Source: Micromussa lordhowensis
Taxonomy: Eukaryota > Cnidaria > Anthozoa > Scleractinia > Lobophylliidae
Length of the DNA: 64,000 bases
Assembly (NCBI GenBank): GCA_964020085.1
Contig: OZ026604.1
Coordinates: forward strand, 8,703,473 to 8,767,472
Reading direction: 5' to 3'
Each line of letters starts with the position of its first letter. Position 1 is the first letter of the stretch. The notes beneath the pieces were generated by a model, which was not told the DNA's origin, did no database searches, and was given only the letters and a program-made list of their open reading frames with translations. Position numbers and translations under genes: made by a program. Below, piece after piece: positions 1-64,000 of this stretch.

Positions 1-303
1 ATTGGTTAAAAATTATACCATCTGCAGACTAGAGTATGTATAATAACAATGAAAATACGAAACAAAAAGTACTAATCGTAAGAAATGGCAAAGTTCTTTA
101 ATGGATCTGAGTCCTTCGTCGAGGGAAGTTGTTAGGCATTTGATGTAGTATGCCTCTTTGTGTAGGAGACGATTCCACTTTCCAGAAATCAGTTTTCCTT
201 GTGCCAAGGCTATTTGTGACGGTTATCAATTGACGAACCCGAAGAACGTGTGCGTTAGAGATTCGATGTGAAGCTGATGATTTTCTTCTTACTTTTCTCC
301 CAG

Positions 304-399
304 GTCAACGGCATCCTTTACTTCCAGCCAAGCACTGTTGCTCTTGAAGGGAGAAATATTGCCAACTGTGCCGACAGCATCAGCCGGCATGCAGCGTAG
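304..399 (+). CDS. possible 3'-terminal exon of an unidentified gene
   Basis: A pyrimidine-rich tract ending in CAG (about 283-303) is followed by 32 in-frame codons ending in TAG. The peptide reads VNGILYFQPSTVALEG..., continues to RHAA and has a balanced composition unlike the surrounding AT-rich DNA. I do not recognise the family, and no upstream exon is visible before the window edge. It could be the last exon of a gene starting left of the window, or a chance open stretch behind a chance acceptor. Confidence 0.3.
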   Translation, partial: VNGILYFQPSTVALEGRNIANCADSISRHAA

Positions 400-1418
400 A
401 CTGGACTCCTTAGTGCAGTGGAGACAGCTAGAACGATTTAATGAGGCTGATTAATACAACTTCCTGATCTCGTCAATTAAAGCGGCCACTGTCGTTTAGC
501 TAGTTTTAGCGTGATTCCAAGAGGCGTGTAAGAATCTGTAGGAAGGAACAAAAATATTAGTTTCTTAAGAAACTGTTGGGCCGCGTCGGTTGGCAAGTAA
601 ATCACTCTTGTAGCGCTTCGTCAGAACAAACTAATATGTGAGAAAACTGATGGAAATGTGCGCTCACTGACTCGCTACGGCGGTTAATTTAACTTCACCG
701 ACTTCAAGTTGATAAGTAGCTTCAAGTTGATAAGTAGCCACTTACGAAGGGTTTCTTATTTCTTTTGTCATGAACAAGGCTGCGTGCAGATATGTACATA
801 TCACGCGACTTAGTGATTCACTTTGCTGGGTGAAACAAAGGCGATATTTTATGTCTGAGTACTTACGTCTCGAGCAACGGGCCGCGTTTTCGGAGAAACA
901 TCAAGTGCGAGCGAGAAACGAGACGCGATGCGCCAGAAACGAGACGCGACGCGACGCGCGGGAAAGGAGGCTCGACATGTCAAAACACGATATGCCACGA
1001 GCGATATCACGAGACGTTGACTTGTTTGAATAAAACTGCAGTAAGATACCAAAAGCCCTTCCCTCTAGTTCAGTCTCCTTTGTCGCCCTTATTTCAAGTA
1101 TTTGGAACGCTTGTGTCACGCAAAGCTCTTCTTGGCGTGACAAACCTTCGCATCGTAATCAAGTTAACAATTGAATGACGGGTATTCCACAGGCCGTGGG
1201 AGTTAGACTCGTTTTGAAACAGAGGCACAAGGGAATACTCGGTGTAGATCTTACAGTGAATTCTAATCACCCGTGTGATGCCAATTGATGCCTTGATTCA
1301 GGTTTAATATTAATATATAATTATATTGTAACTACAGTTATTATTGTTGATTTATACAGTCATTGTACATTGTAAATAGGTTTTTATTAGATGTCTATTG
1401 ATTATACTTAGCTAGAAC
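400..1418. other. no gene recognised; short simple repeats
   Basis: I see no supported gene here. An 18-bp unit (cttcaagttgataagtag) is tandemly doubled at 702-737. A GC-richer patch at about 905-965 is built from gaaacgagacgcga-like repeats, and this explains the Arg/Glu-rich open frames on both strands. Confidence 0.5.
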
Positions 1419-1422
1419 TTAA

Positions 1423-2238
1423 AGTGGCTTACTACAGTTTTGATGAATTAAAACAGCCCAACTTCAAACTCTTTTGAAAAGTGTTCCAAGATGTTTTCCT
1501 TTTTTTTATTTACTGTTTGCTTAAGTCTTTTTACCATTTTATGGGAACTTTGAACAATTTAAGCTAATTTAAATGTCAACGAATGGCCAAAAATGAACGA
1601 CCGAGTACCTAAGGGGAGACTGGGCACTAGTAGGCTAAATGACTTTTTTCTCAAAATCTACCAGTATGACCCCACCTCAAAATTTCAGGAATTAGAAATT
1701 GGCTCGGATTTAACTTTCATGCAAGTAAAATAAAAATCTGCAAGGCAGATTTTTTGCAAACTAAAAAACGTGAATCGAAAATAACTCAAATTATTTTTTT
1801 ATCCATCTTCTCTTCGGTCCGGAATCCTGAATCAATTGTGAAAATTTCATCATAGGTTTTACGGTAGGTTTTCGAGCAATCCTCGATCAAAGCCTTGGAC
1901 GGGAATTGAATTGCGCATGCCCTTTATTTAAGCGCGCGATAATGTGACGCCATGTCTTGCGTGCAAGAAAGCAAGAGTAGATTAGAGCTCTTTTACCAGT
2001 TGTTTATCGACCTCTTCCTGTCATATTTAATTGGCCCCAGGCTTAAACACATGCTTGAACGGACTTTGAAACTATCTCCTCGTGTACCAAAGTGATTTAA
2101 CGCCTTTCAAGTGCTGAAATGGTTTTCCTTTCTTCTTAGGGTTACTTGCGTCTGTTTTGCGCGCGCGACTAATACTGACGTCTGGCAGGCAATCGTAGCG
2201 CGCGCTACTGAGTCTCGGAAAAACTGTAGTAAGCCACC
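1423..2238. mobile_element. TTAA-flanked MITE, copy 1 (816 bp)
   Basis: The ends are inverted repeats: agtggcttactacagttttg on the left and, read in reverse complement, ggtggcttactacagttttt on the right. TTAA flanks both sides (1419-1422 and 2239-2242). The right half is clearly similar to the right half of the element at 4283-5137; both contain gtgacgccatgt, gaaagcaagagta, gattagagctcttttacc-like and gggttacttgcgtc blocks. No transposase is encoded, so this is a non-autonomous element. TTAA targets are used by piggyBac and Kolobok transposons; which of these mobilised it is not shown. Confidence 0.75.
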
Positions 2239-2242
2239 TTAA

Positions 2243-3380
2243 TTGATACGGAGCATGTTAGTAACGTTTCGTGATGCTTACATGTAGTCAATATGTATTG
2301 TCTATTTTACAACTGGCATTTTATTTGGCTCTATTTCTCACAGTTAACACTTTTTACACTCGTTTCTATTTTTTAACCTATCCTGATGTTGAACTCTGCT
2401 CCTTGTGCCTCCGTTTGTAAACGAGTCTTAGTGCAAAACCTTTCTTCTGAAAATGCGTTTGATTTGCCTGAAAATAAACGTGTAGGCGGACATATTTTCA
2501 TATGAATGGTTTTGCAAGAAGACCTGTTTTGACACAGAAGCAAAAGGCAACCCGGAAATTGTCGATTACCACATTGCCTTGTCCCCCCTCCCCTCTCCTG
2601 ACCCCCACCCCGAAAAAAAATACAGATTTATTGGCCAAGCGAAGGTTTTAACAGTAGTGTTATTTTCTGCCTTTGGAATTTGTCGTTGCTAGAGTGAAAA
2701 GGGGAAGCTATATATACAAAATTCAAAATTATATTCAAAATTACAAGCAATAGTTAACAGATTCCTTTCTGGCAAAATGCACGGTCCCTTCGAATTTTTA
2801 GATCTTTTTCAAATCTCTTTGTTAATATTGTTTTACACCAAAGTGAAACAGAGTTTTCTCCCCTTAAAGGGGGAGAATCTTAACCAGAAGCCTGTTTCTA
2901 TGGGCGCGTAAAGGCTCATCATTCGTCAGCGGTTGCACGCTGGATTTTTAGCCGGCTGCGGCCCCGCGTCAAACATGGCGGGAAAAATTGAAACGACTGT
3001 TCTTGCATTACTAGTTCCAGTCTCCAACCGAGCAAACTCCCTGGGGCTTCAAAATCCATAACTCTTCAGAGGAAATTGACTTTCGGGAACAGTTTTTTCG
3101 TGGACCAAAAATACATTGGTATTTTGCATAACCTGTAGTATGGAAATGCTTCTCCGTCAAGCTGATGGTGAGAATTACAAGGAAAAGTGCTTTTATAGCC
3201 TCTTAAAGATCTAGAATTATCGAAATGTTGTACATTTCCTCAAACGCATGCTACCAGTTGTAGAGAATGCCGCGGCAAAACGTATTGTTATATCTCGAAA
3301 ACGATCCACTCAGTCCGAGGTTTTAGACGTTTCCTATTGTGGTCACGTGACATACCAAATATGTGCGTAGTTCGAAACAT
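2243..3380. other. no gene recognised
   Basis: Mostly AT-rich with a C-rich patch near 2585-2615. No open frame, splice-bounded exon or RNA gene could be supported. Confidence 0.4.
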
Positions 3381-3384
3381 TTAA

Positions 3385-3679
3385 GGTGGCTCGAAATAGT
3401 TTCCAGTTCCAGTACTTGATGGGCCATTATAACCACTCTATATCAGTTGATACCAAAATCATGGTATCAAGAAACGTCCCAATCATTGGTGAACAAGTTG
3501 GTGTCAATTTTATGGCACAATGACCCGCCAAAAACACCCTTAATTTTTGCTTTAAGCGCTTATAACTCGAAAACGAACTTGGTGACCCCCATTTGTTATT
3601 ATCGAATTGTAATCAGCATGATAAGATGCAACTTTTTGTAAAGTTTAAAAAAATTATACGGAGGGGACTCAGAGCCACC
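3385..3679. mobile_element. short TTAA-flanked element with GGTGGCTC ends (295 bp)
   Basis: Starts ggtggctc and ends gagccacc, with TTAA directly outside both ends (3381-3384 and 3680-3683). The termini match the larger family members at 1423-2238 and 4283-5137, but the inverted repeat is only about 8 bp and the interior is different. It is probably a deletion derivative or related non-autonomous family. Confidence 0.55.
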
Positions 3680-3718
3680 TTAAAATTTCGAAAATTTAAG
3701 GTGGCTCTGAACCCCCTC
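3661..3718. repeat. near-perfect palindrome joining two element ends
   Basis: Two arms of about 27 bp, each carrying the TTAA-ggtggctc element terminus, face away from each other around a centre reading aaattttcgaaaattt-like sequence. There are about three mismatches. The left arm is the right end of the 3385-3679 element. The right arm (from 3700) is a second terminus whose partner end I cannot find nearby. Confidence 0.7.
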
Positions 3719-4254
3719 AGCGCTTGAACTCATGTTGTTCACTCTGCTCGTGAGTAGAATTTCCTTGTTTTATCAATTTTAGGCGTTCTCGGCTTAGCTA
3801 ACTATGAGAACTGTCTGTGATTCGCTAGCGTGGAAGAAACTGATTTATTTGCGTGGCTTCCGGGCGATAGTTGACGTAATGACAACATGTTGAGTGTTCA
3901 CTTACTGGTAACTGTGGCTTATTTTGTTGGAATTTTAATCGATTCTCGATGCAAGAAGCTCTTATTCAGTCTATTTAGGTCGATATAGGCCTTTAGAAAG
4001 TTATAGATTAGTTTTACGCTGCGGTTTTGACATCTGTAAGTTCGTGTTGATTTAGACTCCAATTTCATGTTAAAAGCACTCTGAATTAAATGTAACAATT
4101 CATGATTCAACTTCCTGGCCTCAAAAGGCATACAGGAGAATTATTTCCTTTTATGTGAGCTACGACAAGCCTTGTGGAAAGCTAGCTCTAGGACGGAATT
4201 GTATCAAGATTATCAGTGACAAGTCAAATTCTGTAGCCATGTTTTTGCGACGCC

Positions 4255-5950
4255 AGACCTAGTGTCTTATAGAGTAACTTAAGGTGGCTCCCTAGAGTTT
4301 TTACGAAACACCCTCCCTAAAAAAGCGCGAGTTAGAAAAGGAAACGTAGTTAATAACTCTTAAAGTTTTCCTCTTGGAGATTTACCAGTATGGGTACTGT
4401 TAAAATAAGGCTTATGTTTTGGTTGTCAATTTTCGGATTAAGGCCGTTACCATGGTAACATCTCATCTAATGACAGGCAGATATATTCCTCATTTTGACC
4501 TACACTCCTTTGTATTCATACTTTCCTTCGGTGAAAATTTTTCATACTTCGCCATATCATGGAAATGATATTGCCTTACATTTTGAACTGGTAAAAAGTC
4601 AAGGTTGTTCAGACGGTTTTTCCAATATTCTGTAATTTGTCATTATTCTAAATATATGAGATTAGCTCTGACAGATTTTAACAAAAATATGGTATCTTAT
4701 AGGAATTGTATGTGGTTACAAGTGAGCCAAATTAAAAAAAAATTCACCAAAGGAAACGCGAGAAAATTAGCATTTATTTTCGCACGTGACGTCACAAAAA
4801 TCAAAAAAACACGCGCGGTATCGCGCGTGGGCATTCATTTAGGCGCGCGCTCAGGTGACGCCATGTATCGCATGCGAGAAAGCAAGAGTAAATTAGAGCT
4901 CTTTTACCGGTTATTTATAGAGATTTTTTGTCATATTTTGTCATAAACACATGTTTGAACGGAGTTTGAAACTATTGCTACTTATACCGAAGTGATTTAA
5001 CGCCTTTGAAGTGCTGAAGTGATTTCGTTTCTTCTTAGGGTTACTTGCGTCATTTTTGAACGCGCGATTATCACTGACGTTTGGCAGGCAATGGTAGCGC
5101 GCACTAATGAGTCTAAGAAAAACTCTAGGGAGCCACCTTAAGCAGTGCTTACCTGAAGTTCTACACTCCACACTTTATCTAGCATAACCAGGAAATGACA
5201 CTAGAATCTCTTGGCCACCTGTGGAAAAATTTAGGCTCATGTCATCATGCAATTGCCTCAATAATAGCAAACTAAACTGCCTTAAAATCATAGCTAGCCA
5301 ATGTCAGAAAACTCTGCTGCCTCTACTAAGTATATAGCATGTTCTCCACTCAGCACAAGTCAGAGCGACTTGAGGCTAGGGATACAAGTACAAAGCAGTC
5401 CCACCCCACCACCTCCCCCCCCCTTGAATTACGGGCCAGGCACTCCAAATAGGTTTTCAAAATTAGCCGCACTCCTGCGTGATAACTGTCCAGAGATTTA
5501 TACCACGTGACGTAAAATAGCCAATAAAATCAATCAAAAATTAATGGGTGGGTTATAATAGTACATAAAACCCTGTTGGGCTTCAACTTAATACCAAACT
5601 AGTTTGATTCTGACAGTTTTGCATATTTCTGATATACAACCCCTACCTTTGTCTAGAAAAAAGTCAAATTGAAATTGAAATCCACAAAATCAAGACTAAA
5701 TCAAGTCAAGCTGGTTTGATAAAGTTTACGGACAAAAATAACTTAACAACACAATATTAACAGACCCCTTTTTCAAAACTCCAGCAGGTAGATCGATTAA
5801 TTACATACCTGATGTTTTGAAAACCAGGCCCAAGCAGCCCAATAAGACCTAGTGTCTTATAGAGTAACTTAAGCAGTGCTTACCTCAAGTTCTACACGCC
5901 ACACTTTATCTAGCATAACCAGGAAATGACACTAGAATCTCTTGGCCACC
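4255..5950 (+). repeat. duplicated ~107-bp segment, one copy interrupted by a MITE
   Basis: The block beginning agacctagtgtcttatag and ending tctcttggccacc occurs at 5845-5950 uninterrupted. It occurs again as 4255-4282 plus 5142-5219, split by the 855-bp MITE. The copies differ at only a couple of positions, so the uninterrupted copy serves as an empty site. Confidence 0.85.
4283..5137. mobile_element. TTAA-flanked MITE, copy 2 (855 bp) with preserved empty site
   Basis: Terminal inverted repeats are perfect over at least 20 bp (GGTGGCTCCCTAGAGTTTTT). TTAA lies at 4279-4282 and 5138-5141, while the duplicated empty site at 5869-5872 has a single TTAA. This directly shows insertion with duplication of TTAA. 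The interior holds no transposase; the 113-codon open frame inside it has no recognisable similarity and is ignored. The right half resembles the element at 1423-2238. Confidence 0.85.
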
Positions 5951-6698
5951 AAACTTAACATGTGGCGTTTCGCAAATAAGTCACTATGCCAGATGCAAAT
6001 TGACTCCAAACATTTAAAATGTATATGACAAATATTGTTTTTATTTGCTTGATGGAATCTACATAAGATCATGATATGGAAGTAGAAAATAAAATTGGAT
6101 ATCGCTTTTTCTTCACCGTGTTTTATAGCCTTCTGAAAACGTGAATTTTACTTTCGGTTTGATCAGAAACCGTGGAGGGCCTAGTACTAGTACAAAACAA
6201 GAACGCAGGTCTACATATCTTCTGTAAGTGCTTACAATTTTGAACCAATTTTGGAATTACGCTTGATTGCCTAATTCCTAGTGTATTTCACTTTTTTCCG
6301 TTTGTATTTTTTGGTTAGAAAATATGTCGACCTCATGTCGACCTACGTTTTTGCTTTGACGTCACAGCCTGACTCTTTGGGAGTAATATTCAGGGAGAAA
6401 AATAATTGGCCTTCAAAAACGTCAAAGTTTCTGGGTGACAAAAGCGCCAATTAATGAGCTCACACATATTTTCGTAATTTTTTTTTGTTTTCAATCCGGC
6501 ATCGCGCGCGCAAAAAAAAAACATGATTCACAACGGGCTCAAATTCCTTGGGATAGTTTATTCTGATATTTTGGTTGCTTGACAAGACACTGAATCACTT
6601 TTGCTATGAGGTAAATATTGTTTAAATATTGTCGCTTCGACCTTTTAAAGATAAATGCGACAGAAAGGTTCCACTCCACAGCTGACAGCATAACAAAT
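5221..6698. other. no gene recognised
   Basis: Includes the second copy of the 107-bp duplicated block and a C-rich run near 5400-5424. A 69-codon open frame at 5301-5510 has a proline run from that C tract and no recognisable similarity; I do not call it a gene. Confidence 0.4.
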
Positions 6699-6704
6699 TT
6701 TATT
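6699..6704 (-). terminator. poly(A) signal of the minus-strand crystallin gene
   Basis: AATAAA on the minus strand (tttatt on plus), about 120 bases downstream of the stop codon at 6825. Confidence 0.5.
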
Positions 6705-6824
6705 CCAAGGAATCATAAATGGCAAGTACAAAACGTGCAACCTTTGATTTATTGTTAGTTTAACTTTTCTTACTATAACTAGGTTGCTTAAACGACCAGT
6801 TCTTCCACATATCTTTCACTGTGT

Positions 6825-7764
6825 CTACACGGTCTTACGGATGCTCATGACAGGAGATTTAATGCCCATGGAGTCGACATTAGGATAACGGCCATCTTTG
6901 TCCAAGATGGAGTGGTCTCCTTTAAAGTTGATATCTGAATACACAGTCCATTGGATGGTGTTATTAGCTCCACAGCTAACCGAGCAGGCGCCATCTTGAA
7001 GAACTCCACGCAAGTCTGGTTCGTTTCTTGTAACAGTCTATGGTAAAAGAAATATAAAAATGCATGGATCAGTTCAAGTTTGATCTTAAATGGTTCACAG
7101 CTTTCTTTGGTTGTTAACGAAATGAGATGCGTTTGCCAGTTGTCACTTTTATGCCATTCAGAAGAATATTAAGTTATTTTTAAAAGTCATGAAGGTTTCT
7201 GCAATATTAAACACTCAAGTACCATCGTGATTCTAGACTGGGATAACTTGTTCGAGGTATTTTTTTGTTTGTTTGTTTCGGTGTCGTCAAACCATAACCC
7301 TAGAACATGGGACGCATGACAAGCAAACCATTGAAGCAATCGAATCTGGAAGCAAGGTTAACGGTTTACTTTCGGGTTTAACTGCTGACCAGATGACAAA
7401 GTGATGCCATCGCTTAAAAACTAACTTTCTCGGATTACCTTCGAAACCACTGTACAGTAAAATAGGTTAACAGCTTTCTCAATTTAGTGTCGTCTTAAAA
7501 TTGGCTTGAGTCCTAACAGACGATATCAGCCCTTCTGTTTAATGAAAACTCAAAGCAAAAACACTTAACAGCCACAAAGTTACGAGCTGTACAAGGCGCG
7601 CGCAGGATGACGGTGTTTTAAAGGAACCATACAGTGTAGTGAAGCAGTTTTGAAATACATTTGACATATATCGTTACTAATTAATTTTGTAAAGTTTAGC
7701 GCTTTACCGTTGATTTTCCTCCAAAGTCATTATTTGCATACAACACTATTTTTTCGTCTCCCAT
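6825..7764 (-). CDS. single-domain beta/gamma-crystallin-like protein, two coding exons, 89 aa
   Basis: On the minus strand, exon 1 runs 7764-7708 (ATG, 19 codons) and ends at a gtaaag donor. Exon 2 starts at 7037 after ttaccatag and runs to the TAG at 6825. Both junctions are in phase 0. Exon 1 supplies the first Greek-key motif (IVLYANNDFGGKS). Exon 2 supplies the second (WTVYSDINFKGDHSIL), then a Gly-Arg-Tyr turn and a terminal VMSIRKTV strand. Two Greek keys make one beta/gamma-crystallin domain. The usual Ca-binding signature (N/D)(N/D)xx(S/T)S is degenerate here (QDGACS), so calcium binding is doubtful. No signal peptide is visible, suggesting a cytoplasmic protein. A noncoding 5' exon with a gtaagc donor at 7932 fits upstream. 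The exon order and phases match the plus-strand genes at 15.0-15.8 and 57.1-57.8 kb. Confidence 0.8.
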
Positions 7765-7931
7765 GGTTGTCAACTCTGAAAGCGGGTTTGTAATCCTTTA
7801 AAGTGCAAAATTCAAATGATAATAATAAATGGTATGGTATGGAAAGGCACAACGTAATTAACGTGAGCAAACGTCTAAAAAGAGCTGTGGCGTAGTGACA
7901 GGTAGACGTAGTGAGTGAGGGTAGAAGCTTA

Positions 7932-8023
7932 CCTTATCACTTGGTCCTTGGCAGGCTGAAAACAGTCTATCTTGTCGCGTGATAGCGATGAAGGCAGTTG
8001 GTGTTTGGCAAGCTCTTTTTATG
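7932..8023 (-). promoter_or_regulatory. predicted promoter and 5' noncoding exon of the minus-strand crystallin gene
   Basis: On the minus strand a TATA-like cataaaaag lies at 8023-8016. About 85 bases downstream, ccaagtgataag ends at a gtaagc splice donor near 7932. This would give a short leader exon spliced to sequence near the ATG at 7764. It is inferred from signals only. Confidence 0.35.
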
Positions 8024-10640
8024 TTGTCCTAGCTGACAGCTCTAATGAAGCATGCAAGTTGTAACGGTTACCACCATTTCCAAACATGGTCATAAGTTTA
8101 GGCCTTGTTATTTGAAGTGTCAAAAGAGGGAGTGACAAGAGATTAAGATCAAGCCACTTAAAATTCCTGCTGATAAGCACGCAAGGCTCTAAATGAAAGG
8201 TGAAGCCAGCAAGGAAATTGCGAAAGAAACTCTTTGCTATTCATGTGTGTCATAATGTATGGATTTAACTGTTTTTGAGATATTTTCATGAACCGGCTGC
8301 TTCTAAACGGACTAAGATGTATCTTAATGTTGTAACTCCTCCCAAATACTCATTCACAGCATTATTAACAGGTGATAAGGGTGGGGGGGGGGGGGGGTAA
8401 GTTTGTAAAGAAACTGTGGTGCTGCGTCGGTGGGGAGTATTACAAGATGATTTGGTTTTATCAACTGAGTTGATAATGTGAATTGGCCACCGTAAAGAGA
8501 TTCGAAAGCTGACGTTTCGAGCGTTAGCCCTTCGTCGCAGCGAATTATTGACAGGTAGCCTCGTAGCCACTTGATTAATTGGGACTTGATTGAGGGCGCC
8601 AACGCATGTGACTGCGCATGCGGAATAACAACGTCACTTGATATAGTTAATTTAACAGTAAAAATGTTACCGGGCTCACAGAAATAGAAGGGATTCTTTA
8701 TTTGCCTAATTCTAACAATCATGGTTACTGCTGCCAGAAGAAAACTGCACAATGGTGCGTGCTCTTGTCGCGGGCAAAAAACAGGAACAAGCATTTACGT
8801 AATTGCCAACAAAGAAAATAATATCAACATTTTAAAAATTCCAGCAATCAGTGATTAATTAATTTGAGTCAATTATCTCAAAGCAGCTTTAAAAATAGCT
8901 CGTTTAACTGTGATTGCACGTCTTTGAAATTTGTAGCTCCTCCCATTCAGACAGACATTTTCCTGTTTTCCAAGGGCACATAGATAATAACATCACAAGT
9001 GCCTAAAAGGGTGTGTCAAGAGTTCTTAAAGGAACTTTACCGTTTACCAATCTCACTGTCATCATTAGCTTAGTGTTTCAGGCGGTGCAATTAGCGTCGA
9101 CAACCACGAAAACAAACCTCTTAAGTCCTTAAGTTGTTTTGATAGTGAATGCTGATAGTTCTAGGCGTCCGTTTTCATTCGCGCGTGCTCCAAATTTATA
9201 GAGCTTTGTATGGAGACGTCTTGTTGGTAACCCTTGAAGGGGTACCAACACGGCGGCCATAAACTAACAGAAACACCTCTCAATGCGTTTTGCCATTGAA
9301 ATGAGACTTTATTACTCTAGAGCCAAGGCACATCGAAATTAATCCTTCCTCTTTTGAAGCAACTGTCCAGTTAGCATAAACTTGAGCGATAACTATTCTG
9401 GTGCCGCCATTTTGGTGTCACGCAAAGCATAAGTTTGGAATTTAAGTGTTCTCTTTAACAAAACGAGTAACCCTGTCAAGCTTAAAAGTTGTAAAATCGT
9501 CAAGTTATCAGAGGGCCTTAAATCGGATGAAACTAAAACTTCAGAAGGATTAGTAATTTTTTGTTTTGGAAAATGATGACGTCACGTGGAAACCGGCAAT
9601 GTAACTAAGAATGTAAGCGATAGACGTAGAGTTGCAACATGGTAAAAAAAAGAAAGATTAATTTGATAAAGGTAAACCAAGTACTTCGTAGCGCTTCCTT
9701 TTCGCCCTTTTCGTCTATAAGCAAGTGTTGGTACGTGTTTGAAATCATGCTATGGGCTAACTTTAACTATTGAAATTGCATATTTTACTCCCAGAAATTA
9801 GTAAACTGTTTGATCTATTCAGTCCTAGACCCTTCAGCACTAACGATATGAAAGGGTCGCAAATCTGAAAGTAACGAAGATTTTTAAACTTTACTATTAG
9901 CGACGAAAATGCGTCTGTTTAAAACTACAAGGCAGTTAACATGTTGGTTTAAAGCAAAGTTTGATGCTTTGTTTAAGCCGGTGAAATGGCCCGCTCATTT
10001 AGCTGACAAAACGTGCTCAGTCCTGTTTTGTAGAGGGTCAAAAGAGATCATCAGCCTTAAGTGTTCCAAACACATTAGCACAATTTCAGGCCATTAACAA
10101 AACTTGAGCCTAACTACACCAACCTTTAATGGTGTCCAACACAATATTAGCGTCAGCAGCGAAACTGAGACTATTTGAAAGTGGGTAATTTTTGTACAGT
10201 AAGATCAGTGAAAAGGCTGCAAGTCATCACGAGATCAAATCAGCCCTCCAGGGAAATGTTTTATATTGTTGATGACTAATTTAAATATTTTCCCGCTTGC
10301 TCTGAGTATCAAAACAAACCTCTTGTAATTTGTATATGTTCTTATACATGGAAGAAATTATGCGCCAATGTGACCGATTAAAAAAGCATCATGCATAAAC
10401 ATATGCTCTCTTCAGCGTGATAAAGAATATTTAGAGCTAAGCAGATTTTTTGAGGTCAAAATTTCAAAGCAAATGACGCTGATTCACGCTTTGTTTCCGA
10501 AACCGTTAGGGAAGAGATTGCTTCACTTAGTCTACGTATTCCATGCTCTGTGTCAGCTGTAGGCAACTGATACGAGTCGGAGAATAACGGAAATAAAGAA
10601 TAAAGTGTATCGAGAAGAACAATAGAACTACGGAGATATT
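8024..10640. other. no gene recognised; low-complexity tracts
   Basis: A run of 15 G lies at 8383-8397. A block at about 8460-8580 contains gacgtttcgagcgttagccc, which looks like part of a dispersed repeat but has no boundaries I can define. The long minus-strand frames at 8286-8794 come from the G tract and this block. No coding exon is supported. Confidence 0.4.
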
Positions 10641-12436
10641 TTAAATCAAGCAATTAATATAAGCTGCTGTCAAAGAACACTTTTCGAAACCCGTTGCTAG
10701 ATTCAGTTAGAATATTTGTAATTGGTAACATACGTATTTTACCACTAAGTGTTTTTAAAATACATCAGAAACATTTAAATTTCGAACCAACTATTTTTGT
10801 TCTGCTGCCCAGAAATTATGGAATGTTACTGTAGTTGTTTTCATGCCCGTTTCTGAACAATTATTTCATTTTTCATTTTTAGAGGTATTCTAAGATACTA
10901 GCAAGACCTGCCAGATGGTTTTTTTTTCATCAAATTCGAAGTTGAACTTGGCGTCCTTATGTACTAATTTGTTTGCCACATCAGGTTGTGGCGGAAGTTG
11001 CAGCGCATTAGTTTAGTCGACAATTCAAAGCACTGACCAGTTCCGCTTTCACCCGAATAATATCAGAATACCACTTTCGTGCTTAGCAGGAGCTCAAATT
11101 CTCTCAAGTTACAAGGCTATAAAAAGTAAGTAAACTACTCAATCTGTGCCATAACAATTTGAGCAAACAAACTGGCAACAGTCGCTCTTTTTCTACAACA
11201 CGGGCTGGAAAACTTTGAAATACTTCAATATATTTCCAACGTTTATGTACATCACTGCTCCCTTTTTGCCGTTGTGAATTTTAATAGATCATTCTTTCGT
11301 CTGCCTTCTTGTTCCAGTGCTAGCATCATTTAATTTACCCTAGTCACAAATTTTAGGGCAGTCCATGATATTATTCCTCTGTTAATACATTGATTGGAGT
11401 AATGGATCGACTGAAAGGAGCCAATCCTCTCCAGGCGCTCTAGTAATGCAGCTAGCAATAGTGGCTGAAACAACCGTGTACATTTTGAATAGCAACTTGC
11501 TACAAAACGTTGAAAAGTACAGATAACAGTTCAATGTTGTTTCGAATTCACGTATACCAAATAACTATCAACATTTAAGATCGACCTCGCCAAAAGGCGG
11601 TGGAAAAGAATTGAAATAAATCGAAACTCCTTATCCATCAAAGCGAATTATTTAATCGTATTTCATTTGTATTATTCAGTGCTTTGCAAAACGTTGTCAG
11701 CTTTTGTGTTCCCACTGGTTTGTATTCTATCTTTGGGATTTTAGTCGCGAATCTCTCGTATGTCGAGCTGTATTGAGACAGTTTCCGCATTGGTTAAGCT
11801 TTCTAACAACGCAGAATTCGATTATTTTGCGTTGTCGCTCTACAGAGGACGACTAAGAAAATTACCAACACCAGTGTTGAGTTCTCGTTGCTGCTAATGG
11901 TCGCAGCACCATTTGAAGTACTGTATAGGTAGTTAATTTATAAATTAACAAAAATCATGTGCATCTCTCCATGCTTAGTTCCTCTTAGTTGGGTTAAACT
12001 CGCCCCTGCTCGTTTTTGTCTCAACTATTTCACAGGGAAAACCACAGCTAGCATACTGGTGGGAAAAAGGGGAAAAAGTGGCAAAGACAACAGGCTAGAG
12101 AGCAGGAACATGTCAGAGCATTTTTCTTGTAGTTTAAGTTTGTTTGTTTATTCAGGTATTGGCCCAGGGTAACAAAAATGAGGTGAACCGGGCTTAAGGA
12201 ACTGAAAAGAAATGTGGGTCGGTTTAATAATACTTCCAAACCGAGCACAGGGGAACAGCTCTATAATTGAGGTCTTCGACGCATTCAATACAATATACAT
12301 ACGGAGATATAGGTTTAATCAATAATCATTACACCAAAATGAAGCTTTGACTCGTTAACTTCGCTGTCAAGAAGAAAATGTATTGAAGTGTCTACATCAA
12401 ATCAAACACATTGGACATTATTACACATTTAAGACC

Positions 12437-12503
12437 GCCTCCTGGTTAGCTCAGTTGGTAGAGCGCCAGTCTGCTGTGCGGAAGGTCGAGGGTTCGAGCC
12501 CCA

Positions 12504-12544
<41 letters not shown>

Positions 12545-12790
12545 TGTGCTGCCTTTGTAAATTCATCTGCAAATGGTTAGATATTCAGGTCTTCTCGGAT
12601 AAGGACTATAAACCGTAGGCCCCGTCTCCTGCATCTTCAATGTTACATGGTTAGCAGGGGACGTTAAAGAACCCACACACTTATCGAAAAGAGTAGGGCA
12701 CGTAGTTCCCGGTGTTGTGGTCTGGCCTTGTCTCATGGGTTGGTGCTTTACATAGGGATAACCTCATGCACCTTTCCCCCTTGGACAGAG
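12437..12790 (+). mobile_element. tRNA-derived SINE (copy in duplication 1)
   Basis: The head is tRNA-like, with an A box in tagctcagttggtagagcg and a B box ggttcgagccc. The body contains tctcggataaggactataaa and ggggacgttaaagaaccca. A head plus conserved body of this type is known from SINEs with highly conserved domains in invertebrates (Meta- and Inv-type); the exact family is an inference. An identical-looking copy at 53,201 came with the segmental duplication. The 3' end is approximate. The tRNA head has a poor acceptor stem, so I do not call a functional tRNA. Confidence 0.65.
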
Positions 12791-13516
12791 TTGTCCAAGA
12801 AAAATTGCTATGCTATGACTATGATTGGAAAGCTTATGTTTGCAACAAGAAGTTAAATTTAAGAAATCTATCGACTAAGGAAGTCAATCTTTCCAAAAAC
12901 AGGAATTCAAAGGTCTTAAGTGATGTCTATTAAGGAAATGACGTGTCATAACTCGTTTTCAATTAATGGTCAAAAATCAAACCGTTATCCCTGAGTTAAT
13001 GATTCTAAGAGGACACTAATTTCATCTTAGTATGTGGCGTACTATGCATAAGGAAAATCTACAGCTTTTAATTTAAGAAGGTCAAAATAGGTCAGCTCTT
13101 ACAGATCAACAAAACACTCATTCGGCAACCGCAAGAAACATCTTTTATGCAAATGATTAATTATAAGCTAAAAAATTTCCATTAACGATGCCGATTTCAA
13201 AATCAGCAAGCCAAAGAACTTCATTTGCCGATCATTTCGATCGTGTCTCATTCCTCCAGCAATTTATTTTGAAATAATAGATTTCTGCCTCAATGCACGC
13301 CACACATTTTCCATTTTTGTTTCCTTTGTGAGGTTAAAGAAAGAAAATGCTACTTCTCATTCCTTGGTTTAAGTCGTTTATCCCAAGAGAAGCAGTGTTG
13401 TACATATAAATACGTCCTCGCAAAGGTTGTACAAAGATTAGAATCGTAATATAACTCATGCTCTAGAATACATTCCTTGTCAAGCTTAATGTGTAAAACG
13501 TTATAAGCAATTAATG

Positions 13517-13679
13517 ACAAATTATCTTCTCAGAGAAGCCTCGTCAATTGTGTGTCTAGAGACTAGGCAGGTGTTTACCAAGATCAGCCTCCACCGGAGT
13601 CAGAGCCTGGTGGAAAGTATAAGTTTCCTGATGGAATGGGTCTTCAGGAGCCTGTGAAAGCTTTCGTAAAGCCCCATAG
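13517..13679 (+). pseudogene. decayed beta/gamma-crystallin-like last exon (copy 1)
   Basis: Resembles the last exon of the intact 15-kb gene: a segment equivalent to ASSIV, then QVFTKIS, then in another frame PGGKY and EPVKAF-like codons before the TAG. At least one frameshift and a missing block after the first Greek-key residues break it. Its upstream part, present in copy 2, is deleted here at 13,517. Confidence 0.6.
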
Positions 13680-15032
13680 AGACTTAATCATAATAACAAG
13701 TGCAACGAAACGTTAATGTTGCGTATTGTTATGTTAATTACATGGAAGTCAAAAGTAAAAGAAACTTTCCGTCTTTCGTCATGTAGTATAGTCGCGAAAT
13801 AATAACCAAACCAGTCATGGCTTAGGGCTCTTTTCAATAAAAGTAAAGCATTTAAAAAAGTGAAGAGAACGAAAGACTCCTTCAGAGTTCAGTTTTGTGG
13901 ATTTTGGGTTTAAAGACTCTCAACTCTGTATGTATGTTGGTTCCTGTTTTCAAGAAGGTCAAAAGAGTATGTAAAGTAGCTACAGAGTCAAGTGATCTGC
14001 TGCCAATGAAGCCAACCTCGCTTTATCTATCATAACAAATCTCTCATGTTTTTGTTTTGCTCCTTCACGGTCGAAGATTACAATCATGCCAGAGTGCATT
14101 AAATCTGACAATCATTTTCGACATCGCGAATCACCATCGTATTAGAAACATAGTTTTCCGTTCTAAATTTGAGGCTAGAAATAGACTTTTTTCTGGGATT
14201 TTCTGGCTTTAAAATCGCGTTTTTACTTTGCAGTATTTGCATCTCCAACAATTTAGTAATTCTTTTATCATAAAAGGTGTCAGCCTATTTAGGGTTTAAA
14301 TCTCGACTGTCAATGATTCCACATGCGCAAAAGAAACTTCCAATATACTCTCTCAGTGACTTTCGAAGAAATATTTTGAGAACAAGCTGAACTTTTTACA
14401 TTATTTAAAGGACATCCGCCGCATTAACAATGCATATGACGTAGAAAATCGATAATTTGTGAATATAACTGATATCCACTTGCTCGCTGCGACTGTTTGA
14501 CTTACTGGACTCGTCTCGGCGTGTTGTCTCGAACTAACGGTGTATCGCCATCGTGATTCAACTGCCACGTTCTGGGTAAGAGGCATTTGTATTTGTAGAA
14601 AGTCGTGCAATCATTGTAGTGAATGCGATGTTCATACTGCACTTATAGAATGGCATCGAAAGTGCTGTCATTAGCGGAATGGTTCAGAAAATAAATAAAA
14701 AACAGTGTGTTTTCTAGTATGTATAGCTTTCTAGAGAAATAGAGCACCATGAAACTCACGTTTAACTTAAGCCGCCGCCATATTGGATTTACACTCAGAG
14801 TTGCAGTAAATTTCTACAAACAACATCAAAAAGCTAGGTAACTGTTTATTCGCCTTCAAGTGTTAAAATTATAGCCAATTTGTAGAAAAAGGATTACGCT
14901 ACAACTCTCTCTTATCATCCTATCCGGATGAGCAATAGGAGGGAAAATGGCACTGTTCCAAGGATTTCATTGATTTTATTTACTTATCATTATTGCAGCC
15001 TGAACGCATTTCTGGAGTTCGACAGTTCCTCC

Positions 15033-15752
15033 ATGGAGTCCAACAATCCCTCTGGAAGACAGCGGACTGAGAACACGGGAAAAGTAAGATCATTTCAATT
15101 ATGGCGATAAATTTCAAACTAGGGAGTACAAAGTTAGCGAATGCTTGATAAATATAAAGGCAACGGATTTCGTCCGTTATGTGAGCTGCGTCTTATTTTG
15201 TCTATCAATCAATTAGAATCAAATAACCACGTATAAACTAGTAGAAATCTAGACAAAACATCGATCGCAAGATCGAGATAGTAAATTGAGTATACGTACG
15301 AATTATGAAGAAATACGGAGATTTACAAGTGGGGTAATATCATATCTTATGGTTTTGCAGGACTCGTCCAAAACAGTTCTGACATTGTATGGGTCAAAAT
15401 GTTATGGGGGGAGAATGCAGGTAAGACTTTTAAAGTATTTACCAAGAGAGAATCAAGGATAAAAGAGTTCATTTCCTTCAGGCAACTTGTACTCAAGTCA
15501 GTAAGCGTGATTCTTTATTTTCTTACCCTCTTTGTTTTGCAGACATTCGATGCGGAATGCAATGACGTGACGAGGTTTCTTCCCGATGGAGCCTCGTCCA
15601 TTGTTGTGTCTGAAGGGACCGAGGCTTGGCAGGTTTTCACCGAAGTCAGCTTTGGAGGGGCTACCGCGCGTTTACAGCCTGGTGGTAAATATCAGTATCC
15701 TGTCGATATGCGTCTCCAGGATCCCGTGAAAAGCTTCCGCAAAGCTCCATAG
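15033..15752 (+). CDS. beta/gamma-crystallin-like protein, three coding exons, 106 aa
   Basis: Coding exons are 15033-15083 (ATG, 17 codons, donor gtaaga), 15361-15420 (20 codons between ttttgcag and gtaaga) and 15543-15752 (after tgttttgcag, ending TAG). All junctions are phase 0. The Ser/Asn/Arg-rich N-terminus (MESNNPSGRQRTENTGK) has no hydrophobic segment. Exon 2 carries the first Greek key (VLTLYGSKCYGGRMQ). Exon 3 carries DGASSIVVS, the second Greek key (WQVFTEVSFGG), PGGKY and the closing VKSFRKAP. PDGASS is a partial match to the calcium-binding signature. A further noncoding exon probably starts after the cattattgcag near 14,990, since exon 1 begins upstream of the ATG. ATTAAA at 15906-15911 is a likely poly(A) signal. 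The domain call is firm; the function is unknown (structural or Ca-binding roles are known in the superfamily). Confidence 0.8.
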
Positions 15753-17980
15753 AGACTGAGTTAATCATAATCACAAGTGCAACAAATCTTCATTTACAGT
15801 AGTGGAAAAAAGAACACGAGGGTTGAATTATTATAGAGGTCTATCTGAAGAAAACGATCCTGTAAAATTCAACTAAATCTCTGTCTTGTATCTACGAACC
15901 TTGTTATTAAACGTAGTTTTTAGACCCTGTCAGACTCAGGGGAAAGAAACTTAAATTCCTTCACACTGAGCTCTGTTTGGTGGAATTGGTTGATTTTTTT
16001 TGTTCAAAGCTGAACGTTTTCAAATAAACTGGTTCCTGTTTTCAAGAAGGTCAAAAAAGGCAAGCCATTACCTAAATAAAACATTACTAAGCAATCACAA
16101 CACCTTAATCACAACACCCGTTAATTTCACCCATTAATTTCAATGTTTTAACAAAATAAAAAAGTGTGTAAAGTAAATAGAGAGTCAAGTAATTTGCTGT
16201 CGGTGAAGCCAACCAAGTTTATGTGATATCAAAAGTCCCGTTACTAAAAACGAGAGTGAAAAGCTTTCTGTCGACATTGTACTTATTTTGCCAATTTCCA
16301 ACGGCTGAACTCTCTGTTAAACGTTTTTATGTCATAGGGTTACATTTACAAGCTTTTACAAATGTATTGAATATCTGCTGTCTTATTGCATATCCAACAC
16401 TGTTCTGAAATTTTTATATACACCAATTATACTTCGTCAAAGAACATTTTTTCTAACCCTGTGTTGGATTTGGCGGAGACCAGTTCTTTTTCACTATCAA
16501 GTCTACAAACCTTGGATATTATGTATGTACCTTGTATATTATGTATGTACTTTTTCGAAAACACATCAACAACATTTGAATTTCAAACCCGCTGCTCTTT
16601 TTATCCTGCCCTAAAGTAAGGAATTTTTATACCGTTGTTTCCAATTATTTTGACACTAACTTTTTAATATTCGAAGATATCAGTAATACCTTATTTTGAC
16701 TTCCTTACTAATTTGTTTGCTACATCAGTTTGTAGCGGAATTTGCTGCGCATTAGTTCAGTCGATAACTCAAAGAACTGATCAGTTCCGCTTTCACCTAA
16801 ATCATCAGAATACTTCTCTCGTACATCTCTATAAGCTGTTTATCGTTGAGCCAGATCTGCGCCCTGTCAGATCCTAATTAAACTATAGATTAAGCCGCCT
16901 CTTAATGGCTTTCGGCTGGTTTAACCCTTGAGAGGTGGCTATATTGGTGGGCTGGTTAAATGAGTTCCTCTAATTTCGGTTAAACTCAGTCGCCCCTGCT
17001 CGTTTTCGAATCGACTATTTCACAGGAAACCAAACGGCTAGTATACTGAAGGGAAAGAAGTGGCAAACACAACAGGTTAGCGTACTGATTTGTTCAGCAA
17101 AAACATTTCGGAGCATTTTTTTGGTTGTTTGGTTTTCAGTGTAGTTAGCATCATCGTCGTGTTAGCATCATTCAGTTTAACTTCATAGTGAATTTTAGGG
17201 ACGTCCATTGTTTGTTCATTCATGTAGACTTGGTGTAAGCGAAATGAAGCGACCTGGGCTAAAGGTAGTGAAAAGAAATTTGGGTCTAATCAATAATACT
17301 TCGAAAACGAGTACACTAGAACTCATTCCGTTAAGCGAACTGTTGTATTATTCTTGCAGTTTGCAAGCTCGCAGGAACCAAGGTTTCTTTCCTTGCTCGA
17401 AGCAGTCAATACAATAAGTAAGGAGATATAAGTTGAGTCGGTAGAATTGGCTCCTAAAATTCTCAAAGATTTTAATCAATAAGCATTACACCAAAGGGAA
17501 GCTGTGGCATACTTCGTTCAGCATTTCTGTCCTGATCAGCTTTACTTTAAGTAGTAAAGATATTCAAAGAAGTGTCTTTGATAAGTGTGTACATCAAGTG
17601 AAATACATTCGAAAGCTTATATTTTGAGATAAGAAGTCAAATCTAAAGATCTATCGACTAGGGAAGTCGTACTTCCCAAAAACAGGAACTCAAAGGTTTT
17701 GAGTGGGGTCTGTTAAGGAAATGCTTAGGCATACCTTGTTTTTCAATTAATGGTCAAAAAACAATGATTCTAAGAGGACATTGTTTTCATCGCGCCATGA
17801 CTCAAGCGGATCAATATCTTTCTATTTAAGAGGGTCAAAATAGGTCAGTTCTTGCTGATCAACAAAACACTCAACCGATTACGTTCAGCTCTCTGTTCAA
17901 AGAGTATGTTGGATTTAATCTTTGACGATTGACTTCCTAAAACAAATCTCTTCAAATTTAATCAAGTCACTCGCATTTTT

Positions 17981-18200
17981 TTGCTGGAGCTCGGTGAAGA
18001 ATGCAATGACTTGACCAATCATCTTCCCAATGAAGCCTTGTCAATTTTTGTGTCTAAAGACACAGAGGCTTGGAAGGTATTTACGCAACTCAGCTTCAAA
18101 GGAGAGCCCGTGAGTTTAGAGCCTGGTGGCGGATACAAGTCTCTTGATGAAATGGGATATATTCCAGGACCATGTGAAAAGCTTTCGTAAAGCAACATAA
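17981..18200 (+). pseudogene. frameshifted beta/gamma-crystallin-like last exon (copy 1)
   Basis: Reads GEECNDLTNHLPNEALSIF..., then AWKVFTQLSFKG and PGGGYKSLDEMG, matching the 15-kb gene. It then shifts frame before the expected QD-VKSFRKA end, which is readable in the next frame up to the TAA at 18198. The acceptor tttgcag seen in sister copies has become ttgctggag. No first-key exon was found upstream. Because the copy at 60 kb shares both defects, they predate the segmental duplication. An altered but used C-terminus is a weaker alternative. Confidence 0.65.
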
Positions 18201-19987
18201 AGAGTTCATCATAATGACAAGTGCAACGAATCTTAATTTACAGTAGTGGGAACAAAACATGAGGACTGAATTATTATATGGTCGTCTATCTGAAGAAAAA
18301 GATCCTGTAAAATTCAACTAAATCTCTGCCCTGTATCTATGTACCTTGTCATTAAACTTTGTTCTTAGACTTTTTCAGACTCAGAATTTTTGAGTGGGTG
18401 GTACGTAAATCCATGAAAATCCATCATTGCCCATAACTGTAAGAAACCTTGCCATTGAGGACTAAGGCAAAATGGCATTAACTACGTTTTCGTCTTCCTT
18501 TCGTCTTCCTTATAAATGTTGCCGCATATGTTACGCGCTGTAGTGTTAATTGGAAGTCAAAAGTAAAAGAAACTTGCTGTCATTCGTCATGCAGTATAGT
18601 CGCGAAATAATAGCCAAAACAGCAAAGTGAAACATAGACAAAAAATTAAGAGGAAAGGAACAGAAGAAACTTAAACTCCTTCAGAGCTCCGTTTTGTGGA
18701 GTTAGTGGATTTTAGGTCTTAACAGTTTATATTCAGAGCAGGAAGTTTTCAAGTAAACTAGTTTCTGCTTTCAAGAAGGTCAAAAGAGGCAAGCCATTAT
18801 ACCAAATAAAACATTACTAAGCAACGCTACTAACCACAACACCTTAATTGCAATGTTTTACAAAATGAAAGGGTATTCAAAGTAACTAGAGCCAGTGATT
18901 TGCTGCTAATGACGGCAACTTCACTTATGTGAATATCAAAAGTCCCTGAAGGTTTACCGTTTTTAAAAAAAGAGTGAAAATTCCTACTGTTGACGTTGTA
19001 CTGATTTTGCCACCTTGCAATTTAATTTGTTTAACATTTCGTTTAACTCGTTTAATTCGTTTTCACTGTCAAACAGTAAAGATATTCAAAGAAGTGTCTA
19101 CGATAGGTGACTATATCAAATCAAACACACTCGAAAGCTTATATTTTGGGATAAGAAGTCAAATCCAAAGATCTATCGACTAGGGAAGTCGAACTTCCCA
19201 AAAACAGCAATTCAAACGCTGTTAAGGAAATGACGTGGGAATGGTAAAAAATTGAGCCCTTGGCCATGAGTGACATTTACAATGATTCTAAGAGGGCATT
19301 GTTTTCATCTGAGCAAGTGTCGCGCCATGAATCAGTCGGATCAATATCTTTCTATTTAAGAGGGTCAAAATAGGTCAGCTCTTGCTGATCAACCAAGACA
19401 CTCATTCAGCAACCGCAGCAATCATCTTCTGGGCAAATGATTAATCATAAGCTAAAAAATTGCCATTAACGACGCCGATTTCAATACCAGCAAAACAAAG
19501 AACTCGAATAGAAGCGGTGTTTTATTCCTCAAGCATTTTTTTGGACTTGAGGGAATTTCTGCCTTAGTGCTCTCCTAACATTTTCCAATTAAAATAACAA
19601 AATGCTATTTCTCATTCCTTAGCTTGGCTGGATTTAAAAAGGTATCGTTCTTTTTTCTTAATTTTCACTGAATCTCCTGACATTGTTATATCCTGAAAGT
19701 CGTTTATCCCATGGGGATGTGAGTCTTATACATATACATACTTCCTCACAAAGACTGTGCAATGATTAGAATCGAAATATTATTCATTCGCTAGCATACA
19801 TTTCATGTCAAGCTGAATGTGTAAGGCAATATAAGCAATTAACGATTTGTGAATAAACTACATTGTTAAGGTGAGCGGAAAACGCAATTGCAAAGCAACC
19901 AAAATATTACTTATAGTTGCTCCAAGAAAAAAATAGATTACTGCCCACTAACTTAATTCATTTGCTCAATAATTCATACTACTACCA

Positions 19988-20741
19988 GTACTTTTTTTAA
20001 CTAAGCAAAACATTTTCCCTTGACATCTCACAGCTGAGCAACTTTGATCAACTTCCTGTGGTGAATCGACTGAATCTGTGCGACGACGCTAAAAATTGTT
20101 TAATTTGCTTTGAAGATATTTAATGTTATGATAGCGGTCGGTATCAAGGTAAACTTGATTGTCTTTTTTGGAGATTGAGATAAAATCAACGAACAAGGAG
20201 TTTATTTACGTTACACATTTCGTGAATACTGGGTAAATATATAAGCGTCACGTTTAAACGAAATGGAAAATATTCAATACGCCATATTTCTTGTTTGTAT
20301 ATTATAGAATGTGCTAATTCTGTTGCCCCTAGTTGTCCTGTTCACATACAGTTGTCCTGTTCACGTACTTTTTTTAACTAAGCAAAACATTTTCCCTTGA
20401 CATCTCACAGCTGAGCAACTTTGATCAACTTCCTGTGGTGAATCGACTGAATCTGTGCGACGACGCTAAAAATTGTTTAATTTGCTTTGAAGATATTTAA
20501 TTTTATGATAGCGGTTGTACCAAGGCAAACTTGATTGTCTTTTTTGGAGATTGAGATAAAATCAACGAACAAGGAGTTTATTTACGTTACACATTTCGTG
20601 AATACTGGGTAAATATATAAGCGTCACGTTTAAACGAAGTGGGAAATATTCAATACGCCATATTTCTTGTTTGTATATTATAGAATGTGCTAATTCTGTT
20701 GCCCCTAGTTGTCCTGTTCACATACACATTCCATTCCAGTA
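19988..20741 (+). repeat. 377-bp tandem duplication present only in copy 1
   Basis: The block beginning gtactttttttaactaagc at 19,988 starts again at 20,365 and is nearly identical. The other segmental copy has it once (about 61,984-62,345). Confidence 0.85.
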
Positions 20742-20960
20742 TCCCTTGGTTTATCAGTCCAGTCCATTTCTTTACTATCATCCACAATTTTACTATATAT
20801 AGATGTGTGAATATTTACTCACTTTACTGCTTTTGCAATTTGTTAATCATAAGTTTGATTTCTTATGGTTTGTAAATTCCTCGAGATGATGCGAGAACGG
20901 AAAATCTCTGACGATGGATTGACTGCCTAAAACACCTCAAGTCACTCGCAATTTTTGCAG

Positions 20961-21143
20961 GAGTTCGGTGAAGAATCCAATGACGGGACCAAACATCTTC
21001 CAAAGAAGCCTCATCAATTGCTGTGTCTAAAGACACGGAGGTCAGCTTTCAAGGAGTGACTGGATTTAGAGCCCTGTAAAAAGTACAAGTCTCCTATTGA
21101 CACGACATTCCTGAACTCTGTGAAAAGCTTTCGTAAAGCACCA
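20961..21143 (+). pseudogene. degenerate beta/gamma-crystallin-like last exon (copy 1)
   Basis: Behind an intact-looking atttttgcag acceptor, the sequence follows the crystallin exon pattern (gagttcggtgaagaatccaa, cctcatcaattg, gtgaaaagctttcgtaaagc). It has lost the Trp-Val-Phe core and carries frameshifts and an early stop. The copy at 62,581 has the same decay. Confidence 0.6.
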
Positions 21144-21871
21144 GAATTACAAGTGCAACGAACCTTAAATCTTAAAGGACTGAATTGTTATATGGACGTC
21201 TATCTGAAAATCCTGTAAATCCAAGTAAATATCTCTGTTTTGTATCTATAAACGTTGTCATTAAACGCAGTTCTTAGACTCTTTGAGACTCAGACTTTTT
21301 AGACTTTTTTAAGTAGACGGTCAACAGTAAATCCACATCGAAAATCTATTACTGCCCGTAACTGTAAGAAAAATTGCCATTTAGGAAGAAGGTAAAATGA
21401 CATTAACTACGTTTCTGTGTTTCTTGCGGCTTAGACATGCTGCTTAATATATATGTTGCACGCTGTAATGTTAATTGGAAGTCAAGAGCAAAAGAAACTT
21501 GGCGTCATTTTTCATGCGGTATGGTCGAGAAAAGATAATTAAAACAGGCAGCCTTAAACTTTTCGATCTCCTTTAATAAAAGTAAATTTAACAAAATTGA
21601 GAGGAAAGGAGCAGAAGAAATTTAAATTTCTTCACAGCTCAGTTAAGTGGAATTAGTGGATTTTGGGCCTTAAGACTCCCAACTCTGTTCAGACCGGAAC
21701 GTTTTCAAATAAACTGGTTCCTGTTTTCAAGAAGGTCAAAAGAGGCAAGCCATTATCCCAAATAAAACATTACCAAGCAACATTACTAACCACAACACCT
21801 TAATTGCAATGTTTAAACAAAGTAAAAGTGGAGATGCAAAGTAACTACAGAGTCAGGTGATTCAGTTAATG

Positions 21872-21876
21872 AAGCC
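21872..21876 (+). other. target-site duplication AAGCC, left copy
   Basis: AAGCC precedes the 5' LTR and is repeated at 51,660-51,664 directly after the 3' LTR. The related uninterrupted site near 63,446 reads gaggccaacctcgc. Confidence 0.9.
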
Positions 21877-22035
21877 TGTAGTGTATTAGGATCCAGTTCC
21901 CCTCCTGTATGATGAAACCCAGACCCTCTCGGTTAAGTAGTCGAGCACGAGTTATCATGGCGAATAAAGTTATCGTTGTTGTTTGATGCAATCCGGTTTA
22001 ATCCTTCTTATCACCGACCAGTTCGGGACACAACA
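21877..22035 (+). repeat. 5' LTR (159 bp)
   Basis: Begins tgtagtgtatt and ends gggacacaaca. Compared with the 3' LTR it has 11 extra bases after ggatcc (agttcccctcc). AATAAA at 21963-21968 is a probable polyadenylation signal. No clear TATA box is seen. Confidence 0.9.
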
Positions 22036-22036
22036 T

Positions 22037-22054
22037 TGGCGACGAGGATGGACG
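22037..22054 (+). promoter_or_regulatory. primer-binding site
   Basis: TGGCGACGAGGATGG starts one base after the 5' LTR. TGG pairs with the CCA end of a tRNA; the tRNA species is not identified. The site overlaps the gag ATG at 22048. Confidence 0.7.
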
Positions 22055-22420
22055 ACAACGAAAGAAACCATATTAAAACCTTCGACTGTCACGGCGACCG
22101 AAACACGTTGGGTCTCCGATGGAAACGCTGGCTTATCGCGTTCGAACTGTTTGCCGACGGAAAAGGGCTGATCTTGAATGAAGAAACTGCAACCAACAGG
22201 CAGAGAAGACGAGCATTACTGCTTCATTTGGCCGGTACTGACGTTCAAGATATCTTCTACACACTCCCAGACACAGGAGATGCGAAAGATTATAAGAAAG
22301 CTGTGGATGCACTAAACGCATACTTCGTTCCAAAGGTCGACACAACATACGCTAGGCATTGCTTCAGACAGCTAACACAAGCACCCGGGGAAACAATTCG
22401 ACAGTTTGCAACCAGATTAA
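22048..22420 (+). pseudogene. 5' part of retrotransposon gag, interrupted
   Basis: Starts with ATG 13 bases after the LTR and encodes about 124 residues of a gypsy-type Gag capsid region: KRWLIAFELFADG, RRRALLLHLAG, AVDALNAYFVPKVD and ETIRQFATRL-like motifs. At 22,419-22,420 the gag frame meets the terminus CAGGAGTACCC of a DNA transposon. The remaining codons before TAA at 22,506 are transposon sequence. The frame resumes at 47,698 with about two codons apparently missing between the parts. Confidence 0.8.
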
Positions 22421-22542
22421 CAGGAGTACCCATCGGATCCGCTCCGCAGAATATCCGCTCTGCAAACTTATGTCGACCTGGCTGGGAATCTTGGCTATGG
22501 TTATAATCTTGCTGGGAAATGTGCTTATCGACGGTTAGATAG

Positions 22543-25500
22543 CTGGGAAAATTTATTTTGTGTGTACTAATAGCTTACGTATCGGTTTTCTAAATCAAAT
22601 CTGGCTGGAAAATACTTTGAAATGAAATTGCTGTGAAGCGTGCTGACTGAAGCGTGCGACCTTATACTTTTAATCTGGCCGCTCCGGAACTTTCGTTTGG
22701 AAAAAAATGCTTGCAATTAAAAAAACAGGCAGTTTTGGTTATTTATTAAAGTTTTATTTGTCAGCAAACAATAGTTGTCTGTTCCGCTGTCATTTACAGT
22801 GAACTTGTACTTTACCCTCGACGCCCCTTTTTCCCATGGTCAGTTCGTTTAACCGCCCGGCTTAGTTCAGTCGCAGAAAAGCGCCATCGTATCATACGAC
22901 CGGTTATCTGGAAATCTCGAAACGATATTTGGTTTTAGTAGTACGTTTATTCACAGTTTGCTGCTCCGGTCGCCGAAAAGCTTCATCGTATCATACAACT
23001 GGTACGTGTAGTTATTCATATTTGCTGCCGCGGACGCGCAAAAGTGGGATCACTTCAAACGACTGCTTATCTGAAAAAATCTGGAAACGCCGTTATTTGG
23101 TACGTGTAGTTTATTCACATTTTGCTGCTTATAGTAGCCATTTGCTTCTTAAACATTGTTCAGGATTGTTATCCTCATCTATTTTTTTGTGTCTGTCCTA
23201 ATGAAGCGTGGTCAGAGAGAATTTGCGAAACGTTGTTGGAGTGGTTGGCCGTCACAGACATCAGGACTTTGTCGACTTATTCAAAGGTTAAGGTAAGAAT
23301 GGAACTACCTTAAGATCTGAGCTAGGTCGATTAGCCTATATATCTAATATCCAGTGTAAAGTATTTAAGCAACGTGCATGGAAAAGCAGCAAAATTTCTT
23401 TTTTTCAAATTGTATTCATATATCACAGCAGAACTGTATTCTATTTATAAGCTACAAGAAATTACTGTTTCTGAACTTAGAAGAGCTGGGCAGCTATCAT
23501 CCGCGCTAAAAAGTGATGTGATCTTCCGGACGTAGTGTTAATTTTCGCAGTCGGGTTTCGTAGAGATATCCAACGTAATACATTTGTTACCCTTTACCAG
23601 GGGAATTTCTTCCTCCCAAAAAAAACCGCGCTGGTGAGGCGGCAGCGCTTCTTTTTCACCTTTTATTTGTAATTGAATGGAATATAATGTCGTCACTGCT
23701 TTTAAAATCACACTGGAGACATTCAATACAATCACCAGTCGACTTAGGTGGTATTGAGTTTTCATAGATGATGCCTGTTTTCATGCTTTTTTTTGCATTT
23801 CATCACAATCAACAAGCGATTATTTTTTGTAATCTCTTCTTTCTGATTTTTTTCTCGAAGTAACAAACAATTGTTCTCGTTCAGTCTGTTTATTTACTGT
23901 ATTGGCTGGTCGTGTTCTTTCGAACGGGGGCTGATTTCAGTTTACGGCCTTCTGGCTGAAAAAAATTATATATTTGTTGACCAACACACCACTTTGACAG
24001 ATTTGAAATCCGGTGTGGCGCTAGTTCAAGAAGAAAGCAATGCATATGTTGCTCCATGCTTCTCACTGTACTTTGCGATTTTCATGCATCAGATACATAT
24101 GCGTCAGTTACATCAGGGTGTGTCTTGCTATTTTAGGACCAGAAAGCAACTCATGCATGTTATTCCAGATTTCAGTCGTTTCGAGACCTAGGTCATATTC
24201 CTCATTTACAGTGGCTGCTACGTATTGGCTTAAATAGGACTTACGCGTCCGCAGTAGGCAAATTATACATTTTTTCGGCTCCACCAAAAATGAAGAAAAA
24301 TCTTGTTTTCATAAACTCCATGACACATTTGTTAACCACAAGTGTCAATTACAGAAGAAATTGAACACGTTTTTTTCGCTTGAAAGACAATGGTCCTGCT
24401 CTTCGGCCGAGTTTAAATTAGGTTATTGTTGATAAGGCCGTAAAAGACTTAAGTAAAAAATATAACTATAAAAAATCACCGTCCGCTCTTGTGTGAGGTA
24501 GATATTGTTCATGGCAAATATCAATGGTTTGGACTTTGGAAAACGCAACGTGATTGTCACCTCTTAAGTCATTTACTTAGATAAAGGGACTTTTTTCGGA
24601 CTTTCAGATGTGACCGCCGCCGCTAAACTTTAAAATATAACTTCGCTTAAGGAACCATTTGACAAAATTTGTTTGCCCCAAACACATTTGCCAATTTACT
24701 CTTTTGTCATTGCAAATCTGGTAAAAGGATCCGCATTTTAAAATTCCCAACCATAAAATGGCATTACATGCGTTGTTAACACCTTGTGTTCCCGGCCAGT
24801 TCCCGGCGCTTGACAAAAAGATTTCCTGTCTCGAGAAAGGACCACGGCGCGTTTGAAGTTTGTTACGCCTTGACAAAATTTGGCACGCAACTTGTTGAAC
24901 GGAACTGATGTCCGATGTCAACAAAATTGTCCTAGTGCGTCTGGCGCAATAAGTACAGGTTTAAATTAAACGCTGTTCTCGGGTGAATAGTGAATAATAA
25001 CGACAAAAAAATAAATCTAACGTCTCAGTTGGGAGGAAGTTGCTTACTCTCACAAGCTTAAGCAGAAGTTGGACCTCCCACCGATAGTTCTTTTGGTTGC
25101 TGGAACAAATAGAAGGCACATAATCTTAAGTTCCCTTGCCAGTTTGGAAGAAAGCGTTGTGTCTGTTCTGTATTTATCGTAGTTTGAATTTCTGAACCAT
25201 TTCATATTTTGGCATACTCTGGAAAAGCATAGGAAAAAACGAAACCGCAAAAAAATGGCAAGTTTTTGAAACTGGGAGTCGCACTTATTTTGCGCTACTT
25301 GTCGACAGATTTATTACTTGGCTCTAGTGCGACCCGGGCCAAAATCACCAAAAGTAATGCTTTTCTTTACTTTTCTGACGCCCTGACAAACCAAACAGCA
25401 AAACATATCGCGAATTAGCTATAGAGAGGTGTCGAATTCTACTATGTTGAAATTTATGACTTCTCAACGGTACTATTATAGCACGCAAATTCACACGCAC

Positions 25501-27341
25501 GTCAGGGATCGAGCGTGCGCTAAGTTAGTTTAAGTAAGTTGAACAATGATAAGGCAGATGATTGTCTCTAGTGCTACGCGGGCCAAAATCACCAAATTTA
25601 ATGCTTTTCTTTACTGCAAGCGATTTCTCCGATAAACAATACCCGACTAGTTTAAAAAAAAAAACATCGCATTATTTTGCTAAGTTTTCGTGCTTTTATT
25701 CGTAGCTTGAAGTAGAAATAAAGCAATGTATGTTTCATATCATTTAATTACAATACCCTAAAGTTTTGGCCTGTTCATTCAAAGGGTGGCACCAGATAAA
25801 TTCAGAAGAAGTTTTCGTAGGTCGGTAACGCGAATTTTTATTTGAATACGCCGCTAATCCCCAAGGTACTAATCTGTGGTGTGACAGATTCGTGTAATCT
25901 CTAAGTTCCATTACGTTATCAGTCCGGCGGAAAACGTGATCATTTAGACCTTTGGAAGGAGAAAGAATATTGAGTTTTAGAATGCAACTTTAGGTCTTAT
26001 ATTAAAGAGAAAACGAGCGATTTATAATCTTTTGCAATTGAAATGAGCCCCGACAAACCAAACAGCAAAACATATCGCAAATTAGAGAGGTGTCAAATTC
26101 TACTATGTAAAAATTTATTTGCGGAAACTTGGACCTTGGACCATGCACGTCATGGATCGTGCGCGCGCTAAGTAAGTTGAACAATGATAAGGCAGATGGC
26201 CATTGTTTGGCCTTTGCCTGTATTTGACGATCTTGGACCGTCGAATTCCATTCTCTTTAGCTCTTGGTTTATCTGTGTGGCATATTCTAAGGCCTTTGGA
26301 AGAGTTACGTTTGGTGAAATCGCTGGCAACAAAATATTACTAGGATAGTTTGTCTCCGTTGATTTATCTCTGATTTTTTAAGCGAAAATCCGGAGACCAT
26401 GCTGATTTCCGTGCGCCAATTTTTCAAATTCGAGGTAGTTTTTCCACACGCTTTATCTCTGAAACAAAATCGGTGACTGCTATTTTTGTTTTTCTTTTTT
26501 CATTTCTAAAACAAGTAATTCATGATCTGTTCTCAGTAGGAGTTTGAAGATGTTCTATCGAGTATAACATTTTCGCGCGACCCTCCTTAGTAGTACTCTT
26601 TATATGAATACAACATTTTGCGCCCCTCGGAAATAAGTGAAAAACGAGAGATGTCGGGGAGGTCATGACACCGTGACACCATAACGATTTCCTGTCAAGC
26701 GTGCTGGAAGTTGCCAGGACAAGCGTGAGTTCGGATTTGGTTGCGGCAGGATTCGCTTAACTTCAATTTATGGGGTCATTTATATGCGGAAAGCGAATTT
26801 TCCCTCCAAAATATGGTTGAAATAGCAAATAGAGTTGAGTTATGATACAATATTATCGGCTCAAGGAGCATATCTACTAATTGAAAGCTGATAAAAATTA
26901 AGACAAATAAATGCAAAGCCAACCGGCAATGAATTCACAGTGTGAATTGAGAGCGGAAACAATTTCATTCATAATCGATAGTGTTCACCTTTCGCTTTCG
27001 CGTCTTGTTCTTTTACTTTGGTGAACTTGGTCAACTGTGAGCTCATTTTCCTTTCAGCACGGCTTGTCTCGATTTCGACCGCAAGCGAGGATTCCTCTTT
27101 AAATCGACATACCGCAAGGTCTATTATTTTTAACCATTTAGTATCAGTCATATCTAAAGATATATCACGAAAAGCTTTCACAAATGAGACGCTTGAGAAA
27201 ACAGTCTTTGAATGAGATCATAGATTGTGTTGTTCTACTCGATGAAGTAGTGTCACCAATCCAATTTTGTAATATACGCATGGGGGCGGGGGGAAGGCGT
27301 TAAAGAGGAATTGTACAGTACGTCACCCTTTCTACAGGCGT
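22543..27341. other. transposon 5' region without a recognised gene
   Basis: AT-rich with scattered open frames of up to 106 codons (for example 23,871-24,191 plus and 24,604-24,924 minus), none recognised. The minus-strand frame 27,181-26,969 has a plausible helical, Lys/Glu-rich composition and ends near an aaag/gtgaac donor, so it might be an exon, but no partner exon is evident. Direct repeats at 25.3-26.2 kb are listed separately. Confidence 0.4.
25322..26200 (+). repeat. interleaved direct repeats
   Basis: A ~50-bp block containing gggccaaaatcaccaaa occurs at 25,322 and 25,567. A longer block with gacaaaccaaacagcaaaac, gagaggtgtc and aacaatgataaggcagatg occurs at about 25,383-25,560 and again at about 26,050-26,200 with small differences. 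Confidence 0.7.
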
Positions 27342-27801
27342 GTCTAGACCTTTACACAAATATCCGGATATTTTTTGAGATATTCAGAAGTTTCCCAAGA
27401 TATTTAGAAAATTTTGAGATATTTAGGCAAATTTATAGCTTTTTAGCTATTTCCCAGCTGTAATCCAGTTCAGCGGTTTCCCACTTGAATAATGTATTCC
27501 ACTGGCAGCCATTTGCCAAAATTGCGGATGCATCCATGCTGTTTTGAAATTAAAGTTTTTTTATTGCAATACGACTAGTGTAGACAATCTCTGACGCACT
27601 ATTCAGCTCCCGTTAGGGAAAAGTTTGGCCTAAAAGGTACAACATTGGCTTACTTTTAAACCAGAAGTAAGAGATATCCCAAGATATTTGGACGATTTGT
27701 CGAGATATTTAGAAAAACTTTTGGGATAGACTTTTTTCTTTGAGAATTTCCGAAAGATAGTTATAGGCGATTTTACGTGATATTTGTGTGAAGGTCTAGA
27801 C
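27342..27801. mobile_element. small inverted-repeat element (~460 bp)
   Basis: The left end gtctagacctttacacaaat and the reverse complement of the right end (gtctagaccttcacacaaat) match over 23 bp with one mismatch. No target duplication is clear. The interior is rich in gatattt repeats and encodes nothing, so it is probably a MITE nested in the larger transposon. Confidence 0.55.
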
Positions 27802-28139
27802 GTGTCATTTTTCTGATTTAGAAAGTAGAGTGAAGTATGAGAAGCACAGCTGAAGATCCAGCAAACGTTATCCGATATCATGGACTGGTACTCAAGAGGA
27901 GATGAGTAATGTTCAGAATATTTTTGATGCAACATCGAGTTAAAGTTTGTGCAGCTTTTCGGATCCTCAACGGGTTATTAAGCATTTTAAATGTTTACCT
28001 CTGGTTAACCAATAGCCAGACAGAGAAAGGTTCTTCATTGCCATACCTAGCAATAGGCTTTTGGTGCGAAATTGTGTTTAGAACTTTGTGGGCCTTAAAC
28101 ACAAATGGGTATTGTTGTGAGCTAAATTATGTGAAACCT

Positions 28140-29735
28140 TAACGGTGAACAGCCTTTAACATCCCCACAATGGGTCTTTGCTGCGAAACTTTGCACTTAA
28201 CTGTGTGAAACTTTTACCGTGAATGATCTTTAACCTCCCCCCAATGGGTCTTTGCTGCGAAACTTTGCACTTAACTGTGTGAAACTTTTACGGTGAATGA
28301 TCTTTAACCTCCCCCCAATGGGTCTTTGCTGCGAAACTTTGCACTTAACTGTGTGAAACTTTTACGGTGAATGATCTTTAACATCCCCACGATGGGTCTT
28401 TGCTGCGAAACTTTGCACTTAACTGTGTGAAACTTTTACGGTGAATGATCTTTAACCTCCCCCCAATGGGTCTTTGCTGCGAAACTTTGCACTTAACTGT
28501 GTGAAACTTTTACGGTGAATGACCTTAAACCTCCCCCAATGGGTCTTTGCTGCGAAACTTTGCACTTAACTGTGTGAAACTTTTACGGTGAATGACCTTA
28601 AACCTTCCCCCAATGGGTCTTTGCTGCGAAACTTTGCACTTTACTGTGTGAAACTTTTACGGTGAATGACCTTAAACCTTCCCCCAATGGGTCTTTGCTG
28701 CAAAACTTTGCACTTAACTGTGTGAAACTTTTACGGTGAATGACCTTAAACCTCCCCCAATGGGTCTTTGCTGCGAAACTTTGCACTTAACTGTGTGAAA
28801 CTTTTACGGTGAATGATCTTTAACCTCCCCCCAATGGGTCTTTGCTGCGAAACTTTGCACTTAACTGTGTGAAACTTTTACGGTGAATGACCTTAAACCT
28901 CCCCCAATGGGTCTTTGCTGCGAAACTTTGCACTTAACTGTGTGAAACTTTTACGGTGAATGATCTTTAACATCCCCCCAATGGGTCTTTGCTGTGAAAC
29001 TTTGCACTTAACTGTGTGAAACTTTTACGGTGAATGACCTTAAACCTTCCCCCAATGGGTCTTTGCTGCGAAACTTAACACTTAACTGTGTGAAACGTTT
29101 ACGGTGAATGACCTTAAACCTCCCCCCAATGGGTCTTTGCTGTGAAACTTTGCACTTAACTGTGTGAAACTTTTACGGTGAATGACCTTAAACCTTCCCC
29201 CAATGGGTCTTTGCTGCGAAACTTTGCACTTAACTGTGTGAAACTTTTACGGTGAATGACCTTAAACCTCCTCCAATGGGTCTTTGCTGCGAAACTTTGC
29301 ACTTAACTGTGTGAAACTTTTACGGTGAATGATCTTAAACCTCCCCCCAATGGGTCTTTGCTGTGAAACTTTGCACTTAACTGTGTGAAACTTTTACGGT
29401 GAATGACCTTAAACCTTCCCCCAATGGGTCTTTGCTGCGAAACTTTGCACTTAACTGTGTGAAACCTTTACGGTTAATGACCTTAAACCTTCCCCCAATG
29501 GGTCTTTGCTGCGAAACTTTGCACTTAACTGTGTGAAACGTTTACGGTGAATGATCTTTAACATCCCCACGATGGGTCTTTGCTGCGAAACTTTGCACTT
29601 AACTGTGTGAAACGTTTACGGTGAATGATCTTTGACATCCCCACAATGGGTCTTTGTTGTGAAACGTTGGACTTAACTGTGTGAAATTTTTACGGTGAAC
29701 GGTCTTTAACCCTCCCACAATGCGTTTTCACTGTG
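28140..29735 (+). repeat. 74-bp satellite array (~21 copies)
   Basis: The unit includes aatgggtctttgctgcgaaa, ctttgcacttaactgtgtga and tacggtgaatgatctt. Copies are very similar and differ mainly in a C-run (accttcccccaa / acctccccccaa) and cgaa/tgaa. Outer copies at both edges are more diverged. It ends about 170 bp before the transposase ATG, so it could act as an upstream regulatory or binding array. The open frame on the minus strand through it is a repeat artefact. Confidence 0.95.
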
Positions 29736-29902
29736 AGCAGCCTTTAACATAAAGATGGGTCTTTTCCGTTTTTTGGAACTTTGCAACTAGCTTTGAGTTA
29801 CCTTTTAATTTTGAACTACCTCTTAAAACAATATTGACCTGGTGCGTTTAACTTATGAAATTTTTATTGACAGCTCTTCCCCGGGTCGGCCTTGAATAAG
29901 CC

Positions 29903-32900
29903 ATGGATCAGCAGGAAAGGATCAGCAACATTTCAAAGTATGTGGCATGAAGAGTATTCTAAATTTGACAGTAGGTTTAATTTTGTTTGCACTTATTACA
30001 CTCTTTCATCTCGAATTGCAGGAAGGGAAAAAAGGAGGCCAGCCGTCCAAAGAGAAAGAGAAAAAGGACTAACACTACTTTTGAGGTAAACGCATTGTTA
30101 GGGACCGATTTGGATATAAATGAGATGACAAACGTAGAGATGATTTCCAGTCCGTGCTGTGCACTCTCTAGGGTTTGTTTGCGTTTTTTTTACTCTCTTG
30201 AATTAACTTTTAAAGGTTCAAATCAACCACCATTGCGGATGCAAAGCGGTCCAAGTTTTATGCTGCGTTCTTTCTCGTATCACTTGATAAAACAACTCCG
30301 CAGCTGTAGAAATCAATGGAGCTGCTGCAAAAAGAATTTGAAAGGCCTGAAAGTTAGGGTATGTGGTTTGTAACGAATAACACCGATTCGCATTCCATCG
30401 AGTTTTATAAATGTTTACAAACATTAGGGTGCTGGGACTGCACAGTAACGGACTGGAAATCAACTTTATGTCTAACTTTATTATAAAAAACATTCAATTT
30501 ATTTTCAGTTCACCTTTTTCGCAGCGCAGTTTCGTTTGCTCGCACACCGTATAAAGTAGTCTACACATACATACATTTTTTTTTTATTTTATTGAGACTC
30601 CCTTCAAAAGGGCTTTAAAAGGTCACAATAATACTGGTAATTAAGAAAACTTATGTACATTAAGTTATTTAATTTCAAAATGTATTCAAAATTATTTAAA
30701 ATATATCCAAAATTTACGAGTCCTCAAATGATATTCAAAAGTGACTGTCCTCGTCACCTTGATATTTTAGGGTTATATAGTAGTGACATTGTTTCAAACA
30801 TTTCTTCGGTGAAAGCAACTTTCATTCGAATGTCCAGAGGGACCTTACACATAAGCGTGTTTTCGTTTCACAGAATTTTCGCCCTCTCGCACGTTATCTT
30901 ATTGCCTTTCTCTCCCATTATGCTAGATGTCAGATGTGGAACGCTGGTTAACGACTCTCGTGACCGAGGTGGATGATGCTGAAGCCACCATTGAAAAAGA
31001 GTCGCTGTGTGAGAGTTTTTTTGCTTTTATGGAAATCAATTCAGAGGTGGGAAGAGATCAGTTTTTCTCTTTACTAGGTAATGCACTTATAAGGGTGGGT
31101 TACAACAAAGTAAAACCAGTGTTAAAAAAAGGGCGCCGCGTAGCATTCACAGGGATGACACTCAAAAGAGACTGTATTCGCCCTTCAGTATCTGAAAAGA
31201 AGAAAACAGCCATTTCTGCCCATACCCTTCAGGAGTGGATGATGCTTAATTACTGTGAGGGCGGTCCAAGTGAAACCATAATAGCTGAAGATTTGTGGTT
31301 GCATTTTAGTGAAAACTCTAACATTCAGGAAGACCAGAAATCAGTTTTTTTCTCGTTGCTTGGCAATGTATTTAAGAATCCACCCTTCTTAAAAGTTCGA
31401 CGGCAGTTGACGCGAAGTGACAAGGGAGGAAAGATAAGCACTTTCCAGAACCTCCAGGTGAACCAACGGATTAACACCTCTGACAATGTTGATGAAGGTC
31501 AAATTCCTGGCTCCTCCGAAAAGGAAGGAAAAAATCTTATCCAAGATTTGGATCACCAAATAAAATCGTGCCACAACAATGCCATAGCAAGTTTGCTCGA
31601 CCCATCAATGCCAAGAATACAGATGGAAAACCCCACTAATGAACGGAATTCTGCCAGTAATTCAATTGACGTAGAGGTGGGCAGTGTCGACGACATCCCT
31701 GACATTCAGTCTCCAAACTGTAACGCTCTGGACTTCAAGGCAGAAAAAGATCTCGAAAAAGAAAAACATTCAGTCGTAGTGGAAGATATTGACAATTATG
31801 TGGAACAGGACGAAAAAGTCGGTAAAGAAGGTGAAAAAGAAGAATTTGAGACGTCTTTGGAAGAAGAACCTTCTGATAGCGACCAGAGTGAAAGTGACAT
31901 AGGTGAATCGGCTGACGCCTCAAGCACTCCACTGTGCAATCACGAGGAATCATCTTCAAGTGATGCCCTTTTCCACAAGTATCATAAAAAGATCAATAAT
32001 CTACTACCCTGCCATCTTCCTGGAGGACCAACATCTTTCCAGTCGTATCTGAGGTCTGTCTTCCCCGATCCGTCAAACTTTAGTGTGGAAAGACAGCACA
32101 TCCACTCATTGTCTGCCAGCACATCCATATACAAAGATGCCCGAATCAGAGCTTTCGTTAGTGCTTGTTTTCCCCCCATAAAAGTTGGAAGCTTTCCTGG
32201 GGAGTGTAACGGCTTCACGTTTACTGGTGACGTGTTTCCCCAGTTTTCACAAGTGGATAAGAGCTACTTCAGTTGTGAAATTTGTATCCCATATTGCAAG
32301 TGGGCTATTCTCAACAACCATCCGTATCCTTCCACAAGATCCAAACAAGCATCCGTTGATGCAGTCCTTGCTGGCACAGCGAAACTCGTCTTCTCAGGTG
32401 TGGTGCAGATGCATGAGCATAGCTTGTCAAAATGTCATGTCGAAGCAGCCAGCTTCTGGAGCAAGGAAAGAGTTCCAGTGGCGACGGTAAGTCCCCCGGT
32501 GGGGAAAGATGAGGGAAGAAAGGAGAAGCGTATTTATGATTATTTTGGCAAGGCAGGGGATCCTTTAAACTAGCAAGGACCTCAGAATCTCAACCACGAA
32601 GACCAAAACAGCACAAAGTGAGATGTTGCTACCTTTGGGATTCTGAGGTCGTTAAAGAATTTGCGCAGGACGGTCAAATACGAAGAACGACTCCTAAGAA
32701 GCTCTTCAAAGAACGTTTGGAGAATGGCTCAATTGCTTGTTTTAAACGTATCCCTGGGCACGAAACGTGTTCAACCTACAAAGGCTGGAAGAATATGCAT
32801 GTCGTGGATGCCACAGCTATCAAAGAAGAAGCCTCCTCTAAGGCAAGGTCAATGTATATAGCTCTTTCGCAAGAGGTCTTAGTTAACGGCAAGGCTATTC

Positions 32901-35900
32901 GCATAAAAGGTGGAATCAAGAGTTTACAACCACCTTGCAAAGAAGAAGCATTATCTTCCGGGAAGCATCCGTACACTTGCGAGAATTGTTTCCTCCAGTT
33001 ACGTGAGTTACAGGATACAATTCGGCATCGGAAGTCTGGTAGCTTAGACGGGAAGTTGAACCGACTTGGACTTCGCGGGTTTAACAAACGTTACGCGAGG
33101 AACGACGAAGCAATCGATTCTTTAGAAATCGAAACCCAGCGGCGTAGAATTGCTGAAGCGAGAGTGAAGCAGATGGTTAAAGTTACATTGACGCAAAAAG
33201 ATTGGGAAGAAAGGCTACATGATTCATGCATGAATGGTGAGGATCAAAAGCTTGTAATAGATCTTGTTCGCTTGTTAAAAATGGATATATCGCAAAGTAA
33301 TCCAATCCAGTTGATGGTCATTCGAAATTTGGTCTCCAAGCTAAAGAAAGCTAATAATCATCATTACGTTGACTTGGTGAAAGACATTAGCGGTCTTTTT
33401 AAGAACGAACTCGGGCCGACTAATTATTCATTGCTAGCTGAAATCTTTGGTTTGGCCAGAGAAACCACTGCTGCAAAACATTCCATTCAATTAAGGTTAG
33501 ATCCTGGCTTGAATTTGGATTCCATCGATCAAGCAGCCCTCACCTTCAAAGGCCTACCCGTTAATGAAGCTAGTGACGGCGCTCGATGTCTTCGTTACCT
33601 TGAACCTCGAAAGCAAAAGGACGGAGAAGTAGTGCTTGTAGGGCATGTGTGGAATCCGGACGTAAGCACTTGGCACGATCAGAACATTCGTATTCCTCGA
33701 AGGGACTCCAAGCAACACGATCGAGACGATTTTGAGGCATTGAAAAGACTCACAGACAAGTTAATCAAAGATGAAAAATTGGCTAAGACTGTTTCAGTTC
33801 ACAATCTTACCCCCCTAGCTTCTATGGAGACGTCTACCGTTATAAATTGTATGTGGCCATGTCCGGATCGCGGGTACACAGCAAAGCATCTTTTAAAGTA
33901 TTGGGAGGCTCTCAGAAAAGCTTGCTATTACGACAGTTCCGGAGCTGTTCGTAAAATACCGTTGAATTTGGTCGGTTATTCTACAGATTCTGCAGGGTTC
34001 TCTTTAGCGGCTGCAATTCAGCTGATGACACCAACAGAAGAGGAGATCACAGAAGGGGTCCTCTATCTTGGTCTCGGCATTGACGAAGAACAGTTCGTTT
34101 CGCCCTACTACTGGTACTTACCATCCATAGCCTACTTAGACTACGATCACGAACAGAGACTATTTTTGAAAAATCTCAAATACGAAACTCGAGATTTGAC
34201 CCTCTGGGAAGAAAACGGCAAGACCACAATTCTAGCAACCATAAAGCATCTTCAAGATCTCAAGCATCGATGCCAAGATTTAGGACTGGATTGTGGATTC
34301 AACGCCACCGACTTGCTTCTGATATATTTTTGTGATCAGAATTCGGACGCCTGTCAAAGAATTTTCACCACCCGCATTGCTGATCTTCTTGACAAATACG
34401 TTCCAGGATCACGTGGAACGAGTCTGTACATAAGAGCTGTGTACCGTTTGATAGAACCCTTTCGCACACCAAACTTTGGCTCACCAGAAGACGTGCAGAA
34501 GTCTGTTTCCTGTGGCATAACCATCTTTCGGTTGTGGAGAAAGGTACTTGAACTAAAGCAGATGCTTCTCCATTCCAAGCCTAATGCCAGAATCGATCCC
34601 ACAAAACGCGGAAAATTTGTTACATATGGCTGTTACAAGACCGCCGAGATCCTTTTTGCAGCAGCCACGGTTCATCAACTGGCAATGTTTTTGCATTTCA
34701 AGGACCTTGGACCATCATGGGCGTCTCCTTTCAATTCAGGGACGAAATCTACAGAGCGCATCATTGGAGAAATGCAAGGAAAAACCATAGAGTTGCAATC
34801 CCTTGATGCTCAACCAACCTTTCGCAACATGCTAGACAGAAGTTCCAAAGTGCAGTTCAATCAAAATGCAAAACAGCGTCTCGCTGCGTCCGGAGCTAAT
34901 GTCAAGGCATCAAACAAAAGGAAGAAGATTGCTTTTGCTTTCCAAGAAAACAAGCATGTTGGCAACTATGTCTATCCTGCTGTATACTCCGAATTTAAGG
35001 AGGCACAAGTGAAAGCGCACAGAGAAGGAGTTAAAGAGGGTCAAGTGCTTTTTGCGAAATACCTGCCTCAAGCGTGTGTGGACTTGCTTAAGGAAACAGC
35101 AAATTGGGATAAACCATATTCTTACAGCAAGCCAAAGAACTACACTGTGGTAGACGGACCTCCTTCCAACGATTTCAACAAGTTGGACACCTCATTTGCC
35201 AAAGTGTCCATCCCAGACTTGGAGTCTAAATGTTGTGATGAATCTGATGAGGTACAGACGACAAGAGAAGAGGTTGAAATTGGATGTGGCGACAATGACA
35301 GTAGACCCATTGATTCAGTGGATGAAGATGACGAGAACTTAAAGGGGGGTAAGAACTGGAAGATAAGCAAATACGTCGACGGAAAGTTGACCTACATTCA
35401 CGTCTCCCAAGCCATAAAAATTCTTTTGCCAAGAGAGTATGTGTCGAGATGTCGACAGAAGAGGCACTGGGCGTCCAAGTACCTGCCTGGAAAAGAGCCC
35501 TTAAATCCTACTCACGACATCTTTAAATATTGTGATGTTGCTATGATGGTTACACAGAAAGGCAAACGTTTGTACCATATTGGACGAGTTGAAGCTATGG
35601 AATCCACCAAAGATGGCTCAGAGGTCACGAGCTTTGAGTTGAAAAGAAAGACACCAGTGCGTATTCGGTGCTCACTGTATTCCTGCCTTGAGCGTGACCT
35701 ATATTGTGTCCCAGAGGATCCACTGCTTACAAACTGGAAGTCCCAAGCAAGCATCATAACCAAAGTAGAGCTGCAACCTGTTTCCGGGGAGAGTACAATG
35801 TACACGCTTCATCCTAAATCCAAAGCACATCTCGTAAAGTTAGGAATTTTTCCCTTTATTGACCTCCATGATAACTCGCCCAATTCGTCTCCATCTTCGG

Positions 35901-37855
35901 TTAAAGACGATTCGCAAGGTTGCTCCAGCCCTGAGATCGACGATGACTTCTATGAAGTCGAAGACGTACTCGAAAGGCGCTTGTCTAAGGATTCACTCTG
36001 CTATGAGTACAAGGTTCGATTTAAGGGCTATGGATCAGATCAAGACATGTGGCTGCCATCTTCTTTCTTTAACAGAGCGTTTCAATTTGAATCGACTTCC
36101 AAGTTTGGCAGAAAACGCAAACACAACCTAGATCCAGAGAATGTGCCCGAGGACAAAAACCAGAGACGAAAGCGTCGCAGGAATAGCAAGTCTGAAGTTA
36201 ATCGATCATTGTCTGGTGGCGCAGACCTGAAGAAAGGTGTCGATTCTGAAAGTAAAAATAGGACGAAAGTGGAGAATGTCGACCCGCGACGCTCTAAAAG
36301 AAGGGATTCAATGAATATGTCAGAAACCCAAGACCTAAAGAAAGCAAGCTCTGAAGTTAAAATACCAGTCTCTGGTAACACGGGCATGAAGAGTGATACT
36401 GAATGCAAAAGTGGGAAGCGGAAGAAGTCAGTGAGTGTTGACTCGAGAAGTTCTAAAAGCACGGCAGCATTATCACAGCAGAGTAAGAATCAGGTGCCAA
36501 AAAAGAAGGCTAAGAAAAAGGGAACAGGGCCAAAGGACAAGGGAAAAGCGTTTCGATCCTCGTTACATACATCGACGAAGGGCGATGATGTATCAGGGAC
36601 ATCAGAACCGTCATGGTCCTATTCAATGACATCGAAAGAAAAGAAAGAGAAGAACACTGGTCAGAATAAAAAATCAGTGACGAAAGAGTTTGAACGTTTG
36701 CCAGACATCCAGTTAATTGGAAAAATGAGAGGTTCATCTGTCGAAGTGATTAACGTGGACGATTTTTCTCTCGACAAAGAAGCTTCTCTGGGGACAAGGG
36801 GGATTGTGGATGATCTAATGGGTCGCGACGACAACTTCAAGTACCCACGACGAATTCTGGGCGAGACAACATTTCCGGAGGTTGATGATACGTTAAGAAC
36901 CTATGAAAAAGAGAACAGCACTGACTGCACTCTGACCGACCCTCTTGGAGTAGAGAAACTGCCACCTCTTTCCATCATTCATGAAATGGAGGGAGAATTT
37001 AAAAAGAAATCCGACCTGGTGGTCAAGTTTTCACTCTATGGAAATTTCGATAGAGAAGGATTTCGGATTTTGAGACGGTTTCATCAACTGAAAGGGCTTC
37101 GTAAAGAGGTCCAGTTTGAGAAGAAGTGGCTTCAGAGTACTTTTTCAGCAATGGATCCAAAGTTACAAGAGGAAGTGACGCATGCACTTTTGGACAGATG
37201 GAACACAGAAGGAAGCTATCTCGCGACATATGGCAATTATCGGATAACATCTCAAGAACTGTCCCTTTTGTGTGGTGAAAGGTACTTATCTGATGAAATA
37301 CTGAATTTCTTGGTTGAAAAGTACTGCGACAAGTCTAATCAAGAAAAACAAGTGGAACAAAACATTCTTCTTCCCTCCTTTCTTTCAACGGGTGATGTTT
37401 TAAGGAACGTGGTGGAACGTATATGTTTACGGAAGGACATGGGACTTGTCACCAACATGTTTTTGCCGGTGCACATGAATATGTGCCACTGGGGTCTCGC
37501 TGTTTTCTCCGTAGTAGAACAGACAGTCTTTTTTGACGATGGTTACCATTGCCCCATACCAAGCAACCTCAAGTCCAATGCTGTGAAAATACTCAACATC
37601 ATCTACGAATGCACTGGTTCTGACAAATACAAACCGTCAAATTGGACTGACATCAAGAGATTCGTTGTTCAAATGCCTGATCAGCCAGAAGACACCACAC
37701 GTTCAACGAATGGGTTTGGTAGTTGTGGCGTTGCCGTAATTTGTTCCGTGCGGGATATTTGCAATGACAGTACTGTAGGATTGACCTGGAGTTATCATGA
37801 TTCACCACGTTTGCGCGCCGAGCTAATGATGGATGTACTTGATATTCTCCACTAA
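29903..37855 (+). CDS. transposase-like giant protein with chromodomain and Ulp1 protease, ~2,300 aa
   Basis: Four coding exons fit with matching phases: 29903-29937, 30022-30085, 30927-32486 and 32612-37855. The donors are gtatgt, gtaaac and gtaagt; the acceptors are ttgcag, tatgctag and aaacag. The N-terminus is basic (RPKRKRKR, a likely NLS). Residues ~58-113 and ~133-208 are two similar FFSLLGN repeats resembling RFX/D5-type winged helices. An acidic linker follows. A DDE-like core is suggested by STDSAGFS (D1012), DYDHEQRL (D1063/D1065) and STERIIGE (E1268). A chromodomain lies at ~1667-1713 with cage residues Y, F, Y. A Lys/Ser-rich stretch precedes a C48/Ulp1 protease (H2179 in MCHWG, D2195, C2258 in GSCGVAV). 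The usual oxyanion Gln six residues before Cys is absent; Gln occurs further upstream. Protease and chromodomain are clear; the transposase role is inferred. Confidence 0.7.
32487..32611 (+). other. predicted 125-nt intron in the transposase-like gene
   Basis: The donor gcgacg/gtaagt at 32487 ends exon 3 in phase 0, and ccaaaacag/cac at 32612 reopens in the frame of the long downstream exon. Without splicing the protein stops at 32573, and the downstream frame has no ATG near its start. A tcag at 32585 is a nearer acceptor but would break the frame. Confidence 0.55.
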
Positions 37856-37934
37856 GTCACCGTCGATTAAAAGACGCCCATATCAAATTCCCTGCACACA
37901 TACAAACAGTGCTCTGAATGAACGTGATGCATTA

Positions 37935-40310
37935 AACGTAGTTCATGGTCAGTCCCCAATATCTTCCTAAATATCTAGCAATTGATTTCTTCATCATCGT
38001 TAAATAATTGTTATGAAGATCGTCCAATGACTGTGCCCATCCTAAAAATTGATATCTTCATCGTTGTTAAATCTTCATTATCAAGATCGTCCAATTACTG
38101 TAACCCATCCTAAAAATTGATCTCTTCATCATGAGCATCGTTAAATAATTGTTACCAAGATCTTCCAATGACTATACCTTTCTTGGCAATTGATCTCTTC
38201 ACCATCTTTAAATCTTCATGATAAAAAGCGTCCAACGATTGCGTCCTTCCTGGCAATTTATCTCTTCATCAAAGTTCAATCTATTACCAAGATAGTCCAA
38301 TGACGGTTTTTTTCCTAGAACCTGATGTCTTCATCATCCATAAGTCTTCATTATCAAGATCGTCCAGTGACTCTGCCTTTCCTGGAAAATGATCTCTTCA
38401 TCATCGTTAATTTTTCATTAGCAAGATCATTCGTGGACGGACAGTCGTTCCTGGCAACTGATCTCTTCATCGTTAAATCTTCATCATCAAGAACGTCCAG
38501 TGACAGTGACGATCCTGGCAATTATCTCTTCGTCATCTTAAAATAATAAAGTTCAAGATTGTCCAATGATTGTGTCTCTCCTGGCAATTGATCTCCTCAT
38601 CAACTTTATATCTTAATTATCAATGTCGTCCAATGACTGTGCGTTTCCTGGCATTTAGTACTTTATACCCTTTTGAGTGCATTACCTAGATCCACCTTGG
38701 TTTACTTAAGAGTTAAAAATTGGAAACGGCACTGAAATGCCACTGTCCAGTTTCTTCATCATCGTTAGATGTTCATTATCAAGATCGTCCAATGACTGTC
38801 TTTCCTGGCCAGTAATGTCTTAATCATCGTTAATGATTATTATCAAGATCATCCAGTGACTGTGCTCCTCCTGACCATTGATATCTTCGTCATCTTTACG
38901 TGATTATTATAAGGAGCGTCCAATGACTTTGTCTTTCCTGGCAACTAATGTCTTTATCATCGTTAATGATTATTATCAAGATCGTCCAGTGACTGTGCCC
39001 CTCCTGGCCATTGATCTCTTCGTCATCTTTACGTGATTATTATGAAGATCGTCCAATGACTGTGTCTTTCCTGGCAATTGATGGCTTTATCATCTTAAAA
39101 TCCTCATTATCAAGATCGTCCAATTACTATAACCCGTCCTAAAAATTGATCTCTTCATCATGAGCATCGTTAAATGATTATTACCAAGATCTTCCAATGA
39201 CTATACCTTTCTTGGCAATTGATCTCTTCACCATCTTTAAATCTTCATGATAAAAAGCGTCCAACGATTGCGTCCTAGCTGGCAAATTATCTCTTCATCA
39301 AAGTTCAATCTATTACCAAGATAGTCCAATGACGGTTTCTTTCCTAGAACCTGATGTCTTCATCATCCATAAGTCTTCATTATCAAGATCGTCCAGTGAC
39401 TCTGCCTTTCCTGGAAAATGATCTCTTCATCATCGTTAATTTTTCATTAGCAAGATCATTCGTGGACGGACTGTCGTTCCTGGCAACTGATCTCTTCATC
39501 GTTAAATCTTCATTATCAAGAACGTCCAGTGACAGTGACGATCCTGGCAATTATCTCTTCGTCATCTTAAAATAATAATAATGTTCAAGATTGTCCAATG
39601 ATTGTGTCTCTCCTGGCAATTGATCTCCTCATCAACTTTATATCTTAATTATCAATATCGTCCAATGACTGTGCGTTTCCTGGCATTTAGTGCTTTATAC
39701 CTTTTGAGTGCATTACCTAGATCCACCTTGGTTTACTTAAGAGTTAAAAATTGGAAACGGCCCTGAAATGCAACTGTCCAGTTTTTTCATCATCGTTAGA
39801 TGTTCATTATCAAGATCGTCTAATGACTGTGCCTTTCCTGGCAACTGAGCTCTTTATTATCGTCAAATGATTATTATCAAGATCGTCCAATGACTGTCTT
39901 TCCAGGCAACTAATGTCTTTATCATCGTTAATGATTATTATCAAGATCGTCCAGTGACTGTGCTCCTCCTGGCAATTGATCTCTTCGTCATCTTTACGTG
40001 ATTATTATGAAGATCGTCCAATGACTTTGTCTTTCCTGGCAACTAATGTCTTTATCATCGTTAATGATTATTATCAAGATCGTCCAGTGACTGTGCCCCT
40101 CCTGGCCATTGATCTCTTCGTCATCTTTACGTGATTATTATGAAGATCGTCTAATGACTGTGTCTTTCCTGGCAATTGATGGCTTTATCGCCTTAAAATC
40201 TTCAGTAACAAGATCGTCCAATGACTTTGCCGTTTATGGCAATTGATCTATCCGTCATCGTTAAATATTTATTGTCAAGATTGTCTAATAACTGTGTAAT
40301 TCCTGACAAA
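37935..40310 (+). repeat. ~60-68-bp degenerate satellite with ~1.03-kb higher-order repeat
   Basis: Units contain caagatcgtccaatgactgt, cctggcaattgatctcttca and tcatcgttaaat. Units vary, but blocks at 38.1-38.8 kb recur at 39.1-39.8 kb with an offset of about 1,029 bp and few differences, showing a higher-order repeat. Each block ends in an atypical segment gtgcattacctagatccacc. It lies 80 bp after the transposase stop codon. Open frames inside are repeat artefacts. Confidence 0.9.
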
Positions 40311-41152
40311 TGACTGAGTGCATTACCTAGAGCCACCTTAATTTTCTTAAGATGTGAAAATGAAAAAAAAACTGATTAAGGAATACACAGCTGATTATCG
40401 GGCACATGAAATGTCAACAAGCTCATGGTGAATTGAGTAGCTTTGTGTTTGGAAGGACGTTGGGTGTCCTTGGTGACTCTGCAATTGGAGAGTCAAAATA
40501 CATAAACATTTTTCCCCATCAACGTGACAGTGCTTTGTCGTAGCGGTGGGGCTCGTTTGTGCTTAGGAAGTGCAATCGCCAAACTGTCACACAAATGCCC
40601 AACTTTGAGGCAGTCTCAAGACTGGAAGCCGTCCAGAGAAAACGTACAGGAGGAGACCTTGTTTGAACGTAAATGGTAAGTGGGCTTGTTCTACAGTGTT
40701 GAAATAGCATTTAACTCATAATCAAAGTGTAAATTATGCTCATAGCGGCAAAAATTAGAGGTTGAAGACATAGTGATTTATTCCCAAATATAATCAACAG
40801 AGAATTGGCTGTTGATTATTGGTCTAAAAACAATCTGTTTGCTTTTAATGCAACCCAATGCGCTGGCTGGAGCAGCTTTTCGCATGCCAGTGCCTTGCTG
40901 GTATTTTAAACGTTTATCTTAAATGCTGGCTGGGAAATGAGCAAATTGCCATTTTTCTAGCTGGGTATTGAAAATTCTCAGTTTATCTGGCTGGGAGTTT
41001 TATACAAAAAAATCGGTCTTGCTAGCAGTGAAGAGCGGATATTTTTTTCCCAGGAAAGTTAATTATTAACTGTAATTGACGTGGGAACACATTAAGAGTG
41101 CTTGTGGAGTCATATGTTAAATTTCCAGTTTTAGTGTCGTTGGGTACTCCTG
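40311..41152. other. transposon 3' end region
   Basis: No gene recognised. It contains the three phased GCTGGG boxes (40929-40995), agagcggatatt (41032-41043) and the putative terminus GGGTACTCCTG (41142-41152). Confidence 0.5.
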
Positions 41153-41500
41153 ATTCTACTTTGGTGAACGTACTTTCAGAAACGTTTTACTGCCGATACT
41201 AGCAAGTCACGCAGTCATTCCTCCTAGTTGAGTGCTTGACGATCCGAAACAATGTCTGCGCCGGAGAAGGGGTATAGACGTTCTTAATGGTTCTTGTCCA
41301 GTAGACTTGATATGTCTGGGACAACTAGTGTTAAATTTGGGGCATTGCCTTACGACTGCGAAAGAACAATGATAGATATCGATGGCTTTATTACTAAAAG
41401 TTACTAACACACTACATGTAACCGCTCAATAAATAAAGTCAAGAATTTCGCATATGATAATTGATCTGTAATAAGCAACTTTGCGAAGGTTTAGGCCTCT
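41153..41500. other. sequence right of the putative transposon end, not retrotransposon
   Basis: Not similar to gag or to the DNA following 47,698. No gene recognised. If the transposon ends at 41,152, this is its flanking DNA, which conflicts with an insertion inside gag. Confidence 0.5.
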
Positions 41501-41700
41501 NNNNNNNNNNNNNNNNNNNNNNNNNNNNNNNNNNNNNNNNNNNNNNNNNNNNNNNNNNNNNNNNNNNNNNNNNNNNNNNNNNNNNNNNNNNNNNNNNNNN
41601 NNNNNNNNNNNNNNNNNNNNNNNNNNNNNNNNNNNNNNNNNNNNNNNNNNNNNNNNNNNNNNNNNNNNNNNNNNNNNNNNNNNNNNNNNNNNNNNNNNNN
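41501..41700. other. assembly gap, 200 N
   Basis: Exactly 200 N, a placeholder-like length. The sequence restarts inside the second copy of the transposon. Confidence 1.
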
Positions 41701-44700
41701 TGAATTAACTTTTAAAGGTTCAAATCAACCACCATTGCGGATGCAAAGCGGTCCAAGTTTTATGCTGCGTTCTTTCTCGTATCACTTGATAAAACAACTC
41801 CGCAGCTGTAGAAATCAATGGAGCTGCTGCAAAAAGAATTTGAAAGGCCTGAAAGTTAGGGTATGTGGTTTGTAACGAATAACACCGATTCGCATTCCAT
41901 CGAGTTTTATAAATGTTTACAAACATTAGGGTGCTGGGACTGCACAGTAACGGACTGGAAATCAACTTTATGTCTAACTTTATTATAAAAAACATTCAAT
42001 TTATTTTCAGTTCACCTTTTTCGCAGCGCAGTTTCGTTTGCTCGCACACCGTATAAAGTAGTCTACACATACATACATTTTTTTTTTATTTTATTGAGAC
42101 TCCCTTCAAAAGGGCTTTAAAAGGTCACAATAATACTGGTAATTAAGAAAACTTATGTACATTAAGTTATTTAATTTCAAAATGTATTCAAAATTATTTA
42201 AAATATATCCAAAATTTACGAGTCCTCAAATGATATTCAAAAGTGACTGTCCTCGTCACCTTGATATTTTAGGGTTATATAGTAGTGACATTGTTTCAAA
42301 CATTTCTTCGGTGAAAGCAACTTTCATTCGAATGTCCAGAGGGACCTTACACATAAGCGTGTTTTCGTTTCACAGAATTTTCGCCCTCTCGCACGTTATC
42401 TTATTGCCTTTCTCTCCCATTATGCTAGATGTCAGATGTGGAACGCTGGTTAACGACTCTCGTGACCGAGGTGGATGATGCTGAAGCCACCATTGAAAAA
42501 GAGTCGCTGTGTGAGAGTTTTTTTGCTTTTATGGAAATCAATTCAGAGGTGGGAAGAGATCAGTTTTTCTCTTTACTAGGTAATGCACTTATAAGGGTGG
42601 GTTACAACAAAGTAAAACCAGTGTTAAAAAAAGGGCGCCGCGTAGCATTCACAGGGATGACACTCAAAAGAGACTGTATTCGCCCTTCAGTATCTGAAAA
42701 GAAGAAAACAGCCATTTCTGCCCATACCCTTCAGGAGTGGATGATGCTTAATTACTGTGAGGGCGGTCCAAGTGAAACCATAATAGCTGAAGATTTGTGG
42801 TTGCATTTTAGTGAAAACTCTAACATTCAGGAAGACCAGAAATCAGTTTTTTTCTCGTTGCTTGGCAATGTATTTAAGAATCCACCCTTCTTAAAAGTTC
42901 GACGGCAGTTGACGCGAAGTGACAAGGGAGGAAAGATAAGCACTTTCCAGAACCTCCAGGTGAACCAACGGATTAACACCTCTGACAATGTTGATGAAGG
43001 TCAAATTCCTGGCTCCTCCGAAAAGGAAGGAAAAAATCTTATCCAAGATTTGGATCACCAAATAAAATCGTGCCACAACAATGCCATAGCAAGTTTGCTC
43101 GACCCATCAATGCCAAGAATACAGATGGAAAACCCCACTAATGAACGGAATTCTGCCAGTAATTCAATTGACGTAGAGGTGGGCAGTGTCGACGACATCC
43201 CTGACATTCAGTCTCCAAACTGTAACGCTCTGGACTTCAAGGCAGAAAAAGATCTCGAAAAAGAAAAACATTCAGTCGTAGTGGAAGATATTGACAATTA
43301 TGTGGAACAGGACGAAAAAGTCGGTAAAGAAGGTGAAAAAGAAGAATTTGAGACGTCTTTGGAAGAAGAACCTTCTGATAGCGACCAGAGTGAAAGTGAC
43401 ATAGGTGAATCGGCTGACGCCTCAAGCACTCCACTGTGCAATCACGAGGAATCATCTTCAAGTGATGCCCTTTTCCACAAGTATCATAAAAAGATCAATA
43501 ATCTACTACCCTGCCATCTTCCTGGAGGACCAACATCTTTCCAGTCGTATCTGAGGTCTGTCTTCCCCGATCCGTCAAACTTTAGTGTGGAAAGACAGCA
43601 CATCCACTCATTGTCTGCCAGCACATCCATATACAAAGATGCCCGAATCAGAGCTTTCGTTAGTGCTTGTTTTCCCCCCATAAAAGTTGGAAGCTTTCCT
43701 GGGGAGTGTAACGGCTTCACGTTTACTGGTGACGTGTTTCCCCAGTTTTCACAAGTGGATAAGAGCTACTTCAGTTGTGAAATTTGTATCCCATATTGCA
43801 AGTGGGCTATTCTCAACAACCATCCGTATCCTTCCACAAGATCCAAACAAGCATCCGTTGATGCAGTCCTTGCTGGCACAGCGAAACTCGTCTTCTCAGG
43901 TGTGGTGCAGATGCATGAGCATAGCTTGTCAAAATGTCATGTCGAAGCAGCCAGCTTCTGGAGCAAGGAAAGAGTTCCAGTGGCGACGGTAAGTCCCCCG
44001 GTGGGGAAAGATGAGGGAAGAAAGGAGAAGCGTATTTATGATTATTTTGGCAAGGCAGGGGATCCTTTAAACTAGCAAGGACCTCAGAATCTCAACCACG
44101 AAGACCAAAACAGCACAAAGTGAGATGTTGCTACCTTTGGGATTCTGAGGTCGTTAAAGAATTTGCGCAGGACGGTCAAATACGAAGAACGACTCCTAAG
44201 AAGCTCTTCAAAGAACGTTTGGAGAATGGCTCAATTGCTTGTTTTAAACGTATCCCTGGGCACGAAACGTGTTCAACCTACAAAGGCTGGAAGAATATGC
44301 ATGTCGTGGATGCCACAGCTATCAAAGAAGAAGCCTCCTCTAAGGCAAGGTCAATGTATATAGCTCTTTCGCAAGAGGTCTTAGTTAACGGCAAGGCTAT
44401 TCGCATAAAAGGTGGAATCAAGAGTTTACAACCACCTTGCAAAGAAGAAGCATTATCTTCCGGGAAGCATCCGTACACTTGCGAGAATTGTTTCCTCCAG
44501 TTACGTGAGTTACAGGATACAATTCGGCATCGGAAGTCTGGTAGCTTAGACGGGAAGTTGAACCGACTTGGACTTCGCGGGTTTAACAAACGTTACGCGA
44601 GGAACGACGAAGCAATCGATTCTTTAGAAATCGAAACCCAGCGGCGTAGAATTGCTGAAGCGAGAGTGAAGCAGATGGTTAAAGTTACATTGACGCAAAA

Positions 44701-47697
44701 AGATTGGGAAGAAAGGCTACATGATTCATGCATGAATGGTGAGGATCAAAAGCTTGTAATAGATCTTGTTCGCTTGTTAAAAATGGATATATCGCAAAGT
44801 AATCCAATCCAGTTGATGGTCATTCGAAATTTGGTCTCCAAGCTAAAGAAAGCTAATAATCATCATTACGTTGACTTGGTGAAAGACATTAGCGGTCTTT
44901 TTAAGAACGAACTCGGGCCGACTAATTATTCATTGCTAGCTGAAATCTTTGGTTTGGCCAGAGAAACCACTGCTGCAAAACATTCCATTCAATTAAGGTT
45001 AGATCCTGGCTTGAATTTGGATTCCATCGATCAAGCAGCCCTCACCTTCAAAGGCCTACCCGTTAATGAAGCTAGTGACGGCGCTCGATGTCTTCGTTAC
45101 CTTGAACCTCGAAAGCAAAAGGACGGAGAAGTAGTGCTTGTAGGGCATGTGTGGAATCCGGACGTAAGCACTTGGCACGATCAGAACATTCGTATTCCTC
45201 GAAGGGACTCCAAGCAACACGATCGAGACGATTTTGAGGCATTGAAAAGACTCACAGACAAGTTAATCAAAGATGAAAAATTGGCTAAGACTGTTTCAGT
45301 TCACAATCTTACCCCCCTAGCTTCTATGGAGACGTCTACCGTTATAAATTGTATGTGGCCATGTCCGGATCGCGGGTACACAGCAAAGCATCTTTTAAAG
45401 TATTGGGAGGCTCTCAGAAAAGCTTGCTATTACGACAGTTCCGGAGCTGTTCGTAAAATACCGTTGAATTTGGTCGGTTATTCTACAGATTCTGCAGGGT
45501 TCTCTTTAGCGGCTGCAATTCAGCTGATGACACCAACAGAAGAGGAGATCACAGAAGGGGTCCTCTATCTTGGTCTCGGCATTGACGAAGAACAGTTCGT
45601 TTCGCCCTACTACTGGTACTTACCATCCATAGCCTACTTAGACTACGATCACGAACAGAGACTATTTTTGAAAAATCTCAAATACGAAACTCGAGATTTG
45701 ACCCTCTGGGAAGAAAACGGCAAGACCACAATTCTAGCAACCATAAAGCATCTTCAAGATCTCAAGCATCGATGCCAAGATTTAGGACTGGATTGTGGAT
45801 TCAACGCCACCGACTTGCTTCTGATATATTTTTGTGATCAGAATTCGGACGCCTGTCAAAGAATTTTCACCACCCGCATTGCTGATCTTCTTGACAAATA
45901 CGTTCCAGGATCACGTGGAACGAGTCTGTACATAAGAGCTGTGTACCGTTTGATAGAACCCTTTCGCACACCAAACTTTGGCTCACCAGAAGACGTGCAG
46001 AAGTCTGTTTCCTGTGGCATAACCATCTTTCGGTTGTGGAGAAAGGTACTTGAACTAAAGCAGATGCTTCTCCATTCCAAGCCTAATGCCAGAATCGATC
46101 CCACAAAACGCGGAAAATTTGTTACATATGGCTGTTACAAGACCGCCGAGATCCTTTTTGCAGCAGCCACGGTTCATCAACTGGCAATGTTTTTGCATTT
46201 CAAGGACCTTGGACCATCATGGGCGTCTCCTTTCAATTCAGGGACGAAATCTACAGAGCGCATCATTGGAGAAATGCAAGGAAAAACCATAGAGTTGCAA
46301 TCCCTTGATGCTCAACCAACCTTTCGCAACATGCTAGACAGAAGTTCCAAAGTGCAGTTCAATCAAAATGCAAAACAGCGTCTCGCTGCGTCCGGAGCTA
46401 ATGTCAAGGCATCAAACAAAAGGAAGAAGATTGCTTTTGCTTTCCAAGAAAACAAGCATGTTGGCAACTATGTCTATCCTGCTGTATACTCCGAATTTAA
46501 GGAGGCACAAGTGAAAGCGCACAGAGAAGGAGTTAAAGAGGGTCAAGTGCTTTTTGCGAAATACCTGCCTCAAGCGTGTGTGGACTTGCTTAAGGAAACA
46601 GCAAATTGGGATAAACCATATTCTTACAGCAAGCCAAAGAACTACACTGTGGTAGACGGACCTCCTTCCAACGATTTCAACAAGTTGGACACCTCATTTG
46701 CCAAAGTGTCCATCCCAGACTTGGAGTCTAAATGTTGTGATGAATCTGATGAGGTACAGACGACAAGAGAAGAGGTTGAAATTGGATGTGGCGACAATGA
46801 CAGTAGACCCATTGATTCAGTGGATGAAGATGACGAGAACTTAAAGGGGGGTAAGAACTGGAAGATAAGCAAATACGTCGACGGAAAGTTGACCTACATT
46901 CACGTCTCCCAAGCCATAAAAATTCTTTTGCCAAGAGAGTATGTGTCGAGATGTCGACAGAAGAGGCACTGGGCGTCCAAGTACCTGCCTGGAAAAGAGC
47001 CCTTAAATCCTACTCACGACATCTTTAAATATTGTGATGTTGCTATGATGGTTACACAGAAAGGCAAACGTTTGTACCATATTGGACGAGTTGAAGCTAT
47101 GGAATCCACCAAAGATGGCTCAGAGGTCACGAGCTTTGAGTTGAAAAGAAAGACACCAGTGCGTATTCGGTGCTCACTGTATTCCTGCCTTGAGCGTGAC
47201 CTATATTGTGTCCCAGAGGATCCACTGCTTACAAACTGGAAGTCCCAAGCAAGCATCATAACCAAAGTAGAGCTGCAACCTGTTTCCGGGGAGAGTACAA
47301 TGTACACGCTTCATCCTAAATCCAAAGCACATCTCGTAAAGTTAGGAATTTTTCCCTTTATTGACCTCCATGATAACTCGCCCAATTCGTCTCCATCTTC
47401 GGTTAAAGACGATTCGCAAGGTTGCTCCAGCCCTGAGATCGACGATGACTTCTATGAAGTCGAAGACGTACTCGAAAGGCGCTTGTCTAAGGATTCACTC
47501 TGCTATGAGTACAAGGTTCGATTTAAGGGCTATGGATCAGATCAAGACATGTGGCTGCCATCTTCTTTCTTTAACAGAGCGTTTCAATTTGAATCGACTT
47601 CCAAGTTTGGCAGAAAACGCAAACACAACCTAGATCCAGAGAATGTGCCCGAGGACAAAAACCAGAGACGAAAGCGTCGCAGGAATAGCAAGTCTGA
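41701..47697 (+). mobile_element. second, truncated copy of the large transposon (5,997 bp)
   Basis: Matches 30,199-36,195 at a constant offset of 11,502 with no difference seen, including introns. It begins at the gap and stops at agtctga, where copy 1 continues agttaatcg and this copy continues into gag (gcagcaag). Both truncations lie within the transposase gene unit. Confidence 0.9.
42429..47697 (+). pseudogene. truncated transposase-like gene fused to antisense-phase gag codons
   Basis: Carries the equivalents of exon 3 (42429-43988), the intron 43989-44113 and the first part of exon 4 through the chromodomain (about 47,450-47,590). It then loses the basic tail and the whole Ulp1 protease. 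The open frame runs on past the junction for about 41 codons to a TAA before 47,822, but these are gag bases in the wrong frame. The first two coding exons would fall in the gap. Confidence 0.85.
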
Positions 47698-50600
47698 GCA
47701 GCAAGAGATTGTGGCTACGGAGCGGACACAGACAATCAAATTCGCGATGAAATCCTTTGCAAGTGCACCAGTACGTACATCAAGCGAAAGCTCTTGGAAG
47801 AAGGTCAAGGACTTAACTTAGACAAAGCGCTCGAAATAGCAGAGAACTGTGAAAAAGTGGACACACAACTCGCTGCAATGGCTACAGAAGGACCAGGAGT
47901 GAAAGGAAAAGAAGAAGATTCGGCAAATGTAAACCGCATAGAGGACAACAAGAAGGGCTCAGGGAAGAGTTCACAACTCACCTGCTACCGATGTGGCAGA
48001 CCTGGACATCTTGGTAAAGACCCGAAGTGCCCAGCAAGAGGTCAGTCTTGTCGCAAATGTGGATTGGAAGGACATTTCCAAGACCGTTGCAAGACGAAAC
48101 ACAAACGCGAAGGCGGAAAAGGAAAAACCAAGCGCCACAGGTACCCCAAGGGAGGCTCCGCAAATATGGTAGATACGCAAGATGATGAAGATGACTCAGA
48201 ATATGCATTTACTGTAGGAGATAAAAAGCAAGAGAAAATTGAAGTCACTATTGGAGGATGTAAGCTGAGTATGATAATAGATTCTGGAGCAAGTACTAAC
48301 ATCATCGACAAGCAAACATGGGAGTGGCTGAAGAGAAACAAAGTGAAGTGTAAATCAGCTCGTTCAGACAAGAAGCTCTTCGCATATGCATCCCAGACCC
48401 CATTAGATGTAATAGGAACATTCTCGTGCGAGGTCTCTGCAGGAAGAAACACCGCTAACGCCGAGTTCTGTGTAATCAATGGCAAAGGAGATCCACTCCT
48501 AGGGAGAGACACTGCAACTAGCCTTGGCGTATTGAAGATTGGAATTGACGTCGCTGAAGTAAACACAAGTTTGCAAACCATTGGTGAAGTCCTGCAAGAG
48601 AAATACCCGGAAGTCTTCAGTGGTGTTGGAAAACTGAAGGATCGAGCAGTACAACTTCACATAGACCCAAACACGAAGCCGATAGCGCAGCCAATACGGA
48701 GGACTCCTTTCAGCCTGAGGTCAAAGGTGGAAGAGAAGATCCAAGAACTAATTAACTTGGACATAATAGAGCCAGCAACTGGACCCACCCCGTGGGTTAA
48801 CCCCGTAGTTGTGGTTCCCAAGTCAGAAGGAGACATTCGACTCTGCATTGATATGCGCAGGGCGAACGAGGCAATACTGAGAGAGAGGCACCCTATCCCA
48901 ACGGTTGATGAAATCTTACAGAGTTTGAATGGTAGCAGAGTATTTAGCAAGCTTGATTTGAGGTGGGGCTACCACCAATTGGAATTGACACCTGACTCAC
49001 GAGAAATCACAACGTTTGTGACCCACTGTGGACTGTTCAGATATAAGAGACTGTTGTTCGGAGTTAATTCAGCCTCTGAACAATATCAACACGAGATCCA
49101 GACAGCACTCGCTGAAATAGATGGGCAGGAAAACATCTCAGATGATATAATAGTGCATGGCAAAGATCAAGCTGAACACGACGCAAACCTGGAGCTGGTG
49201 ATCAAGAGGCTTGGAGAGCGTGGATTGACCCTGAACGCAGCAAAGTGCCAGTTCAGCATGGATAAGCTAACATTCGTCGGGATGGTTCTATCAGCAAACG
49301 GAATCAGCTGTGCTGCAGACAAGGTTGAGGCCGTCACCAGTGCAAGAGAACCTCAAAGTGCCTCGGAGACACGCAGCTTCTTGGGGCTGGTGAACTATTG
49401 TGGTCGATTCATACCAGACCTAGCAACTATCTCTGAACCCCTGAGACGTCTGACAAAGGCAGGCACGCCATTTGTATTTGGAGAAGAACAGAAAGAAGCG
49501 TTCGCGGAATTGAAGAAGCGCCTAACAAACTCAGAGACTTTGGGGTATTTCGACAAAGATGCCCCAACGCAAGTAATCGCAGACGCGAGCCCTGTTGGGC
49601 TGGGAGCTGTTTTGACCCAAATAAGCAAGGATGGACCAAGAATTATCAGTTATGCAAGCCGAAGTCTGACAAGTACTGAGACAAGATACTCACAAACAGA
49701 GAAAGAGGCGCTCGCACTCATATGGGCCTGTGAAAAGTTCCACCCTTACATCTATGGCGTCCCATTTGAACTCATAACAGACCACAAGCCACTCGAGGTG
49801 ATTTATGGCCCGAGATCTAAACCGTGCGCACGCATTGAAAGGTGGGTACTAAGGATGCAACCATACAAGTTCAAGGTCAAGTACCAACCGGGCCCAAAGA
49901 ACATCGCTGATCCACTCTCGAGACTAGTGAGCAGCATGGAAAATGGACACAAATGCTCATCACAGGCTGAAGAATATGTACGATTTGTGGCAGTATCAGC
50001 AACACCCAATGCAATGACGACTCGTGAAGTTGAGGAGGCATCTGCCGCTGACGAAGAACTTTCAGCAGTTAGGCAGTGTATCAGTGGAAAGCCATGGGAC
50101 CAGTTAGTTTACAAGCGGTACCTCCCATGCAGCGGTGAGCTCTGCACTATAGGAAAGCTGGTACTCAGAGGAACAAGAATTGTCATCCCGAAGAAGCTTA
50201 GGTCCAGAGTGTTATCCATTGCCCACGAAGGCCACTTGGGCATTGTTGGAACTAAGCAAAAGCTTCGCAGCAAAGTATGGTGGCCCGGCATGGAGAGAGA
50301 TGCAGAGAAACATTGTAAAACCTGCTATGGGTGTCAGTTGGTCAGTCGTCCCGCTCCCCCAGAGCCTATTAGGACCACACCCTTACCTACTGGACCGTGG
50401 AGAGACTTGGCTATTGATTTGCTTGGACCACTTCCTACTGGCGAATCCATTCTAGTTGTTGTAGATTATTACAGCCGGTACTATGAGGTAGACATCCTGA
50501 AGTCCACTGTTGCTTCTAAGGTCATCTCACGCCTAGAAGAGATGTTTGCACGACATGGTCTACCCGAGAGCTTGACGTCCGACAATGGACCGCAGTTCAT

Positions 50601-51360
50601 ATCAGCAGAGTTCGCAGAGTACATGGTACAGCAAGGTATCAGACACCATAAAGTCACAGCCAAATGGCCGCAGGCCAATGGCGAAGTAGAACGCCAAAAT
50701 AGCTCACTTCTGAAACGACTCCAGATCGCACATGCTGAGAAGAAGAACTGGAAAACAGAGCTCAACATCTATCTTGCAGCTTACAGAAGCTTACCTCACA
50801 CAACAACCGGTGTGAGCCCAGCTGAGTTACTCTTTGGCCGAAAGATACGCACCAAACTTCCAGAGTTGAGTGATGTCCATGTAGAGCAAGGAGTACGTGA
50901 CAGGGACGGCGAACAGAAGAGTAAGAGCAAGTCGTATGCTGACTCAAGGAGAGGTGCAAGACTCTCAGAAGTACTTCCTGGAGACCAGGTATTAGTTCAA
51001 CAGGAAAAAATTGACAAACTCTCAACTCGGTTCAACCCAACCCCATACACAGTTGTAAGCAAGCATGGGAACAGTTTAATTGTGCAGTCCCAACAAGGAG
51101 CTCAATACTCCCGCAACACTGCGCATGTTAAGAAACTGCTACAGCACGATGAGACACTAAGCATGCAGGAAGGAACAGTGTCAGAAACAAGTCAAAAAGA
51201 GGAGGAACCGATTCAACAGCAGAGTGTGCAGCAGGAACCAAATGTGGCTGAGACCAAAGTTCCAGCTGAAGGACACACAGCTGCCAAACCAGAGATTCCA
51301 CTCAGGAGATCGCAGAGGCAAAGCCAGGCACCAAGTTATCTCAAGGATTACTATACCTGA
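47698..51360 (+). CDS. retrotransposon gag (3' part)-pol polyprotein, 1,220 codons
   Basis: The gag frame reopens at 47,698 (AARDCGYG...), ahead of any ATG. Zinc knuckles lie at 47,983-48,090: the first is unusual (CX2CX4HX6C), the second canonical CX2CX4HX4C. Protease carries DSGAST at 48,280. Reverse transcriptase spans about 48,690-49,320 with KLDLRWGY (Asp at 48,955) and the catalytic box ISDD at 49,135. RNase H has DASPVGLGAV (Asp at 49,582) and TDHKPLE. Integrase has an HHCC finger from 50,224, then Asp 50,416, Asp 50,581 and Glu 50,689, with 35 residues between the last two. No stop or frameshift is seen, so the enzyme part is intact, but without the gag start this copy cannot make its normal polyprotein. 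It could supply enzymes only if expressed from another promoter. Confidence 0.9.
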   Translation, partial: AARDCGYGADTDNQIRDEILCKCTSTYIKRKLLEEGQGLNLDKALEIAENCEKVDTQLAAMATEGPGVKGKEEDSANVNRIEDNKKGSGKSSQLTCYRCGRPGHLGKDPKCPARGQSCRKCGLEGHFQDRCKTKHKREGGKGKTKRHRYPKGGSANMVDTQDDEDDSEYAFTVGDKKQEKIEVTIGGCKLSMIIDSGASTNIIDKQTWEWLKRNKVKCKSARSDKKLFAYASQTPLDVIGTFSCEVSAGRNTANAEFCVINGKGDPLLGRDTATSLGVLKIGIDVAEVNTSLQTIGEVLQEKYPEVFSGVGKLKDRAVQLHIDPNTKPIAQPIRRTPFSLRSKVEEKIQELINLDIIEPATGPTPWVNPVVVVPKSEGDIRLCIDMRRANEAILRERHPIPTVDEILQSLNGSRVFSKLDLRWGYHQLELTPDSREITTFVTHCGLFRYKRLLFGVNSASEQYQHEIQTALAEIDGQENISDDIIVHGKDQAEHDANLELVIKRLGERGLTLNAAKCQFSMDKLTFVGMVLSANGISCAADKVEAVTSAREPQSASETRSFLGLVNYCGRFIPDLATISEPLRRLTKAGTPFVFGEEQKEAFAELKKRLTNSETLGYFDKDAPTQVIADASPVGLGAVLTQISKDGPRIISYASRSLTSTETRYSQTEKEALALIWACEKFHPYIYGVPFELITDHKPLEVIYGPRSKPCARIERWVLRMQPYKFKVKYQPGPKNIADPLSRLVSSMENGHKCSSQAEEYVRFVAVSATPNAMTTREVEEASAADEELSAVRQCISGKPWDQLVYKRYLPCSGELCTIGKLVLRGTRIVIPKKLRSRVLSIAHEGHLGIVGTKQKLRSKVWWPGMERDAEKHCKTCYGCQLVSRPAPPEPIRTTPLPTGPWRDLAIDLLGPLPTGESILVVVDYYSRYYEVDILKSTVASKVISRLEEMFARHGLPESLTSDNGPQFISAEFAEYMVQQGIRHHKVTAKWPQANGEVERQNSSLLKRLQIAHAEKKNWKTELNIYLAAYRSLPHTTTGVSPAELLFGRKIRTKLPELSDVHVEQGVRDRDGEQKSKSKSYADSRRGARLSEVLPGDQVLVQQEKIDKLSTRFNPTPYTVVSKHGNSLIVQSQQGAQYSRNTAHVKKLLQHDETLSMQEGTVSETSQKEEEPIQQQSVQQEPNVAETKVPAEGHTAAKPEIPLRRSQRQSQAPSYLKDYYT

Positions 51361-51497
51361 CTCTGAAAGACACTGACAGTAATAACTGAAGATATCAGGA
51401 ACATTGTTGAACACAAGTCTCGCTGAGTGAGACTGTTTATTTGCTTTAATGTTTTCTTGGCATTATGTTTACAATTGCGCCATTTGTCTTTTTATCT

Positions 51498-51511
51498 AAA
51501 AAGGGGAGAGA
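51498..51511 (+). promoter_or_regulatory. polypurine tract
   Basis: aaaaaggggagaga lies immediately before the 3' LTR, the expected primer site for plus-strand DNA synthesis. Confidence 0.75.
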
Positions 51512-51659
51512 TGTAGTGTATTAGGATCCTGTATGATGAAACCCAGACCCTCTCGGTTAAGTAGTCGAGCACGAGTTATCATGGCGAATAAAGTTATCGT
51601 TGTTGTTTGATGCAATCCGGTTTAATCCTTCTTATCACCGACCAGTTCGGGACACAACA
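51512..51659 (+). repeat. 3' LTR (148 bp)
   Basis: Matches the 5' LTR except for an 11-bp deletion after ggatcc. It is followed at 51,660-51,664 by AAGCC, the second target-site copy. Confidence 0.9.
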
Positions 51660-53200
51660 AAGCCAACCTCGCTTTATCTATCATAACAAATCTCTCGTGC
51701 TTTTGTTTCACTTCTTCACGGACGAAGATTACAATTATGCATTATATTTGATAATCATTTTCGACATTGCGACGCGCCGTTCTTCAGGGACATAGAAAGG
51801 TAGTTTTTCCGCTCGAAAATTTGAAGCTTTTTTACTGCAATTTTCTTGCTTGAAGACCGGGTATCTCGCAGTATTTGCATCTCCAACAGTGTAGAATTCT
51901 CCTATCATAAAAGGTGTCAGCCTAGTTTTGAATAAAATCTTTTTCTACAACACGGGCTGGAAAACTTTGAAATACTTCAATATATTTCCAACGTTTGTTT
52001 ATGTACATCACTGCTCCCTTTTTGCTGTTGTGAATTTTAATAGATCATTCTTTCGTCTGCCTCCTTGTTCCAGTGCTAGCATTATTTAATTTACCCTAGT
52101 CACAAATTTTATATTATTCCTTTGTTAATACATTGACTAGGGTAATGGATCGACTGAAAGGAGCCAATCCTCTCCAGGCGCTCTAGGAATGCAGCTAGCT
52201 ATAGTGGCTGAAACAACCGTGTATATTTTGAATAGCAACTTAAGTGTTAGTCCCTTGCTACAAAACGTTGAAAAGAGATAACAGTTCAATCTTGTTTCGA
52301 ATTTACGTATACCAAATAACTATCAACATTTAAGATCGACCTCGCCAAAAGGCGATGGAAAAGAATTGAAATAAATCGAAACTCCTTATCCATCAAAGCG
52401 AATTATTTAATCGTATTTCATAAGTTGTATTATTCAGTGCTTTGCAAAACGTTGTCAGCTTTTGTGTTCCCACTGGTTTGTATTCTATCTTTGGGATTTT
52501 AGTCGCGAATCTCTCGTATGTCGAGCTGTATTGAGACATTTTCCGCATTGGTTAAGCTTTCCAACAACGCAGAATTCGATTATTTTGCGTTGTCGCTCTA
52601 CAGAGGACGACTAAGAAAATTACCAACACTACTGAGTGTTGAGTTCTCGTTGCTGCTAATGGTCGCAGCACTATTTGAAGTACTGTATAGGTAGTTAATT
52701 TATAAATTACCAAAACTCATGTGCATCTCTCCATGCTAAGTTCCTCTTAGTTGGGTTAAACTCGCCCCTGCCCGTTTTTGTCTCAACTATTTCAGTCACA
52801 GGGAAAACCACAGCTAGCATACTGGGAAAAAGGGAAAAAAGCGGCAAAGACAACAGGCTAGAGAGCAGGAACATGTCAGAGCTTTTTTCTTGTAATTTAA
52901 GTTTGTTTGTCTATTCAGGTATTGGCCTAGGGTAACAAAGGTGAACCGGGCTTAAGGAACTGAAAAGAAATGTGGGTCGGTTTAATAATACTTCCAAAAC
53001 GAGCACAGGGGAACAGTTCTATTAATTGAGGTCTTCCAAGCATTCAATACAATATACAATACATACGGAGATATAGGTTTAATCAATAATCATTACACCA
53101 AAATGAAGCTTTGACTCGTTAACTTCGCTGTCAAGAAGAAAATGTATTGAAGTGTCTACATCAAATCAAACACATTGGACATTATTACACATTTAAGACC

Positions 53201-53267
53201 GCCTCCTGGTTAGCTCAGTTGGTAGAGCGCCAGTCTGCTGTGCGGAAGGTCGAGGGTTCGAGCCCCA

Positions 53268-53308
<41 letters not shown>

Positions 53309-53554
53309 TGTGCTGCCTTTGTAAATTCATCTGCAAATGGTTAGATATTCAGGTCTTCTCGGATAAGGACTATAAACCGTAGGCCCCGTCTCCTGCATCT
53401 TCAATGTTACATGGTTAGCAGGGGACGTTAAAGAACCCACACACTTATCGAAAAGAGTAGGGCACGTAGTTCCCGGTGTTGTGGTCTGGCCTTGTCTCAT
53501 GGGTTGGTGCTTTACATAGGGATAACCTCATGCACCTTTCCCCCTTGGACAGAG
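53201..53554 (+). mobile_element. tRNA-derived SINE (copy in duplication 2)
   Basis: Same position and sequence as the SINE at 12,437 (offset 40,764), with A and B boxes intact. It was inherited through the segmental duplication, not by a new insertion. Confidence 0.65.
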
Positions 53555-53764
53555 TTGTCCAAGAAAAATTGCTATGCTATGACTATGATTGGAAAGCTTA
53601 TGTTTGCAACAAGAAGTTAAATTTAAGAAATCTATCGACTAAGGAAGTCAATCTTTCCAAAAACAGGAATTCAAAGGTCTTAAGTGATGTCTATTAAGGA
53701 AATGACGTGTCATAACTCGTTTTCAATTAATGGTCAAAAATCAAACCGTTATCCCTGAGTTAAT

Positions 53765-54133
53765 AGGGAGTTTTAGCATTGACGACGGCGACGCCGAGAA
53801 CGACGCTTTGTGAAAAAAAGTATTTATATTTTACCCTCGAATGTTACAACTGTGTAGATCTATTCAGTACGCCTATCGGTCTAAAATCCTGCTCAGGCTA
53901 AATATGTAATGACAGCGTTCAATTCCAAAGGAAGAAACGAAAAATTAGCCATTGTGGTTCTCGTACTCCAAAATACGTAGAACTTGGTCATTTCACGTTG
54001 TGGTTTTGCAGAGGACGGCAAAGAAATGTACAAAGAATCAAAACGCACGTGCAGAACCATTGTTCTGCTCATTAAACCTTTTCTTTGCTGACGTTCTCGT
54101 TGCCGTCGCCGTCGTGATTTGCTAAAACTCCCT
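53765..54133. mobile_element. 369-bp MITE present only in copy 2
   Basis: Ends agggagttttagca and tgctaaaactccct, followed inward by inverted gacgacggcgacg / cgtcgccgtcgtc blocks. AAT occurs on both sides (53,762-53,764 and 54,134-54,136), whereas copy 1 reads gagttaatgattc without the element near 13,000. Three-base targets fit PIF/Harbinger-like mobilisation, which is an inference. Confidence 0.85.
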
Positions 54134-55479
54134 AATGATTCTAAGAGGACACTAATTTCATCTTAGTATGTGGCGTACTATGCATAAGGCAAATCTACAG
54201 CTTTTAATTTAAGAAGGTCAAAATAGGTCAGCCTTTACAGATCAACAAAACACTCATTCGGCAACCGCAAGAAACATCTTTTATGCAAATGATTAATTAT
54301 AAGCTAAAATATTTCCATTAACGATGCCGATTTCGAAATCAGCAATCCAAAGAACTTCATTTGCCGATCATTTCGATCGTGTCTCATTCCTCCAGCAATT
54401 TATTTTGAAATAATAGATTTCTGCCTCAATGCACGCCACACATTTTCCATTTTTGTTTCCTTTGTGAGGTTAAAGAAAGAAAATGCTACTTCTCAATCCT
54501 TGGTTTAAGTCGTTTATCCCAAGAGAAGCAGTGTTGTACATATAAATACGTCTTCGCAAAGGTTGTACAAAGATTAGAATCGTAATATAACTCATGCTCT
54601 AGAATACATTCCTTGTCAAGCTTAATGTGTAAAACGTTATAAGCAATTAATGATTTGTGAATAAACAACATTGCTAAGGTGAGCGAGAAAACACAAATGT
54701 TATTTAGTTGCTCCAGGACAAAACAGATTATTGCCCACTAACTAAGCTCACTGTTCAATTCATGAAGTTTTACCAAGCAAAACATAATTGCTGACCTATA
54801 CATAACTAATTAGTAATTTCCTGTGGTGAAGGCGGCTGAATTTGTGCGACGTTGAAATTTTTTATGAATTAAGTAGCAAGATTTTGCGGTTTTCTCTGTT
54901 AAAGAATATCATCAAAGCAACGGACAAAGTTTCGAGAATTCTGTGTAAATTCAAATAGAATATATTTAAGGACAATGTTTTAATGAAATGAGAAATTTTC
55001 AATATCTTGTTAGAATACCGGCGTTATATTTCTTGCTTGTATATTACAGAATGCACTAAAGTACAGAAAGGAAAAGAGTAGAATTCGGTTTTCTATTGCT
55101 TTGAGTTGGTTTGTTTAAAAACACATTCTACTACAGTTTATGGTTTATCAGTCCAGTTTCAATGACAAATTTTGACAATTCATAACTAACTACAGTTTTT
55201 TACTTCTATCTGCAGTTCGACTCTGTAGATGGTTACTATTTAAAGAGGTAACTTCTATTCCATTTTTTACTAATAAGATTAATTCTATATGCAAACGCGG
55301 TCCTTAGCCTCGAGTTATCTGTTCATAGATTTTTTTGTTTCGTGAAGTGAATTCTCCGAACGATTAAGTTTCTTCGGCTCTGTTCATATAGATTTTTTGG
55401 TCTTGATTTTTCACACGATTGATCGCCTAAAACAACTTTATTCAAAATTTACACAAGTCAGCCTCAGTTTTTGTAGCAG

Positions 55480-55666
55480 TTCAGTGAAGACTGCACTAAT
55501 GTGACAAATTATCTTCTCAGAGAAGCCTCGTCAATTGTGTGTCTAGAGACTAGGCAGGTGTTTACCAAGATCAGCCTCCACCGGAGTCAGAGCCTGGTGG
55601 AAAGTATAAGTTTCCTGATGGAATGGGTCTTCAGGAGCCTGTGAAAGCTTTCGTAAAGCCCCATAG
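55480..55666 (+). pseudogene. decayed beta/gamma-crystallin-like last exon (copy 2)
   Basis: More complete than its partner at 13.5 kb. It opens FSEDCTNVTNYL and REASSIV as in the intact gene, then lacks the Trp, shifts frame after QVFTKIS and stops early. The end codons of the family (PVKAF-like) are readable in another frame. Confidence 0.6.
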
Positions 55667-57120
55667 AGACTTTATCATAATAACAAGTGCAACGAAACGT
55701 TAATGTTGCGTATTGTTATGTTAATTACATGGAAGTCAAAAGTAAAAGAAACTTTCCGTCTTTCGTCATGTAGTATAGTCGCGAAATAATAACCAAACCA
55801 GTCATGGTTTAGGGCTCTTTTCAATAAAAGTAAAGCATTTAAAAAAGTGAAGAGAACGAAAGACTCCTTCAGAGTTCAGTTTTGTGGATTTTGGGTTTAA
55901 AGACTCTCAACTCTGTTTTCAAGTATGTTGGTTCCTGTTTTCAAGAAGGTCAAAAAAGGCAAGCCATTATCCCAAATAAAACACTACTAAGCAACATTAC
56001 TAACCACAACACCTTAATTAAGTTGGTTTAACAAAATACTAGAGTATGCAAAGCAGCTACAGAGTCAAGTGATCTGCTGCCAATAAAAACCAACCTCGCT
56101 TGATCTATCATAACAAATCTCTAATTCTTTTGTTTTGCACCTTCATGGTCGAAGATTACAATCATGCCAGAGTGCATTAAATCTGACAATCATTTTCGAC
56201 ATCGCGCATCACCGTTCTTTAGCGAATATAGTAGAAACATAGTTTTCCGTTCTAAATTTGAGGCTAGAAATAAACTTTTTTTCTGGGATATTTTCTGGCT
56301 TTAAAATCGCGTTTTTACTTTGCAGTATTTGCATCTCCAACAATTTAGTAACTATTTTATCATAAAAGGTGTCAGCCTATTTAGGGTTTAAATCTCGACT
56401 GTCAATGATTCCACATGCGCAAAAGAAACTTCCAATATACTCTCTCAGTGACTTTCGAAGAAATATTTTGAGAACAAGCTGAACTTTTTACATTATTTAA
56501 AGGACATCCGCCGCATTAACAATGCATATGACGTAAAAAATCGATAATTTGTGAATGTAACTGATATGCACTTGCTCCCTGCGACTGTTTGAGTCACTGG
56601 ACTCGTCTCGGCGTGTTGTCTCGAACTAACGGTCTATCGCGATTGTGCTTCAACTGCCACGTTCTGGGTAAGAGGCATTTATATTTGTAGAAAGTCGTGC
56701 AATCATTGTAGCGAATGCGATGTTCATACTGCACTTATAGAATGGTGTCGAAAGTGCTGTCATTAGCGGAATGGTTCAGAAAATAAATAAAAAACAGTGT
56801 GTTTTCTAGTATGTATAGCTTTCTAAAGAAATAGAGCACCATGAAACTCACGTTTAACTTAAGCCGCCGCCATATTGGATTTACACTCAGAGTTGCAGTA
56901 AATTTCTACAAACAACATCAAAAAGCTAGGTAACTGTTTATTCGCCTTCAAGTGTTAAAATTATAGCCAATTTGTAGAAAAAGGATTACTCTACAACTCT
57001 CTCTTATCATCCTATCCGGATGAGCAATAGGAGAGAAAATGGCACTGTTCCAAGGACTTCACTGATTTTACTTATCGTCATTGCAGCCTGAACGCATTTC
57101 TGGAGTTCGACAGTTCCTCC

Positions 57121-57840
57121 ATGGAGTTCAACAATCCCTCTGGAAGACAGCGGACTGAGAACACGGGAAAAGTAAGATCATTTCAGTTGCGGCGATAAAT
57201 TTCAAACTAGGGAGTACAAAGTCAGCGAATGTTTGATAAACATAAAGGCAACGGATTTCGTCCGTTATGTGAGCTGCGTCTTATTTTATCTATCAATCAA
57301 TTAGAATCAAATAACCACGTATGGACTAATAGAAATCTAGACAAAACATCGATCGCAAGATCGAGATGGTAAATTGAGTATACGTAAGAATTATGAAGAA
57401 ATACGGAGATTTATAAGTGGGGTAATATCATATCTTATTGTTTTGCAGGACTCGTCCAAAACAGTTCTGACATTGTATGGGTCAAAATCTTATGGGGGAA
57501 GAATGCAGGTAAGACTTTTAAAGTGTTTACCAAGAGAGGATCAAGGGTAAAAGAGTTCATTTCCTTTAGGCAACTTGTACTCAAGTCAGTAAGCATGATT
57601 CTTTATTTTCTTACTTTCTTTGTTTTGCAGACATTCGATGCGGAATGCAATGACGTGACGAGGTTTATTCCCGATGGAGCCTCGTCCATTGTTGTGTCTG
57701 AAGGCACCGAGGCTTGGCAGGTTTTCACCGAAGTCAGCTTTGGAGGGGCTACCGCGCGTTTACAGCCTGGTGGTAAATATCAGTATCCTGTCGATATGCG
57801 TCTCCAGGATCCCGTGAAAAGCTTCCGCAAAGCTCCATAG
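57121..57840 (+). CDS. beta/gamma-crystallin-like protein, three coding exons, 106 aa (copy 2)
   Basis: Exons 57121-57171, 57449-57508 and 57631-57840 keep the same splice sites and phase-0 junctions as the 15-kb gene. Differences seen by eye are Ser to Phe at residue 3, Cys to Ser in the first Greek key (GSKSYGGRMQ) and Leu to Ile before PDGASS. Both Greek keys, PGGKY and the VKSFRKAP end are unchanged. ATTAAA at 57994-57999 is a likely poly(A) signal. Conservation of frame and splice sites in both copies while neighbouring exons decay suggests selection, but the duplication is too recent for that to be proved. Confidence 0.8.
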
Positions 57841-59991
57841 AGACTGAGTTAATCATAATCACAAGTGCAACAAATCTTCATTTACAGTAGTGGAAAAAAG
57901 AACACGAGGGTTGAATTATTATAGAGGTCTATCTGAAGAAAACGATCCTGTAAAATTCAACTAAATCTCTGTCTTGTATCTACGAACCTTGTTATTAAAC
58001 GTAGTTTTTAGACCCTGTCAGACTCAGGGGAAAGAAACTTAAATTCCTTCACACTGAGCTCTGTTTGGTGGAATTGGTTGATTTTTTTTGTTCAAAGCTG
58101 AACGTTTTCAAATAAACTGGTTCCTGTTTTCAAGAAGGTCAAAAAAGGCAAGCCATTACCTAAATAAAACATTACTAAGTAATCACAACACCTTAATCAC
58201 AACACCCGTTAATTTCACCCATTAATTTCAATGTTTTAACAAAATAAAAAAGTGTGTAAAGTAAATAGAGAGTCAAGTAATTTGCTGTTGGTGAAGCCAA
58301 CCTAGTTTATGTGATATCAAAAGTCCCGTTACTAAAAACGAGAGTGAAAAGCTTTCTGTCGACATTGTACTTATTTTGCCAATTTCCAACGGCTGTACTC
58401 TCTGTTAAACGTTTTTATGTCACAGGGTTACATTTACAAGCTTTTACAAATGTATTGAATATCTGCTGTCTTATTGCATATCCAACACTGTTCTGAAATT
58501 TTTATATACACCAATTATGCTTCGTCAAAGAACATTTTTTCTAACCCTGTGTTGGATTTGGCGGAGACCAGTTCTTTTTCACTATCAAGTCTACAAACCT
58601 TGGATATTATGTATGTACCTTGTATATTATGTATGTACTTTTTCGAAAACACATCAACAACATTTGAATTTGAAACCCGCTGCTCTTTTAATCCTGCCCT
58701 AAAGTAAGGAATTTTTATACCGTTGTTTCCAATTATTTTGACACTAACTTTTTAATATTCGAAGATATCAGTAATACCTTATTTTGACTACCTTACTAAT
58801 TTGTTTGCTACATCAGTTTGTAGCGGAATTTGCTGCGCATTAGTTCAGTCGATAACTCAAAGAACTGATCAGTTCCGCTTTCACCTAAATCATCAGAATA
58901 CTTCTCTCGTACATCTCTATAAGCTGTTTATCGTTGAGCCAGATCTGCGCCCTGTCAGATCCTAAACTATAGATTAAGCCGCCTCTTCATGGCTTTCGGC
59001 TGGTTTAACCCTTGAGAGGTGGCTATATTGGTGGGCTGGTTACATGAGTTCCTCTAATTTCGGTTAAACTCGCCCCTGCTCGTTTTCGCATCGACTATTT
59101 CACAGGAAACCGCCAAATAGCTAGTATACTGAAGGGAAAGAAGTGGCAAACACAACAGGTTAGCGTACTGATTTGTTCAGCAAAAACATTTCAGGGCATT
59201 TTTTGGTTGTTTGGTTGTCAGTGTTGTTAGCATCATCGTCGTGTTAGCATCATTCAGTTTAACTTCATAGTGAATTTTAGGGAAGTCCATTGTTTGTTCA
59301 TTCATGTGGACTTGGTGTAAGCGAAATGAAGCGACCTGGGCTAAAGGTAGTGAAAAGAAATTTGGGTCTAATCAATAATACTTCGAAAACGAGTACACTA
59401 GAACTCATTCCGTTAAGTGAACTGTTGTATTATTCTTGCAGTTTGCAAGCTCGCAGGAACCAAGGTTTCTTTCCTTGCTCGAAGCAGTCAATACAATAAG
59501 TAAGGAGATATAAGTTGAGTCGGTAGAATTGGCTCCTAAAATTCTCAGATTTTAATCAATAAGCATTACACCAAGGAGAAGCTGTGGCATACTTCGTTCA
59601 ACATTTCTGTCCTGATCAGCTTTACTTTAAGTAGTAAAGATATTCAAAGAAGTGTCTTTGATAAGTGTGTACATCAAGTGAAATACATTCGAAAGCTTAT
59701 ATTTTGAGATAAGAAGTCAAATCTAAAGATCTATCGACTACTAGGGAAGTCGTACTTCCCAAAAACAGGAACTCAAAGGTTTTAAGTGTCTGTTTGTTTT
59801 CATCGCGCCATGACTCAGGCGGATCAATATCTTTCTATTAGAGGGTCAAAATAGGTCAGCTCTTGCTGATCAACAAAACACTCAACCGATTACGTTCAGC
59901 TCTCTGTTAAAAGAGTATGTTGGGTTTAATCTTTGACGATTGACTTCCCAAAACAAATCTCTTCAAATTTAATCAAGTCACTCGCAATTTT

Positions 59992-60211
59992 TTGCTGGAG
60001 TTCGGTGAAAAATGCAATGACTTGACCAATCATCTTCCCAATGAAGCCTTGTCAATTTTTGTGTCTAAAGACACAGAGGCTTGGAAGGTATTTACTCAAC
60101 TCAGCTTCAAAAGAGTGACTGTGAGTTTAGAGCCTGGTGGCGGATACAAGTCTCTTGATGAAATGGGATATATTCCAGGACCCTGTGTAAAGCTTTCGTA
60201 AAGCAACATAG
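59992..60211 (+). pseudogene. frameshifted beta/gamma-crystallin-like last exon (copy 2)
   Basis: Partner of the exon at 18.0 kb: same altered acceptor (tttgctggag) and the same frame shift after DEMG. It reads FKRVTVSLEPGG where copy 1 has FKGEPVSLEPGG, so the Gly of the second Greek key is lost here. Confidence 0.65.
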
Positions 60212-62580
60212 AGAGTTCATCATAATTACAAGTGCAACGAATCTTAAATGAGGACTGAATTATTATATGGACGTCTATCTGAAGAAAAAGATCCTGTAAA
60301 ATTCAACTAAATCTCTGCCCTGTATCTATGTACCTTGTCATTAAACTTTGTTCTTAGACTTTTTCAGACTCAGAGTTTTTAATTGGGTGATCAATAAATC
60401 CATGAAAATCCATCATTGCCCATAACTGTAAGAAACCTTGCCATTGAGGACTAAGGCAAAATGGCATTAACTACGTTTTCGTCTTCCTTTCGTCTTCCTT
60501 ATAAATGTTGCCGCATATGTTACGCGCTGTAGTGTTAATTGGAAGTCAAAAGTAAAAGAAACTTGCTGTCATTCGCCATGCGTTATAGTCGCGAAATAAT
60601 AGCCAAAACAGCAAAGTGAAACATAAACAAAAAATTAAGAGGAAAGGAACAGAAGAAACTGAAACTCCTTCAGAGCTCCGTTTTGTGGAGTGAGTGGATT
60701 TTAGGTCTTAACAGTTTATATTCAGAGCAGGAAGTTTTCAAGTAAACTAGTTTCTGCTTTCAAGAAGGTCAAAAGAGGCAAGCCATTATACCAAATAAAA
60801 CATTACTAAGCAACGCTACTAACCACAACACCTTAATTGCAATGTTTTATAAAATGAAAGGGTATTCAAAGTAACTAGAGCCAGTCATTTGCTGCTAATG
60901 ACGGCAACCTAGCTTATGTGAATATCAAAAGTACCTGAAGGTTTACCGTTTCTAAAAAAAAGAGTGAAAATTCCTACTGTTGACGTTACACTGATTTTGC
61001 CACTTTGCAATTAATTTGTTTAACATTTCGTTTAACTCGTACGTTTAATTCGTTTTCACTGTCAAACAGTAAAGATATTCAAAGAAGTGTCTACGATAGG
61101 TGACTATATCAAATCAAACACACTCGCAAGCTTATATTTTGGGATAAGAAGTCAAATCCAAAGATCTATCGACTAGGGAAGTCGTACTCCCCAAAAACAG
61201 GAATTCAAACGCTTTAGGTGATGTCCGTTAAGGAAATGACGTGGGAATGGTAAACAAATTAAGCCCTTGGCCATGAGTGACATTTATAATGATTCTAAGA
61301 GGGCATTGTTTTCATCTGAGCTAGTGTCGCGCCATGAATCAGGCGGATCAATATCTTTCTATTTAAGAGGGTCAAAATAGGTCAGCCCTTGCTGATCAAC
61401 AAGACACTCATTCAGCAACTTCTGGGCAAATGATTAATCATAAGCTAAAAAATTGCCATTAACGACGCCGATTTCAATACCAGCAAAACAAAGAACTCGA
61501 ATAGAAGCGGTGTTTTATTCCTCAAGCATTTGTTTTGGACTTGAGGGAATTTCTGCCTCAGTGCTCTCCAAACATTTTCCAATTAAAATAACAAAATGCT
61601 ATTTCTCATTCCTTAGCTTGGCTGGATTTAAAAAGGTATCGTTCTTTTTTCTTAATTTTCACTGAATCTCCTGACATTGTTATATCCTGAAAGTCGTTTA
61701 TCCCATGGGGATGTGAGTCTTATACATATACATACTTCCTCACAAAGACTGTACAATGATCGAAATATTATTCATTCGCTAGCATACATTTCATGTCAAG
61801 CTAAATGTGTAAGGCAATATAAGCAATTAACGATTTGTGAATAAACTACATCGTTAAGGTGAGCGGAAAACGCAATTGCAAAGCAACCGAAATATTATTT
61901 ATAGTTGCTCCAAGAAAAAAAAAATAGATTACTGCCCACTAACTTAAATCATTTGCTCAATTCATAAAGTAGTACTAGTATTACTTTTTTTAACTAAGCA
62001 AAACATTTTCCCTTGACATCTCACAGCTGAGCAACTTTGAGTAACTTCCTGTGGTGAAGTCGACTGAATCTGTGCGACGACACTAAAAATTGTTTAATTT
62101 GCTTTGAAGATATTTAATGTTATGATAGCGGTCGGTATCAAGGTAAACTTGATTGTCTTTTTTGGAGATTGAGATAAAATCAACGAACAAGGAGTTTATT
62201 TACGTTACACATTTCGTGAATACTGGGTAAATATATAAGCGTCACGTTTAAACGAAGTGGGAAATATTCAATACGCCATATTTCTTGTTTGTATATTATA
62301 GAATGTGCTAATTCTGTTGCCCCTAGTTGTCCTGTTCACATACACATTCCATTCCAGTATCCCTTGGTTTATCAGTCCAGTCCATTTCTTTACTATCATC
62401 CACAATTTTACTCCATATATAGATGTGTGAATATTTACTCACTTTACTGCTTTTGCAATTTGTTAATCATAAGTTTGATTTCTTATGGTTTGTAAATTCC
62501 TCGAGATGATGCGAGAACGGAAAATCTCTGACGATGGATTGACTGCCTAAAACACCTCAAGTCACTCGCAATTTTTGCAG

Positions 62581-62762
62581 GAGTTCGGTGAAGAATCCAG
62601 TGACGGGACCAAACATCTTCCAAAGAAGCCTCATCAATTGCTGTGTCTAAAGACACGGAGGTCAGCTTTCAAGGAGTGACTGGATTTAGAGCCCTGTAAA
62701 AAGTACAAGTCTCCAATGACACGACACTCCTGAACTCTGTGAAAAGCTTTCGTAAAGCACCA
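62581..62762 (+). pseudogene. degenerate beta/gamma-crystallin-like last exon (copy 2)
   Basis: Partner of 20,961-21,143 with the same acceptor and the same loss of the Greek-key core. A few additional small deletions are present. Confidence 0.6.
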
Positions 62763-63446
62763 TAATTACAAGTGCAACGAATCTTATATCTTAAAGGACT
62801 GAATTATTATATGGACGTCTATCTGAAAATCCTGTAAATCCAAGTTAATATCTCTGTTTTGTATCTATAAACGTCATTAAACGCAGTTCTTAGACTCTTC
62901 AAGACTCAGACTTTTAAGACTTTTTTAAGTAGACGGTCAACAGTAAATCCACATCGAAAATCTATTACTGCCCGTAACTTACTGCCATTTAGGAAAAAGG
63001 TAAAATGACATTAACTACGTTTCTGTGTTTCTTGCGGCTTAGACACGCTGCTAAATATATATGTTGCACGCTGTAATGTTAACTGGAAGTCAAGAGCAAA
63101 AGAAACTTGGCGTCATTTCTCATGCGGTATGGTCGAGAAAAGATAATTAAAACAGGCAGCCTTAAACTTTTCGATCTCCTTTAATAAAAGTAAACTAAAA
63201 CAAGGAGCTTCACAGCTCAGTTAAGTGGAATTAGTGGATTTTAGGCCTACAGACTCCCAACTCTGTTCAGACCGGAACGTTTTCAAATAAACTGGTTCCT
63301 GTTTTCAAGAAGGTCAAAAGAGGCAAACCATTATCCCAAATAAAACATTACCAAGCAACATTACTAACCACAACACCTTAATTGCAATGTTTAAACAAAG
63401 TAAAAGTGGAGATGCAAAGTAACTACGAGTCAAGTGATTCAGTTAA

Positions 63447-64000
63447 TGAGGCCAACCTCGCTTTATCTATCATAACAAATCTCTCGTGCTTTTGTTTCAC
63501 TTCTTCACGGACGAAGATTACAATTATGCCACAGCGCATTAAATTTGATAATCATTTTCGACATTGCGACGCGCCGTTCTTCAGGGACCTAGAAACGTAG
63601 TTTTTCCTTTCGAAAATTTGAAGCTTTTTACATACTGGAATTTTCTGGCTTGAAGACCGCGTATCCCGCAGTATTTGCATCTCCAACAGTGTAGTAATTC
63701 TCCTATCATAAAAGGTATCAGCCTAATTTTGAATAAAAATCTCGACTTTCAACGATTCCATACAAAAATACCTTCCAACATACTCTGTCAGTGACCTTCG
63801 AGGAAATATTTTGAGAACAAGCTGAACTTTTTACATTATTTAAAGGACATCCGCCGCATTAACAATGCATATGACGTATAAAATCGATGATTTGTGAATA
63901 GAACTGATATGCACTTGCTCCCTGCGACTGTTTGACTTACTGGACTCGTCTCGGCGTGTTGTCTCAAACTACTGCCACGTTTGGGTAAGCAGGTATTTGT
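63447..64000 (+). repeat. start of a further repeat unit of the crystallin cluster
   Basis: From ccaacctcgctttatc onward the sequence follows 14,010-14,590 and 56,090-56,670, the region leading to the intact genes (for example aaatattttgagaacaagct and aaggacatccgccgcattaa). Another crystallin gene copy may therefore start about 0.5-1 kb beyond the window. Confidence 0.65.

Follow-up and report, generated by a model that had tools for sequence, protein, structure and literature searches.

The 64,000-nucleotide stretch of Micromussa lordhowensis DNA analyzed here (the window) very probably carries a recently active 18.7-kb cut-and-paste transposon, in which a -1 frameshift yields a transposase fused from two reading frames, ORF1 and ORF2. 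More broadly, we consider it probable, at roughly 0.7, that the element belongs to a superfamily of very large, P-related DNA transposons of cnidarians whose transposase is made by -1 frameshifting. This would fix the ratio of two products, a regulator that binds the ends on its own and a 2309-aa fusion bearing a chromatin reader and a SUMO-type protease, to which fused relatives add a PCNA box. The overall interpretation of the first-pass annotation, i.e., a giant multi-domain transposase-like protein, is supported.

The element, its ends and its copies

Comparison with full-length copies on two other contigs, C4 (18,735 bp) and C1 (18,734 bp), delimits the element: homology begins at 22421 and ends at 41152/41153 in both, with an identity of 99.8-99.96% to the window element, piece by piece.

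22421..41152, + strand: complete DNA transposon of 18,732 bp, bounded by the homology limits common to the C4 and C1 copies
22421..22435, + strand: left terminal inverted repeat, CAGGAGTACCCATCG, matching the right end by complementarity at 14 of 15 bases
28130..29728, no strand assigned: 74-bp tandem repeat array upstream of the gene, with about 21 repeat units, also in the C4 and C1 copies
37978..40309, no strand assigned: 67-bp tandem repeat arrays in three blocks downstream of the gene, also in the C4 and C1 copies
41138..41152, - strand: right terminal inverted repeat, CAGGAGTACCCAACG on the minus strand
41701..47697, + strand: partial second copy, 100% identical to 30199-36195, beginning at an assembly gap

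The ends have the sequence form CAGGAGTACCCANCG, i.e., termini of CAGGAG...CTCCTG with 15-bp inverted repeats, and at these same ends the C4 and C1 copies show 6-bp target duplications (ACTCAG and AGATCT, respectively). The window copy is flanked by GATTAA and ATTCTA, without a matching target duplication. An inverted-end search within the window (22000-30900 versus 37856-41500) returned the 22421/41152 pair among four tied at the top score of 12; as this pair lacks a target duplication in the window, it was recognized only via the comparison of copies. The earlier placement of the gene inside a transposon holds in that the inverted ends enclose it, but the element (22421-41152) is far larger than the annotated 29903-37855. 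The coral's own genome yielded 42 protein matches, although in many cases several of these are fragments of a single copy.

Reading frames and domains

A protein of about 2,300 residues had been annotated at 29903-37855. Its size agrees with the expected fusion of 548 + 1761 = 2309 aa, but the coding region is not a single reading frame and consists of ORF1 (30927-32573) and, in the -1 frame, ORF2 (32540-37855). The start at 29903 was rejected on account of an in-frame TAG directly before the ATG at 30927, with which the starts of relatives agree: MSDVERW is common to ORF1 and five of them (P0048, P0049, P0052, P0054, P0055).

30927..32573, + strand: ORF1, 548 aa, with two winged helices, a low-complexity linker, a C2H2-type zinc site and a C-terminal PIP-like motif
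30927..31166, + strand: predicted winged helix 1, ORF1 residues 1-80
31215..31460, + strand: predicted winged helix 2, RFX-like, ORF1 residues 97-178
32274..32438, + strand: putative C2H2-type zinc site, C450, C453, H498 and H504 of ORF1
32523..32546, + strand: PCNA-box-like motif E-K-R-I-Y-D-Y-F, degenerate in the window copy
32571..32573, + strand: ORF1 stop codon TAG, directly 3' of the slippery heptamer
32540..37855, + strand: ORF2, 1771 aa; as the -1 product, read from 32570
33527..34909, + strand: P-transposase-like catalytic core (predicted fold), about ORF2 residues 330-790
33575..33577, + strand: candidate catalytic D346, in strand 340-349
33986..33988, + strand: candidate catalytic D483, at the end of strand 476-482
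34139..34150, + strand: D(2)H motif, D534-x2-H537
34754..34756, + strand: candidate catalytic E739, in helix 736-745
35945..36073, + strand: chromodomain, ORF2 residues 1136-1178 (PF00385 E 4e-6; CDYL2 chromodomain E 5.3e-7)
37154..37816, + strand: Ulp1/SENP-type cysteine protease, ORF2 residues 1539-1759, with putative triad H1650, D1667, C1729

Sequence and predicted fold together show the domain identities given above. ORF1 has 16 database relatives, and the LN-stop is the exact end of eight of these (P0048, P0049, P0050, P0053, P0056, P0057, P0059, P0061). The winged-helix-like repeats of the earlier reading are recovered as two segments with winged-helix topology in the structure prediction, and all four residues of the putative zinc site are at least 90% conserved in the ORF1 alignment. 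The PCNA-box-like motif coincides with a short helix (536-539) in the ORF1 model; fused relatives carry the canonical QQSIxKFF type at this site, and a QxxIxxFF-type fit is found there in P0013, P0014, P0015, P0017, P0032 and P0063. A strict PCNA-box scan also matches the core helix QLAMFLHF and one site in P0054, which are counted as chance.

The P signature, as given in PMC8230255 and PMC4168063, is D...D...[C/D](2)H...E, with a D on beta1, a D at beta4 and the E on an alpha helix. The DDE-like core annotated previously is predicted to have the P-transposase fold, with D346, D483 and E739 as candidate acidic residues, and the secondary structure of the model agrees with this signature. The residues concerned are near-invariant: among rows with a letter, D346 is conserved in 36/36 (11 gaps), D483 in 43/43 (4 gaps) and D534 and H537 each in 44/44 (3 gaps), while E739 is present in 46 of 47 rows, the exception being a Q. 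The core, which would be the catalytic part, has 46 database relatives at E<=1e-3; together with the protein matches in the own genome and the near-identical copies, these show that the observation is not due to chance.

The chromodomain is likewise upheld by the above Pfam and CDYL2 matches. The CDYL2 alignment gives Y1138, F1161 (W in CDYL2) and Y1164 as cage candidates, which we take to be the three-residue aromatic cage positions of methyl-lysine-reading chromodomains; across 47 rows they are Y in 37, F in 44 and Y in 39, respectively. The annotated Ulp1 protease with its His-Asp-Cys triad is also confirmed by sequence, with matches to yeast Ulp1 (E 1.7e-7, using only the window's own sequence) and SENP1 (E 2.3e-23, with the family profile). 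Among rows with a letter, H1650 is conserved in 28/28, D1667 in 25/26 and C1729 in 34/34, a pattern consistent with the H-D-C triad of the Ulp1/SENP (C48) family. T1723 of the window protein lies at what is presumably the oxyanion Q position of Ulp1, which is Q in 11 of the 33 rows with a letter.

The junction of ORF1 and ORF2

In IS1, the IS3 family, retroviruses and coronaviruses, -1 frameshifting takes place at an X_XXY_YYZ heptamer, and in -1 signals this is followed, after about 5-9 nt, by a stem or pseudoknot. Both components can be recognized at the junction: the heptamer is read in the 0 frame, ORF2 lies in the -1 frame relative to ORF1, and the stem has the expected spacing.

32564..32570, + strand: -1 slippery heptamer T TTA AAC in the ORF1 frame, conserved in divergent paralogs
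32578..32593, + strand: 5' arm of the downstream stem, 7 nt past the heptamer
32635..32650, + strand: 3' arm of the stem, forming 16 continuous pairs with a 41-nt loop

The stem has a fold z of -2.30, with 1/200 shuffles as good. Among 678 windows taken every 10 nt with starts from 30927 to 37697, none is more stable than the 80-nt one beginning at 32577. TTTAAAC directly follows the conserved ORF1 tail in seven paralogous loci (L007, L008, L016, L011, L020, L024, L046), and in all of them its distance to GACCTC is 7 nt. In a stem alignment of 11 rows, five of which (L005-L008, L016) are close relatives, 92.9% of 154 cells are paired, as against 19.5-55.8% in slid controls, and the covariation score is 0.290 versus 0.129 in shuffles (reached in 0/500). 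The number of pairs changed on both sides and that of further pair types were equalled in 89/500 and 365/500 shuffles, respectively, so neither is exceptional. A genome-wide search for the frameshift pattern gave 14 matches, 14/14 of which fall in the element's family by coordinates or translation; the pattern read backwards gave 0 matches genome-wide. This conservation of heptamer, spacer and stem in the aligned sequences supports frameshifting at the junction, which would occur in a fraction of translation events.

The signal varies within the family. In L005-L008 and L016, the heptamer position is followed by TGG rather than by a stop codon; L005/L006 have TTCAAAC in place of the heptamer, plus an earlier ORF1 stop; a 5-nt loop insertion breaks the frame in L020; and L008 has a frame break within ORF1. 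Frameshifting is also not universal, as ORF1 and ORF2 share a frame in P0013, P0014, P0015, P0017, P0063 and locus L012. A further five (P0032, P0033, P0034, P0036, P0037) match both ORFs in one protein, though some may be spliced gene models.

Were the two frames instead joined by a small intron (e.g., 32487-32611), no frameshift would be needed, and in the window copy GTAAGT at 32487 could indeed serve as the donor which, paired with a CAG acceptor, would define a frame-restoring 125-nt intron; one is also possible in L046. However, in a scan of GTRAG donors, a donor with a frame-restoring acceptor was found in only two of the eight heptamer loci (L001, L046), with no GTRAG-type intron in L007, L008, L016, L011, L020 or L024, and a conserved intron was rejected on this ground. 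The supposed intron moreover contains conserved coding sequence up to the stop after PLN, and would leave the conserved heptamer, the fixed 7-nt spacer and the covarying stem unexplained, making this reading quite unlikely. Slightly less likely still is that the frame break reflects decay, with all split copies derived from a fused gene by a one-base indel. The fused relatives listed above, among which L012 retains TTTAAAC and much of the stem, and the stop codons in many paralogs of the own genome would fit such an origin. Yet the split is common to paralogs whose flanking domains have an amino-acid identity of roughly 40-60%, and these keep the heptamer and spacer, with compensatory changes in the stem; decay was rejected on account of these shared features. 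Further, the dispersed copies of the window element are so similar to it that the split form must have transposed recently.

The large protein could also be a domesticated or accessory host protein, with another factor moving the element, and the 5' 8.5 kb are indeed largely without explanation. Nevertheless, the gene lies within the inverted ends in 3/3 full copies, and its core bears the predicted P-transposase fold and signature. Besides ORF1 and ORF2, no stop-to-stop frame of at least 150 aa overlaps 27000-42000, and none of at least 250 aa was found between 22507 and 30926, where the longest wholly contained frame has 130 aa (29981-30373). This alternative is as improbable as decay.

Proposed mechanism and relation to known systems

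Under the favored reading of a frameshifted transposase, a single transcript would bear ORF1 and ORF2. Most ribosomes would terminate after ORF1, releasing on its own the 548-aa DNA-binding protein with its two winged helices, zinc site and PCNA-box-like tail, while a fraction, stalled by the stem, would slip back one base on U_UUA_AAC and produce the 2309-aa fusion. The P-element-like DDE core of the fusion would excise the element at its 15-bp inverted ends and insert it with a 6-bp staggered cut. The chromodomain probably guides or tethers the fusion to methylated histones, and the protease probably acts at the donor or target, removing SUMO-like tags from proteins of chromatin or repair; a PCNA-related role may be added by the box.

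IS elements use frameshifting to join a DNA-binding ORF to a catalytic ORF. We know of no -1 programmed frameshifting of this kind outside bacterial IS elements, retroelements and viruses, and our search of the open literature found no eukaryotic cut-and-paste transposon with a transposase made in this way. The window element differs from IS1/IS3, retroviruses and coronaviruses in being a DNA transposon of a eukaryote whose transposase is P-like. Should the frameshift be confirmed, this would be a eukaryotic cut-and-paste transposon that sets its transposase dose as bacterial IS elements and retroviruses do. As the fusion combines a P-like core, a histone reader and a SUMO-type protease, it would allow a direct test of whether host chromatin is chosen or disarmed by DNA transposons. 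The system is made tractable by its recent copies, in two of which the 6-bp duplications can be read.

Several known DNA transposons share individual features with the element. KDZ/Zisupton and some MULE transposons carry Ulp1-type proteases; the core of the present element was compared with P transposase, to which it aligned. The P superfamily (Drosophila P element, Galileo, 1360, THAP9) differs in several respects. The P element has an 8-bp target site duplication, and that of Galileo is given as 7-8 bp in PMC4168063, as against 6 bp in the C4 and C1 copies. Moreover, the window element has 15-bp ends and a length of 18.7 kb; adds the winged helices, chromodomain, protease and -1 frameshift signal; shows no Pfam THAP domain in ORF1 or ORF2, nor in 4 long relatives or 17 ORF1 rows (all at E<=1); and its protein has no match to the Pfam P-type models at E<=1. 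IS3EU shares the 6-bp target duplication (PMC12730594, section 3.1.3), whereas its fungal families in that section have TAYGG..CCRTA ends and TIRs of >30 bp; identity with IS3EU was rejected on these different termini and TIR lengths, and the core is closest to P transposase. No relatives were found in viral contigs or prokaryote genome contigs. A family-profile protein search, with scoring confined to the 7995 candidates that had most words in common, returned 41 proteins, P elements and THAP9 not being among them; the only named match outside Cnidaria and the family among those 41 is a Besnoitia protease-domain protein, at a weak E of 1.1e-4.

Reading frames and the proposed frameshift signal

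The protein that the first-pass annotation described as a single transposase-like chain beginning at 29903 is real, but it is split over two frames, and the proposed start is without support because an in-frame TAG lies directly 5' of the ORF1 ATG.

Open reading frames of the element (window positions)
30927-32573: ORF1, 548 aa
32540-37855: ORF2, 1771 aa, -1 frame relative to ORF1

The 3' end of ORF1 reads ...GAT CCT TTA AAC TAG, placing the heptamer T TTA AAC in the ORF1 frame, with ORF2 in the -1 frame. A stem of 16 pairs, closing a loop of 41 nt, begins 7 nt 3' of the heptamer. The folding z of this stem is -2.30, a value equalled in one of 200 shuffles, and of 678 windows sampled over both ORFs none is more stable than the 80-nt one starting at 32577. 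Frameshifting at this site would yield both a regulator, ORF1, and an ORF1-ORF2 fusion of 2309 aa; bacterial IS elements likewise make a regulator and a fusion.

Conservation of the junction

A search of the species' own genome (580.8 Mb, 1383 contigs) with the ORF2 protein gave 42 matches among the best candidates, several being pieces of one copy. The paralogs compared at the ORF1/ORF2 junction are roughly 40-60% identical at the protein level in the domains on either side. TTTAAAC lies 42 or 45 nt 5' of the ORF2 reference codon in five loci (L007, L008, L016, L011, L024); L046 aligns with no length difference, its -1 frame leading into ORF2, and L020 has TTTAAAC at 47 nt, its frame broken by a 5-nt loop insertion. 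L005 and L006 carry TTCAAAC and an earlier ORF1 stop. All 11 aligned rows have a spacer of 7 nt between the heptamer and (G/A)ACCTC. The codon after the heptamer is a stop in the window-type copy (L001), L011, L020, L024 and L046 versus TGG in L005-L008 and L016. Among the 16 database relatives retrieved with ORF1, eight have the exact LN-stop end; ORF1 continues beyond LN in P0058, P0055 and P0051, is shifted in P0054, stops before LN in P0052, P0060 and P0062, and is fused in P0063.

Statistics were computed for a 14-pair stem with 500 shuffles; since five of the 11 rows are close relatives, few independent events underlie the 92.9% pairing, the 14 cells changed on both sides (4.7 in shuffles, none as high) and the covariation of 0.290 (0.129 in shuffles, again 0/500). 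The four pairs changed on both sides (reached in 89/500 shuffles) and the nine pair types (365/500) are not exceptional. Slid control structures pair at 19.5-55.8%, and leaving out L046 gives the same picture. Genome-wide, the pattern TTTAAAC-N7-GACCTC-N50-80-GAGGTC has 14 matches, all copies or paralogs of the ORF1-ORF2 gene by overlap with known loci or by translation, six of them with window-type sequence; read backwards as a control it has none. The N30-60 variant finds two sites, L012 and a chance site, L038.

A less likely reading is that a frame-restoring intron joins the frames; in a scan for GTRAG donors, such an intron can be drawn in two of the eight heptamer loci. L012 is a single-frame fusion, yet it retains TTTAAAC and the outer stem, a vestigial signal that could order gain versus loss of frameshifting on a tree. 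The one-frame fused relatives are L012, L037 (C2:40309992), P0013-P0015, P0017 and P0063.

Domains and relatives

The annotated chromodomain and Ulp1 protease both hold. Against Pfam at E<=1, the window proteins matched nothing besides the chromodomain (E 4e-6) and, as the single ORF1 match, an insignificant Phage_pRha (E 0.16). Among solved structures, the family profile matched CDYL-type chromodomains (2.2e-8) and SENP1-type proteases (2.3e-23), and the window protein's own C-terminus matched yeast Ulp1 (1.7e-7). Aromatic residues are kept at the cage positions of the chromodomain (Y1138, F1161 and Y1164); judged by its sequence, the protease keeps H-D-C, with a residue other than Q at the oxyanion position in the window protein.

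ORF2 residues 935-1110 (35342-35869), between the core and the chromodomain, are strongly conserved, have no Pfam match, and include H954, E966, R972 and R975, invariant in the alignment of ORF2 relatives. Within residues 67-150 (32738-32989), C67, H74, C77, H87, C147 and C150 do not vary in any row that has a residue there, while 31 of 32 rows keep C133; this Cys/His set suggests a further putative zinc site N-terminal to the core.

The transposase probably works like a P transposase. The element is not placed in the P superfamily, because no THAP domain appeared among the Pfam matches at E<=1, and the 7-8-bp duplication of that superfamily is not matched. In the open literature searched, including PMC12730594, PMC4455052, PMC8230255 and PMC4168063, no eukaryotic DNA transposon with -1 frameshifting came up, nor any P-like transposase that carries both a chromodomain and Ulp1.

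ORF2 residues 330-830 matched 46 database proteins (7992 candidates sharing most words scored). The few relatives that carry an organism name come from cnidarians (Oculina patagonica, Clytia hemisphaerica and, in a separate search, Desmophyllum pertusum), the lone named non-cnidarian match, in that separate search, being a weak one to a Besnoitia protease-domain protein. These relatives point to a cnidarian host, in line with the first-pass annotation's mention of anthozoans.

Copies, ends and surroundings

Homology of the full copies on two other contigs, C4 and C1, starts at 22421 and stops at 41152/41153 in both, with 99.81-99.96% identity to the window per piece; four pieces jointly spanning the element differ from C4 by 14 substitutions and 5 gap positions, and ORF2 of the C1 copy is broken near residue 485. 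The ends are CAGGAGTACCCATCG and, at the opposite end, inverted, CAGGAGTACCCAACG. A 6-bp target duplication flanks two of three copies (ACTCAG/ACTCAG in C4, AGATCT/AGATCT in C1); the window copy has none, its flanks being GATTAA/ATTCTA. On the 5' side of the tandem arrays, the part of the element from 22507 to 28100 (about 5.6 kb) contains no frame of at least 120 aa.

The left flank of the window copy lies within a gypsy gag frame (21937-22420), which likely continues at 47698, on the far side of both an assembly gap and an identical but truncated copy, and the insertion site seems to be the gag gene of a gypsy-type retrotransposon. This retrotransposon occupies 21937-22420 and 47698-51660, with the gag start left of the transposon and the remaining gag-pol and a probable LTR to its right. 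At 41501-47697, a 200-N gap is followed by a second copy of 30199-36195, identical over 5,997 bp and joined directly to the gypsy fragment; this arrangement is taken as a probable assembly duplication or local rearrangement. The nested elements are flanked by a direct duplication of about 10 kb (11186-21876 versus 51938-63971), with 94.6-98.5% identity by piece.
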